Made by a program: the position numbers and the translations under genes. The notes below the pieces were generated by a model. That model saw only the letters and a program-made list of their open reading frames with translations. It was not told the DNA's origin and ran no database searches. A stretch of DNA of 64,000 bases from Eunapius fragilis (taxonomy: Eukaryota; Porifera; Demospongiae; Spongillida; Spongillidae): assembly GCA_963681505.1 (NCBI GenBank), contig OY811980.1, forward strand, positions 4,612,004 through 4,676,003, given 5' to 3'. Within the stretch, counting starts at the first letter, position 1, and each line of letters begins with the position of its first letter. Of this stretch, positions 1 through 64,000 are shown one piece after another.

Positions 1-1006
1 GACAGAATTTAATGACACCAATTGCTCTGATCTGAGGTTGTGTATGAATGTGAGTGTGTGCATGTGTGTGACTTATGGATCTTATTTTGTATGGATATTA
101 TTTTGTAGAACCAAATATAATTGGTTCACCAATGAAGATAAATTAAAAAAGAAAGAGGTTTTAGTAGGCCAATGAGAGTACTACATGTTGGTAAATACAT
201 GTAGCTACAAGGGGGTGCATGTTTTATATAGGCCTATATATCTGTGCGTGTGCAGAAGTCAAAAAGGAAGGGCGCGTTTCAGATTAAGCTAGCCCTAGAC
301 ACCGTGCACTTTCATGCTCTGCAGCGTTGTGCAAGCATAAATGAAGTAGTTTGACCGAGCCAACACGCTCGATTTCTACGTCATGCATGCGCTACAGAGT
401 ACGTACCGTGTTGCGCAGGCTGATGGCAGCTGAACCCACGTATTGCTTCTGCTCGCTATGTTGAAGAAGCCAAGAAGGGGAACAGAACCAGACGTTTGCA
501 AGAAGCAAAAACGCCGCGTATAGTGTATAGATGGGCGGAGGCATAGTTATTTAACAGAAAGTAATTGCATATTCATGTTCTCGATGCCAGTCGTAATAGA
601 TAAATGGCGCGAAACGACCGGGAAATATGCAATTACTTTGCACAGTTGTATCCCCGTAACGGATAAAGGGAAAATTAACGAACAGAACAAATCAATAGGT
701 ACAGGATCCCTCTACGTACAAACCAAACTAGGAGTGAATTGAATTTTCCTGCAGAAAGATATGGCGGATTTGAACCCCAAGGGGTATCGGACGCGGTAAC
801 ACTGGCACGAAGCTAATGCAAGAGCCCATAATCGATTTTACCAGAGGGAAATGATGTTGTATGAAGTGTTGAAAATAGGAAGTCAGTAGCATTTACCGTT
901 CTGAAGTTATCGCGATTCAAACGCGAGTCAATTTTATAACTTTAAAATATTATAGCGAAGGCTCATTTTCTCGTGAACTGACCCATAGATATATATATAT
1001 ATATCC
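1..1006. other. Unassigned AT-rich sequence
   Basis: No convincing coding frame, RNA gene or recognised repeat was found here. Bases 541-650 hold a short imperfect inverted pair built on AGTAATTGCATAT, and a short (TA)n tract lies at about 989-1004, next to the foldback element that starts at 1007. Confidence 0.5.
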
Positions 1007-1308
1007 ACAAGATATAAAAATTTAATTAAAATAAAATGGTGATGTAGGATTTATAGACAGCAATTGAGTAAAAAGTAAGGAAACAAGGAATTACGGATAT
1101 TAGGTATTCATTTTATTATAAATATTACATACCTACATTTAGCACAGAATTTCAAGGAGGTAGATTTGCTAAATTATGTAGGTCTGTAATATTTATAATA
1201 AAATGAATACCTAACATCCGTAATTCCTTGTTTCCTTACTTTTTACTCAATTGCTGACTATAAATCCTACATCACCAATTTTATTTTAATTAAATTTTTA
1301 TATCTTGT
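1007..1308. mobile_element. Foldback element, ACAAG family, copy 1
   Basis: Nearly the whole segment is one imperfect palindrome. The left arm begins ACAAGATATAAAAA at 1007 and the right arm ends with its complement at 1308; the loop lies near 1140-1175. The arms carry AAAAAGTAAGGAAACAAG and the centre TTTAGCACA. Both words recur in the copy at 18756-19064. No coding capacity is seen, so it must depend on an outside transposase. No clear target duplication was found. Two to three percent of arm positions appear mismatched by eye, which suggests a young or conversion-maintained element. Confidence 0.75.
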
Positions 1309-1614
1309 TTCACACATTTTTATGCCAGAGATACATGTATTGAAAATTGTGCCGTGTCATACAAGATTACTTCGCATGGTGAGGAAGTAATTCATCCCGA
1401 CGCAATCACATGCATGCTCTTAACTAAACTGTCTTAACTTGGTCGGAAGATCGATACGACGCAAACGGTAGCTCTGCTATATAGCATTCAAAAAATATTA
1501 GTTGTAATTATAATAAATATACGACACAAGGTGAAGTCCACCCCTCCCCCTTCCTCGCCGCCTTCTATACGGCCGAGCTTCGGGAGGCCCCCAGTACGGA
1601 TGGGGCCATATTCC

Positions 1615-1790
1615 CCATGGGGCTGGGGCCAGTGGTGGTGCAGATGGGAGCAGCGGAGCAGGGGCCAGCGGTGGAGCTGGGGCAAGCAGAGCGTGGGCCA
1701 GCGGAGCAGGGGCCAGCAGTGGCGCAGGTGGAGCTGGGGAGAGTGGTGGAGCTGGGGCCAGAGCTGGGGCAAGCAGGACCGGAGTAGGGA
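1615..1790 (+). repeat. G-rich minisatellite (GAGCWGGGGCCAG type)
   Basis: Imperfect tandem copies of a roughly 18-21 base unit containing GGGGCCAG and GTGGAGC. A plus-strand open frame of 141 codons spans 1531-1956 and gives a W/G/Q/R-rich product that is simply the translated repeat. A real exon cannot be excluded, since the frame continues into non-repetitive sequence, but no domain, start context or splice partner supports it. Confidence 0.5.
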
Positions 1791-2269
1791 CCAGGACCGG
1801 TATCGGAAAGTAGGGAGGGCCCTCCTCACCCGAGTCAACAGCAACAGATTCTCAGCTACTTCTGCCGTGACCTACAAGGGTAATAATATATATTGTATAG
1901 ATGAATGCCATGCATGCAAATCCTATGTGCACATGCATACCTCTTCCATATCATAAAGTAAAGAGTGAGTGAGAAAAGTTGCTTTATATAAACCACAACT
2001 GATCTAATACGAGGGAAGGATTAAATTATTGGAAAGGCTTCCCATAATAAATGTGTTGAACAAACCAACTATTTATGCGGTGGTGGGGGTGGGGTTGAAT
2101 TAAGACGGCCTGCTTTTCAAATGGCTAGTATTTGCTGATATATGTGAAACTGCACACAATCACGTGTAGAGAGAGGCCTAGGGTTGCTGCCACTTTAACT
2201 TATGCATGGGTAAAAATATTTTTAAAAAATATATAAATTACAATGATGTACTTGAGAACACAGGAATGT
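1791..2269. other. Unassigned spacer
   Basis: Unique-looking sequence between the minisatellite and the degenerate tandem array. No gene, RNA or repeat was recognised. Confidence 0.4.
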
Positions 2270-3380
2270 TCACGTTTGCTGCCATAGAGATTTTAAGTCC
2301 ACATGCTGGGACACCATACATGGAATCATGCAGGAGGTTAGTTAGTCCTGCAACGCATAAATTGCTTATCCAAATTGAAACTGTTATAAAAGAGCTGCAT
2401 GTAATCGGTAACTGGTTCCAGCTGAAAACAGGAGAACATCATGAAGGATGATTGGTGATCCATGTGCATGTTTTAGCAGCCATAGAAGCTAGGTTTTAGA
2501 CCACACACTGGGCCACCATATATGGAGGAAGGGGCAGGCTTGTAATGCAAAGTTGCAAGATAAATGTTGACACAGAGAAACATGTTCACATGCCATGCAG
2601 CTGTAGACTCCTTGACATATGAACACATACATGAGAAGGAGGCAGCTCAGGCCTATTTTTAAGAGCAGTTTTGTATAGAGAACGTACAGCAACTGATATA
2701 AGTATTGGATTGTGAGTTAAGTACAACATATGATTGTGTGAACTCATATTCCTCTTTTCGGGGTGAGGGCCTATAGAGAAAGATCCATTAATTTACATGT
2801 AGTCAAGGTCACAGCTGCAACCCATTTGCCATTTGATAATCCTGCAAAGCATAAATCTCTTTGTCAGAATGATAGCTCTTAAAAGAGCTGTAATTGGTTC
2901 CAGATGATGTACTGGAGAACCCAGGGAAGGATTGCTCCATGTGTCAAAGTTTAAGACCACATGCTGGGACACCACACATGGAATCATGCAGGAAGTTAGT
3001 TAGTCCTGCAAAGCAAGGCAGATAGATAGCTCTTAAGAGAGGTGCATGTAATAGGTTCCAGCTGAAAATTAGAGATCATCATGGTCCTGCATGTTTTAGC
3101 AGCCATAGAAGCTATGACACATACTGGGCCACCAAATATTGTATTGATACAGGAAGAAGGCAGGCATGTGGTTTTATAGACTGTACAGCTGTAAGATAAT
3201 ATTTGTGTCAACGTTTACACAGAGGACCTATTTTAGCAGCCATAGATGCTACATCCTGTATGGCAAGGTTTAAAGACACATGCTGGGCCACCATATATGG
3301 TATCCATTGACAGGCATGTGGTTTTATAAAAATGTAATAGTCAACATTCACAGACATGTAGTGTGAATGTGGTATAAAAA
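2270..3380. repeat. Degenerate tandem array, units about 200-400 bp
   Basis: Recurring blocks appear in the same order: AGCCATAGAAGCT, CACATGCTGGGCCACCATA, GGAATCATGCAGGA, AGTTAGTCCTGCAA and GGTTCCAGCTGA, at about 2280, 2480, 2840, 2960, 3100 and 3240. Copies are diverged and of unequal length, so this is an old array. Small open frames here (for example 2206-2451) have no recognisable domain. Confidence 0.65.
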
Positions 3381-3521
3381 TATCCTCAAAGCTGGCAAGC
3401 ATATACTCCAATGCAAATTGATCTGGCGTTAATCGTTTTCCCGAACACACGCACACGATACAATACATCGGTCCCTTGCGTGTAGGACATATTGCACCCA
3501 AACATTGCAAACACTCCTACC

Positions 3522-3774
3522 TCATAGTATTTCTTTTCCTGCAGCTGTTTATCCTTGAGATATCTCTCTTGGCCTTTGGAATTGCCTGATACTGATCTTG
3601 TTTGGAGGCTAAAATCAGTTCTCGATTTTGATCATAGTAGGCCTTCACGCTATCCTTACTTTCCGGATCAAGGCAGTATTGGGCCTTCGCGCTATCCTTC
3701 TTACTTTCCGGATCAAGCCAGTATTGGGCCTTTATGCTATCCTTCTTACTCTCAGGATCGGCTTTGTAGCGCTT
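3522..3774 (-). pseudogene. Fragment of a protein with 14-20 residue tandem repeats
   Basis: The minus strand reads through repeats of the form LDPESKKDSxKAQY (about three copies), then a Y-D-Q-N-R-E-L motif and a basic tail. Repeats of this NPEKKK/DPESKK kind are, from memory, common in predicted transposon-associated proteins of sponges and cnidarians; that link is family knowledge, not proved here. The frame enters directly from the LTR of fossil G1, so the element inserted into this sequence and the upstream part is missing. A possible splice donor (GAG then GTAGGA) lies near 3522 in the neighbouring frame. It could be a broken transposon gene rather than a host gene. Confidence 0.4.
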
Positions 3775-3967
3775 TGTGACAGAGCTGGTTGGTAGCACCC
3801 AGTCTGTCACTGCGCAATGGAAACCACTAGACCCGACTCTATACTCTACGAGACCGCCACGGCCAGTAGTTCACTTAAATTCTCGAAGTCTCTTATAATT
3901 ATACGATCAATACACTTATATACATATTCAGTTCTGTAATGCGCATGCCCATAGGTCTGGGCTCTCA
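3775..3967 (-). repeat. 3' LTR of fossil Ty3-type element G1
   Basis: Plus-strand ends are TGTGACAGAG...GGCTCTCACA, that is TG...CA on the element strand. About 150 bp match the partial LTR at 18607-18755 with only a handful of differences, so the element is fairly young. It directly follows the pol region on the minus strand. Confidence 0.85.
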
Positions 3968-6900
3968 CACTTCCTCCCCCTTCTCCTGCAGCAATGCCAT
4001 TGCTGAATTCCTAGAGAGGGCATCTGCGTTCCCGTTCTGAGCTCCTGGACGATGTTCCATCACAAACGAATAGGGCTGGAGAGCTAGACTCCATCGGCAC
4101 AGCCTTGCATTGTTCTCTTTGAGTCTTTCCATCCACTCCAGCGCTCTATGATCTGTCTGTACTACAAACTTTCTTCCAAGTAGATAAACTTTGAATGCCT
4201 CGAACGCTAGCTTGATCGCTAAACATTCTTTCTCAATGGTGGAGTAACGCTGCTCCCTAGGTAATAGCTTTCGGCTATAATACCCCACCGGATGGTTGTG
4301 TCCATCTCCTCCCACTTGAGTTAATACTGCCCCCACACCTCGATCTGATGCATCCGTTTGCACTATAAATCTTTTCTTGAAATCGGGGCTGTTCAACACG
4401 GGATCAGAACATAACATGTCCTTCAGGGCTTTAAAAGCATCTTCACATTCGTCGTTCCAGATCACTGAATTCGGCGCTGACTTCTTTGTCAGATCTGTGA
4501 GCGGGGCTGCTACAGACGCAAAATTAGGCATAAATCGTCTGTAGTAACCTGTTAGGCCCAGAAATGTTCTTACTGCCGTTTTGGTTTCTGGCCTTGGGAA
4601 TGTCTGAACCGCCTCCACTTTGTCCAACACCGGCTTGATCACCCCATTCCCTACAATATATGCCCCAAATACTCACAGCTCTTGTAGGCAAACTTGCTCT
4701 TCTTTAGCTTCACCGTGAGTCCAGCGCTGTGTAACCTGGTAAGAACTGTCTGCAAGTGAACAAGGTGCTCCTTCCACCCACAGCTAAAAATAACAAAATC
4801 ATCGATATAGGCTGCCGCAAACTGTTCACACCCTTGCAATAATTTGTCCATTAATCGTTGAAACGAGGCTGGAGCTCCACTTAGCCCAAATGGCATTACT
4901 CTAAATTGGAATGCACCAAAAGGAGTTGCGATTGCTGTTTTTTTCCTGTCCTTTTCGGCTACCGGAACCTGTCGTTAGGTCTAGTGTGGTAATCAAGCTT
5001 GCCTTTCCTAGCCCATCAATTAAGTCATCAATTCTAGGCATTAAGTAAGTATCCACCCTAGTGACTGCATTCAACTTCCGAAAGTCTACACACAGGGGCA
5101 ATTCCCCATTCCTCTTTATATCGACCACTATCGGAGAAGCCCAATCGCTACATGTTGGCTCTATTATGCCCCCCTTTTCCATATCAATCAACTCCTTTCT
5201 AACCTGTTCTCTATAGGCATGTGGCAACCTATAAGGAAGTGACCTAACCGGTTTAGCATTATCGGTTTTAATTTTATGCTCATACAGACTAGTTCTTCCT
5301 GGTTTGTCACTCATGACCCTAGCAAATTTTCCAAGCAATAATTCCGTCAACTCCGCCCTCTGTTTGCTATCCAGCTCCTCCCTCATCCTGACTATCTTTT
5401 CTGACTCACCTCCCCGCCATGAAGGAATTTCTAGTTCTTCCTCCTGATCCTCCTCAGAGAAATAGCTTCCTTGATCTCCAGCACCCTCACGTACGTGGTA
5501 ATCCTTCAGCATATTCACATGAGAGATTCTTTTCCTTTTTTTTGTATCCTGCATGTCAATCAGGTATGTAACCTTACCCATCCTCTGGATGACTTGATAA
5601 GGCCCCTGCCATTGAGCAAGTAGTTTGTTGGAAGTTGTTGGAAGTAGAACCAAGACTAAATCTCCCGTCTTAAACTCTCGAAGCCGCGCCCTTTTGTCGT
5701 ACCAGGTTTTCTGATGCAGCTGGGCCTTGGTTAAGTTCTCTTTCACTACTTCCGCCATCTGGCTGAGCTTTTCCCTCGTTGACAGAACGTAACTGATGAC
5801 ATTCTCATCGCTGACTGTACCTGATTCCCAAGTGTCTCTTAAAACGTCTAAAGGGCCTCGCACATCCCGTCCGTAGAGCAACTCGAAGGGGGAAAGCTCC
5901 GTTGACGCTTGTGGCACCTCCCTGTAGGCAAATAAGAGGTAAGGTATCATTTTATCCCAGTCCTTCCCTGTGTCGGTTACGGCCTTCCGCAGCATCGACT
6001 TTAACGTTTGATTAAATCGTTTAACTAATCCGTCAATCTCCGGATGATATGGGCTAGTGTGGATAGGTTGAACCTGTAGTAACCGGTACAGCTCCGCAAG
6101 CAACTGTGATGTGAAATTTGATCCCTGGTCGGATAGTATTTCACGTGGAACGCCCACCCGTGCGAAGACCTTGATCAATTCTTCAGCTACGCTTTCGGCA
6201 TCAATGCTTTTTAGAGGGACCGCCTCCGGATACCTAGTTGCATAATCACATATCACTAGCAGATATTTGTTACCCGACCGGCTTCTTAGTAGTGGTCCCA
6301 CTATATCCATAGCAATTCGACTGAAAGGTTCAGACACGATCGGTAGTGGTACCAAAGGAGCCTTCTGAACCCCTCTTTGGGTAGCTTTCTGGCAGACTCC
6401 ACACGTCCTGCAATATTCTTCCACATCTCTAAACACCGTTGGCCAAAAGAATCTTCTCAGCAACCTTTGCCCGGTTTTGTCCCGTCCTAAATGGCCTGCA
6501 ATAGGAATATCGTGTGACATTAACAATGCAACATGCCGACAAGCCTTAGGCAGAACAAGCTGTTCAACCTCGGACTCCTCCCCTCTTCCTCTTGGGGTCC
6601 ATCTTCTGTACAGCAATCCCTCCCTATAGAACCACTCTCCTTTTGTGCCATGTGTCTTCCTGGCTGCCTCCCTTGCCTCAGACAGAGAGACATCTTGTTC
6701 CTGCAATTCTTTCATTTTTGTAGCATCCACATTGCAGTATTCCAACCCCTCCCCTTGTGTCTTAGTTCCCAAATCCTTACAAATATGCCGTTTCTGCTCC
6801 TGTGATAAGGTTCTTGGAATATCCACTCCTTCAGGGTTGAAAGGTTTTGGGACCACTCCTGACAGAGCCTCCTTCTCCTTTAACAAGATCTCCTGCTGCA

Positions 6901-7211
6901 GTTCTTGTTTCTTCCTTGCCCTAGTCATTACCACCATGACATCCTCTTGCGAGAAAAACCCATAGCTCGCCCGTTTGCCAAGCAACCGAGGCAACTCCGA
7001 CACGTCTGTCCCCAGTAGAACTCCGACTGGCAAGGTGTCCACCACAGCTGCCTCTACATGTACAGGACTTCCCTCCACCTCCATGTCCACCACTGCTAAG
7101 GGATAGAGCACTGTATCCCCATGAGCACATTTTACAGACACCATCTTCCCCTCCAAAATCTTAGTATGAGGGACCAGCTGTCTCCTCACCATGGTACGGG
7201 AACACCCCGTG
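3968..7211 (-). mobile_element. Fossil Ty3-type LTR element G1, pol half (PR-IN-RT-RH order)
   Basis: Reading leftwards on the minus strand the parts are: a protease region (about 7.19-6.95 kb); an integrase with an HHCC zinc-binding module (about 6.53-6.38 kb), a DDE core (about 6.3-6.0 kb) and a C-terminal part ending near 5.5 kb; reverse transcriptase (about 5.3-4.65 kb, with a YIDD-type motif); and RNase H (about 4.5-4.0 kb). Integrase before RT is reversed from ordinary Ty3/gypsy elements but matches the order published for Gmr1-like elements. Sequence motifs are Ty3-type, not Ty1/copia-type. The element is broken, with about two breaks in pol besides the 10.3-kb insertion. It continues with gag at 17477-18606. 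Confidence 0.88.
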
Positions 7212-7440
7212 CACTGTTAAAAAAAAAGGCCCGAGGGGTGTTAGGTCTGAGGGGTGTTACAGCCCATGGGGTGCTATGATAACACACTAGGGTGTTCAGC
7301 TTACACCTATGGGTGTTGGCAGACTACGCGAGAGTGTTAGCACCGTACCCCACCAATAATGGAGTGTTAAGACATTTAAAAGGTGTGTTGTCATAACACT
7401 GATTTACCGCATTACACCCCAGTGAACGCGTTCCCAGCTT
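7212..7440. repeat. Left terminus and subterminal repeats of the CACTG element
   Basis: The terminal CACTG(T)TAAAA is followed by at least six GGGTGTT or complementary AACACC words spaced 10-30 bp apart, up to about 7380. In CACTA elements such arrays are transposase-binding sites; that role is inferred here. Confidence 0.7.
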
Positions 7441-8164
7441 TGTTTGTTTGACGGATTGAGGGCGTGGTTGGCAAGATGCTATGGCAGCTGTGACAGACTT
7501 CGTAGTTGGATTGAACTTTAAAGACGAACGTTATCTTTAAGGTATGTACGCACGCACAAGACTTACAGTACTAAACGCTGGCCTTGGCGGGCTTTCGTCG
7601 TTGTGGGTTTGTAGGTTAGTGCGTTTGTACACGTTAGCGTCGCTTTTACAACGTGCAATAACGGTATACAGCAAAGCTGTGTTTAAGAAGGCTTGCGTGC
7701 AGTGGTTCATGTATGCGCACCACAGTGTTAAAACTCCATCTGGATTCTAGTTAGACCACACCCTAATAGTAAAATTACATGGGAACATATATATATTGTT
7801 GGACACAAGTTTTTTCATATGTTATCACATGTAGCTCAAGGAGGAGCATAGTAATCATCTGGTACCAACACAATAAAATCATGTCTATCACCTGTTACAG
7901 TCAATACAGTTCATACAGGATAGTATATGTACGCTTTAACTTTGAACTGTTCCAGATATATGGTGCTTCATTACCACCAATCTGTCGCCATTTGGACATC
8001 TTCTAGCATGGAGTGGAACAATGTTTTGAGAGATATTACCCTGGTAGAGGTTGAATAACTCAATGTATAGCCATGGTAGTGCTTGTTGAATGCAAGCGTT
8101 GACATTACAGTCACAATTGCCATAGGTTTTGTGGTATCAATCATGTACAGTTCCTTAACTTGCC
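7441..8164 (+). other. Inside of CACTG element, possible first exon
   Basis: A start codon at 7481 opens a short frame (MAAVTDFVVGLNFKDERYL) that stops just before a good donor, AAG then GTATGT, at about 7541. It may be a 5' untranslated or mini exon of the gene at 9325-10344. Nothing else was recognised up to the LINE fragment. Confidence 0.25.
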
Positions 8165-8772
8165 CAAGCATAGGGTAGTCTTCATCCACGTTAGGCCACT
8201 TTTAGAATTCAACACTCCAGTCTGGAATCCTTGGCTGTTTAAAGATATTGAACATATAGAAGGAGTACAGCGTTACTTCACACGAGAAATTTATAAACGT
8301 GCAAGGCTTCCTCGCATGGATTATGCATCCAGGTTAGCAAATCTTAATTTGTCATCATTAGAATATCGTCGTGTCTATTTTGACCTTACAATGTGTTACA
8401 AAATTGTGAATAAGCTTTTGGATATTGATGCAGCTGAGATGTTTACAGTCATTTCAAACGTTCATTCCACTCGTGGGAATTCATACAGGCTCCAGTCGGT
8501 CACCATACCTCGTCATGATTTTCGGCTATACTTTTTTTCATCTCGGGTTGTTCCTATTTGGAATTCTTTACCACAACATGTTGTATCTGCAAAGAATATC
8601 ATCACCTTCATGTGTCGCCTCAAAACTGTAGATCTATCTCCCTTTTGTAAACTGTATCCATTTAAATAGGAAGTATATAAGTGCATTTACACATGCCATT
8701 ACTTGCCTCTTCAGTGCATTATCTGTACAATGCATTGAGAAATATTATTATTATTATTATTATTATTATTAG
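8165..8772 (+). mobile_element. 5'-truncated LINE, CR1/Jockey-like, copy 1
   Basis: The frame ending at 8669 encodes the extreme C-terminal domain of a non-LTR reverse transcriptase: it opens with VRPLLEFNTPVW, contains the LNLSSLEYRR and MCYKI words typical of this domain, and ends LSPFCKLYPFK. About 80 bp later a (TTA)n tail (8745-8772) marks the 3' end. The catalytic RT part is absent because the copy is 5' truncated. The last residues match the ending of the minus-strand copy at 35632-36890, so both belong to one family, though their tails differ. Confidence 0.82.
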
Positions 8773-9324
8773 AATAACAATACACATAGTTTGATACTTC
8801 TGACCAGCAAAGGTGACCCATTTAGCCCTGCAATTAAAAATATATGTGTGTTTATATAACGATGACATCGTTTTTTTTTTTTTCACTCATGAAAAACACG
8901 TCTCATTAACTCAATTGGGGTTACCTAGTTTTGTTGTGTAAGCAGGGGGAGGACAAGAGAGCATGTACTATAAGGATGATGGAGATGCTTGTGAGGATGA
9001 TACAGGAAGTGTAAGGGGGAGGAGGCTGGGGGGAAGGAGGGTGAGGAGGATGATAGTTTTGATTAGGGAGGTACAGTGTAGGAGAATTGGATTGGGGAGG
9101 TGTAAGAAAATGGGGAGGGGGGGTATGGTAATCAAAGGTGGGAGAGGATCCTCCCTCCACAATCTGATTAGGAAGATGCGGACCGGGTGATAGTAGTAAT
9201 GAATTTACAAATATTTTATGTTCATGCACATACATGTATTTGTCATTCAAAACGAGTTCTGAACATGCATTAAATATTAATGATGGACAGTCTTTAGCTT
9301 CATTTAGTGTTTTGTACCCTTCAG

Positions 9325-9857
9325 CTTTGGAGGGAACTGGTGGCTATAGTTGGCACTGACAATGAGGAAGTGGCTAGTGAGAGATGGAAAATGATGATTC
9401 CTAAATTGTACAGACTGGCAAAGAAGGAAGCTGAAAGTCGGGAGAATATTTCTGCTATACTTAAAGCTCAGCTCAGTGAGATACAGAATTGCACAAATGA
9501 GGAAGGTAATTGTAAAGAGGCTATTTTTACATGTTTATACAGATAATCTTTGCTGTGAATAATGACTGTGAAAAGGGGTAGGTGTAGTTATGTACAGATA
9601 CGAAAAGATATTATGGCTTTGACACATTTCATTTTATTAAAGTTAGATAGCTCGGGTATATTGGCATATAATAAACACCATCTTTAAAATTATATAGGAT
9701 TTTGATAAAATGATTTAGAATTTTTCTAAATGCCAGCTAAACTTTTCAGTATAAGTAACAATGCATGCACATAAACACTTGTGATTTACAAGTAGTGACT
9801 GTTTCTGTTTGTTTACACATGTTCAAATTTGTGTGTGCGTGCGCGCATGTGTGTGTT

Positions 9858-9905
<48 letters not shown>

Positions 9906-10344
9906 GACAGCAAATACACTGAGCGAACTGCAATCTTTGGAGCTACTCAATGCCTTACTTATGCCCAAGAAATATGCGAGCAAAAGTATCAACGTTGTGC
10001 TCTGAATGTCTGTGAGTTTTCTAAATACTAAGGGGCTTAGAGGTGGAGGAGGAGGGGAGTGAGCAAACATCTGTAGGTGTTGAAAAACATTTTCCTGACA
10101 GATTTGTACCCAATTGGAACAGGCTGTACAAACTGTGGGATAAAACTGGCCCTACATACTTATAGTGAATCGTGACTCTACTGCCCCACAAATCTTTGTT
10201 GTTACCGAACAAGAGATCCTGGTAGAGAAGCCAACTTCCTGGGAGGCTATCAAGTCTCTGTATGGAGCATACTTTGCCTTTAATATAGAGTATCCAAAAT
10301 CCAGTCTAGCATTCCTTAAATTTTTGGACAATTCTATATTCTAG
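9325..10344 (+). CDS. Multi-exon gene carried by the CACTG element, C-terminal part
   Basis: Three exons fit GT-AG rules and phase: 9325-9505 (acceptor CCCTTCAG; donor GAAG then GTAATT; starts LWRELVAIVGTDNEEVASER), 9911-9985 (phase 1; LSELQSLELLNALLMPKK) and 10041-10344 (phase 1, after a 55-bp intron). The last exon ends with FVVTEQEILVEKPTSWEAI, YFAFNIEYPKSSLAFLKFL and stop TAG. This tail resembles one found in many uncharacterised fish and invertebrate proteins, some annotated as SAMD3-like; that likeness is from memory. One frame shift is needed near 10160 inside the last exon, so this copy may be inactive unless an exon boundary was missed. The first intron holds a (GT)n tract. The start was not located. 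No known transposase domain is visible. Confidence 0.5.
9845..9902. repeat. (GT)n microsatellite
   Basis: About 27 uninterrupted GT units plus a degenerate left shoulder, within the intron between 9506 and 9910. Confidence 0.9.
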
Positions 10345-11246
10345 ACATCCAGGATAGTCAGAAAATACCTACCCTAGCTGTTTGTGTCAAGTCAACACTG
10401 GATCGACTATTGTAACTGATCATTTTTGCTGTATGCCTGGATTGACTATAGTAACTAATCATTTTTTTCTGTACTCTGACTAAGTGCTTATTCCTTTTTG
10501 TCATTTTGATTCATGTTACTATTGTAACTGTTGAACAAATACATGTGTATCAAACTTTGAGGTTATACCACACTGCCAAAAGCTTTTTGAGTCGTGGTAA
10601 TGTGAAAGTATGTACACAGATTGATTGCATATGTTGGTCGTTAGTGCGTAGTTGCTAGCCACTTCTTTATCTGCTCTTCCTTGTAACTCTTATAAAAGCG
10701 CATCTGGGTTGCCCTTAGTTTTCTGTTGCTCCATCTATTGTTTATTTTTATGGAAGAGAATATAATTATTATCGATGTGTAGCACTACATAGCGTGTTGA
10801 CAAGTAGGGAGAGGCAAATAAGTAACTATAGTGAGAGGCAAGTAGTCTGAGGTATACATGTAGGATGAACTGAGGGTAAGGAAGACATGTTTGTAAAGGA
10901 AGAGACAACTGAGAAGACTCCTGATGCAGACAAGGTTTTAGCGAGTGAGGAGGAAATGGCTATGGGGACCATTACCAAAGGTTGCCATAGAGGGGATCAT
11001 GTGACTTGGACCAGACTGGTTGCCATGAAGATCATGTGATGGGTCAGTCAATAGCAGGGTAGCATTTTGATTCCACATGTGCCATATTGTATGAATATCT
11101 GAAATGGTGCCACATTTGGCATATCATGCATGCTTAAGCTTGGCACCAGCATGATGTCATAATTGGATCAACTTTTTATCAGTATTAATATGTATCCATG
11201 TTTTGTGTTCATGTTGATAAAAACATTGAACTTCTAGTGAGTAAAT
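10345..11246. other. Unassigned, within the CACTG element
   Basis: No firm feature. A 50-codon acidic plus-strand frame (10887-11039, beginning MFVKEETTEKTPDADK) has coding-like composition but no recognised domain or splice partner. Confidence 0.3.
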
Positions 11247-11494
11247 GGGGTCGAGGCAGCAAAAAGGGACCTAGCGCATATTATAAAAATTTCCAGGAAG
11301 GAGCATCAAAGTCCACATGTGTAATAAAAATGTACGCGTAATTAAAAATTCGGGACCCTGTAACCCCATGATGGACAGGCTAATTTCCAGTGTGTATGAA
11401 AGAAGTTGTAGAGGACATAGGTGTCTCTCTGAATATGAAATATTTGAAAACTTGAAAAAATACGCGCTAGGTCCCTTTTCGCTGCCTCGACCCC
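11247..11494. mobile_element. MITE, GGTCGAGGCAGC family, copy 1 (248 bp)
   Basis: Terminal inverted repeats of about 30-35 bp: GGGGTCGAGGCAGC on the left, then AAAAAGGGACCTAGCGC, and the complement on the right ending CTGCCTCGACCCC. There is no coding capacity. Related copies lie at 50553-50760 (right end lost) and 53021-53250. The full transposon providing the transposase is not in the window, and no sure target duplication was seen. Confidence 0.85.
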
Positions 11495-11828
11495 AGGGTA
11501 TTTTTCATTGCGCATGCGTGACCCTAAATAGCACGTTCTCCGTGACCTTTAATATAAAGTGTTCGTGAAAGGTAATAGGCATGGTGATTTTTTGCTTGGT
11601 TTAAGCCCAGTTGTTTTCTTCAAACATTTAGCGATGGGTCGTTCAATTAACAACAGTTGGGTGCCTTGAAGAGAGTGCATCGAGTTGTTCTTGGTAGGGA
11701 TTCTAGTACAGCAGTTCGGAATGCCTGTACAAATCCACTTCTCGGCTATATACGCTAAGGAAAATTCTACTACCTTGCTACCCAGCTACTACAGCGCACG
11801 CTACCTCACTATACGCGTGAGGAATCGA

Positions 11829-12035
11829 GGTACATGTAAGTTCCTTTTCACGCGTTCAAATACGCCCTATTTTATTTTACAAAGTCCGCAAGACTAACAG
11901 GACATGCCTTACCAAGCTATCGGGGTAAGCCATACACGTCAGTTCCCTTTCACGCGTTCAAATACGCCCTATTTTATTTTACAAAGTTCGCAAGACTAAA
12001 AGGACATGCCCTACCAAGCTATCGAGGTAAGCCAG
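11829..12035. repeat. Two-copy tandem repeat, unit about 103 bp
   Basis: The block containing CACGCGTTCAAATACGCCC, then TTTTATTTTACAAAG and GACATGCC, appears twice with few differences. Each copy ends ATCGRGGTAAGCC. No coding function was recognised. Confidence 0.75.
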
Positions 12036-12349
12036 AACAATGTATTTCACTGTCAGTGCGGTCGACGGCGTTGTTACAGTATACTCCTTCGCGAAGGCCA
12101 AGATTTAAGGTCAGACATGTCTTGTACTGTAACCTGACCTTTATGTGTTCTCTTATTTTGTTTAGTGTCTGAACCAGAGAAATAACCTGCTCGAGCGTCA
12201 TGGCGTGCAAAGACTTCTAAGTTTCGTATATATATGTGTTCTTCATGTTGTATTTATTTATCATCATTTTATTAAAATCAATTGGACCTGTTGTATAGTT
12301 TATTAATATCAATTTATGTTGGGATCATCAATTTACGGTAAATATACGA

Positions 12350-12510
12350 GATATTGTTACCTCTGTCAACACCCAATAGAGTGTACTGGCTACACTTCAG
12401 GGGTGTTAGCTGTAACACTCCTAAGCGGTTACCACTACACCCCAGGGGGTGTCATTTTAAAATACCCATACGAACACCCCATATCGAGAAATTGGCGGTC
12501 AAAAGGATTA
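12350..12510. repeat. Internal subterminal-type repeat block of the CACTG element
   Basis: GGGGTGTT and its complement recur (CAACACCC, GGGGTGTTAG, AACACTCC, GGGGGTGTC, GAACACCCC), followed by CATATCGAGAAATTGGCGGTC. The same run of repeats plus motif occurs at 17380-17476 (inverted), 19476-19646 and 27139-27512 (inverted). It may be the end of a second related element inserted in the first, or an internal duplication. Confidence 0.55.
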
Positions 12511-13597
12511 CGCGGTATTCGGTCATTGCGTAATTCTATGTCCATAGAATATTATGGACGCATTCAGAAAACTGCATCGAACTGCAGAAAAAAAAATTAT
12601 ATTGACTAGGTGCTCTCGGATTTGCAATGTGGGGACTATTTGGCATATTTTGAGTACTTTCACGCACCGTAGGTACCTATATCCGCACTTCCACATTAAT
12701 TATGCAAGGTTTCCAATGTCCATTCATTTTATCTCATTTACTTATTCAGTCATCAATAGTTTCCCAACCAAATTATATTTTCCTTAGGTGCAACCGGATT
12801 ATATGAGAGTAATCAATGCACTTATTTATCATTATTTTTTCAGAGCTTAGTGCTTTCAAATCGCGCTTCCCTTGAATGGTTAGTGAGACACACCCCACAT
12901 ACAAAACGCATAATATCACGTGCTACCCTTTCGTCAGTTAGCCGTGCCCAGACCGAACTGTTTTTAAAATATGTGTTGACGTCTATAACTACGACCCCAC
13001 CCACCACTATAATGACACAACAACTTAACGTGCATGCGATTTATTAACCGTTATTTACGGTACTAGTGGCGCTTCGCTTTTGGTTCGGTACTTCCTCATC
13101 CACGGACGATTTCGAACGGTACAAAGACGACGATATCTGAGATCAATCCCACGAGGTTTAAGACCTGGAAGGCTACCTGTGGGACCCTCCATTGAATACC
13201 GGTATATACGTACATATATATGGAATACCTCACAGCTAACAGCTACAGTACAGTATGGAGTGGACCCTATGGCGACATATGGCGAGACAGCGCTACGGAA
13301 TACCCGACAGCTAGCAAACAAGTACTGTATGTGTATGTGTGACTGTATGCATGTGTTGTGTGAGTGGCTATGAATCCTCTCTCCCCCTCTCTGTGCACGT
13401 ATGCCATGTATATGTACATGTATGCTAAGAATCAGTTCTTGTATGTTGTTGTGTTACCTTGTGCATACGTACATGAATGTACATGTAATTGGTTTGTTTT
13501 GATGACATTCTGCATTGTTTTCCACAGTACACAGCTCAATCTCCAGCTATCAATGCTCACCAAAGGCAAGTTTAGCTTTGCAGGGTTGGCCTATTTA
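12511..13597. other. Unassigned, weak coding hints
   Basis: A frame following an acceptor-like TTTTTTCAG at 12841 runs to 13047 (starting LVLSNRASLEWLVRHTPH), but it has no recognisable domain. A second at 13080-13373 is arginine- and tyrosine-rich. Neither is supported. No RNA gene was seen. Confidence 0.25.
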
Positions 13598-13872
13598 CCC
13601 ACTCCCTCCCTCCCTCCCTCCCTCCCTCCCTCCCTCCCTCCCTCCTCCCTCCCTCCCTCCCTCCCTCCCTCCCTCCCTCCCTCCCTCCCTCCCTCCCTCC
13701 CTCCCTCCCTCCCTCCCTCCCTCCCTCCCTCCCTCCCTCCCTCCCTCCCTCCCTCCCTCCCTCCCTCCCTCCCTCCCTCCCTCCCTCCCTCCCTCCCTCC
13801 CTCCCTCCCTCCCTCCCTCCCTCCCCCCCCTCCCTCCCTCCCTCCCTCCCTCCCTCCCTCCCTCCCTCCCTC
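13598..13872. repeat. (CTCC)n tetranucleotide tract, about 275 bp
   Basis: An almost pure CCCT/CTCC run with three small interruptions (near 13643, 13825 and 13872). Long frames across it on both strands are only the translated repeat (PPSL or GGRE), so they are not annotated. The strand asymmetry (all pyrimidine on plus) favours triplex-type DNA; that is an inference. Confidence 0.95.
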
Positions 13873-13923
13873 TCCTTGCCTCTTCCCTCCTTCCATGATC
13901 TCTCCTTCCACTTTCCTTCAACA

Positions 13924-14397
13924 GAGGAGGCCCAGAACAGTGACGAAGATAAGGACAGACTCAGCAAGGTGACCCACACATACCAGTCTGAGAGGAAGGC
14001 GAGCCAGCAGTCCTGGGGGCCACTCTCACCTTGGAGATGGAGACAGAACAGAACAGGGACCAGCGGGGTGTCGTGGAGAAGGCACAGAATTTGAACCAGG
14101 TCTGGGCACTGGGCACCACTTGCAGTAACCCTTTATAGGCCAGTCAGATACAGTGATATAAGACACCAATATTAGCATTATTAATTTTTATTTGTATACG
14201 TACATATGTCTAGTTGCCATGGTGATTTTACCATAGTACATGTCCTCGTACTATGCAGCAAAACTCATAGTCTGTTGTATAATGATTTAAAAATATTGTT
14301 TGTTTATATATAGTATGGAAGAGGACAATATACAGAGGACAGGACTACACCAAGTACATTGAGAGGAGGGAGACCTCACAGAGGAGTGCAGCCAGCA
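13924..14397 (+). CDS. Possible exons of an unidentified gene
   Basis: Three coding-looking blocks: NSDEDKDRLSKVTHTYQSER (13938-13997), LEMETEQNRDQRGVVEKA in another frame (about 14034-14090, helical and charged, followed by CAG then GTCTGG) and DYTKYIERRETSQRSAAS (14343-14397, ending CAG then GTGGGT). Acceptor-like sites (CTTCAACAG, TATATATAG) precede the first and last. The frames do not join neatly, so this is either a gene with unseen introns or a decayed copy. No family was recognised. Confidence 0.25.
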
Positions 14398-14475
14398 GGT
14401 GGGTGTGATCAAGGGAGGTGTGGCAGCAGATGTGATGAAGCCAAATATTGTGGCATACAAATGTACGATTACATG

Positions 14476-15000
14476 TGGTGTGTTGTATGTACTGGACTGG
14501 TGTGTTGCATGTACTGGACTGGTGTGTTGTATGTACTGGACTGGTGTGTTGTATGTACTGGACTGGTGTGTTGTATGTACTGGACTGGTGTGTTGTATGT
14601 GTACTGGACTGGTGTGTTGCATGTACTGGACTGGTGTGTTGTATGTACTGGACTGGTGTGTTGTATGTACTGGACTGGTGTGTTGCATGTACTGGACTGG
14701 TTTGTTGTATGTACTGGACTGGTGTGTTGCATGTATTGGACTGGTGTGTTGTATGTACTGGACTGGTGTGTTGTATGTACTAGATTGGTGTGTTGTATGT
14801 ACTGGATTGGTGTGTTGTATGTACTGGACTGGTGTGTTGCATGTACTGGACTGGTGTGTTGTATGTACTGGACTGGTGTGTTGTATGTACTGGACTGGTG
14901 TGTTGCATGTACTGGGCTGGTGTGTTTCATGTACTGGACTGATGTGATATATGTACTGGACTGGTGTTTTTACTGGTGTATGCACTGGACGAGTATGTTG
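14476..15000 (+). repeat. 22-bp minisatellite, forward array (about 24 copies)
   Basis: Head-to-tail copies of TGTGTTGTATGTACTGGACT plus GG, with scattered substitutions that mark individual units. All three frames are open because the unit has no stop; the apparent proteins are artefacts. The same unit occurs inverted at 15683-15865. Confidence 0.95.
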
Positions 15001-15370
15001 TAGGTGTGATGTGCCTACTGGATTGCAATGTGGCACTGTGGTCACTGTGATCCAGAAGCCTCTGATTATGGGTGGGTGTGTGTCACTAGTTCCTGAGTCC
15101 TACATGCAGTACAGAGGCATAAGCTATTAGCTGGCCTATCTGCTTGCCACCACCTCACATATTTCGTCATAGCAAACTGTGTGTGTGCTTGTGTTTTTTT
15201 GTTATGTACATGGTCCATTTCTAGGGGTCTGTAGCTTTTTACTGGAGGGAAGCCTTGATAGTGGCAGTGAAACCCTATCTCAATAGATTTGTAAGGACTG
15301 GGCCACTGGAAAGTTTATATGCTGAGCTATTCACATACATGGCTTCATATAAACCCATGGCTTCTCCAAG

Positions 15371-15374
<4 letters not shown>
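15001..15374. other. Spacer between minisatellite arrays
   Basis: No gene or repeat was recognised. Confidence 0.4.

Positions 15375-15433
<59 letters not shown>
15375..15433. repeat. (GT)n microsatellite
   Basis: About 29 uninterrupted GT/TG units. Confidence 0.92.
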
Positions 15434-15435
<2 letters not shown>

Positions 15436-15599
15436 GTGTGGGGCACTCATCTAAATTTACAAATTCTGAGGATGATACACTGGTGTCTACTGTATCTCAC
15501 CACCACCACCCTTCCTCTTTACGAAAGGTGCAGGGGCAATGCCCCACCCCCTATCCTCCCCCTCATACAACATACCAATTGAGTACATACAACACAGCA

Positions 15600-15865
15600 C
15601 ATACAGTGTGTTATGTACTGGACTGGTGTGTTGAACTGGACTGGTATGTGTACTGGGCTGGTGTATTGGACTGGTATGGCCAGTCCAGTACATACAACAC
15701 ACCAGTCCAGTGCATACAACACACCAGTCCAGTACATACAACACACCAGTCCAGTACATACAACACACCAGTCCAGTACATACAACACACCAGTCCAGTA
15801 CATACAACACACCAGTCCAGTACATACAACACACCATTCCAGTACATACAACACACCAGTCCAAC
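15600..15865 (-). repeat. 22-bp minisatellite, switching to inverted orientation
   Basis: Three degenerate forward units (15612-15676) meet the reverse array at the small palindrome ACTGGTATGGCCAGT (about 15669-15683). From there CCAGTCCAGTACATACAACA repeats about eight times. Together with 14476-15000 it forms a large inverted repeat. Confidence 0.92.
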
Positions 15866-16265
15866 ATAGGATGGATGGGTCTCTTCTAAAATAAAGAATG
15901 GTGTGGCAATAAGTCCTGAAAATAGTGTGGCAGGAAGTCCTGAAAATAGGAAGGGCATTTTAGCTTGGAAGACATGTGGGTTTGAAATTGATGCTGGTCC
16001 TTTTATCTTATACATGTATACCACAAGCGTGGTTTTGTAGGCCACAGCATGAAGCAGTATGTAAACTACCTTAGTCCAGGTAACCACAAATTTGACAGAG
16101 AGCTGATAATTCTAAAACTGCTTCTGGGTTTGTTTTTGAATGTCAATGTCTCTGTCTTTGACAATGTGTATGACATGATTTTTGAAATAGATGCTGCCCT
16201 CATGAAGGCACTTGCCCAGGAGACTACTGCTGATTGCAGATTTCCATCTTAATGTGCCCCTCCTC

Positions 16266-16303
<38 letters not shown>

Positions 16304-16656
16304 CAGAGCCCTGCCTACCAACCCATATTGGAGTAAGGTCTGGAGAAGAAAATGGAGGTCACTACCATGTGCAGGAATCAAACTTTTATGTATGTGTGTT
16401 AAATTTGTTTGGTAGTGTGAACATTTCGGTTCTCTCCACATAAACTGATTTCTGTCACAATGGGCAAATGCCACAAATGGCTCAGCACAGCAGGGGACTT
16501 TCATGATGATTCACACATGTGTGTGTAAAGCATGGCATGGGACATTGGCTACAAAATTGAAATGCAATGTAGATGTGACAAATCAATTTGGGATCTGTTT
16601 ATACAACATGACACTACTGATGTGATGTGGTCAAGAAACCTTATGAGCAGGCAACA
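15866..16656. other. Unassigned; holds a (GT)n tract
   Basis: A (GT)n microsatellite lies at 16268-16301. Small open frames at 16049-16252 and 16112-16504 have no domain. Nothing else was recognised. Confidence 0.4.
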
Positions 16657-16668
16657 TCTACACACACA

Positions 16669-16711
<43 letters not shown>
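16657..16711. repeat. (CA)n microsatellite
   Basis: About 25 CA units with one interruption. Confidence 0.92.
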
Positions 16712-16712
<1 letters not shown>

Positions 16713-16727
16713 AGCAAACAGTTCTTG

Positions 16728-16872
16728 GACAAGATCTTGCCCATGGTGGCAAGATTATGCTGGCAAAGATCGTGGCCAAGTCTTACCCAAGGTATGGCAA
16801 GATCTAGGCCTCCTGCCAAGATCTTGCTCTTGGCAAGAATCTTGCCCAAAAACTTTTTGCTGGGACCAGACC
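16728..16872. repeat. CAAGATCTTG-rich dispersed repeat, copy 1
   Basis: Short self-complementary words (CAAGATCTTGCCC, GGCAAGATTATGCTGGCAA, GCCAAGATCTTGC) recur five or six times and the block ends AAAACTTTTTGCTGGG. The same words, in the same style, occur at 39005-39125 and 39415-39550, where the block lies inside an LTR fossil. Confidence 0.65.
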
Positions 16873-17379
16873 CCTGAATAGACATCACTGCATGCATGAA
16901 TTGCTACCACACAAAAAGGGTTATGTTATAAAAGTACAGGTCCTGCTATGAGGTTCTCAACGTGACATCATAGTATCTTAGAGCGTACAATAAAAAAATA
17001 ATAAAACGGTACATATCTTGAATGAGAACTACGGGGTTCCGAAGGCTGTAGGGGTTAGCGCTTAAGTTTAACAGACTGCCCTGGAAAATGGTCGCGGCCG
17101 ACGTCCGAGTTTGTGCTAATTGATGCGCATCCACCTCTTGTCGGATGGGTGGGGGCTGCTGTGACGTTACAGTATAGGAGTTTATTAACGAAGCGCAATT
17201 AAAATGGCAGTTATTGAACAGTGCCATTACAAGCAAGTCTCGTTTCCAGGCCCAGGAACGAGACTGCGACGGTAATTAATTTTTTGTCTTGATTTTTGTA
17301 TAACATTGCTTTATTGCAACGCAATGAAAACTACAATTCAAATTCAGACTAATTTTTAGTATTTTCCGTGGTCATTTAG
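16873..17379. other. Unassigned, right part of the CACTG element
   Basis: No gene was recognised; it lies just inside the right terminus of the CACTG element. Confidence 0.4.
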
Positions 17380-17476
17380 AATTCGATTTGAAATAAAATG
17401 CAAGATGACCGCCGATGTATGGGCCATTTCTCCATATGCCGAAGTGTGTTGCGGTAACACCTTTTTTTTAACAGTG
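17380..17476. repeat. Right terminus of the CACTG element with shared subterminal motif
   Basis: The minus strand reads CACTGTTAAAAAAAAGGTG, then AACACAC, then ATGGAGAAATGGCCCATACA and GGCGGTCATCTTGC. The latter motif is repeated at 19606-19646 in the opposite orientation. Confidence 0.7.
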
Positions 17477-18606
17477 TGTGTAACAAGATTTGGTTAACCG
17501 CACGACCTTCCACCAAACCCTTACAATACAATCCCAGGTTCCCATTGACCTTTGACTCACGCCCTAACAATGCCCTATTGTTCGGACACCGTCTTGCAGG
17601 GTGACCAGGCTTCTTACAATTGAAGCACACAATGCCCTTCTGTCTGCCACCTTCATCTCTTGTTTTCTTATAGCACACTTCTTCCTCATGACCGACCTTC
17701 CCACAATAATGGCATTTTCTTTCTGGTTGAGAGTTCCCATGTACAGCTCTCTCCGAGTCCACCCCTTGGCGTCTGGCTTGCTCATATTCATCCATGAGCT
17801 CCCCTGCCTTCAAGCACGTCTCTGGTTTGCGCTCCGTTACCCAAAGCCTCTTCTCCTCTGGTAACGTATTGAAAAATTGTTCTATCCCTATTGATTCACG
17901 TACCTCCTCCACCGAATTGCACTCCTTCAGCCATTTCCCCAACAGGTCCATGAGCCTCACTGCGAGCTCTCTATTGGTCTCTCCGCTTCCTCTTACAGCG
18001 CTCCGAAAGCGTCGTCTGTACGCCTCCTCTGTAATATCGTAGCGCTGCAAAATGTCCAACTTAATTGCGTCATAGCTACCCAAGTCGTCCACCGGTAGAG
18101 CAGCAAATGCCAATTGAGCCCTCCCTGTTAATTGCGGAGCCAAGTACTGCGGCCAGCAGTCCTTCTCAACCTGGTGAGCTGCCATAATGCGCTCAAAGGT
18201 TTCGAGATACGCTTCTATATCATCCCTTTCTGTTAGCGGCACCAATTTCACACTCAACTCCCGCTTGTGACTTACGCCGTGAATCCGCCACCACCTTCAT
18301 AAGGGATTCCAAGTGTCCTCGCAACTCCTCCATCTGTTGTCCCGTCTCAAGTTCTCGTCTCTTCCTTTCTGCCTCCATCCTGGTTCTTTCCGTTGCGAAC
18401 TCTGCCTCCCTTCTCAATCTTTCCCCCGCAACTTCTTCCTCTCTCCTCCTACGGTCTTCGACAAGTAATTTTAACATACCTTGCATTTCTTCCATTCTAG
18501 GTTGCTTGTAACTTTTTCCCGAACGCGTTGTCATCCACAAATTTATAGCACGGGCGTCGGACAAAACCCGTCGCGACTTAAAATATCCCACCGCTGCCAC
18601 CATATA
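17477..18606 (-). mobile_element. Fossil Ty3-type LTR element G1, gag half
   Basis: On the minus strand from the LTR: a leader beginning CATATATGGTGGCAGCGG, a charged coiled region (about 18.55-18.25 kb), a gag core (about 18.25-17.75 kb) and two CCHC zinc knuckles (about 17.70-17.58 kb; CHYCGKVGHEEEVC and CFNCKKPGHPARRC). It is continuous in sense and family with pol at 3968-7211 and is separated from it only by the 10.3-kb transposon. It looks broken, with about one break on this side. Confidence 0.85.
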
Positions 18607-18755
18607 TGTGACAGAGCTGGTTGGTAGCACCCAGTCTGTCATTGCGCAATGGAAACCACTAGACCCGACTCTATACTCTACGAGACCGCCACGGCCAGTA
18701 GTTCACTTAAATTCTCGAAGCCTCTCTTAATTATACGATCAATACACTTAAATAC
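18607..18755 (-). repeat. 5' LTR of G1, partial
   Basis: It begins TGTGACAGAGCTGG like the LTR at 3775 and matches it for about 150 bp with few differences. The outer part is replaced by the foldback element at 18756. Confidence 0.85.
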
Positions 18756-19064
18756 ACAAGTAAATAAAAACATTCTCACTGAGAAAGTTGGTGGGATATA
18801 GGTTTTGCAGGCAAATAGTATACTAGTATACTGGTGCAAAAAGCAAGGAAACAAGTTTAATCAGAAGGGAAAATGTAATAGTCCTATATTTAGCACACTT
18901 CGACTAAGGCATATGCTGTTTCTGTGCTAAATATAGGACTATTACATTTTCCCTTCTGATTAAACTTGTTTCCTTGCTTTTTGCACCCGTATACTAGTAT
19001 ACTATTTGCCTGCAAAACCTATATCCCACCAACTTTCTCATTGAGAATGTTTTTATTTACTTGT
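18756..19064. mobile_element. Foldback element, ACAAG family, copy 2
   Basis: Two arms of about 142 bp (18756-18897 and 18923-19064) are complementary with few mismatches around a 25-bp loop. Ends are ACAAGTAAATAAAAACATTC and its complement. It carries AAAAAGCAAGGAAACAAG and TTTAGCACA at the loop edge, as in copy 1 (1007-1308). It abuts the truncated LTR of G1, so it is as young as or younger than G1. Confidence 0.85.
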
Positions 19065-19475
19065 TTCCTTCATTTTTTTAACACCCAAATAGGTACTTTT
19101 GCTTAATCACAACTCAGTTGTCCAGCTGTTAATGAAAGCGCCGTATCTAATTTCCAACGTACGTACGTACGTCCGCGTAACTGATTTTTCACGGGACACG
19201 CTAGTTTGTATTATAATTATTTCCGGTTAAAATGTCGAGAGGCGGGTCGTAGTATATGCCCGTACCAAGCGTGCTGTAGATACCATCACTCACAAAACAC
19301 AATCAATGAATGGCATTAGATATGACGAGGTCTTTGACTCCATGAACAGGGATGAAGATTTCTGCGTTGTAAATATCGACTTCAACAATGCCAGTAGTGA
19401 TGATAACATGGATGGGGCTGGGCAGCTGGAAGTGATGGGGACAGAGGGATAGAAGTGGAAGAGGACGAGAATGAA
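19065..19475 (+). CDS. Short coding-looking fragment, unassigned
   Basis: Within this stretch 19231-19452 is open and reads ERRVVVYARTKRAVDTIT, then a start at 19306 followed by RYDEVFDSMNRDEDFCVVNI and an acidic tail before a stop. Composition is protein-like. It lies directly upstream of a transposon-type subterminal array and may be the end of a transposon gene. No family was recognised. Confidence 0.3.
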
Positions 19476-19646
19476 GCAGGCTACAATCCTACATCACCAC
19501 TGAACCCCACATCACCACTGCACCCACACATCACCACTGCACCAACACATCACCCCACATCAACACTGCACTCCTACATCACCATTGCTTCATACATCAC
19601 CCCACATCCCATATCCAGAAATGGCCCATACATAGGCGGTCATCTT
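19476..19646. repeat. Subterminal-type array and shared motif (left)
   Basis: Seven or so copies of CATCACCACTGCACCC-like units (19490-19600) are followed by CATATCCAGAAATGGCCCAT, then ACATAGGCGGTCATCTTGC. The motif occurs inverted at the right end of the CACTG element and, shortened, at 12480 and 27139. The array probably belongs to the end of a related transposon. Confidence 0.6.
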
Positions 19647-19923
19647 GCTTTTTTTTTCAAATTGAATTTTAAACCAGTCTATAATGTACTATAAATCGGT
19701 CCGATTATCGTATATGTACTTCAAAAAATTGTGGCATTAACCATTCCGTAAATAAATTCAAGACAAAATATTAATTTCTACCGCGCATTATTTATTCATA
19801 AAAGTCTATCATTGCGTAATCCATTCAATAAAATTATTAAGAATGGCGGGAGCTAGCTCACGAGACCTATAGGATGTGTATACTTTTTATAATTATGCCA
19901 ATACATTTTTAATAAATGTCACG

Positions 19924-19957
<34 letters not shown>

Positions 19958-20584
19958 GGCTCCCCCTTATCTACGGCTTTTCAAACGTCAGTCTGGTTCT
20001 TTTTTTACTTCTGTAGCGAACGGAATTCGCTAAGCGATCGAAATGCGTGGCCGGATTCAGCTGCCAGCTGCCATCGCCTTACGCAACACGGTATGTACTA
20101 GCCTATAGCAGTAGTGAATACGCGCGCACATAACATCATTTTATAGAAATCGTGTGCCTGTCGGTTCAGTGCACTCCTTGCGTGCCCATTTATCGACGTA
20201 CAATGCTATAACAGATCCATGAGAAACGATGCATGGGGGAGGCGGGGTCAAGTTAAAATTACAGCTGCGCTGAAAAGTTTATGCTCTGTACGCACAGATG
20301 TATTAACCAACCACCATATCTCTCCGTTTTTTATTTCTTCTGCATGTTACACCCACTTTCAGATATATGTAACCCCTCCACACACATACACACACAAACC
20401 ATACATGCTTGTGTGTCATAACTTCCACTACATGGTTTTATCTCAGTCTCCAACAACATGCTTGTGTCTTATTACATGCTTGTGTATCATCGCCTTCAGT
20501 ACATACCAATGTTTCATAGTCTCTACTACCTGCTGGTGTCACATAATCTCTGCTACATGGTCCTTGCTTATAGCGTCCATTACA
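19647..20584. other. Unassigned; includes a 33-base C run
   Basis: A (C)n run of about 33 bases lies at 19924-19956. The rest is unique-looking with no recognised gene; degenerate copies of the CTCATAGCCTCCACTACATG word begin near 20400. Confidence 0.45.
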
Positions 20585-20820
20585 AGTTTATGTCTCATAG
20601 CCTCCATTCCATGGTCCTGTCTCATACATTTTTGTGTCACATAACCTCCACTACATGCTCCTGTCCCATGCCCTTCCTTCACTGTAAATTCTGAGTGGGG
20701 GGAGGTGCAGTTGAGTTAAACCACAGGTGTTATTTTGTGTTGGAATTTACTCTCTGAAAGCACAGATGGACCATATTTTAATTTCATCTGCATGTCACAC
20801 CCTTGCAGCTACAGGTAAAT

Positions 20821-20859
<39 letters not shown>

Positions 20860-22454
20860 ATTAACATCCATAGCACCCTACATGTGTGTCTCTTAACCTC
20901 CAGTACATGGTACTGTATTGTAGCCTACATTTTTGTGTGGGGGGGGGGGTTCATACATCTGTGCGTGCAGAGCATAAATCCCAACTAAAAAGAAGGGTTG
21001 CTATCAGCACGGCAGTGGTTTTTAACTCGACCACACCTCCCCCCACTCTGAACTTATAGAGAAGGAAGGGCATGGGACATGAGTGGAGGTTATGTGACAA
21101 TACTTTAACTCGCATGTCACACCCCCTTGCAGATATATGTAAACACACACACACACACACACTCACATTAACACTTAGACATGTACACAAACCTCACAGG
21201 CTTGTGTCTCGCAGGACTGCATGGATCTCATAGCCTCCACTACATGTCTCATATCCTCCCCTGAATGCCCATGCAGGTCTCCTAGGACCCCGAGTGGGGG
21301 GGGGGGGGGGGGGGGGGGGAGATGAGCCTGTACCCCTGTACCCCTCACTTCCTCCCCTTAAAATAAATAATAGTTTGCTATGAGATATTTAATGCCGAAA
21401 CACCACAAATGCAAAGGCACATGGGGCATAGCCTCACACAGTGAGTGAGCTTACAGCGTTCCCCCTCCCTCCCCCCTCACGCCTTATGCCACTCCCCCTC
21501 CCAAATCAACCACTGCTTTGTGTCTCATCGTCTTCCACTACAAACTCATGTGACCATGCCCTTGACAACCTTCACACACTAACACAAACCATTCATGCTT
21601 GTGCTTCTCCATTACATGTTCCTATCTCATGCCTGCACTAAATGCTCATGTCTCATAACCTCCACTGTGGTGCCCTTGTCTCACTATATATGGTGAAGCC
21701 ATGGAAGTTTGAATGCTACATTCTCAGGGTGCTTGTCTATATAAACTTTAGTACATGTACCTCAGATCTACCACATCTGATCTGATTGGGCAGCAATAAT
21801 TTCACAGTCACTACAAGTACCTGTACATGAAAGGCTTCATTATAGATAAGTCTTGACTGCACACTTTTCAAAATAAATTCCTGCCTATCACTTGTTCAGA
21901 AAGGCACCATGTATAAGAATGTTACCATTGAGGGACAAAAAGTGTTACATCACCTTTGTACGTGCACACACACACACACACACACATACACACACACACA
22001 TGCACTGACCTTGAGGACATAGTGAAGGGGTCACATGAGCATGTAGTGGAGGTGATGAGACACATGCATGTAGCAGTGGCGGATTTAGGATTTGGGAGGG
22101 TGAGGGCACAAGGTATGGGAGGGTCAGTGCCCACTGCAGCTGGGGGGGGGGGGGGGGGGACGCTGTAAGCTCGCCCATCCAGTGAGGCTTACCCCATACA
22201 CCTTTACAATTGTGGTGTTTTTGGCATTAATAATCTCATACCAAACTCCCTTTAAAGCTATTTATTTTAAGGGGAGGGAGCTAAGGGCACAGGCCCATCC
22301 CACCTCCCCCGGGTCCATTACTGTGTAGTGGGGACTAGGTGACCAGGGCATTTAGGGGAGGATATGAGACATGCAGTGGAGGCTATGAGATACATGTAGT
22401 CCTGACCATGTTGTGAGACACGAGCATGTGAGTTTTGTGTGGTTCTACGTATTA

Positions 22455-22486
<32 letters not shown>

Positions 22487-23915
22487 TTACATATATATGC
22501 AAGGGGGTGTGACATGCAAATTAATGTATGGTGGGGGGTTCATACATCTGTGCATCTGTGCATGCAGAGCGTAAATTCCAACTAAAAAGAATGGTTGCTT
22601 TCAGCCCTGCAGTAGATGCTTGTGTTTCATAGCCTCCACTACACTGTCTTGTCTCATACATTTTTTGCATCTCATAGCTTCCTCCCCATACAATTCCTTC
22701 ACTATAATTAAAGTGTTCCCTCACCACTCCCTAGATGGGGACCCCTCTCACACCTTGTGGCCGCCCCCCCCCCAAATCCTGAATCCACCACTGTTACAAT
22801 TTTAAAAAGTATCCATTGTATTTTACTATGAGATTTTTAATGCCAAGAATACCATAATTGAAAAGGCATATGGGCAAAGCCTCACATGATAGGCGAGCTT
22901 TCAGCGTCCCCCCCCCCCCCCCCCCCCCTCTAACCCTAGCTACGGACCCAATGGAAGAGCTAATAGCATTCTCTCCACCCCCCTTGCTGTGAACTTCTCT
23001 CACACTTTGTGCCCACCCCACCCCCACCCCCACCCCCTCCCCCTCCCAAATCCTGAATCCACCACTGTTTTGTGTCTCATCACCTCCACTACATGCTCAT
23101 GTGACCATGCCCTTGACCATGTGCTCTAGTTCAGAGTGGGGAGGAGGCGTGGTCAAGTTAAAGCCAAGCCGGAGGTGAAATGCAACCCTTCTTTTTTATT
23201 TATTTATGCTCTGCATACACAGATGTATTAGCCACTCTCCATATTGTTTTTTTTTTCAACAGCATGTCACACAGACAAACACAAACCATTCATGCTTGTG
23301 CTTCATAGCCTCCACTACATGTTCCTATCTCATGCCTGCACTATATGCTTGTGTCTCATAACCTCCATAGATCACTACATACTTATGTCTCATGCTAGCC
23401 TACAGTGTCTCATAGCAGCCTGCACTAAGTTCACATGCTTGTGTGGCCCGTCTCCTACACCTGATCTGATTGGGCAGCAATAATATTCACAGTCACTACA
23501 AGTACCTGTACATGAAAGGCTTCCATTATAGCCTGCACACATCTTTATAAATCCTTGAACTTACAGAACTTACTGTTCAGTAAGAACCATGTGTAATGGT
23601 ACCATTGAGGGACGAAAAGAGTCACATCACCTTTGTACATGCACACACACACCACACAACACACACTGAACTTGAGCACATAGTGAAGGGGTCACATGAG
23701 CATGTAGTGGAGGTAATGAGACAAAAGCATGTAGCAGTGGCGGATTTAGGATTTGGGAGGGTGAGGGCACAAGGTATGGGAGGTCCATTCATACTGCAAC
23801 TGTGGGGGGGGGGGGGGGGGGAGGATGCTGTAAGCTTGCCCATTCGGTGAGGCTTACCATGGTGCCTTCACATGGATGCACTGGCTATGGTGCCTTCACA
23901 TGTGTGAAGGCACCA

Positions 23916-24161
23916 CAGGGGTGGCGGAAGCAATTCAGATTTGGTCCGGCTTGGGCGTGGCCATAATAAAATTTACCGAAAACATGCATTCTATGTTCAC
24001 TTCCACAAACAAACTCATTCGCTATTGAAGATAAATCAACATCATCCAACTGCTCTTTGTAGATGCTTAGTATTAGGATTTAAGAAACTAATATATTTAA
24101 GCTCAGTATTAAGATTGGTCCTGCCAAAGCCGGACCTGCCCCCTCGGTTGCGCCACCCCTG
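23916..24161. mobile_element. hAT-like MITE, CAGGGGTGGCG ends (246 bp)
   Basis: Ends CAGGGGTGGCGGAAG and (complement of the right end) CAGGGGTGGCGCAAC, with an inner shared GGTCCGGCTTNGGC. CACCA flanks it on both sides (23911-23915 and 24162-24166), a likely 5-bp target duplication. It sits inside the 28-bp minisatellite near the centre of the palindrome. Confidence 0.75.
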
Positions 24162-24370
24162 CACCATAGCCAGTGTATCCATGTGAAGGCACCATAGCTA
24201 GTGTATCCATGTGAAGGCACCATAGCCAGTGTATCCATGTGAAGGCACCATAGCCAGTGTATCCATGTGAAGGCACCATAGCCAGTGTATCCATGTGAAG
24301 GCACCATAGCCAGTGTATCCATGTGAAGGCACCATATATAGCCAGTGCATCCATGTGAAGGCACCATGGT
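24162..24370. repeat. 28-bp minisatellite (about 7 copies)
   Basis: The unit is AAGGCACCATAGCCAGTGTA plus TCCATGTG, nearly identical between copies. Two inverted copies lie at 23850-23910 on the other side of the MITE. Confidence 0.92.
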
Positions 24371-25224
24371 AAGCCTCACCGAATGGGCAAGCTTACAGCA
24401 TCCCCCCCCCCCCCCCCCCCCAGTTGCAGTATGAGTGGACCCTCCCATACCTTGTGCCCTCACCCTCCCAAATCCTAAATCCGCCACTGCTACATGCTTT
24501 TATCTCATTACCTCCACTACATGCTCATGTGACCCCTTCACTATGTGCTCAAGTTCAGTGTGTGTTGTGTGGTGTGTGTGTGCATGTACAAAGGTGATGT
24601 GACTCTTTTCGTCCCTCAATGGTACCATTACACATGGTCCTTACTGAACAGTAAGTTCTGTAAGTTCAAGGATTTATAGAGATGTGTGCAGGCTATAATG
24701 GGAAGCCTTTATTATTGCTGCCCAATCAGATCAGATGTGGTAGATCTGAGGTACATGTACTAAAGTTTATATAGACAAGCACCCTGAGAATGTAGCATTC
24801 AAACTTCCATGGCTTCACCATATATAGTGAGACAAGGGCATCACAGTGGAGGTTATGAGACATGAGCATTTAATGCAGGCATGAGATAGGAACATGTAAT
24901 GGAGAAGCACAAGCATGAATGGTTTGTGTTAGTCAGTGTGTGAAGGTTGTCAAGGGCATGGTCACATGAGTTTGTAGTGGAAGACAATGAGACACAAAGC
25001 AGTGGTTGATTTGGGAGAGGGGGTGGCATAAGGTGTGTGTGTGGGGGGGGGGAACGTAAGGGTACAGGGGTACAGGCTCATCTTCCCCCTCCCCCCCCTT
25101 GGGGTCCTAGGAGACCTGCATGGGCATTCAGGGGAGGATATGAGACATGTAGTGGAGGCTATGAGATCCATGCAGTCCTGCGAGACGCAAGCCTGTGAGG
25201 TTTGTGTACATGTCTAAGTGTTAA

Positions 25225-25256
<32 letters not shown>

Positions 25257-25542
25257 TTTACATACATCTGCAAGGGGGTGTGACATGCGAGTTAAAGTAT
25301 TGTCACATAACCTCCACTCATGTCCCATGCCCTTCCTTCTCTATAAGTTCAGAGTGGGGGGAGGTGTGGTCGAGTTTAAAACCACTGCCGTGCTGATAGC
25401 AACCCTTATTTTTAGTTGGGATTTATGCTCTGCACGCACAGATGTATGAACCCCCTCACACAAAAATGTAGTGCAGGCTACAATACAGTACCATGTACTG
25501 GAGGTTAAGAGACACACATGTAGGGAGTTATGGATGTTAATG

Positions 25543-25582
<40 letters not shown>

Positions 25583-25815
25583 ACCTGTAGCTGCAAGGGT
25601 GTGACATGCAGATGAAATTAAAATATGGTCCATCTGTGGTTTCAGAGTAAATTCCAACACAAAATTACGCCTGTGATTTAACTCAACCACACCTCCCCCC
25701 CACTCAGAATTTACAGTGAAGGAAGGGCATGGGACAGGAGCATGTAGTGGAGGCTATGTGACACAAAAATGTATGAGACATGACCATGGAATGGAGGCTA
25801 TGAGACATAAGCTTG

Positions 25816-26612
25816 CCTTCCTGCTGTGCATTACTAGTATCCTATGTATGTTGTGGCCACGCCTAAATCTGTCTCTGTGTCGACTTCCGGTCCAGGGCAA
25901 CGCCCAAATCGAACTGTCATATAAGTATGTCATATGGTTACGTCATATTGCGTAAAGTTGACATCGCCCTGCTGCAAGCCTAATTAACGTACTTAGTTAT
26001 TGTACATTCGACGTAAGCAGGACTGTGACGAGGGCCCCAGTCCTCCTACGTCCTGGCTTGCGAGACTAACTAGATGTACATAAGTATTAACTTAATGAAA
26101 TTATAAATAGTGTCTCATTCCATCGATCGGAAATTGACATCGTCGTATCAACCCGAGGCTGCTAAATTTTGCCTTTAGCCTGCGACGTACACGTGCGTAC
26201 GTATTAGCTCAACTCCACACTCGGATCACGTGCCATCCCCCCGACATAGTTACAACGATTGGAGATTCAATGTTTCTGGTACAACGCTCCTCACAACTCC
26301 TTGTGTGGAGCGTTGTATGCTCCCCCCATAGGGGCCCCCAGAAGCTTTGAATTTATAACTGTGATGTTGCGCGATAATTATCAGGGGGATGGCACGTGAT
26401 CCGAGTGTGGCGCTGAACTAATACTTACGTGCACGTCGCAGGCTAAAGGCAAAATTTAGCAGCCTCGGGTTGCTACGAAGATGTCAATTTCCCATCGTTA
26501 CGATGGAATGAGACACCATTTATCATTCCCAGCTTGCCTGCTTGCCGTACGTTACTAATATCCGGCTTCTGGTGGGATCACGCCCAAATCGGTCTCTGTG
26601 TCGACTTCCGGT
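25816..26612. mobile_element. Foldback structure bordered by a direct repeat
   Basis: Arms at about 26095-26243 and 26384-26523 are complementary (key words GGATCACGTGCCATCCCCC, GCCTGCGACGTACACGTGC, AATTGACATCGTCG). The 140-bp loop contains a second small hairpin (ACAACGCTCC...GGAGCGTTGT, 26281-26311). Outside the arms an 80-bp direct repeat (25821-25892 and 26534-26612; it ends TCTGTGTCGACTTCCGGTCC) borders the structure. No coding sequence was seen. The family is unknown. Confidence 0.65.
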
Positions 26613-27138
26613 CCCAAATCTGTCTCTGTATTGGTCTCTGTGTCATTTGCTCTATGTCAACTGCTGTTGCGACGTACGTACAATTGTGAGGGCACGAGAC
26701 GGAGACAACATGCTGATTCAATATGGAATACTTCTTCCAATTATGGAAGCCGATTTTTAAATTGGAAGACCTAGTTTTCAATGCATAATATAGTTCTTCG
26801 ATGTACTAACTATGTGTTTCTCTCTTGGCAAAATAGGAAATCGTTAAGGTGTTGACACAAATGGTCGTGGAATATTGTAATGAGAAACGCTCCCACTGAC
26901 TACCTGTACATTGAGCACAATGTTATGACAATCCTAGGGAAGCCTAACCTTAAATAGGAAAAAATACGGCGACCCCACTAAAAATCATGGCAAATGTAGT
27001 ATACAAACAATTTCTTTTGGCAAAAGCTGAGAAAAATCTGGTGTGCTTGGTATTGAAGGACCCCATACATTTCTATGGGAAAATATACGGGAATATTCGC
27101 TGATTCGCAAACCGCGAATTAATTAGCTTTTCCCTTGA
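26613..27138. other. Unassigned
   Basis: No gene or repeat was recognised. Confidence 0.4.
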
Positions 27139-27512
27139 CCGCTCATTTCTGGATATGCCCTCTGCACCCACACATCACCACTGCACCCCACATTACCACT
27201 ACACTCCCACTCACCACTACACTCCCACATCACTACTGCACTCACCCACATCACCACTGCACCCCACATTACCACTACACTCCCACTCACCACTAACTCC
27301 CACATCACTACTGCACTCACCCACATCACCACTGCACCCCCACATTACCACTACACTCCCACATCACCACTGCACCCCACATTACCACTACACTCCCACA
27401 TCACCACTGCACCCCACATTACCACTACACTCCCACATCACCCCACATTACCACTACACTCCCACATCACCACTGCACCCCACATCACCACTGCACCCCA
27501 CATCACCACTCG
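27139..27512. repeat. Subterminal-type array and shared motif (right, inverted)
   Basis: GACCGCTCATTTCTGGATATG is the complement of the motif at 19606. It is followed by about 18 copies of CACATCACCACTGCACCC / ACATTACCACTACACTCCC (27165-27510). With 19476-19646 it could bound one roughly 8-kb composite element. Confidence 0.6.
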
Positions 27513-28637
27513 CGTATAGTCTCAGTTGCGGAGCTAGAACCCGCAGAATATATGCAAGCAAAGGACAACCGGGATATAGGTGTGGCTTCGTAGTTATTAG
27601 AAAGCCCGATTCCAATCCGGACTCACTTCGGTTCCATACTAAAATTTCAAATTTTCGATTTTCCAAATTATTTAAATTTGACAAAACCAATAATTGAACC
27701 CATTTTACGCAATCGTTCAAATTCTCGAATTTCCAATCCAAGCTGCCATCGAAATGAGGCGAATGTCTGACAAAATGTGATTATGTCATAAAACGAAAGA
27801 TCAATAAATGGCAATAAAATGGACAAACAAGAGTGCCATTAATAGAGAAATCGAAATGGCGGAAAGCCTTCATCGAATTGCGCATTTATTGGAAACCGTT
27901 AAGCCGTCTAATTAAGGTTATTGAAAATTTAAAAACCGGTCGGTTAAGGTAATCGATTGTTTAAAAAATAACCGGTCGATTGCGGTAAAACAGCCGGTTA
28001 TTATCTGTTAATTAATAAACAATTAAAAATCGATTTCTTCCCGCCGCATACAAAGACATCTACTTTGTAGAGGATATAATTGCCGAGCGAATGGCAAAAA
28101 AGAAAAACAGAAAGATACACGCCGAGCGCACGTTCGTCTATTCACGCCGATGAAAGAAATATTTGAACCTAGGGCACTTTACGAGCATTTAGAAAATGAC
28201 ACGCTCCTCCCACTCACACACGCACCAGCACTTACAATAAGGGCGCGCCCACATTTGATGTTATTAATCATTATTGACCTATAAAGAAAAATGACATTAC
28301 AAGTATGAGTAGTCCCAGCATCAAACTGATCTTTGTCTATTGACTATATAGGAATGTTCAATCCCTTCGCAACCATTGAATTTAACTGAGAGTAGTGTCA
28401 GCAGCACATGATAGTCAGCATCTTATCTGATGTATACATGCCATGCAGGTTCAAACATGTATATTACTACATATCATATCATATCATTTGCACTAATACA
28501 GCTCGGCAATATTATCGCTTGCGCTAAAGTATTTGTTATGATGACCCACCCCCTCACCTTGTGACATAGGTGAACATCAAGTTGCTTAATAACATTAACG
28601 TTAATAATGTTAACGTTACTGGTTACTGGTGGTAGTC
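27513..28637. other. Unassigned AT-rich stretch
   Basis: ACCGGTCG words recur at 27940-28000 (AAACCGGTCGGTTAAGG, AACCGGTCGATTGCGG). A dispersed repeat lies at 28096-28290. Otherwise nothing was recognised. Confidence 0.4.
28096..28290. repeat. Dispersed repeat, copy A
   Basis: The segment with ATACACGCCGAGCGCACG, CGCCGATGAAAGAA, ACGAGCATTTAGAAAA, GACACGCTCCTCCCACTCAC and GTTATTAATCATTATTG is repeated at 33573-33820 with about 15% differences by eye. Confidence 0.75.
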
Positions 28638-28978
<341 letters not shown>

Positions 28979-29367
28979 CACCCTCACCCCCATCATCACA
29001 CACACACATACACAGACACACACAGCAACAGGCAATCCCAAGTTGGTCCAGTACAGAGGGGAAGTACTAATTGTCCATCGCTGGAGTGAGAAGTAATTAC
29101 ATAAGTGTCAGGTAGCATTTCTCCCCCCCCCCCCCCCCCCCCCCCCCCCACAGCGAAACCGCTATCCGGAGACGGGTTGCAACGGTACTCCGTCTCTTTC
29201 GAACACGACGGGCTTCTACGTAAATGTCACGGAAACGTTTAGTGACGGTGCCCGTGTATGTACAATGGTAATCGACGAACGCTACAGCACGGTACCGTCC
29301 ACATAGTTATTGACGTCATGGTCACATGATTATTATTATTATTATTCTGACTGATGTAAGTGAAAAT

Positions 29368-29507
29368 GAGCGGCAAGCGACGCTACTGTCACCACTGTGG
29401 GGAATACGTGTGTAGATCTACATGTACATGTCCTGTCCAGAATGCTTCAAAATCAGCAGATACTGGTCTCCTGGAGGTGTGGACCTTCACGGGCGTGGCC
29501 TCATCAG
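29368..29507 (+). CDS. Zinc-finger first exon of a transposase-like gene
   Basis: From ATG at 29368 it reads SGKRRYCHHCGEYVCRSTCT, a CxxC...CxC cluster, then runs to a donor (ATCAG then GTAAAT) at about 29507. Starts of the form YCxHCxEYVSxxTxxRH are familiar from many uncharacterised transposase-like proteins of invertebrates (memory, not a search). Downstream, exon-like pieces DERLLARELC recur after TTTTTGTAACAG at 29723 and 29927. No catalytic domain follows, so the copy is a remnant. Confidence 0.4.
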
Positions 29508-29624
29508 GTAAATGTGTCGGTAGGCGCCATTTTTGTTGTGACGAACCCCCTTCTTTCAGTCTACAGGAATAGGTTGTAACGCGGAAGTACGTGCTTTTCG
29601 TTATGTAAGTTGATATCTGATACT

Positions 29625-29955
29625 TACTTGTATTTCCTCTCGCTTACCCTTTCCACGAACGTACTCTGGAGCGCCATGAGGTATGTCAATGTGTCACAAG
29701 ATCTCTTTTTTTTTTGTAACAGATGAACGTTTGCTGGCAAGAGAGTTGTGCCTTGCGCATGCATTACGGTATACTCTTTCCAATCTGTAAGTTGTTGTAT
29801 TATTATTGTTGGGCTTATGATTTTTGTTTCCTCGCTTACAGTCGAAGTTACTTTGTTTGTCTTTGGAGCGCAATGAGGTATGTGCAAAAGAATCTCTTTT
29901 TCTCACCTGCGACTTTTTGTAACAGATGAAGGTTTGATGACGAGAGAGTTGTGCG
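29625..29955. repeat. Diverged tandem duplication inside the TIR element
   Basis: Two roughly 170-180 bp units share CTCGCTTAC, TTGGAGCGC-ATGAGGTATGT, ATCTCTTTTT, TTTTTGTAACAGATGAA-GTTTG and CGAGAGAGTTGTG words in the same order, including an acceptor-like site and a short coding-looking block. Confidence 0.6.
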
Positions 29956-30482
29956 ACTGTCGTACAGGTTCACGCCCGTGTCATCAATAACCTAACCACA
30001 ATTGTGATTAAGCAAGTACTTCGTGTGGTTCTCATCCTATAATCGTATCTTTCAACAGGACAGAATCCTACCAGTACAGTTGTTTTGTACATCAATACGT
30101 ACAGAGACCAAGCAAAATACTTGCGTTTCCCTTTCGTACATGCCTATGTATTTGTACAATGACTTTTTCAAAACTGCTTCAGAATCTGAGAAAGGTGCAT
30201 GTGATAGTGTGGGTGCTGCATGGGTAGAAGCGGCGCGGTGCCTAAAACGTACCGACGGTGCGACACGGTAAAAAGCGAACCTCTTTAACCGTCGATTTAC
30301 CGAAGTGACGGATTTTAACGTATAAATGACGTGACAGAGTGACGGGGAAAGAGACGTTACCGTCCACTCTCAGTCCACAGACGGCCCGTTGAAATTGATT
30401 TCAACGGTATCCACCTACATCAAAGGGACGGGTAAGGTCACGTGATGAGACGTTACCGTGTCCATGTAACGGTTTCGCTGTG

Positions 30483-31486
30483 CCCCCCCCATATATATTG
30501 CCATGCTCCTAAAATAATATTGGAGTGTTCTATCCAGGGTTAGGGAAAACCTTTTGTCCATTGGAGTCAGGTAATAGCAATTTTAGGTTGCCCATTGGCA
30601 TGCACCCCCCCCCCCCCCCCCCCCCCCCCCCCTTGCTACCACATCCCTGAGTAGGTGGAACCATTCACTGCCCATGATTAAAAATAAAAATAGATTTTCA
30701 GTAACACATGTACAGGTGCCCCACCTCCTCCTGCAACACCAGATATGGGTTGGAGTGTAGTTAATTCTTAGTGGTAGTTGTGCCACAACCCCTAAGGCTG
30801 TTCTGATATGAATTGCCACAGAGTCACTGAAAAGATCTGCCTGTGTAACCTAGCTCATGCCTCTACAGCACTGTAATTTGTCAGTAGGTGTGCCTTTTTA
30901 AGATATCAATAACAACTTTAATCAATAACCATACAAATGTATAAATAAGTGTGTTAACGAATGGAGGTACAGTTTCACAATGAAAACGTTCCTGTAATGA
31001 CAGCTGCACAGGATTTCTCATTTCCTCATTGCCATAGTGGACGATAATCTGTTGAATGAGAAGAGGAGGGTGAATGAAATGGCCCAACATATAACATATG
31101 GCACATTGTCAATGGGTTGCAGGGCAAGATGTCACACACACACACAGACACACACATACAGACACACAGACACACACACACACAAGCATGCGCACACACA
31201 CACAAGCACACACAGCGTGTAGATGTGGAGCCCTCATATAAACTATAAACTACATTACTATTTTACAATAGAGTAGCTGTCAAGGGTGAACTCCCAGGCA
31301 GCTGCTAACATGACCTCCTTCTTATTCATTACCCATATGCTTTGGAAGGCTTACTGACTCTACACTTCCCAACCCTTCTTTTTTTTTTAGTACCTCTATA
31401 TGTCCCAACCCCCTCCTCCCCAGAAACAATAAGCTTCTCTAGCAAGTTGTGAGATACCATATCCCTGTACATGTAAATAGAGACCT
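30483..31486. other. Unassigned; C run and (CA) cluster
   Basis: A 29-base C run lies at 30604-30632 and a degenerate (CA)n tract at 31131-31215. No gene was recognised. Confidence 0.45.
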
Positions 31487-32245
31487 CACAAATCCACAAT
31501 CAGATAAAGGTACATATACATATAGGCAGCTGGAACAGACAAATACACAACCACATATGTACATAGGCTCCCGATATGAACAAACACTCAAAAAGTAAAG
31601 GGCTCATTTTGCTAGGTCTGGCTTGACCCTTTGCACGATTGTAATTGGAACACAGCTGACAAAAAAGAACCCTGTGGGTGTGGTGAGGAGTGTGTGAGGA
31701 GTGTGTGAATTTTCGGCTATTTTCCTTAACCCCTCACACTCCTGGAAAATACACCACACTCAAAGGGGTCCCTTTTTGTAGGCTACGCAACTTAACCCCT
31801 CACACTCCAGGAAAGTACTCCACACTCACAGGGGTATTTTAAGTCGGCTATGTTACTTAACCCCTCACACCTTATGGTGAACTTTCTGGTTATAGAACGG
31901 ACTAAAAAGAGCCCTGTGGGTGTGGTGAATTTTCCAGGATTGTGAGGGGTTGCGTGTAACATAGCCGATAAAAAAGAGCCCTGTGGGTCGGTGAACCTCT
32001 CCTACACTAAGCCCTTCAAAGGGGAGGAGGGGATTGGGACATACACATACACTGTGCTTAAAGATGGAACTCACAACCAGAGAACCTTGTTACCAGCCAT
32101 CCACCATCCTGAAGAGAGCACAAGTTCAGTATGATATTTGGGTGGTTAAAAATAAAAGTACATGTATCCACAATCAGATAAAGGCAGCTGGAACAGACAA
32201 ATACACAACCACATATGTACATAGGCTTTGGATATGAACAAAACA
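31487..32245. repeat. Repeat block bordered by an 80-bp direct repeat
   Basis: Direct repeats (31487-31577 and 32169-32245, containing GGCAGCTGGAACAGACAAAT and ACCACATATGTACATAGGCT) bound a core at 31660-31990. The core repeats CCCTGTGGGTGTGGTGA and TTAACCCCTCACACTCC several times in both orientations. The core looks like the subterminal region of a transposon collapsed onto itself. Confidence 0.6.
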
Positions 32246-32269
32246 ACCCATAGCTGGGAGAGCATGTGT

Positions 32270-32273
32270 GCAT

Positions 32274-32309
<36 letters not shown>

Positions 32310-32593
32310 AAACCACACCCAGGTATTAAAATGACCAGCAACCCTTTCTGGGGTACAGGCCACACCCAGACATTGAAACGACTAGAGAATCATTCTTGCC
32401 CAGACCAACTGCCTAGCATGCAGCTTGAGAGATTTAAACATTAACCCATTCTTGCCCAGGTAAAAGGCCACACCCACATGACACAACTGACTAGCAGCTA
32501 GAGATATTTAACCCATTCTTGCTCAGGGTACAGATCAACCCAACAGGTTTCAGCTAAAAAGATTTGTATACGCCCTAGGAAAAAGAGCTGGGA

Positions 32594-32642
<49 letters not shown>

Positions 32643-32815
32643 CACTGAAACACACACACACACATTCTTGCCCAGGGTACAGACCACAAGATGACACAAC
32701 TGACTGGCGTCTAGAGATATTTAACTCCTTCTTGCTCAGGGCACAGACCAAATCAACCGGTTATATAAAGAGATTCTCCTAACATGCATCCCAGGAAAAA
32801 GAGCACACATACACA

Positions 32816-32885
<70 letters not shown>

Positions 32886-32963
32886 TCTTGCCCAGGGCAC
32901 AGACCAACCCAACCGGTTACATAAAGAGATTCTCCTAATATACATCCCAGGAAAAAGAGCACA

Positions 32964-33025
<62 letters not shown>

Positions 33026-33294
33026 TTCTTGCGTAGGGTACAGACCACACCCAGATGACACACAACTTTTTGTAAGTTCTCGGGTTGGGGGCGGAGGGGG
33101 GGAGCTTATTCGTGGTACTTTACGGTAGTATTTTTTAAACTCCTTGCCCAGGGCATAGTCCGCATAGACCAACCCAACCGGTTACATAAAGAGATTCTCC
33201 TAATACATCCTAGGAAAAAGTGCACACACACATATATACACACAAACACACACACACACACACATACACACAAACACACACACACACATACACA

Positions 33295-33341
<47 letters not shown>

Positions 33342-33480
33342 ACACATTTCTGCCCAGGCTATAGACCACACCCAGATGACATAAATGACTAGCGGCTAGA
33401 GATACAGACCAATCCAACTGGTTAATCTGCATCAGCTAAAGAAAAGAGATTCTTCCTAATATACACCCAGGAAAAAGATC
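32270..33480. repeat. VNTR of 140-300 bp units with embedded (CA)n tracts
   Basis: About five copies carry CATTCTTGCCCAGGGTACAG, CACACCCAGATGACA, ACTAGCGGCTAGAGATA, CAACCCAACCGGTTA, CATAAAGAGATTCTCCTAAT and CCCAGGAAAAAGAGC, each followed by a CA or GT microsatellite of varying length (32278-32307, 32596-32638, 32820-32882, 32961-33022, 33222-33345). Confidence 0.85.
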
Positions 33481-33572
33481 TAGTCGTATGTGTGAATGTT
33501 TGTGTGCGCGCGCGTGGTGTACTTGTCATGCGCGATATATAGCAACAGACCGTTAACTTACGCAGTCGTAGA

Positions 33573-33820
33573 GAACAGGTTGATACACGCCGAGTGCATG
33601 TTCGTCGATATAGGTACGCCGATGAAAGAAGTTTTCAAACGTTTTGAACCAGACGCACATTACGAGCATTTAGAAAACGACACGCTCCTCCCACTCACAC
33701 ACTCACCAGCACCTATAACCAAGGATTATTAACCTGTAATTGTTAATAATCCTTGCTATAACTTGCTCCATAAGGACGCGCCCACCATTGGCATGTTATT
33801 AATCATTATTGGCTCAAAAT
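33573..33820. repeat. Dispersed repeat, copy B
   Basis: Partner of 28096-28290. A plus-strand frame crosses it and reads PMKEVFKRFEPDAHYEHLEN, then DTLLPLTHSPAP, so the repeat may descend from coding sequence. It contains a perfect 13-bp hairpin (AAGGATTATTAAC, 33722-33754). Confidence 0.7.
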
Positions 33821-34410
33821 AAGATTATTACGTAATTGGCAAAAGTAATTAATTTTGTTGTCGATTCTTCTGCTCGCAAGATGAAAGTGAAAAATAAAAG
33901 AATGCATAATTTATAATTTGAAAAATAATCCTACTGCATTCATGTATTTTAAAAATCAAATACTTTACATGAGTTTTCAATGTACAGACGTCTATGGATG
34001 TCCGAAATTGCTGGACATGTTGTTGTGCTGAAATGGCTCAGACAAAGCACCAAGTCCTGTTGACTCATTTGGTGCTACGAGTGCAGCAGAATGTGCTAGC
34101 GCTTGGTGCATGGCTGGTGTGAACTTTTAAGCTTGCCGAATGCTCACTCAGTTAATGATGTCTCGTTGAAAAGGTGTTCCATACAATCTTCATCAACTTG
34201 TGGAGGAGATTGTTCTTAATACTACAGGTAAATTAATCAAACACCTTCTGATCACATTTTCCATTTGCTCAGATCTTCACAGGAACACAATCCTACCAAA
34301 TTTTCACTGGATCAAATAATAGTTTCCTGGCCATTCCTGTTGTAGTAGTTCCTCCTGTTCCTACTGGGTCTGGTTTGTCAACAGTAAGCCTTGTCTCCTG
34401 GATGCATTTA

Positions 34411-34445
<35 letters not shown>

Positions 34446-35113
34446 TTACTTCTGCCTTAGTCTGGCTGTTTTCCTACTCCATGCACGTATGCTTTTGGAT
34501 TCTCATACCAGTTACGGTACATGTACAACTGCATCGTCAAAAAACCTCATCTGTATACAAATACAAGATGAAACACTATCACCAAATTGCCTTTTCATGC
34601 AGCCATCTTTCTGAAAACCTGAAGCTAAGATACGCTTTGTCCACTTCAGAAGCCACCATGAATTAATACTTCAACATAGTCTCCTGCTTCCTAATTAGGC
34701 TGAAGGAATCCTATGCTGGTAGTTGGAGTTCATCTTTTCTACAGGTTCAAACTGCTCCCTTCTTCATTTTATCATATTCGCGTTCAATGAACCCGATTAA
34801 TTTTGCTTACTACCCTAAAGTTATTGTCCTTACCTGGAACTTCAGCTTGCTTGAAACATATAACTCTAATATATTATTCCTGATCATGTAAAAACCAGTA
34901 CCTTCTGTGATCTGTGAGGGTGATTTAGCACTGAAAAAAAACAGCCTCCTTTCCTCGTGGAAATGTTTTGACAGCATTATCATAGTACACAATAAGAAGC
35001 ACACGTTATAAAGACATTCAACATGTGCATATAATGCTAAGCAATCACTAAAAGTACTACATAGCACTAGTCAACATAGTCTTATCTAAAAACGATTATC
35101 AACGGTCCATTAA
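33821..35113. other. Intergenic, 3' side of the EGF receptor gene
   Basis: A 33-base C run lies at 34413-34445. No second gene was recognised. The 3' untranslated region of the minus-strand receptor gene must lie at the right end of this stretch, but I could not pick a sure polyadenylation signal. Confidence 0.45.
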
Positions 35114-35300
35114 TTAATATGTTGGTTCATAAACAGCTTCTTCTTTTTGAGTCTCTGCAGCTGAAGAGATTTCAGACGGATTGTTATTTGTAATAACGTA
35201 ATGGTCATCTACAGGCTGATGCTGAGAGGCCACAATGTTGGAAAGCTCATAAGCTTCGCATTGTGACTTGTATATCCCTAGGTCACCAGAAGTCATATTA
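35114..35300 (-). CDS. EGF receptor gene, last exon: cytoplasmic tail
   Basis: Acceptor TGCATCCTTTCAG precedes the exon (minus strand). It encodes about 62 residues from [20 protein letters not shown] to the C terminus [10 protein letters not shown] and stop TAA. It has five tyrosines in mostly acidic or polar settings (IYKS, AYEL, HYVI, VYEP, TY at the end). HYVI fits an ITIM-like hydrophobic spacing and AYELS/VYEP could be phosphotyrosine sites; signalling is inferred only. Low complexity is absent, which supports a real exon. Confidence 0.82.
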
Positions 35301-38300
35301 CTGAAAGGATGCAAGACAGAGTATGGAAAGAGTGATTTAAATAGCTGTGAGTTGCAAAATATTCGACGTATACTACAACAATCAAGTACTTTTCTTATGT
35401 CTTGATTTACCTTGGGGTGTTGATATGAAACCTTCTTTTTGCTTTACATTTATAACCAATGAAGACTATGATCAAAGTACAGATTATTGTGAAAGCACAC
35501 ATTGCAGCAATTATTCCAATTATCGAGGTTGTGGTAGTCAAATTGATTGCATCACCGGGCAGAATTTCTGTGAATCACAAGATAGTTATTAAAATTTGCT
35601 TTTGATATACATATTTTATAATAAGATCATATTTTGATTTGATTTGATTTGATTGATTGCATACATTTAAACACACATACATATGCAAAAAGGCAAGTAG
35701 TGGCACGATGTGTATGTGCACTTACAAACGCCTAAACATGGAAGGGATATAACATACAAAAGGGTGAAAGGTTAAGAGATCTAAGTCGGGGATGAAAAAC
35801 TGTAATGTTCAATGAAGTGACAACATCTTAGGGTAAGTGGTTCCATATAGGTATCACACGTTCAGTGAAAAAATGCACTCAGAATGCATGATGGGTCAAA
35901 TGATTGGATCGCAGGATACAAGGATGACCTCAGATGGAATACGGCCTAGCCGGTTTGGTGAAAAAACTCTCAAAGGGTAAATCAACCAGGTTATAATAGA
36001 TCTTGTAGCACATGACAAGGTCGTAGAAGACTCTCCTGTACTCTAAGGACTGTAAACCCAGGTTCACAAGACGATCATTATTACCAATACGTGGTATACC
36101 AGCATGTTTGATTATGGCACGAGTGAAAAATCTCTGATCATGTTCAATGCATTGAATATCTTTATGGAACCAACGATTCCAAACTTGGATATTACTTTCC
36201 AGAAGGGGACGAACATATACCTTATAAAGACGCACAAGGAGAGACACATCGTTAGAATGAAAGCATTTTAAGAGAAGACAGCTCCTATTGAAAGCCATGG
36301 CAGCAATATTTGAGCAGTGCGTACTTGGCGTAAGATATGAATTCAAACACACCCCAAGATCTCTTATAGATGATACGAATTGCAAAGGAATACCAGAAAG
36401 TGAGGAAGGTTTAGTAGGCTCATAACCATGAGAACCAAAGGAAATGACAGAGCACTTGGAATAAGCAACAGTCAGTTGCCATGTCTTGGACCATGAACAA
36501 AATTGATTTAAGGATTGTATAAGTGGTGTATTTTAATTTTCAGTATAACCAAGGTACAGTTTTGTGTCATCGGCAGCTGGAGATTGGGCATGGTTAGGAA
36601 GGTCATTTACATATATCAGAAACAAGATAGAGCCAAGGACAGAACCCTGAGGTACACCACTGGTGATGGATTTAGGAGATGATGCATCAAGTCCTACATA
36701 TACGCATTGTGTGCGGTCGTTTAAAAAGGCTCTTATCCACTGAAGTAAGTTTGATTTAAAGCCATAAGCCTCAACCTTTAGCAATAATTTCGAATGGGAG
36801 ACAATGTCAAAGGCTTTAGCAATATCAGTATACACAACATCCACCTTCATGCCATTGTCAACATTCAATGTCCAATTGTTCAGAGTTATCAGTAACTGAG
36901 TACAAGCAGAATGTTGAGCAAGGAAACCAAACTATTTGGATGCCATGCTAGGAGTATTGAAATATCTCACCAGAATAAAAGTGCACATTCTTCATGTCAT
37001 TATTATTTACACTTATATGAACACAACTGAAAGATAATGCACAAATACGGACAGTGTCTAACAAAAACCCTGGCACAAACCCTAAGATCCCACCGAGAAT
37101 TCACAATGCTAAGACTAACTTCAGCCCTTGTCCTAACCTTGATTGGGAGAGGAAGGCTCTAGCATTACAGCGAACTAATGTGAATATAGAACTCTGGTAG
37201 ATGTTTGTGATGGCCTTTAACTTGCTGCACTAGAGCAGCAGGGCCAGGAGGAAACGCATCCTTACCTTAACAGCCAAAGGTCTGTAGCACTAAGAGGATG
37301 CAGATCCATCCTAACTCTTGCACTTCTGATCTTTGGCCTTGTGCTTGTGAGCTTAGGCCTTACCAGCTGTTGACCTACCCTGTAACTACTGCTTGTTCAA
37401 TGTATTTGAGTTATGCAGAGAGATCAGTTGAGTACCAGGATGTCTGCTGGCAGACTATGTGAACTATCAGCTCCAGACCCATGATCTACTTCAATTTGTC
37501 CACCAAGTCGAGCTCTATGAATAAAATGGTTTGAAACATATGTCAGGGCATTGTGGCACAGAACAACATCCCCACCCCCGGTGGTCAGGACAATCAGGGC
37601 AGTAAGGGCAAAGTCCCGGTGACGATGTGTCTGTCCCAAACAAGGCACCATTTAAAAGTGCCTGGAACTCTTCAACTCCAAGCTAAGACCAAGTCCCTTA
37701 GAAGGTATTACAGCTACACACGATGAAGCATGTGCGAAGAGACCGATAACAGAGGTATGGTTGGCTGGAATTGAGATGAGATGCAACTGGTCGAATTGAT
37801 GGTCATCAATTCTGCTAAATAAGTTTTTTTTGGCTGAGACCAGAGTAAAACAAAGGCTCCACTGAGACTGACCTTGCAGGAGGACCAAGCTGTTGTATTT
37901 GGTAAAAGCTTGCAGAATGAACTCATCAATAGGACCTGCACAATCAGTTTGATAATTAATGCAAATAAGCAACTGAACGATGTAAAAGCAACCTGCAGAG
38001 GCCTAAAGGCTCAACTGAACATACAACCAGTGAGAGTCCGAAGCACCAATTGCTCAGGGGTTGGAAGGGGGGGGGGGGGGGGGGGGGGGGGGGACGACTT
38101 GCTGAGTGCAGCATGACTAACTGCAGCTTAAGGACTTGCAGGAGTACAAAGGTACCCCAAGTTCAACAAATGGTTGGCTCACTCTCTGTGAGAAGCAATA
38201 GATTGAACAAGTTCATCATGAGAAAAAACCTCACACTTGGTAGTGGGACCAACTTGGTGACTGTGGAGAGTTGCAGCCTTAAAATCTGCAAGAATGCCAT

Positions 38301-41300
38301 CATGAAGGTACCACAATGTGAACAAATGCTCGGAACACTCATTGTCAGAAGTAGCAGTTTAAGCAAAACTAGAGAGAACAACGAGAGTACCCTAAGAGTC
38401 TCCCTGCTGAACTTCTTGTTCGGACCCAAGAGGATGCACGCCGCTCTTGCTAGCACCGCCAAGCTGCTCTTTCTCCTCCAGCTGCTAGATAATCCACACC
38501 AGACGAGATCCTCCCAAATACGCGAACAATACACATTTATCATATATACTACTCTAAAGCATCTATGCATTTATATAGTGCAGTCCAACAAAGGTAGAAC
38601 GCAAGGCTCCCACTATTCAGACCCACTTAACACCTCTATTCATCCATAGTCTGGGCAGATCGACAACCCTGACACTTCCTGACTTCCCTCTTCTTCTGCG
38701 ACATAGTTTTGTCGACTCTGCCAAACCCACGCATTGTCTTGCATGCAGTCTGCGGTGCTATAGAATTTCCCTTTAGCTTCTGCACGAGTCGCTCCAGCCA
38801 ACCTCAGAATTCAATCGCAGATATTCTCGATCATAGGTATTCAAACATCCGGACTCACGTTATCGATCAACCCGGTCGTCCACTATCGCGCTTAGCCTGC
38901 TTAACCACTGGTACTCAATTTTGAGCTTCGGAAACGCATATCGCCCTCAGGTTCTCCACTCTTGGACACCGCTGGTCCTCTTCAGCCCTTCTATCCTCAG
39001 GTATGCCACTTTTTGGGCGCTAGCCCAGCAAAAAATTTCTTGAGTAAGATTCTGGCCAATAAGAGTAAGATCGTGGCAGGAGGCCAAGATCTTGCCAGGA
39101 GGCCGAGATCTTGCCATATCTTGCAGAGGCGGATCCGGGGGGGAAGGGGGGGTTGCGGGGGAGGGGGGGGGGGGGGGGGTTGGGGGTGTTGCAACCCCCC
39201 TTTCAAACCCGTAATGATTAGTAACAATTCGATGTAAAGATGGCTGAAATTCGTAATACAACTGCAGCTCTGCGAGCAAACAAACGGCAAGGCAGTATTA
39301 TGTATTGTTGTGCGCATGATATAATTAAAAAGCGTTGGCGGCTAGGGCTCCGCCTCAGACTCCCCGCTTCATGAATATTAATTAGCAACCCCCCCCCCCT
39401 CTTTTCTGAAATCCTGTGTGACTTGGGTAAGGTCTTGGCCAGAACATGGCTGGCATAATCTTGGCACCATGGGCAAGATCTTGGGCAAGTTGGTCAAGAT
39501 CTTGGGCCGGAAAATCTTTTCCAAGACCTTTTTGCTGGATATAGTCGTCTTCCGCCCTTTGGATCCACCTCAATGGCTTCCAGCACTATGCGCTCGGAAC
39601 CTCGGCCACAACAATTCACTCAACTAATCCGGGATCCATGTCTCCCTGCACAACTGTCAAGGATGGATCCCACTGCTGCCACCATGTAAATGTGAGGATC
39701 AATCTAGCCGCAGCATCGCGCCGCTCGTGCTAGCGTCGCCAAGCTGCGCCTTCCTTCTCCTCCAGCTGCGAGATAATCCACACCAGACAAGACCCCCAAA
39801 TACGCGAACAATACAAAATATAAGGGTTCTCATAGTGATCCTTCTAGAACGGCGAGGGGGATATCTCCTGGAAGGATATTCTGTGTGCGAAGTGTCATGT
39901 GAGCCTTCCACATTGACAGGGCAATCAACTCTAAACATTCCTCAACCAGACGGCGGCAACCTGTGCATGAGCATGACTATGACTGGTTGAGTAAATCCTG
40001 CATGGGATTTCTGCATGAAGCTCCCTGATGGAGGTACCTGAAGTGGTTCTGGTTGGAGCAACTGGAAGCTGCTGTTGGGAAGTAGGAGTATGCAAAGCAG
40101 GCTGACGAGGCGGTAATTTGAGCTGTTATACAGGGGATGCTTGGTTGGGGTACGCTAGCATGAAGTCAATGGAGGTTGAAATGAAAGTGATGCCAATGGG
40201 TGAGAGATTGATAAGGACAGCAAGAGAAACGTGGACTGGACCTGTGATGATGGACTCAGCAGCTGTACATGTGATTGTAGCAGCTGGGGTTCAGGTTGAG
40301 GCAGCTGTGATTGTGGCAGCTGTGTATGTTGTGGCGCTGATCTCTAGGAGATGGAAGTTCGGTTGAAGGACACCTGGGTAGAGAGGAAGAGGATGGGGGC
40401 CGATGTAAAATTGGGCCCGATATGGATTGGACAAAGTGGAGGTGAGGGAGAGGAGGGGGGGGGGAGATGTCGTGAGGCTATGGTGACGAGTTAAGTGCCT
40501 GCGGAGAGGAGCCAGGTGGCTGCAGTGGTAGATGAATAATGCGGCGGTGGGAGACACAGATAAGAGATGAGGTCGCTAGGTTTGAGACCCATGATCAAAC
40601 GTTCACGCACGCTCGAAGGAGAGAGGATAGTAGAAGCGGCTGCGGCAATGTAGTTGAAAAGTTCACACACTTCAGGCCCGGCGCAAATGGTCAGGCCGGT
40701 CGGGCTTTAGCCAGACCACTTTTTATACCCCAAAAATAAAAAATAAAAATTATAAATGTTTCACATTGACGTGCTCAAGTAATTACATGCAGTTATATTC
40801 AATCTTGCATGTCAGAGATCATACATAGATCTCTGGTCATGTAGTCGTCACCTCAGAGTGTTAGTGACCAAAGTTTGCGTGTGCACATGACCGGAGATAT
40901 TCATAAACTAATATCTGTGGACTAACTATGGCTACACGTTCGGCAGTTGTTTTGGAAAAACCTCATCAACCTGGCAACGTTGATATTTTCGAAGTGACAA
41001 ATTGGAAAGCAGCATCGCGCTTTTCAGAGCGGGTAGTTTCAGCAGTGGCACTGGCTACATTACGGTGAGAGCAAAGATACTGGTTTTTGTCACATCATGG
41101 CAATAGAGACTGGCAAAATGAAGGATGATGGAAATGTTGATGACGCTTTTATATACAGCGGTTACAGTAACTGGAAAAACTCCAGTGGAAACAAAGGTGG
41201 GTTTAGTTGTCATGAAAGAAGTCGAAGCATGAATTTGGAGCTCAATAAGTGTCGCGGTCAGTGCTACGATGCTGCTAGTAACATGGCTGGTATTAGAAAT

Positions 41301-44300
41301 GGCACTGCTACTCAAATACTTAAAGGTGAGCCACGTGCTGTTTACACACACTGTTATGGCCATGCACTCAACCTGGCAGCATGTGATACTGTGCGAAGTA
41401 AAAGATGTTACGTGACACACTTGATATAACGAATGAAATTCCGAAGCTACTGAAGTTTTCTCCACGATGTGACACCCTTTTTGAAAAAATTAAGTCAGAA
41501 ATATCTCCTGAACTACCTGGATTCAGAACGCTGTGCCCAACCCAGTGGATTGTAAAAGCTGATTCACTGTCCAGCGTTATCAATAACTATTCTATATTTC
41601 TGTCAAGAATTTGGGGAGAAGGCAAAAGATATCATTTCCGATTCTAAAACTCGTGCTCGTATTGCTGGTATTGATACTTATATGAGTAAGTTCGAGTATA
41701 TGTTTGGTTCAGTGCTTGGAGAGTTTGTCCTAGGACGCACGGATATTCTGAGCAAAACACTTCAGTCACCAAAGCTGAATGCGTCAGAAGGCCAACGGAT
41801 TGCTGAATTGACATGCACTGCATGTGCAAAAATCGTAGTATACGCTAGAGTATATTTTTGCGTATATTTCGCGTATACCGTCAATATACTAAGGGTAGTG
41901 TATATTTCGAATATCCACCTGGTATATTTTAAGAATCCACAGGTGACAATTATTCATTGCGCGTATTCTCGAAGTATCAAGAATACGCAAACCACAATGA
42001 ATTATGCAACACATGCAAATTAAGATAACTTACGTAAAAATAGAAATACTTTGATACGAATTAAGATATTAGTTTGAACCTCTCGATCAAGAATGTATGA
42101 CTGTATTTCTCCAATGTGAGTTCGAACGTAGAGCATTATGGACATACTGTAGTGGTCAATAAAAACTTTATGGATTCGTAGTCGGAACTGGTATACAGGA
42201 TTGCCAGCATGGAGCGCATCAATAAACTTGTCAATGAATCAAAAGACAAGTATCAAGAATCGTATGACTCGTAGCGCGAGTTGTATGCAGTGGAGCATGT
42301 ACAGAGGCGGATCCAAGGTGACGGGGGGGGGGGTTGGGGGGTTGCAAACCCCCCCCCCCTTTCATATAAGGTACCTCCTTATCTGCTAAGCAGCCCCCCC
42401 CCCCCCCCCCCCCCCCCCGTCCCTCCCCGCTTTTTGTATCGGGCCTGAAGCGGACAGCACCCCAGCCCCCCCGCTTTTCGTGTCGGGTCTAAAGCGGATA
42501 GAACCACCCCCCGCTTTTCGTATCACACCTGAAGCGGACCCCCCCCCCCCTCCCCGCATTCATATCGCGGGCCTCAAACCCCCCCCCCCCCCCCCCCCCC
42601 CCCAGTCTCGTACCCAGACCGTCTATGACGTAAGCGATTATCGCGTATACTGTTTACAGCGATAATCGCTTACGTCATAGACGGTCTGGGTACGAGACTA
42701 CCCCCCCCCCCCCCCCCCCCCTTTGGAAAATCCTGTATCCGCCCCTGCTGTATGCTGTGGATATGAATGATGTAATTTCTTAATCCTCTCTAAGTATTTC
42801 GGGTTTAAAGTCCAATACCTCGCCTTCAACTAAATATTTTCTGCCCAAGGTTCATCAGCTAAAAAAAGGTGGGGGGGGGGGGTCCAAGTTATGGTAGAGG
42901 GTTAGGGTTAGGGTTCTATATAATTTGTAGTGGGTGAGTGCGTGGAGTCGTCGGGAGGGGTTTGTTCAACTCACCCCCTCCCCCCCCCCCCCCCCCCCCT
43001 CTCCCCTCCATCTCCTGGCTAGGGCGCTGCTATGGTAGGGTTGCTGCCAAGGGATGCTGAATTGATTCACAACTTTATGCAAGCATCGTATTGTAAAGAG
43101 AATTATGGGGTGAGGTTGTGACTTCAACCTCCTATTGTCCCTGTCCGTTCATGCCATAGCGCAAACGTTCAGTCACAATACTATTCTGATGGTCTGATTT
43201 GGCAACCCCCCTGGACAATCTATACATTTATTTCTTTTTTGTTGCACAGCATGCGCAGTCACTGGTGAGTGGTTTGCTCCTAGTAACAAATTTTCATGTC
43301 TGTCTGCACATTCAAGTGTACAAATATGACACAAGGTTTGGTGTATAAGCTTCAAATTGGTCAGAGTTACCACCCCAATTAGGGGTCAGAGGTCATGTGA
43401 CTGTGACTATCTGATGATGGTATTGGATCTCAGGTGAGTGGTTTGCTACTACATGTAATGACAATTTTTCATGTCTGCACATTCAAGTGAAAGCTTCAAA
43501 TTGGTCCCACCCCAATGGTTTCCTAGGGGTCATGTGACTGAGTGCTTTGCTTCCCTAAATTCTGTCGCAATTCAGAGCAGCATGTCACCACGACAGTCCA
43601 CATTGCAGGATAGAGGGAGTGAACCACCCCCAACATGAGGCTGTGACCAGAAGTGGGCGTTACTGCCACGTGAGTCATAGTGGCTCTGTTATGATGTGGA
43701 ATTGAGCCCTAACGTCTGTCGCAATTCAGAACAGCATGTCACCATGACAGTCCACATTGCGGGATAGAGGGAGTGAACCATCCCCAACATGAGACTGTGA
43801 CCGGAAGTGGGCGTTACCGCCACGTGAGTCGTAGGTGCCTCTGTTATTATGTGGAATTGAGCCCTAAATTCTGTCGCAATTCAGAGCAGCATGCCACCAC
43901 GACAGTCCACATTGCAGGATAGAGGGAGTGAACCGATCGAGCGTCTTACCAATCAGAACACAAATAACACGATGCATACTAATCACTGATACTGCTTCAT
44001 GTACATAATCGCCTCGCAAACCATAGCTACGCAGAAGTGGATTACCGTGAATATCAGTGCGCTTCACAACCCCCACACGTACGTGATACTATAGATAGTT
44101 TAGAAAACTATCTACTTGCATGGTGCGGTCACAGCCCTTTGCGGCTGGACAAAAGGGTCCATAATTAGACAATACCGTAAACCAAAAAAACTCATTGCGG
44201 CTAGATGCGCCATGGCCTCATTAAAATGGCGTTTTTTGATAGAGCTGTATCTTGTTCATTTTACCATCAAATACCTGTTGATCCCTCCCATTTAACTGGT

Positions 44301-47300
44301 GTATCGTCGTAGTAGAGACTATACCATATGCGCACTCTTCAAATCGCAATCCTTAATAACGCGCAGCCAATTTATATATGGATATCGTAAGGGAGAGGGG
44401 TTACTTCACGCTGATAATACCAAGCACAGACAAATTCTCAGGAACGTCAGCATGCCGCTTTGTCAACTATACAAATTTAGGTATACAGAAACACCATTTA
44501 GGTCCAGCCATACTTTTTTTTCACCACACAATAAAGGGTTTTGCTTTTCTATGAATAATGCGGTATTAGTAGCTTTCATTGCCTAGATGGAGCATCACAT
44601 TATACCAGCTCCAGAAACTTTGCAGAGCTTGTGGAAAACATTTGGTGGCTAGAGAGATCAAAAGGAGAGCATACATGAGAGGGGGTTTATAATGGGTACA
44701 TGAGGGCAGAGGGTCCCCAGCTGCTTACTGTGGGAACATGGGGCAGACCAGCAGCTTATAGCAGGTACTTTGGGGCATGTGCAGGGGGTCCAGCTACTTA
44801 GTGAGTACATAGGGGCAGAGAGTACAGTGAGTACACAGGGGCAAGGGTCTAGCTGCTTATTGTGGGTACATGGGGGGCAGGGGTCCAGCTGCTTACTGTG
44901 TGTACGTTTGGGGCAGGGGTCCAGCTGCTTACTGTGGGTACATGGTGGGCAGGGGTCCAGCTGCTTACAGTGGGTACATGGGGGCAGGGGGGGGGCCAGT
45001 TCCTTACAGTGGGTACATGGGGGCAAGGGGGCATGGGTACATGGGGGATGGGGTCCAGCTGCTTACTGTGGGTACATGGGGGGCAGGGGTCCAGCTGCTT
45101 ACTGTGGGTACATGGGGGAGGGGGACTAGCTGCTTACAGTGGGTACATGGGGGCAAGGGGGCCAGTTGCTTACAGTGGGTACATGGGGGCAAGGGGGCAT
45201 GGGTACATGGGGGATGGGGTCCAGCTGCTTACAGTGGGTACATGGGGGCAGGGGGCGTGAGCACATGGGGGAGGGGTCTAGCTGCTTGCAGTGGGTACAT
45301 GGGGGCAAGGGGGCGTGGGTGCATGGGGGACGGGGTCCAGTTGCTTACAGTGGGTACATGGGGGCAGGGGGCGTGAGCACATGGGGGAGGGGGTCTAGCT
45401 GCTTGCAGTGGGTACATGGGGGCAAGGGGGCCAGTTGCTTACAGTGGGTACATGGGGGAAAGGGGGCGTGAGCACATGGGGGATGGGGTCCAGCTGCTTA
45501 CAGTGGGTACATGGGGGCAGGGGGCGTGAGCACATGGGGGAGGGGGTCTAGCTGCTTGCAGTGGGTACATGGGGGCAAGGGGGCGTGGGTGCATGGGGGA
45601 CGGGGTCCAGTTGCTTACAGTGGGTACATGGGGGCAGGGGGGCCAGTTGCTTACAGTGGGTACATGGGGGCAGGGGGGCCAGTTGCTTACAGTGGGTACA
45701 TGGGGGCAGGGGGGCCAGTTGCTTACAGTGGGTACATGGGGGCAAGGGGGCATGGGTACATGGGGGAGGGGGTCCAGCTGCTTACAGTTGGTACATGAGG
45801 GTAGGCATATGTGGGGGCAGTGCCTACCTGCTTACAGTGGGTACATGGGGGCACGGGGGCCAGTTGCTTAGTGGGTACATGGGGGCAGGGGTCCAGCTAC
45901 TTACTGTGGGTACATGGGGGCAGGGGTCTAGCTGCTTACTGTGGGTACATGGGAGCAGGGGGGTCCAGCTGCTTACAGTGGGTACATGGAGGCAAGAGGT
46001 CCAGCTGCTTACAGTGGGTACATGGGGGCAAGGGGTCTAGCTGCTTACAGTGGGTAGATGGGGGCATGGGGGCCAGTTGCTTTCAGTGGGTACATGGGGG
46101 CAAGGGGGCATGGGTACATGGGGGAGGGGGTCCGGCTGCTTAAGATGGTACATGAGGGTAGGCATATGTGGGGCAAGGGTCCAGCTGCTTACAGTGGACT
46201 CATGGGGTAGGGTTCCAGTTGCTTACAGTGGGTACATGACGGCAGGGGGTCCAGCTTCACACATGTACATGGGGCAGGGGTCCAGCTGTTTACAGTGGAC
46301 ATGGGGGAGGGGTCCAGCTGCTTATAGAGGGTACATGTGGGCAGGGGATCCAGCTGCTCACAGTGGGTACATGAGAGCAGAGGGTAGCGGTGGGTGTATG
46401 GGGGCAGGGAGTCCAGCTGCTTACATGAAGGCCGGGGGATCAGCTGCTTACAGTAGTCATGTGGGGGAGGAGGTCCAGCTGCTAACAGTGGGCATATACA
46501 TGGGGCAGGAGGTCCAGCTGTTCATAGTGGGCACATGGGGACAGGGAATTACAGTGTGGGTACATGGGGGCAGAGTGTAACAGTGGTACATGGGGCAGGG
46601 GGCAGTCAGGGGGTCCAGCTGCTTGCAGTGGGTACATGAAGGCAGGGGGTCCAATACATATACATGGGGCAGGGGGTGCAGCTACTTACAGTGGGTAGGT
46701 AGGCTGGGTGTTCAGCTGACAGTGGGTACATAAGTGCAGGGGGGTCAGCTGATTTTCACGTCTACACGTATATGTACTGGGCTAGTTTACACGGCTCAAA
46801 CCACAGTACACTTCACATGCGTATACCATTGCGAAGAAAAAGTATGGCTACAGTTCCATACTATATGTTGTAAGTTCCTTCTGTCTCCTTTTGTTATTCG
46901 CTTCCAACTGGGGTGCAGAATTTGTCTACGTGGTCCAAAAAGTACGTTGAAGACGATGCGTTCGTCGAAAAATGGCCGCTTGTAGGAAGCGGTGGAGAGA
47001 AAACTAGGCCATGTGACTTTGGCTACAAATAGAACAAAGATCCTTCATTCATTGTATGGCTTTTAAATGGTGACAAGTTCAAACATGTTAACATGTAGTG
47101 CAAGGTTTCTAAGGTTGTCGGTTGTCAAGGGTGGTTGCTAGGGCATTACGCCACTTTTTCAATATTTCAAGAGGTATGCCTTTTGTCCACAAATTGTATG
47201 GCCGCATAGGGCTGTGGGTGATTTGAATCTACGTTTATTAACTTTTTAAATTAATTGCAAGTAATTTGGCGCCAAGTATACACGCGGAGTGGCGATCGAT

Positions 47301-50300
47301 ATCAGGCAGCTGCCAACACACCAGAAAGAACCGGAAGATGGAAGTCAGGTTAGTCCAAAAATACATTTAAATGTTCATAGTTCGTAAACCATTTTGTTTA
47401 TGCCAAGACATTTTGACGATGCCTTACCTCTCAGGACAGTGCAGCGTCCGCGGACTTGGATTTGAGGTACGTTTACCGGCCATGGAATAGCTGCATCAGC
47501 AAGTCGTCGCTGATATACTTAGACGCATCGCAAACAGATGGCGGAGCCCCCACTGAAATAAATGTAAGGCATATCTTATTTATATTCTAGTAGTCGGAAA
47601 GGTTTATGAAGGAAGATAATCACTTCAGTTCGGCGTGATGAAGGGTAAGCGATTGTGTGCTTTTTTTTTTACGCAATCACGACCTTGTATAGCGGCAGAG
47701 TTCGATGAAGACCTTCACGCTATTGCCGCTACAGTAAAAGGTAGGACCTTCATAATTCTATTTATTCACCATATCATCATTTAACTAGGTGGTACAAGCG
47801 AACTAAGGGTAATTGTAATGAAGGCTATTCAGCTCCACAGCGTAGGTACTATCACTGTCGCGTTATGCTCTTGTCCTGCTGTAGCTTTTGGTTAAAAGGT
47901 GCGTTATGCTGACAGAAGAAAGGCTATTGTTGGTATTAAGCCTTCGAAGAGGACAGCGACTGACTATCGACGTCATGACGTTCTGATAGGCTAATCGAAT
48001 TGATTGACACTCTGGATGCTCGAAGCAACTTGAAGCACCCCCCCCAAAAAAATCAGATCAACAAAATGTTTATACACTGCATAACAAGGTTGGTTAAATC
48101 GTTGTCTAACACAATTCACCACAAAATCAAGAACTTCAAAATAATTGTGTTGAGACAGCATTTCAGGGAAATCATGAAAGTGCCCATCTTCTGATCCAAC
48201 CTCATGCATACCTAGTAGGAACCTTCCTTTTATGTCATGTTTTCTTGCTATTTGAAGAACCTTCTCCAAAAATTCATCAAAGCACTCATTTGTTCTGATT
48301 CTTCCACGTGTTAGGCATATCACTGTGCAAAGAATAGGATATACGCAATTGTATACTCATGCGTATATTTCGAGTATACGCATGAATATACGCGTGTCCA
48401 ACTGTTCATGCTTGGATGGTTGGAGAGCTTGAACGTTGACTATTGATTGTATTGTATTGCTTTATTTTTGATAATAACTTTTATACGTAATCAAGCTAGT
48501 ATTCAACGAACAAAATCGGAGGCGTATCCAATACAGTATACGTCAACGTGTCACGAAGTGGTATCCGGAGACGTTAATTTGGGAATCCGCCATAAGCGCA
48601 CGTGATATATTTGAGATATTCGAAATATACGCAGTGAGAAACTGGTTCAATACGCATACTCGAAATATACGCATGAGTATACAATAGCGTATATCCTATT
48701 CTTTGCACCGTGATATGCCTAACACGTGAAAGAATCAGAACCAATGAGTGCTTTGATGAATTTTTGGAGAAGGTTCTTCAAATAGCAAGAAAACATGACA
48801 TAAAAGGAAGGTTCCTACTAGGTATGAATGAGGTTGGATCAGACGATGGGCACTTTCATGATTTCCCTGAAATGCTGTCTCAACAAAATTATTTGAAGTT
48901 CTTGATTTTGTGGTGAATTGTGTTAGACAACGATTTAACCAACCTTGTTATGCAGTGTATAAACATTTTGTTGATCTGTTGCTGAAAGCAGCAAGATGCG
49001 AAACTTGCAACACTGAATATGATTGTTCAATTCTATGGTAATGATTAAGACAAGTTGAACTTGAAAATTCAGCTGGATCTTCTAGCTACGCAATTCAAAC
49101 ATAGTGGTAATTCTCCCACTTTTCATGATGTCAAGGATTACCTGGTTAGTTTGTCACCTGCTGTAGAACCTTGATGTCAGAAGTATTAACTGTGTAAAAA
49201 CTCGTTCTGGTATGCCCGTCAAAAATGCAATAAGCGAAAGAAGTGCATCAGTGCTTACAAGGATAAAATCGTACTTGCCAGCGAAATGCAGCAAGCTCGT
49301 CTGACTCTCAAGAGCTTAATGATTCTCCTCATACATAAAGAGTGTACAGATACGCTGTCATTGAATTATGCATCAACGAATTTGTTGCAAGACGGGAGCA
49401 CAGACTAGCATTATTCGGAACATTATAATACGAAATGGAAAATTGTACGTGAATCATGTACTGGCGCATGCGAATTACAATTGCATCATCTAATTAATTA
49501 TTCATATAGCCCGACCACTTTAAAGTATGTTGCGCCGGCCCTGCACTTACCTTTCCTTCGTGGTTAACTGCTGTGCAACCTTTCTTGCCTTTACATGGGA
49601 TGTTTCGACACTAATTCCTGTTCTGTCATGAATACTTATAAATATGGGACAGTGTCCAGCAAAATCACCTTTCTGGGTAGTTTTCAAGTTTTCAGTTTTT
49701 TTCATTTTCCGTGAACTCCAAAGAGCTTCTATCAAATGGTCCTTATGCATCCTAAATTGGACTATCCATCATAAACTGAATTTATAATTAGCCCTATTTA
49801 TCAATGCGAGCATTACTTTTCTTTTGCTTGTCTTGAAAAGTTTGATAAAGTATCCTAAGGGTGATTTTGCTGGACACTGTCCCATACATATAAATATATA
49901 TAATATTATATATATATATGTATATATGGGACAGTGTCCAGCAGAATCACCCTTCTGGCTAGTTTTTCAAGTTTTCAAATTTTTTGATTTTCCTTGAACG
50001 CCAAGGAGCTTCAGTCAAATGGTCCTTACGCATTCTAAATCGGACTATCCATCACAAATTTATTAGGCACTGAATTTATAATTAGCCATACATTTCAATG
50101 CGAGCATTACTTATCTTTTGCTTGTCCTGGAAATTTTGAAAAAGTACCATTTATTTGGGACAGTGTCCAGCTAAATCACCCTTATGGTACTTTTTCAAAA
50201 TTTCCAGAACAAGCAAAAGAAAGTAACGCTCGCATTGAAATGTATAGCTAATTATAAATTCAGTGCCTAATAACTTTATGATGGATAGTCCGATTTAGGA

Positions 50301-53300
50301 TGCGTAAGGACCATTTGACAGAAGCTCATGGGTGTTCAAGGAAAATCAAAAAAAAATTGAAAACTTGAAAAACTAGCCAGAAGGGTGATTCTGCTGGACA
50401 CTGTCCCATATATATATTATATTATATACGCAGGTTATAAGTGCTATAAGTATTGAACTAAGAAGAGCTAGCAATTTTTCAATCCAATACATTATTTTGG
50501 AAATCCCAAGAGCAATTACTGTTGCATAATGTATAATATTAGTAAATGATATGAGGTCGAAGCAGTAAAAAGGGACCTAGCGCATATTATAAAATTTTCC
50601 AGGATCGAGCATCAAATTTGATCATGCGCGTGCAATTAAAATGTGCGCGTAATTTAAAATTCAGGCCACTGTAATTCTGTGATGGACAAACTCACTTCCA
50701 GTGCTCTTAAAAAAGAATTTGTAGCAGACATCGGTATCAGTTAGAATATGAAATATGTGCTATCAATTGATTGATGATTGATGATAAATGTTTGAAATGA
50801 TTTATTTTCGGATATCACAATATCTGAAAATATTTTACAATGAAAGGTTTTCATATGGTTAATCTCAAATACAAACCCAAGAAACCAAGTAATGGCGCAG
50901 GAGAGAATAGAAGCTTGATGCTTAAGTGGCTATCAGTGCTATTTGGTTAGAAGCTATTAGAAGGCAACACGTCGTCTAGCTAAATGCATCGCGTTTGTTG
51001 CTGTTTACACAGGTTCTGGAAGTTTACATTTAGATTCGAAGTACTTAGAATGCCATTAGTGGGCGCACATTGAATTTAGTGCAATAATGGCACCAAGTCT
51101 CTTTAAAACTCTGGGCTTCCAAAAGTTTCATCTGGAGAACAGCATAAGTTAATTTTAGGGTTTGAAGCACCCTGAGCAAAATATGAAAATTGTTTAATCA
51201 CATTTTTTCTCTATAGTAATTGTACATTGTAAATGGACCATTATTGGATAAATACCACTCAAAGTACATTTCTATCTATCGGTTAAGGCACGGGTATGCC
51301 TATGTGTGTAAAGTGAGTATTTGACAATTGCCCTTTGCATCTACAAATGGGCAAATTTTAAACCGTTTATTACGCATCACTTACTTGCATTTTCTTTGTT
51401 GCAAGTCTTGCCATCAGAAAGAAGTACATATCCAGTATAGCAGTCACACACGTAGCTACCGTTTGTATCAGTGCATATTTGGTTGCATTCACTTGTGTCA
51501 GTTACGCATTCATTAATATCTGCATGTGACAAGCAAGCAATGTGAATTATCATGTAAAGAATACACAGAAATCATTCACTGAGCAAATAACATACTGTTA
51601 TAGAACGCTTTGTCTCCGTGAGGTAGTACAATGTGTATTGTATAGGGTTTCAAAACCTTTCAGTATAGGTAAATATGTGAACAGAGATAATATGCACTAC
51701 CTCTGGTGCAAGTAATATTCACAGAAGGAATACCTGCATTGCATAATGTTAAAGAATCCTTCATGCAAATCCTCCTGGCTCCTCTTAGCAGAATTTTATA
51801 GCAACAATGGAATGATTCAATGTGTGAATTGATAATGGTTTGCTTTTAAATGCATGGTTAGGTTCATCCCAATGATAATTTTTGTTCAGTGATAGTATAT
51901 TCCAACAGCACATTTCCTGTTCTTGATGAACACATCATAAGATGGAACTGACTAATGTAAGATGGAATATTGTATTCAGTATGGAAATAATGTGCAGAAC
52001 GAAATGGGGGCTAGGTGATGTGATTTTAAAAAGTATTTGAGTCATGTTGAAATTGATTGTCGAGTATGTGAATTTTTTTTTGGAATTTGAGCATGGTGTG
52101 TGCATGTGTCTGTTATGGTTGCGTTGTGTAATTATGCATAATGTTTAGATAGATTCTTCGAGACTTCACCGCAGACTTTTGTAACTGGTTTTGTGTCCAG
52201 CCTGTCCAGTTTTTGTGTATTTAATGTGTGCCACGTGTTCTGTTTGTCATTCTCGTTTTCCTGTTCATTCGTGGTTACCTGTGATCCAGTACGTGTTCGC
52301 GCCGTGCAAATACCACAGTGTCTGTGAGTGTATTTGCATGTGATGCATTTGCACATGCACATAGTGTTAATATTTAATTGTAATTGGGTGACAGGTAGTG
52401 TTGAAATGTGTCAGAACTTGTAAGATGGCTTGTCTGTCTTTTTTCTTACTAAGCATGTGGAACATAACGTTCGAGTGTAGGTCTTAATAGTACCAGCAAT
52501 TATTTTTCTGGCCCCAAGGATTAGCTATTACTTACATATGCTGGAAGAAGCAGTAATAGCAACACTTATGCAGACCATTTGTATGCATCTCAGTACTTAC
52601 AAACTGATTTAATAAATATATCATCATACCCAAGCAGATTTTGTTGTCAATAGATACTCGGTACCCAGGGTGACAACTGCACACATAGCTTCCAATGGAG
52701 TTGGTACATATCTGATTGCATTCACTTATACCCAGAGCACATTCATCTAAATCTGTGTGGTGGGACGCATAAAATAACCATACAAATATTGTTACTATAC
52801 ATGTATAAAGGTTAGAGTTTATGCATGTTTTTCTCACCATCACAAGTTCTATTGTCAGAATACAATTGGTATCCAAGGTAGCAACCACACATAAAGTGTC
52901 CATTGGTGTTGTTACAATTCTGATTGCATCCACTTGTACCAAGAGTACATTCATCTATGTCTACGCGGTGAAAGTTATGCATTTCACATAGGATTATTAT
53001 TAACAGTGTTATCAATGAATGGGATCGTGGCAGCAAAAAGGGACCTAGCGCATATTATATAAAAATTTTCTATGAAGGAGAATCAAATTTGACGCGTACA
53101 ATTAAAATGTGCGCATAATAAAAAATGCAGGCTACTATAACTTTATGATGAATAGTCTAACATCAAGTGCGAAAGAAAGAAGTTGTAGAGGACATAGGTG
53201 ACCAAATAATTAAAAATATGTGCTAGGTCCCTTTTCACTACCAAGATCCCAAATGATGCCATAAAATATCATGCATTTGCTGGATATCCCATACCCACAG

Positions 53301-56300
53301 AAATTCTGATGTCAGCAGGCAGTTGGTATTTATAATATATTGTGTTTTTCACTTGTTGGATTACCTCTTACCCATGCAAGTTCTGTTGTCAGAAGTGATT
53401 TGGTATCCAAGGTAGCAACTGCAAACATAGCTTCCATTGGTGTTGATACAATTTTGATTGCATCCACTTAAACCAAGAGTACACTCATTTATGTCTGTGT
53501 GAATTTCACATTAGATAATCACTAACGGTTATTAATGAACGATACATCTGTACTTCACTGAATGTTGCTATTATTTAGAATATCATACTGTACTTGCATC
53601 AAAAAACGATTGTGCATGTCACTATAAATTGAGAACAAGACACTCAAAAATTGAGTGTCCATTCTCATTTTCTAGTGACATCATCATACAGTTATTGCTG
53701 CATGCACTTGCTGGATAATCTATTACCAATGCAAGTTCTGTTGTCAGAAGTGGTTTGGTGTCCAAGGTAGCAACTGCAAACATAGCTTCCGTTGGTGTTG
53801 ATACAATTCTGATTGCATCCACTTAGACCGAGGATACATTCATTTATGTCTATGGGGTGGAAGTTAAGCATTTCACATGAGATTATTATTAACTATGTTC
53901 ATCAATGAATGTTGTCACATAATGTCATGCATTCGCTGAATACTCCCATACCCACACAAGTTGTGATGTCAGCAGACAGTTGGTATCCAAAGTAGCAACT
54001 GCACATGTAGCTTCCAATGGTGTTAGTACAAATCTGATTACATCTACTTGTACCAAGAGCACATTCATCTAAATCTGTGTGGTAGAAAAATATGTGTACA
54101 TTACAATACCAGTACTATCACTGAATAATGTTACTATTTAGAATATCGTGTTCTGATTTGCACTTGTTGGGTGATCACTTACCCATGCAAGTTCTATTGT
54201 CAGAAGTGATTTGGTATCCATGGTAGCAACTGCAAGCATAGCTTCCGTTGGTGTTGATACAATTCTGATTGCATCCACTTAGACCGAGGATACATTCATT
54301 TATGTCTATGGGGTGGAAGTTAAGCATTTCACATGAGATTATTATTAACTATGTTCATCAATGAATGTTGTCACATAATGTCATGCATTCGCTGAATACT
54401 CCCATACCCACACAAGTTGTGATGTCAGCAGACAGTTGGTATCCAAAGTAGCAACTGCACATGTAGCTTCCAATGGTGTTAGTACAAATCTGATTACATC
54501 TACTTGTACCAAGAGCACATTCATCTAAATCTGTGTGGTAGAAAAATATGTGTACATTACAATATCAGTACTATCACTGAATAATGTTACTATTTAGAAT
54601 ATCGTGTTCTGATTTGCACTTGTTGGGTGATACTTACCCATGCAAGTTCTATTGTCAGAAGTGATTTGGTATCCAAGGTAGCAACTGCAAGCATAGCTTC
54701 CGTTGGTGTTGATACAATTCTGATTGCATTCACTTAGACCGAGGATACATTCATTTATGTCTATGGGGTGGAAGTTAAGCATTTCACATGAGATTATTAT
54801 TAACAATGTTCATCAATGAATGTCATATAATGTCATGCATTCGCTGAATACTCCCATACCCACACAAGTTGTGATGTCAGCAGACAGTTGGTATCCAAAG
54901 TAGCAACTGCACATGTAGCTTCCAATGGTGTTAGTACAAATCTGATTACATCTCCTTGTACCAAGAGCACATTCATCTAAATCTGTGTGGTAGAAAAATA
55001 TGTGTACATTACAATATCAGTACTATCACTGAATAATGTTACTATTTAGAATATCGTGTTCTGATTTGCACTTGTTGGGTGATACTTACCCATGCAAGTT
55101 CTATTGTCAGAAGTGATTTGGTATCCAAGGTAGCAACTGCAAGCATAGCTTCCGTTGGTGTTGATACAATTCTGATTGCATCCACTTAGACCGAGGATAC
55201 ATTCATTTATGTCTATGGGGTGGAAGTTTAGCATTTCACATGAGATTATTATTAACAATGTTCATCAATGAATGTCATATAATGTCATGCATTCGCTGAA
55301 TACTCCCATACCCACACAAGTTGTGATGTCAGCAGACAGTTGGTATCCAAAGTAGCAACTGCACATGTAGCTTCCAATGGTGTTAGTACAAATCTGATTA
55401 CATCTACTTGTACCAAGAGCACATTCATCTAAATCTGTGTGGTAGAAAAATATGTGTACATTACAATATCAGTACTATCACTGAATAATGTTACTATTTA
55501 GAATATCGTGTTCTGATTTGCACTTGTTGGGTGATCACTTACCCATGCAAGTTCTATTGTCAGAAGTGATTTGGTATCCAAGGTAGCAACTGCAAGCATA
55601 GCTTCCATTGGTGTTGATACAATTCTGATTGCATCCATTTATGCCAAGAGTACATTCATTTATGTCTGTGTGGTATATTTCACATAAGATTTTTATTTTA
55701 TTATTATTATTTTTATTTATCGTTATTATTTTAATTTACATCACACTAAGTATTATTAACTGTACTCGGAGTATCATCAATGAATGTTATGACAGTACTA
55801 TCACTGAATGATGCTATTATTTAGAATATCGGAAGTCTCGCTAGAGACGTCCATATAGGTTTTGACCCCGCCTATGAATTTAATTAAAATCTTGCGACCC
55901 TACCGTGGCTTTGCTTCCAATGATTGGATCATCTAACTTGTTGCGGCAATCGATCTAAAAGTCAAAACTGAGTAGTTTCGTTTTTGTTTCACGTCGTAGA
56001 GCCGCATGGTTGTCGAGAACGAAAAATACTGCTGTCCTCGTTCCCCTTCCAAAAATAATAGGTGGGTCGTTTTCTGATTCTTCTGCTTCTTCTTGAGAAC
56101 ACATAACTCGGGACAGGAACACTTTTAAGCAATGAAAATTGCACCAATAGCTTTAGAATTTGCTGGAGGACTCGCTTTTAGGCTTTGATACACAAAAGCC
56201 TAAAAGCCTATACACGGTCTTATCAATTCTCATTAAGCAAAAGTACCTAGAAAATTTTCACAATACGTCTGGATTGAATTAAATCGGTTAAATGAAAGTG

Positions 56301-56698
56301 GGAAAACCTGCGTTGCAACGGTGATTTGGGTGTTAAAAATATTAAGAAAACAAGTAGATAAAAACATTCTCCCTGAGAAAGTTGGGGGGATATAGGTTTT
56401 GCAGGCAAGTCGTATACTGGTGTAAAAAGCAAGGAAACAAGTTTTATCACCAACTTTCCCACCAACTTTCTCAGGGAGAATGTTTTTATTTACTTGTCAT
56501 ACAATAATTTGTACACAACAAAAACTGATTGATGCATGTCATTTTGTTGCGTCCACTTGTTGGATGATCTCTTACCAATGCAAGTTCTGTTGTCGGAAGT
56601 GGTTTGGTATCCAAGGTAGCAACTGCAAACATAGCTTCCAATGGTGATGATACAATTCTGGTTGCATCCACGTTTACCTAGAGTGCATTTATTTATGT
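35114..56698 (-). CDS. Type I membrane protein with an array of calcium-binding EGF domains (3' part of gene)
   Basis: Sixteen exons read right to left: fourteen EGF exons (56576-56698, then 55543-51385), one transmembrane exon (35411-35567) and one tail exon (35114-35300). All EGF exons start and end in phase 1; the last EGF exon joins the transmembrane exon in phase 1, and that joins the tail exon in phase 2. Most EGF domains carry the D-I/L-N/D-E-C start and C-x-N/D-x4-Y/F-x-C motif of calcium-binding EGF, six cysteines each. The product would be a cell-surface adhesion or receptor protein with a short cytoplasmic tail. The 5' end (signal peptide, other domains) is not seen and may lie beyond the fossils at 58.6-64 kb. 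The intron at 35568-51384 is full of mobile DNA. Ligand and function are unknown. Confidence 0.82.
35411..35567 (-). CDS. EGF receptor gene, transmembrane exon
   Basis: Acceptor GTGATTCACAG and donor CCAAG then GTAAAT bound 157 bp. It reads [14 protein letters not shown], a hydrophobic span [20 protein letters not shown] (about 23 residues with the next FIG), then [14 protein letters not shown]. The positive cluster KCKAKRR after the span sets the tail inside the cell (positive-inside rule), giving type I topology. Confidence 0.86.
35632..36890 (-). mobile_element. 5'-truncated LINE, CR1/Jockey-like, copy 2
   Basis: The minus strand encodes RT palm motifs: [36 protein letters not shown] and a (A)ADDTKL catalytic box, then (about 36540-35930) the thumb and C-terminal domain with [18 protein letters not shown] and [16 protein letters not shown]. 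Frame breaks occur near 36535 and after 35930, where [11 protein letters not shown] and [10 protein letters not shown] words remain in other frames. The 3' tail is (ATCAA)n on the element strand (35632-35659). It is the same family as 8165-8772. It lies in the long intron of the receptor gene, same strand. Confidence 0.85.
36891..37423. other. Unassigned intronic sequence
   Basis: Nothing was recognised between the LINE 5' truncation point and the next retroelement fossil. Confidence 0.4.
37424..37972 (-). mobile_element. Fossil retroelement fragment, class uncertain
   Basis: Minus-strand words [38 protein letters not shown] and, upstream, SKGLGLSLE recall the C-terminal part of a reverse-transcriptase protein frequent in aquatic invertebrates and fish (GGDVVxRHN, RPADILV). 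That likeness is from memory. Only a piece is present; it looks old, with about two breaks. Confidence 0.45.
37973..38395. other. Unassigned; G run at 38066-38093
   Basis: A plus-strand frame continues on both sides of the 28-base G run ([20 protein letters not shown], then a diverged second copy [20 protein letters not shown]), so a roughly 60-residue unit seems duplicated. No family was recognised. It may be part of the neighbouring LTR fossil. Confidence 0.3.
38396..39990 (-). mobile_element. Small fossil LTR element G2
   Basis: Two direct copies share GCCAAGCTGC, CTCCTCCAGCTGC, GATAATCCACACCAGAC and CCAAATACGCGAACAATAC (about 38425-38530 and 39715-39815) and are taken as LTRs. The right copy ends at 39692 with TGTGAGGATC. 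Next to it the minus strand has CATGGTGGCAGCAGTGGGAT, resembling the G1 leader, and a short gag-like start. Only about 1 kb separates the LTRs and part of that is an insertion, so it is a broken remnant without pol. LTR differences are clearly more numerous than in G1, so it is older. Confidence 0.5.
39005..39555. mobile_element. CAAGATCTTG-type insertion with G-rich hAT-like end
   Basis: The left block 39005-39125 and right block 39415-39555 carry the AAGATCTTG(C/G)C and GGCAAGATCTTGGGC words of 16728-16872 and the ends CCAGCAAAAAAT / TTTTTGCTGGA. Between them lies a second element: CAGAGGCGGATCC (39123), G runs, GGGTGTTGCAACCCCCC and a GAAATCCTG right end (about 39417). So one transposon is nested in another, both inside fossil G2. 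Confidence 0.55.
39991..40672. other. Unassigned sequence left of the hAT element
   Basis: Purine-rich, with small frames lacking any domain; a 9-base G run near 40460. No gene was recognised. Confidence 0.4.
40929..41828 (+). pseudogene. hAT transposase, N-terminal and middle part (ZMYM/TTF-finger type)
   Basis: ATG at 40929 opens with [20 protein letters not shown]. After a break or short intron near 41065 comes [20 protein letters not shown] then GFSCHERS, a TTF-type finger of hAT proteins. Then [14 protein letters not shown] and HCYGHALNL, two landmarks of the hAT catalytic fold, followed by [20 protein letters not shown] and [20 protein letters not shown] in a shifted frame. The segment normally between finger and CRGQ (the DUF4371-type region) is missing, and a frame change occurs near 41620. 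The sequence is interrupted at about 41828 by TATACGC-rich DNA. Confidence 0.78.
41829..42301. other. TATACGC-rich insertion boundary
   Basis: TATACGC/GCGTATA words recur (41838-41890), as at 48340-48400 and 48640-48700. This is probably part of the element that split the transposase gene. Nothing coding was seen. Confidence 0.4.
42302..42747. mobile_element. hAT-like MITE made of G and C runs (446 bp)
   Basis: Ends CAGAGGCGGATCCAAGG and complement of the right end CAGGGGCGGATACAGGATTT. Inside: GGGTTGCAAACCCCCC, four C runs of 9-24 bases, two or three copies of CCCGCTTTTCGTATC-ACCTGAAGCGGA, and the hairpin at 42604-42699. No coding sequence. No sure target duplication. Confidence 0.65.
42604..42699. 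repeat. Perfect 41-bp inverted repeat between C runs
   Basis: Arms 42604-42644 and 42659-42699 are perfectly complementary (AGTCTCGTACCCAGACCGTC... to GCGATTATCGC) around a 14-base loop. C runs of about 20-24 bases lie on both sides. Confidence 0.93.
42748..43244. other. Unassigned; C run at 42980-42999
   Basis: No gene. A G run lies at 42871-42881, a short TTAGGG-like stretch at 42898-42915 and a C run at 42980-42999. Confidence 0.4.
43245..43545. repeat. Diverged two-copy tandem repeat, about 180 bp
   Basis: GGTGAGTGGTTTGCT, ATTTTTCATGTCTG, GCACATTCAAGTG, AGCTTCAAATTGGTC, ACCCCAAT and GGGGTCA-TGTGACTG occur twice in the same order. Confidence 0.75.
43552..43935. repeat. 155-bp tandem repeat, 2.5 copies
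   Basis: Units start at 43552, 43707 and 43862 with CCCTAA-TTCTGTCGCAATTC and contain CCACATTGCAGGATAGAGGG and GACCGGAAGTGGGCGTTAC. Copies are about 95% alike by eye. Confidence 0.88.
43936..44689. other. Unassigned
   Basis: A small hairpin TAGATAGTTTAGAAAACTATCTA lies near 44091. No gene was recognised. Confidence 0.4.
44690..46745. repeat. 36-bp minisatellite, about 2 kb
   Basis: More than 50 copies of a unit like GGTCCAGCTGCTTACAGTGG followed by GTACATGGGGGCAGGG, with variants (GTTGCTTACAG; GAGCACATGGGGGA; GGCATGGGTACATGGGGGA) arranged in blocks that suggest higher-order duplications at 45200-45750. G/C strand bias is strong. Long frames across it ([12 protein letters not shown] type) are artefacts of a stop-free unit. 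Confidence 0.95.
46746..47990. other. Unassigned; old dispersed repeat and exon-like bits
   Basis: 46965-47215 matches 56770-57000 in reverse complement (diverged). Further right, an acceptor-like CTTGTATAG at 47691 is followed by [15 protein letters not shown] and a donor GTAGGA near 47742, a plausible but unassigned mini-exon. Confidence 0.35.
46965..47215 (-). repeat. Old dispersed repeat, copy 1 (inverted)
   Basis: On the minus strand GCGGCCATACAATTTGTGGA, CTTGAAATATTGAAA, CTAGCAACCACC, AAAAGCCATACAA, TTGTTCTATTTGTAGCC and TCACATGGC occur in the same order as the plus-strand words at 56770-56970. About 70% identity by eye. Confidence 0.6.
47991..48330 (-). pseudogene. Inverted duplicate of the hAT transposase C-terminal part
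   Basis: The minus strand reads [20 protein letters not shown], then [20 protein letters not shown], and [20 protein letters not shown] then [11 protein letters not shown]. It mirrors 48704-49000 with few differences. In hAT proteins this segment precedes the C-terminal dimerisation region. It lies opposite in strand to the other transposase pieces. Confidence 0.75.
48333..48703. mobile_element. MITE with TATACGC-rich inverted ends
   Basis: Left end AGGATATACGCAATTGTATA then CTCATGCGTATATTTCGAG; right end is its complement near 48703. The TIRs are about 50-60 bp, the middle is unique. It separates the two inverted transposase copies, so the inverted repeat continues outward from its ends. 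Confidence 0.65.
48704..49420 (+). pseudogene. hAT transposase, C-terminal part
   Basis: Reads [20 protein letters not shown] through [13 protein letters not shown], then frame-shifted pieces equivalent to [20 protein letters not shown] and, later, [16 protein letters not shown] and [17 protein letters not shown]. The order matches the 3' half of ZMYM1-like hAT transposases. Multiple frame changes show it is dead. The right TIR of the element follows at 49505-49543. Confidence 0.72.
49646..49883. mobile_element. MITE, GGGACAGTGTCC family, copy 1
   Basis: Ends GGGACAGTGTCCAGCAAAAT and its complement (GCTGGACACTGTCCC). 238 bp, no coding. Flanked by AT-rich sequence ending or starting with TA. 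Confidence 0.88.
49928..50147. mobile_element. MITE, GGGACAGTGTCC family, copy 2 (right end missing)
   Basis: Starts GGGACAGTGTCCAGCAGAAT and matches copy 1 through AAAAAGTACCAT, then stops short of the right TIR, 9 bp before copy 3 begins. Confidence 0.85.
50157..50407. mobile_element. MITE, GGGACAGTGTCC family, copy 3 (inverted)
   Basis: Full copy of 251 bp in the opposite orientation to copies 1 and 2; both TIRs are present. With copy 2 it makes a 480-bp near palindrome. (TA)n tracts lie at both outer edges. Confidence 0.88.
50408..51384. other. Intronic, with a truncated MITE
   Basis: Apart from the MITE at 50553-50760, no gene or repeat was recognised. Confidence 0.45.
50553..50760. 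mobile_element. MITE, GGTCGAGGCAGC family, copy 2 (right end lost)
   Basis: Starts GAGGTCGAAGCAGTAAAAAG then GGACCTAGCGCATATTATAA and follows copy 1 until about 50760, where the right TIR should begin. Confidence 0.8.
51385..51519 (-). CDS. EGF exon 14 (membrane-proximal)
   Basis: 135 bp, acceptor CACATGCAG, donor GCAA then GTAAGT. Reads [20 protein letters not shown] then [19 protein letters not shown] and NKENA. Calcium-binding motif is complete (Asp in C-x-D-x4-Y-x-C). It is 12 bp longer than the others and the most diverged, as expected of the unit next to the membrane. Its phase matches the transmembrane exon. Confidence 0.85.
51520..52629. other. Intron, 1.1 kb
   Basis: No exon, repeat or mobile element was recognised. 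Confidence 0.45.
52630..52752 (-). CDS. EGF exon 13 (type B-like)
   Basis: 123 bp, phase 1 to 1. Reads [20 protein letters not shown] then [20 protein letters not shown]. Six cysteines and the calcium-binding motif are present. Confidence 0.86.
52838..52960 (-). CDS. EGF exon 12 (type A-like)
   Basis: 123 bp. Reads [20 protein letters not shown] then [19 protein letters not shown]. Acceptor CCGCGTAG, donor GTGAGA. Complete calcium-binding motif (F in place of Y). Confidence 0.86.
53021..53250. mobile_element. MITE, GGTCGAGGCAGC family, copy 3
   Basis: Ends GGGATCGTGGCAGCAAAAAG and its complement ...CCAAGATCCC. 230 bp with both TIRs, in the intron between EGF exons 11 and 12, next to a decayed exon. 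Confidence 0.82.
53290..53332 (-). pseudogene. Remnant of a type B EGF exon
   Basis: CATACCCACAGAAATTCTGA then TGTCAGCAGGCAGTTGGTAT matches the 3' end of the type B exons (splice donor included), but homology stops after about 43 bp where the rest of the exon should be. The intact MITE copy lies 40 bp away. Type B partner of exon 11 has therefore been lost. Confidence 0.7.
53372..53494 (-). CDS. EGF exon 11 (type A)
   Basis: 123 bp. Reads [20 protein letters not shown] then [20 protein letters not shown]. Calcium-binding motif complete. Confidence 0.87.
53727..53849 (-). CDS. EGF exon 10 (type A)
   Basis: 123 bp. Reads [20 protein letters not shown] then [20 protein letters not shown]. Donor is GTAATA, weaker than its sisters. 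Confidence 0.86.
53952..54074 (-). CDS. EGF exon 9 (type B)
   Basis: 123 bp. Reads [20 protein letters not shown] then [20 protein letters not shown]. Six cysteines and calcium-binding motif present. Confidence 0.87.
54183..54305 (-). CDS. EGF exon 8 (type A)
   Basis: 123 bp. Same as exon 6 except CYHGY in place of CYLGY. Confidence 0.87.
54408..54530 (-). CDS. EGF exon 7 (type B)
   Basis: 123 bp, apparently identical in sequence to exon 9. Confidence 0.87.
54638..54760 (-). CDS. EGF exon 6 (type A)
   Basis: 123 bp. Reads [20 protein letters not shown] then [20 protein letters not shown]; differs from exon 4 by one residue (E for G before the second cysteine). Confidence 0.87.
54860..54982 (-). 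CDS. EGF exon 5 (type B)
   Basis: 123 bp, as exon 3 but with one change (ACATCTCCTTG), which turns the residue before RCNQIC from S to R. Confidence 0.86.
55090..55212 (-). CDS. EGF exon 4 (type A)
   Basis: 123 bp. Reads [20 protein letters not shown] then [20 protein letters not shown]. Acceptor ACCCCATAG, donor GTAAGT. Confidence 0.88.
55312..55434 (-). CDS. EGF exon 3 (type B)
   Basis: 123 bp. Reads [20 protein letters not shown] then [20 protein letters not shown]. Acceptor CCACACAG, donor GTATGG. Confidence 0.88.
55543..55665 (-). CDS. EGF exon 2 (type A)
   Basis: 123 bp. Reads [20 protein letters not shown] then [20 protein letters not shown]. It ends the 453-bp array; sequence to its right is different. 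Confidence 0.87.
55666..56349. other. Intron sequence, unassigned
   Basis: (TTA)n-like A/T-rich tract at 55690-55735, then unique-looking sequence with a small hairpin (GCCTAAAAGC...GCTTTTAGGC near 56170-56210). No exon was recognised. Confidence 0.4.
56350..56497. mobile_element. Foldback element, ACAAG family, copy 3 (short)
   Basis: Ends ACAAGTAGATAAAAACATTC and complement of ACAAGTAAATAAAAACATTC. It matches the outer 100 bp of copy 2 (18756) on the left and 40 bp on the right, with the inner part of the right arm missing. It lies in the intron between EGF exons 1 and 2. Confidence 0.85.
56576..56698 (-). CDS. EGF exon 1 of those seen (type A, diverged)
   Basis: 123 bp. Reads [20 protein letters not shown] then [20 protein letters not shown]. 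Six cysteines remain, but N-K-C replaces N-E-C and I replaces N in the C-x-N-x4-Y-x-C motif, so calcium binding and beta-hydroxylation are doubtful. Upstream exons were not found. Confidence 0.82.
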
Positions 56699-57840
56699 CT
56701 GTGTGGTGAATTTCACATCAGATTATTGTTAACTTTGTTTTCAATGAAGGATATATCTCACAGTTGTTTGCGGCCATTCAAATTGTGGACAGTAACCTCA
56801 TTCCCCGAAATATTGAAATGATCACTTAATGACCGAGCAACGAGTCTTGGCAACCACCGACCTTTGAAACATGAGACTGCTTGTTAATACGACACGTCCT
56901 GTTGCCATTTACAAGCCATACAAGGACTGTACCACTATTGTTCTATTTATTGCCCAAATCACATGGCGCAGTGATGTTTCCAAGATGTGGTATGGCTCGC
57001 GAATAGCGACCAGTTTTTGACGGACTTTAAGGCGCTTATTCTCTCTGAAGGACAAATTCTATGGCTAAACTAAAAGTGGAAAACCAAAGGAGACTAAAAG
57101 TACGTCCAGCGTATTGTATGGAACTATTGTCACAATTTTTCTTGGCGATCATAGATACGTTTAAAGTTGAGTGTGCGTATAGTGTACACTTGTAGTGGTC
57201 TATTTTAAGTTTTGCTCGTGAGGCGGCTTCGCTTTAACATTCTGTGCTGCATTGAGCATCATGATACAGGACATAGTAGGTCCTCTGCAAGATAATAAAA
57301 TCTGGCGTGGTTGGACTCAGCCCCTTGCTCTTCGAGAAGGCCAAACCCTGCCTTGACTATGTTGTGGTATGAAATGCGTTTTTAGTGGTACTATAATATT
57401 GAGATGCTGGGGAATGATGCCCTAAGGTTGGCCATGGAATAGTGATGTTCCATGCTTTGTTGATAGATTTCAAATGGTGATATGTGTACCTAGTGATGCA
57501 TGTGCGCAGGGCGCTTCTCTTGTCCTACAGTAACCATTCATGTACACGTGTTGATATTTGATGGCCAGGTGTGGTCCAGGCTTGAAGAGCCTTATGAGGG
57601 TCCCCTATGAGGTTCCCTAATGATACACCATTACAGTATTGTTGATGTTTGGCCTTTAATGTCTGACAAAGGGTGCATCATGATGTTTGAAGCCCTTATC
57701 AGTGGCTTAGGTGGTTTTGACTATTTCATTCTTCTGTATGTGTTTTTATAGTAGACATATTGGAATCGTATCATTGCATCTGTAGTTTCCCCTTCTCCTC
57801 AACCTGTTTGGTCACCTTTGACCTCTGCATAACACTTTGC
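56699..57840. other. Unassigned; contains old dispersed repeat
   Basis: Apart from 56770-57000, no gene or repeat was recognised. Confidence 0.4.
56770..57000 (+). repeat. Old dispersed repeat, copy 2
   Basis: Partner of 46965-47215 (inverted). Shared words include GCGGCCAT-CAAATTGTGGAC, GAAATATTGAAA, GCAACCACCGAC, AAGCCATACAA and TTGTTCTATTT. Similarity may extend to about 57070. Confidence 0.6.
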
Positions 57841-58080
57841 CTTCATAATCTACAAACAAGAATGCACAGAAAGCTTAAAAGCTGGATGTGCTGGTTGTGG
57901 CCATGTGTACAAAGACCAGCTGCGGGTCACAGTTATGACAGAAAGAGCTCAAAGATCTTCATGAAGATTCCATGGGTCATGTGGAGCTCAAGTATCCATC
58001 CTACTGGTGTAAATACACAATTGAGATACTCACCTGTGACTGCTGGGAACATAAAGTGTGGCTCTGATATGCAGTACACC
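57841..58080 (+). pseudogene. Possible PARP-type zinc-finger fragment
   Basis: One frame reads IYKQECTESLKAGCAGCGHV then YKDQLRVTVMTER and stops; an overlapping frame continues KDLHEDSMGHVELKYPSYWC then KYTIEILTCDC. The spacing (A-x-C-x2-C-x4-YKDQLRV, later W-C) resembles a PARP-type finger (A-x-C-x2-C-x4-I-x-K-x-x-L-R). A frame shift between the halves, or a missed intron, is required. Weak likeness; it could also be part of a transposon. Confidence 0.28.
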
Positions 58081-58619
58081 TCCAGAAGCCATAAGGACCT
58101 ATGGTTAGAATGGTTAGATGTGATGGTTTCCAGTGTTCTTTCTGGAAAGGCTCCTATGCAACTAGCATTTGATCCTTATCTATTTCTGGTCAGCGGTGGA
58201 CATTAGGTGAGTAATGTGGTGGTAAAACCCTTTATTTTATTAACTGTGATGAGACCGTTTGGATATGCCTGTGTATGCTTTTCACCTCTCATGGACTGAT
58301 ATCTGGGTAGACGTTATATGCACATATATGTACATGTAAGCTTTCATCATGTATCTTACATTGGTATACATAATTTGTGGAGCTGTAATATGTTGTAGCT
58401 CTGTCCCGCTATTCAGACGTTCAGAAAATTCGGTACACTTATACGATGGCCTGTTTCTCTTTTCTGTAGCCACCAAAAGGCTTCTACACATGCAATCTGC
58501 AGTGTTGCTAGACCTTATAGTTGTGCGGATCGAGTCAACTACTGTGAACGGATTGTATAACAAACTATGCCGATTATTTATAAAAAACACACTCGTGATT
58601 TGTGTGTTGAAAGAAAAAA
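58081..58619. other. Unassigned
   Basis: Small frames on both strands lack domains or splice support. Confidence 0.35.
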
Positions 58620-58894
58620 TGTGACACATTCTGTCGTGTATTCGTACGCGATGGATCGGAAAATAGGACTTAGTACTGGCACAGCTAACTTGAATCACGA
58701 AATCTCTTTAGAGCGAACACAGAAGAATTATATCTACACAGGAAAACACACCAGAATATATGTAGAGCATGGACAACAGAACAATACACAAAAGACAGGG
58801 TTTAATTGTTAGTGGGGAGGTGTGAAGAGGCAGGCGCAGGCATAGCGAGGCGTGCTCCACTGGCCACCATTGTGCATGCATGTCCATTGTCACA
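58620..58894 (-). repeat. Probable 3' LTR of fossil G4
   Basis: On plus it starts TGTGACACATTC and ends CATTGTCACA, giving TGTGACA.../...TGTCACA inverted ends. Just right of it (upstream on the element strand) lies the purine-rich GGCAGGGAGGTGT, as expected of a polypurine tract. The matching 5' LTR would lie beyond the window, so this is inferred from ends and position only. Confidence 0.45.
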
Positions 58895-59036
58895 ACACCT
58901 CCCTGCCAGCCTTGAAGTACCCATGTAGCAATGAAAGAAGAAAAAGGCGAAAAATCCTCACTGGTGGTGAGGTTTCTGTCGAGTAGATCGACGAAGGTGA
59001 CCAGGGCCATACTGACTACCAGTTGGCCATCTGGGA

Positions 59037-59173
59037 TGTAGTGTCTTAGTCACTCGTTTAAGCCGCTACAAGAGAGGTGAACATCTCGCTGCGTGACTGA
59101 CTCAAAAAGTGATCATCCTTTTACGTGCATGCGCTAACATATTACAATTGACACACACACACAATATATTACA
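59037..59173 (-). repeat. 3' LTR of fossil G3
   Basis: 137 bp, ends TGTAGTGTC...ATATTACA. It matches 62197-62335 with about four differences and a 2-bp (CA) indel. TGGGA precedes it (59032-59036). Confidence 0.9.
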
Positions 59174-62100
59174 TTTCCCCCTCCCTAAAGTTCAACCCCC
59201 TCTAATGTCCTAACCTATTACATATACTACAGCATGAGTTTAATCACCATTAATGACCATAATAGTCTGGAGGCTTCCTCACTCTTGTCGACCGACGCAC
59301 TGGTGCTGAAATAGGCACTTGTGGCTGTGGTATATCATTGTCCTCTGCACTCGCTCCAGGAATACCAACAGTAGGTGGAATAGAGGGAGGTACTTCAGGG
59401 GGAGCTTGAACACAAGGCTCAGATGAAGATGAATCAGCAGTAGGAACAGCTGCTTCGTCAGAAGAACTTGGTGAAACCACAGGGGTACTTGACGGACCTG
59501 ATGGAATGACATTAGGGTTGTCCACATAGACATCATCACTAGCGTCTACTTGAGAGTTGTGGCGGGCCCTCAGATGGTCTATATGTCTGCGGACTACTCC
59601 ACTTCCAATCTTAACAGTATAAGAGAGAGGCCCGGTAACAGTGACAATGACTCCTGGAATCCACTTTTTGGGAAAACGAAAATCCCGAACGTATACCAGG
59701 TCACCTTCAACAAACTTACGCTCACTGATACCCCGAGTATCATGATCCTGCTTCTGCGCGGCTTGGCGAGACTCCACTCGAACAGCAAGGTCAGGATGCA
59801 AAATGTCAAGTCGGGAACGAGGGCGACGACCCAGCAAAAGTTCAGCCGGTGATGAACCTGTGGTACTGTGAGGAGTCAACCGGTACTTAAACAAGAAACA
59901 AGATAGTTTTGTTTCAATAGATCCTAGCTTTTGGTGTAGAAGACCCTGCTTGAAAGTCTGAACGGCTCTTTCGGCTAAACCATTTGTCGAGGGATGATAG
60001 GGGGCAGACTTGACGTGGATTATACCATTCTGACTCGTAAACAATCTGAACTCTTCACTCACGAAAGCCGGCCCATTGTCTGTTACTATCTTCCGTGGTA
60101 CCCCATGAATTGCAAATATGCTCTTCAAATGCTCAATAGTAGGTACCGCTGATATCGACTTCATAAGGTGAACCTCGAGCCACTTTGAGTGGGCATCAAT
60201 CAACACCAAAAACATATGTCCCATGAATGGCCCTGCAAAATCGATATGCAACCGAGACCAGGGTTCTTGGGGCCATTCCCACGGATGGAGAGGAGCCACT
60301 GGTAGCAGGAATCAAAATGACTGACTAGTGTCGCATTGCTTGACTACATCCTCTATCTCTTTATCCATATTGGGCCACCACACATATCCTCGAGCTAAGC
60401 CTTTCATCTTATTAATCCCTGGGTGCGATTCATGCAATTCTGCCAAGACTTGTTGCCTGCCCTGTGGTGGAATGATAACTCCAGCTCTCCACAACAAACA
60501 ACCATCCAAAACACTTAACTCATTCTTTCTCTGCTGATAGGAGCTCAAATCGTCACCTAGATTTCCGCCAGGCCACCCACTCTTAACAAATCCTCGAACT
60601 CTCGACAGAACTGGGTCTCGGTCCGTCCAACCCCTAATTTGGCTAACCGTAATAGGAATGGTTGAGAGTAAGTCAAGTAAGGTAAGAACATCTCCAGGAG
60701 TGGATATGCAACTAATGGATTGTGGGCTGGGCAGACGGCTGAAGGCATCAGCATTGGCATGTTGAGCTCCAGACTTGTATTTGATTGAGTATTGGTACGT
60801 GCTAAGTGCTAAAGCCCACCTCTGTATTCTAGATGAGGCCATAGGTGGTATACCCCTATGTTCTCCGAATAAATAGATAAGTGGTTTATGGTCAGAAAAG
60901 ATGGTAAAAGGACGACCATACAAGTACTGATGAAATTTGGGAACACCAAAGTATATAGCCAAAGCTTCCTTATCCAATTGGGAATAACCCTTTTCAGCAG
61001 GTGACAAGGTACGTGAAACAAATCCTATAGGTCTCTCCGATCCATCCTCCATTTCGTGGGACAGTACTGCCCCTATCCCGTAGGGTGAAGCATCACACGT
61101 CAGAAGTATTGGCTTGTGGCTATCATAATGCACCAAAAGAGCTGATGTCTTCAACATGTTTTTTGCAGCAGCAAACGCCTGCTCCTGTTCAGATGTCCAA
61201 CTCCATTTCTGCTGTTTTCTCAACAATTGGTTTAAAGTGGACATCTTGGAGGCAAGGTTTGGCAAAAACTTGGAATAATAATTAAGCAGTCCCAAGAAAG
61301 ATTTTAATTCTGTGATATTCTTGGGTGATTGTGCTTCGTTTATCGCCTGAACCTTTGCATCGGTAAAACCTCTTCCTCATTCTCTTCGTCGTTTATTCTA
61401 TGAGTTTTCTCCACAGCATCTTCTCTCTTGTGAGTAACACCTCTACACACTTTGGCTAAATGCCCGCGTTTACCACATTGACTACAGATTGCTCCCTTAA
61501 ACCTACAAGATGAGGCATAATGGTTTCCTCCACATCTGTAGCATTCTTTTACTTTTTTAGCCTTATCCTTTGGTCTACTTCCTACCGCATTGATCACGGG
61601 GGGTACAGTGGTAGGCACAAAGGATTGTAACTCAATTGCATGTTTATTTGCAGATTCCACTGCTAAGGCTGTTTGAAATGCCCTTTCGAATGTTAACTCA
61701 ACCTCTCCTAGTAGGCGCCTCTGAATACGCTCGTCCTTCACCCCGCAAACTAAACGGTCTCTTAATACGCCCTGCAGGGTATCACCAAATGCACAATGTT
61801 CTGACAATTGTCTTAAAGCAGCTACAAAATCCGCATTGGACTCCCCTTCTCCCCTTACACGAGAATTAAATTTGAACCGCTGCATAATAACTGAAGGCTT
61901 TGGTTGGAGGTGGCTAGCCACTAACTCTACAATCTCCTTATAGGTTTTCTCACCTGGTTTAAGTGGTGTCGACAAATTTCGTATTAGTCGATACGTCGGC
62001 GCTCCACATGAACTCAGTAGAACGGCGCGTCGAGTCTCCTGTTGTCGACTCCATCCGCCACAAAGTAGTGCTCAGCGCGCTCCACGTATGACCCCCACTC

Positions 62101-62196
62101 TTCTGTCCCTGGCATGAACTCCGGCAAAAATCCGTGTTTCACCGCCATTTCGTGACAGCAAACAAAAGAGTTGTACTTTTCCCTCGTCGCCAAAAA

Positions 62197-62335
62197 TGTA
62201 GTGTCCTAGTCACTCGTTTAAGCCGCTACAAGAGAGGTGAACATCTCGCTGCGTGACTGACTCAAAAAGTGATCATCCTTTTACGCGCATGCGCTAACAT
62301 ATTACAATTGACACACACACACACAATGTATTACA
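62197..62335 (-). repeat. 5' LTR of fossil G3
   Basis: 139 bp, TGTAGTGTCC...TGTATTACA. TGGGA follows at 62336-62340, repeating the bases before the other LTR. Confidence 0.9.
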
Positions 62336-64000
62336 TGGGATTTGGGCGCATTGCACGTGGCTTAACTGAAGGCAGCTCAGAGGTGTAGGGTGTCTTTTCA
62401 TTAACAGGAATAGATGGTTCTTGACCCTCTTGCGGTGAACTATCAACTCTCACATTGACACTGCGAGAGCCAAAAACCTTGGTTACCACTGCTGGTACCC
62501 ATCTCGGATCCTTCTCTTGTCTAGGGCCACAGTAAACGGCATAACAAGGTGTACCAATGCAGTAGATGGCAGTGACACGTTCAGGGTCCTCTTGAGCCTG
62601 TGATTTAGTTGCCTCCCTGGCCTGCCGACCCTGGGCCATATGTGCAGGAGAGGGTAACAGTGTGTCAATTTTAGCTCTGATTTGCCGGCCATTCAGGAGT
62701 TCGCTTGGGGAGTAGCCCTCTGCTAGAGTTGTTCGCCGATATTGCATAAGAAATTCCTGCAATGCTGCTCGAGGTGGAAGTGATGATTTTGAGAGTGCCT
62801 GCTTAAATGTCTGGACCAGGCGCACTGCTGCTCCATTGGTGGCAGGATGGTAGGGTGCACCAGTGAGGTGGGTCATGCCCCTCTCCCGACACCATGACTG
62901 AAATTCCTCGGAAGTGAAAAATGTTGCATTGTCGGACACAATGGAGTGAGGGTAGCCAAAATGACCAAAATCTTGCTCAAGCAGTTCAGTAGTGGACTTG
63001 GTGGAGGTGGAAGAAGTTGGCTGTATGCACGGATATTTGGAGAAAGCATCTATGAGAACCAGCCAGTTGGATCCCAGGAAATTGATGGCGTGGTCAACAT
63101 GCACTCGACTCCAAGGCTTCTCTGGAAGCATCCATGGATGGTTGGCTGGCTTTGGTGGCTTGCTCTGGTGCTCTGCGCAGGTTGTACATTTATGACAGAG
63201 TTCCATGATGCCTGAATCAATGTGTGGCCAGTACACTGCAGTGCGTGCCAACTGCTTCATTCGCTGCATGCCAAAATGCCCCAGGTGTAGTAGCTGTAGA
63301 ACTTGGGACTGCAAGCTTGGAGGAATCACCACTCTGGAGCCATACAGTAGGCACCCATGTGCTGTAGAGAGTGAGATTGCCAGCTTCCGGTAAATCTCCA
63401 TATCTCCTTTAGTCTCCACTTCCGATCCCTTGTTAGGTGGCCATCCTTCCCTGGTGTACCTCATCACATTGGCAATGACAGGGTCCTTTCCTGATTCCTT
63501 AGCCAGGATTCCCGGGTCCATGGGATTCAGCTGCAACCCAATGGTCTTGATTGTGCAAACAGTGTCCACATCTGCCATCTCTTCCTCTTCATCAAACTGT
63601 GCATCTGGTCCCACTGGTAAGCGACTGAGGGCATCTGCATTACCATGGTCCGAGGTCTTCCGGTACTCGATTGTATACTGGTACTGGCTGAGCATCAGAG
63701 CCCACCGTGCCAGTCTGTTAGCTGCCAGAGCTGGAGGCGCCTTTGTTGGCCCAAACAAGGCAAGCAGAGGCTTATGGTCAGTCACTAGAATGAATGGACG
63801 ACTGTACAGGAACTGGTGAAACTTGCTGAGTGCAAAAATGATGGCCAGAGCTTCTTTCTGGATTTGACTATAACCTCGCTGAGTTGGTGTTGACATCTTT
63901 GAGGCATTAGAAATTGGGTGCTCACTACCATCAGAATACCTATGGAAAAGCACAGCTCCTATGCCAACTTCAGATGCATCACATGAAATTCCTACTGGTA

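What the first reader, a model, noticed from the sequence alone, without database searches (positions are those of the whole stretch)
3775..18755. Ty3-type retroelement with integrase before reverse transcriptase (Gmr1-like order)
One long minus-strand frame passes from protease through HHCC and DDE integrase into RT motifs, with RNase H further on. Ordinary Ty3/gypsy elements have integrase last. This swapped order has been described for Gmr1-like elements, mainly from deuterostomes. If the host is a sponge or another early animal, the clade is older or wider than first described, or moved between lineages. The order is seen directly; the clade and host are inference.
Basis: partly seen in the sequence, partly recalled or inferred. 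Interest (0 to 1): 0.72.

Follow-up and report, generated by a model that had tools for sequence, protein, structure and literature searches.

The report
Sponge Ty3 retrotransposon with swapped integrase
A broken jumping gene in a freshwater sponge belongs to a large, recently active family whose integrase sits before its reverse transcriptase, an arrangement known from fish, frogs, a worm and crustaceans but not found reported from a sponge in the papers searched.

Summary
Window 3775-18756 (minus strand) is one LTR retroelement in the order gag(SCAN)-protease-integrase-RT-RNase H. The copy is dead: a 10.27-kb insert (7212-17476) splits its protease, gag and RT frames are broken, an integrase active-site residue is replaced and the 5' LTR is truncated.

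The order is a family trait. Of 139 related integrase hits (lower bound), 74 have RNase H downstream and 0 upstream; 104 have SCAN upstream and 0 downstream. RT and integrase trees each group the sampled swapped-order copies apart from conventional Ty3 elements of the same genome. Many copies have one Gag-Pol frame; of 17 read, 15 have a tRNA-Leu primer site and 8 have identical LTRs.

The assembly matches Eunapius fragilis, a freshwater sponge. A swapped-order SCAN element on a bacterial-MAG contig, probably bivalve DNA, joins the group (100/99 on joined genes; single genes are less decisive). This is a Gmr1-like element, a known kind, extended to Porifera. The clade may predate the sponge-bilaterian split; horizontal transfer is not excluded. 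Gmr1 itself could not be placed in the trees. No sponge report turned up in the searches made.

The parts
18607..18756 (-). 5' LTR, 3'-most 150 bp only; a palindromic repeat (18741-19079) abuts it
   Evidence: 97% direct repeat of 3775-3924; the LTR start motif occurs once in the window, at the 3' LTR; alignment to L009
18585..18602 (-). primer binding site, complementary to the 3' end of tRNA-Leu(AAG) plus CCA
   Evidence: sequence; like motif in 15 of 17 swapped-order loci; the 16-base tRNA end is part of a tRNA-Leu(aag) gene in 2 of 6 loci scanned
18220..18642 (-). gag, N-terminal open piece (out of frame with the next piece in this copy)
   Evidence: ORF lists; no Pfam match
17376..18296 (-). 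gag capsid open piece; SCAN domain at 17766-18029, zinc knuckle near 17580-17630
   Evidence: PF02023 3.1e-17 and PF00098 1.9e-4; the genome-wide SCAN hit is at the same place
7212..17476 (.). 10,265-bp insertion inside the protease coding region; 15-bp terminal inverted repeats; its ends recur elsewhere in the genome
   Evidence: boundary alignment with copy L009 and TIR; repeat copies of the ends
6960..7192 (-). protease, C-terminal remnant
   Evidence: weak PF13975 0.0044, below cut-off; homologous pieces between SCAN and INT in 17 of 17 swapped-order loci
6380..6550 (-). integrase zinc-binding domain (HHCC)
   Evidence: PF17921 1.2e-16
6041..6331 (-). integrase catalytic core (rve, DDE type); one active-site acidic residue is replaced in this copy
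   Evidence: PF00665 8.1e-14; motif comparison
5504..5605 (-). integrase C-terminal SH3-like part
   Evidence: PF22938 4.2e-10
4988..5365 (-). reverse transcriptase, N-terminal part
   Evidence: no Pfam match on its own; 52-96% alike to the piece downstream of INT in 16 of 17 swapped-order loci
4654..4974 (-). reverse transcriptase, C-terminal part (different frame)
   Evidence: PF00078 6.7e-26
4070..4384 (-). RNase H
   Evidence: PF17917 1.1e-38; same place
3970..3987 (-). polypurine tract abutting the 3' LTR
   Evidence: sequence; purine-rich stretch before the 3' LTR in other copies
3775..3969 (-). 3' LTR, 195 bp
   Evidence: aligned to the 5' LTR of L009 (1558-1752), 95.9%

Best explanation
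It is a dead copy of a Gmr1-like Ty3/gypsy LTR retrotransposon in the freshwater sponge Eunapius fragilis. In intact relatives one Gag-Pol reading frame is present. Gag (a SCAN-type capsid plus zinc knuckle) builds the particle, and the protease cuts out an integrase that lies before RT-RNase H. tRNA-Leu(AAG) primes reverse transcription at a site next to the 5' LTR, and the integrase inserts the copy with a 5-bp target duplication. The domain order was changed once, in an ancestor of the swapped-order elements sampled here, before sponge and non-sponge branches split. Shown: order, domains, LTRs, primer site, target duplications, common frame, grouping in trees. Inferred: particle formation, processing, primer use, and the age of the swap.
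For: Domains in order. Of 139 INT hits at 54% identity or more, SCAN upstream 104 / downstream 0 and RNase H downstream 74 / upstream 0 within 6 kb. 16 of 17 fetched swapped-order loci show SCAN-PR-INT-RT-RH; the 17th (L014) lacks RT-RH. Separate trees: sampled swapped-order rows on one side of a branch, INT 99/94, RT 99/98. With the outside element L041: INT 99/96, RT 95/87, joined columns 100/99. The SCAN gag profile matches tetrapod SCAN structures, best 1.2e-11. LTR pairs in 14 of 17 loci, 8 identical; 5-bp duplications readable as printed in 7. Primer site in 15 of 17. Host match.
Against: No Gmr1 reference sequence could be put in the trees. The outside member L041 is a single contig; its animal source is inferred, its SCAN match is below Pfam's cut-off, and the mollusc survey that I looked into names Gmr1 only in its background. 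Taken one gene at a time, the AU test does not reject L041 grouping with conventional elements (p 0.186 INT, 0.070 RT), and RT support falls to 84/87 without long rows. The conventional sister is not settled: the RT trees leave it open or differ from INT. An annelid transcriptome survey did not find Gmr1, so the known distribution is patchy.
Confidence: 0.9

Rival explanations
1. The same domain order arose independently in sponges, so the elements look like Gmr1 without being of its clade.
For: Gmr1 itself is not in the trees; only one non-sponge swapped element (L041) was available; single-gene AU tests do not reject its placement with conventional elements.
Against: They share two unusual traits, order and SCAN gag, and L041 joins them at 100/99 on joined columns, where both alternatives tested are rejected, p 0.002 and 0.0009. 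Within this genome SCAN lies upstream of none of the 150 best rve hits.
Confidence: 0.07
2. Local rearrangement or mis-assembly of this one copy.
For: The copy is broken and carries a 10-kb insert.
Against: 74 of 139 relatives show RNase H downstream and none upstream, and the 139 lie on 20 contigs; 39 of them lie in frames of 1400 aa or more (counted).
Confidence: 0.01
3. The integrase was captured from a distant element (chimera) and not moved within one lineage.
For: The RT trees do not settle the same sister as INT: an open fork, a different weak sister.
Against: In INT the nearest conventional rows are L026-L028, L033, L035 and L038; the same six are among the nearest in RT, in an open fork with L032, and are the sister on joined columns (89/85).
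Confidence: 0.06
4. A Ty1/copia element.
For: PR-INT-RT-RH is the copia order.
Against: RT is RVT_1 and RNase H is RT_RNaseH; no copia-type RT family was reported for any piece scanned.
Confidence: 0.01
5. On age only: sponges received the lineage by horizontal transfer, so its presence there does not date the clade.
For: 8 of 14 LTR pairs are identical, so activity is recent; horizontal transfer of LTR elements between aquatic animals is known (recalled).
Against: Sponge INTs differ among themselves down to 61% identity and form their own group apart from L041 (48-57% identical), 99/98 in INT. This points to long residence, though an old transfer would look the same.
Confidence: 0.3

Closest known systems
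Gmr1 clade of Ty3/gypsy (type: Gmr1 of Atlantic cod)
   Same: PR-INT-RT-RH order; SCAN-type gag (reported in over half of frog Gmr elements only, PMC4131045, passages); one Gag-Pol frame of about 1,500-1,600 aa (fish Gmr1-4: 1506-1634 aa, PMC11117352, table passage; here 1400-1672 aa in 39 of 139 hits, counted)
   Different: Host is a sponge; shorter element (4.8-5.3 kb in 13 of 14 copies with LTR pairs, against 6.1-6.5 kb in the fish table) and mostly shorter LTRs (195-378 bp as aligned, against 337-518 bp)
L041, swapped-order element on a contig of a Candidatus Thiodubiliella MAG
   Same: SCAN-INT-RT-RH in one 1476-aa frame; same group in INT, RT and joined trees
   Different: SCAN gag only 28-31% alike and below Pfam's cut-off; INT 48-57% identical
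Conventional Ty3/gypsy elements L026-L028 of the same genome
   Same: INT 44-46% and RT pieces 45-50% identical to the window's; L026 also has one long frame of 1643 aa
   Different: RT-RH before INT; no SCAN match in the gag pieces scanned
Ty1/copia
   Same: domain order only
   Different: RT and RNase H families are those of Ty3/gypsy

Membership tests
Gmr1-like Ty3/gypsy | integrase upstream of RT in Pol | tested here: met
   window; 74 of 139 relatives with RNase H downstream, 0 upstream
Gmr1-like Ty3/gypsy | Ty3/gypsy-type RT, RNase H and integrase | tested here: met
   PF00078, PF17917, PF17921, PF00665
Gmr1-like Ty3/gypsy | SCAN-type capsid in gag | tested here: met
   PF02023 3.1e-17; profile match to tetrapod SCAN structures
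Gmr1-like Ty3/gypsy | swapped-order elements form one group in RT and in INT trees | tested here: met
   sampled copies: 99/94 INT, 99/98 RT; with L041 95/87 RT, 99/96 INT, 84/87 RT without long rows, 100/99 joined
Gmr1-like Ty3/gypsy | clusters with the type element Gmr1 | not testable with these tools
   no Gmr1 or other named animal member was available to the trees
Gmr1-like Ty3/gypsy | single Gag-Pol frame, LTRs, primer site, target duplication | tested here: met
   in relatives; the window copy is broken
Ty1/copia | copia-type RT (RVT_2) | tested here: not met
   RVT_1 and RT_RNaseH found, no RVT_2 reported

The most novel reading that the evidence does not exclude
The swapped-order, SCAN-gag lineage already existed in the last common ancestor of sponges and bilaterians and has been kept and amplified in sponges since. 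That would make the source lineage of the vertebrate SCAN transcription-factor domain as old as animals, and the Pol rearrangement a single event of that age.
Probability: 0.5. Interest if true: 0.6.

Novelty: new member of a known kind. Interest (0 to 1): 0.4.

Why it matters
Gmr1-like elements are described in print from fish, tunicate and frog, and later from crustaceans and an annelid. A large, recently active and internally diverse set in a sponge places the clade outside Bilateria. It makes the age of the Pol rearrangement, and of the SCAN capsid later co-opted in tetrapod transcription factors, testable by surveying sponge, cnidarian and ctenophore genomes.

Tried and rejected
Local rearrangement or mis-assembly: rejected by the census. 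Ty1/copia: rejected by domain families. Distant capture of the integrase: not supported, though the RT trees leave the sister open. A viral-contig scan with the integrase alignment found 31 pattern matches and no relative. The genome-contig scan gave 9 loci: 1 swapped (L041), 6 conventional (L042-L047), and 2 (L048, L049) in which only INT was matched. The PR, SH3 and RH probes were read in a wrong frame; only its SCAN, INT and RT probes were used, and PR and RH were redone. The INTc probe carried stops and supports no claim here. Pfam scans of the protease pieces of other copies were weak: below cut-off in L009 and L012, nothing in L010.

Rows left out before trees: RT of L009, L024 (out of phase), L014 (no RT), L037 (no RTn match) and L030 (stops); L037 and wconv62 from INT; L032, L044 (INT) and L032, L031, L044 and the window piece (RT). 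In one search, 33 of 40 INT rows were used: 6 lacked a usable RT, and L032 was dropped as a long row. L001-L008, L048 and L049 were in no tree. One search reports 152 matches; the 150 listed were used.

Paper searches for sponge or cnidarian Gmr1 found none; the library holds open-licence PMC papers only, and Repbase and GyDB could not be searched. Emerson and Thomas 2011 (PMC3209298) is not held; its content is second-hand here. The isolate code of L041's MAG was not found in the one paper searched for it.
Full report
WHAT IS THERE. On the minus strand of 3775-18756 lies one LTR retroelement. Reading along the element: 150 bp of a 5' LTR (18756-18607), a primer binding site (18602-18585), gag pieces with a SCAN domain (3.1e-17) and zinc knuckle, a protease remnant (weak Pfam match), an integrase with HHCC (1.2e-16), catalytic core (8.1e-14) and C-terminal part, then RT (RVT_1 6.7e-26), RNase H (1.1e-38), a polypurine tract and a 195-bp 3' LTR.

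THE COPY IS DEAD AND INTERRUPTED. Alignment with the closest copy (L009, integrase 96% identical) shows a 10,265-bp insert at 7212-17476, inside the protease coding region, with 15-bp terminal inverted repeats. Both its ends recur in the genome: 40 matches were scored for each end, the window itself included. On the pol side, 39 of 40 begin exactly at the boundary and one at base 4. On the gag side the other 39 begin at base 19 or later, all but one between bases 36 and 43, so a second repeat may be nested there. Gag and RT are each split over two frames, one acidic residue of the integrase active site is replaced, and 45 bp of the 5' LTR are missing next to a palindromic repeat at 18741-19079.

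THE ORDER IS A FAMILY TRAIT. The integrase piece was searched against the whole assembly; 152 matches are reported and the 150 listed were used. 139 are at least 54% identical and 11 are 44-46%. Within 6 kb of the 139, a SCAN hit lies upstream in 104 and downstream in 0; an RNase H from the 150 scored hits lies downstream in 74 and upstream in 0. Counted's table, 39 of the 139 lie in frames of 1400 aa or more. In intact copies SCAN, INT and RNase H report the same frame, for example 1466 aa at C8:1978254-1981940. SCAN hits lie on each of the 23 contigs C1-C23. All these are lower bounds, because each search scores only its best candidates. SCAN lies upstream of none of the 150 best rve hits; 9 of those have a listed RNase H upstream, the conventional order.

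FETCHED COPIES. Twenty loci were fetched around integrase hits. L009-L025 are of the swapped kind: 16 of 17 show SCAN-PR-INT-RT-RH, and L014 lacks RT-RH. L026-L028, from the 44-46% hits, have RT and RNase H before integrase and no SCAN match. Twelve further conventional loci were fetched in smaller pieces. In the 17 swapped loci LTR pairs were found in 14, 8 of them identical, with 5-bp target duplications readable as printed in 7 (L009, L010, L012, L014, L017, L019, L020). A primer site complementary to the 3' end of tRNA-Leu(AAG) was matched in 15 of 17. The 16-base tRNA end occurs 39 times in the genome; several lie just upstream of SCAN hits, as primer sites would. Of 6 loci scanned, 2 hold a tRNA-Leu(aag) gene ending there and 4 hold no tRNA. 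So the family moved recently and shows the usual LTR-element signals.

TREES. Separate trees of INT (35 rows) and RT (28 rows) each put the swapped-order rows on one side of a branch, 99/94 and 99/98 (ultrafast bootstrap/SH-aLRT). In INT the nearest conventional rows are L026-L028, L033, L035 and L038; in RT the same six and L032 form an open fork with the swapped group. A scan of bacterial and archaeal genomes gave 9 contigs, probably eukaryotic contamination. One of them, L041, comes from a Candidatus Thiodubiliella MAG and has SCAN-INT-RT-RH in one 1476-aa frame. Papers describe Thiodubiliella as a symbiont of bivalves (passages read), so the animal source is probably a bivalve; this is inference, and the mollusc survey looked into names Gmr1 only in its background. 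L041 joins the swapped group outside the sponge copies: INT 99/96, RT 95/87; 97/93 and 84/87 without long rows; 100/99 on joined columns. Taken one gene at a time, its grouping with conventional MAG-borne elements is not rejected (p 0.186 INT, 0.070 RT); on joined columns it is (p 0.002), as is its grouping with L026-L028, L033, L035 and L038 (p 0.0009). On joined columns those six are the sister of the swapped group (89/85); in the RT tree a different set is, weakly (80/91).

HOST. The assembly has 218,937,333 bases in 24 contigs. The Eunapius fragilis genome note gives 218.91 Mb in 23 scaffolds plus a 28.5-kb mitochondrial genome (abstract and passages read). C1, C2, C3, C4, C7, C18, C19, C20, C21 and C23 agree with the printed chromosome lengths and C8 with the N50; C5 is 11.683 Mb against 11.69 printed. 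Marker searches did not complete.

WHAT IS KNOWN. Integrase before RT is described as the mark of Gmr1 elements (PMC6238403, PMC8220671, PMC2582038; passages). Crustacean members were called the first in protostomes in 2013 (PMC3587641, passages), an annelid family followed, and one review of clades lists Gmr1 among those present in several phyla while its own annelid transcriptomes yielded none (PMC8556966, passages). SCAN occurs in over half of frog Gmr elements only (PMC4131045, passages), and the vertebrate SCAN domain is held to come from a Gmr1-like gag (PMC3424704, passage). The sponge gag profile (with L041 in it) matches tetrapod SCAN structures, best 1.2e-11; the window piece alone, best 5e-7. 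Fish Gmr1-4 also have one Gag-Pol frame, of 1506-1634 aa (PMC11117352, table passage). No paper on Gmr1 in a sponge or cnidarian turned up (listings), but only open-licence papers are held.

VERDICT. A new member of a known kind, in a host phylum not found in print here. The interesting part is age. The sponge copies differ down to 61% identity among themselves and sit apart from L041, which fits a clade older than the sponge-bilaterian split, but an old horizontal transfer would look the same.

Noticed in passing
7212-17476: A 10.27-kb insert with 15-bp terminal inverted repeats (CACTG ends) sits inside the retroelement's protease. Neither of the two ORFs scanned matched Pfam; it holds satellites and a piece (8103-8669) that by eye resembles non-LTR RT (recalled).
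   Followed up: partly
18741-19079: A palindromic repeat with 157-bp arms (94% complementary, 25 nt apart) abuts the truncated 5' LTR.
   Followed up: no
59250-62071 and 62331-63998: Two more Ty3/gypsy-like elements with integrase after RNase H (conventional order) lie in the same window, one broken and one cut by the window end.
   Followed up: partly
35930-36931: Two adjacent minus-strand open pieces resemble a broken non-LTR reverse transcriptase by eye (recalled motif).
   Followed up: no
44658-46580: A repetitive stretch gives open frames of repeated short peptides on both strands; probably a minisatellite.
   Followed up: no
L014 889-4908: A 4.0-kb derivative keeps LTRs, SCAN, PR and INT but shows no RT-RNase H match, with LTRs 99.7% alike: possibly a non-autonomous copy moved by relatives.
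   Followed up: partly
L026 and L028: The nearest conventional-order relatives in this genome have a zinc-knuckle gag with no SCAN match in the pieces scanned, so SCAN and the swapped order go together in the copies seen.
   Followed up: partly
L041-L047: LTR elements of eukaryotic type sit in bacterial MAG contigs (Thiodubiliella, Trichormus, Limnohabitans), probably contamination from host or other eukaryotes.
   Followed up: partly
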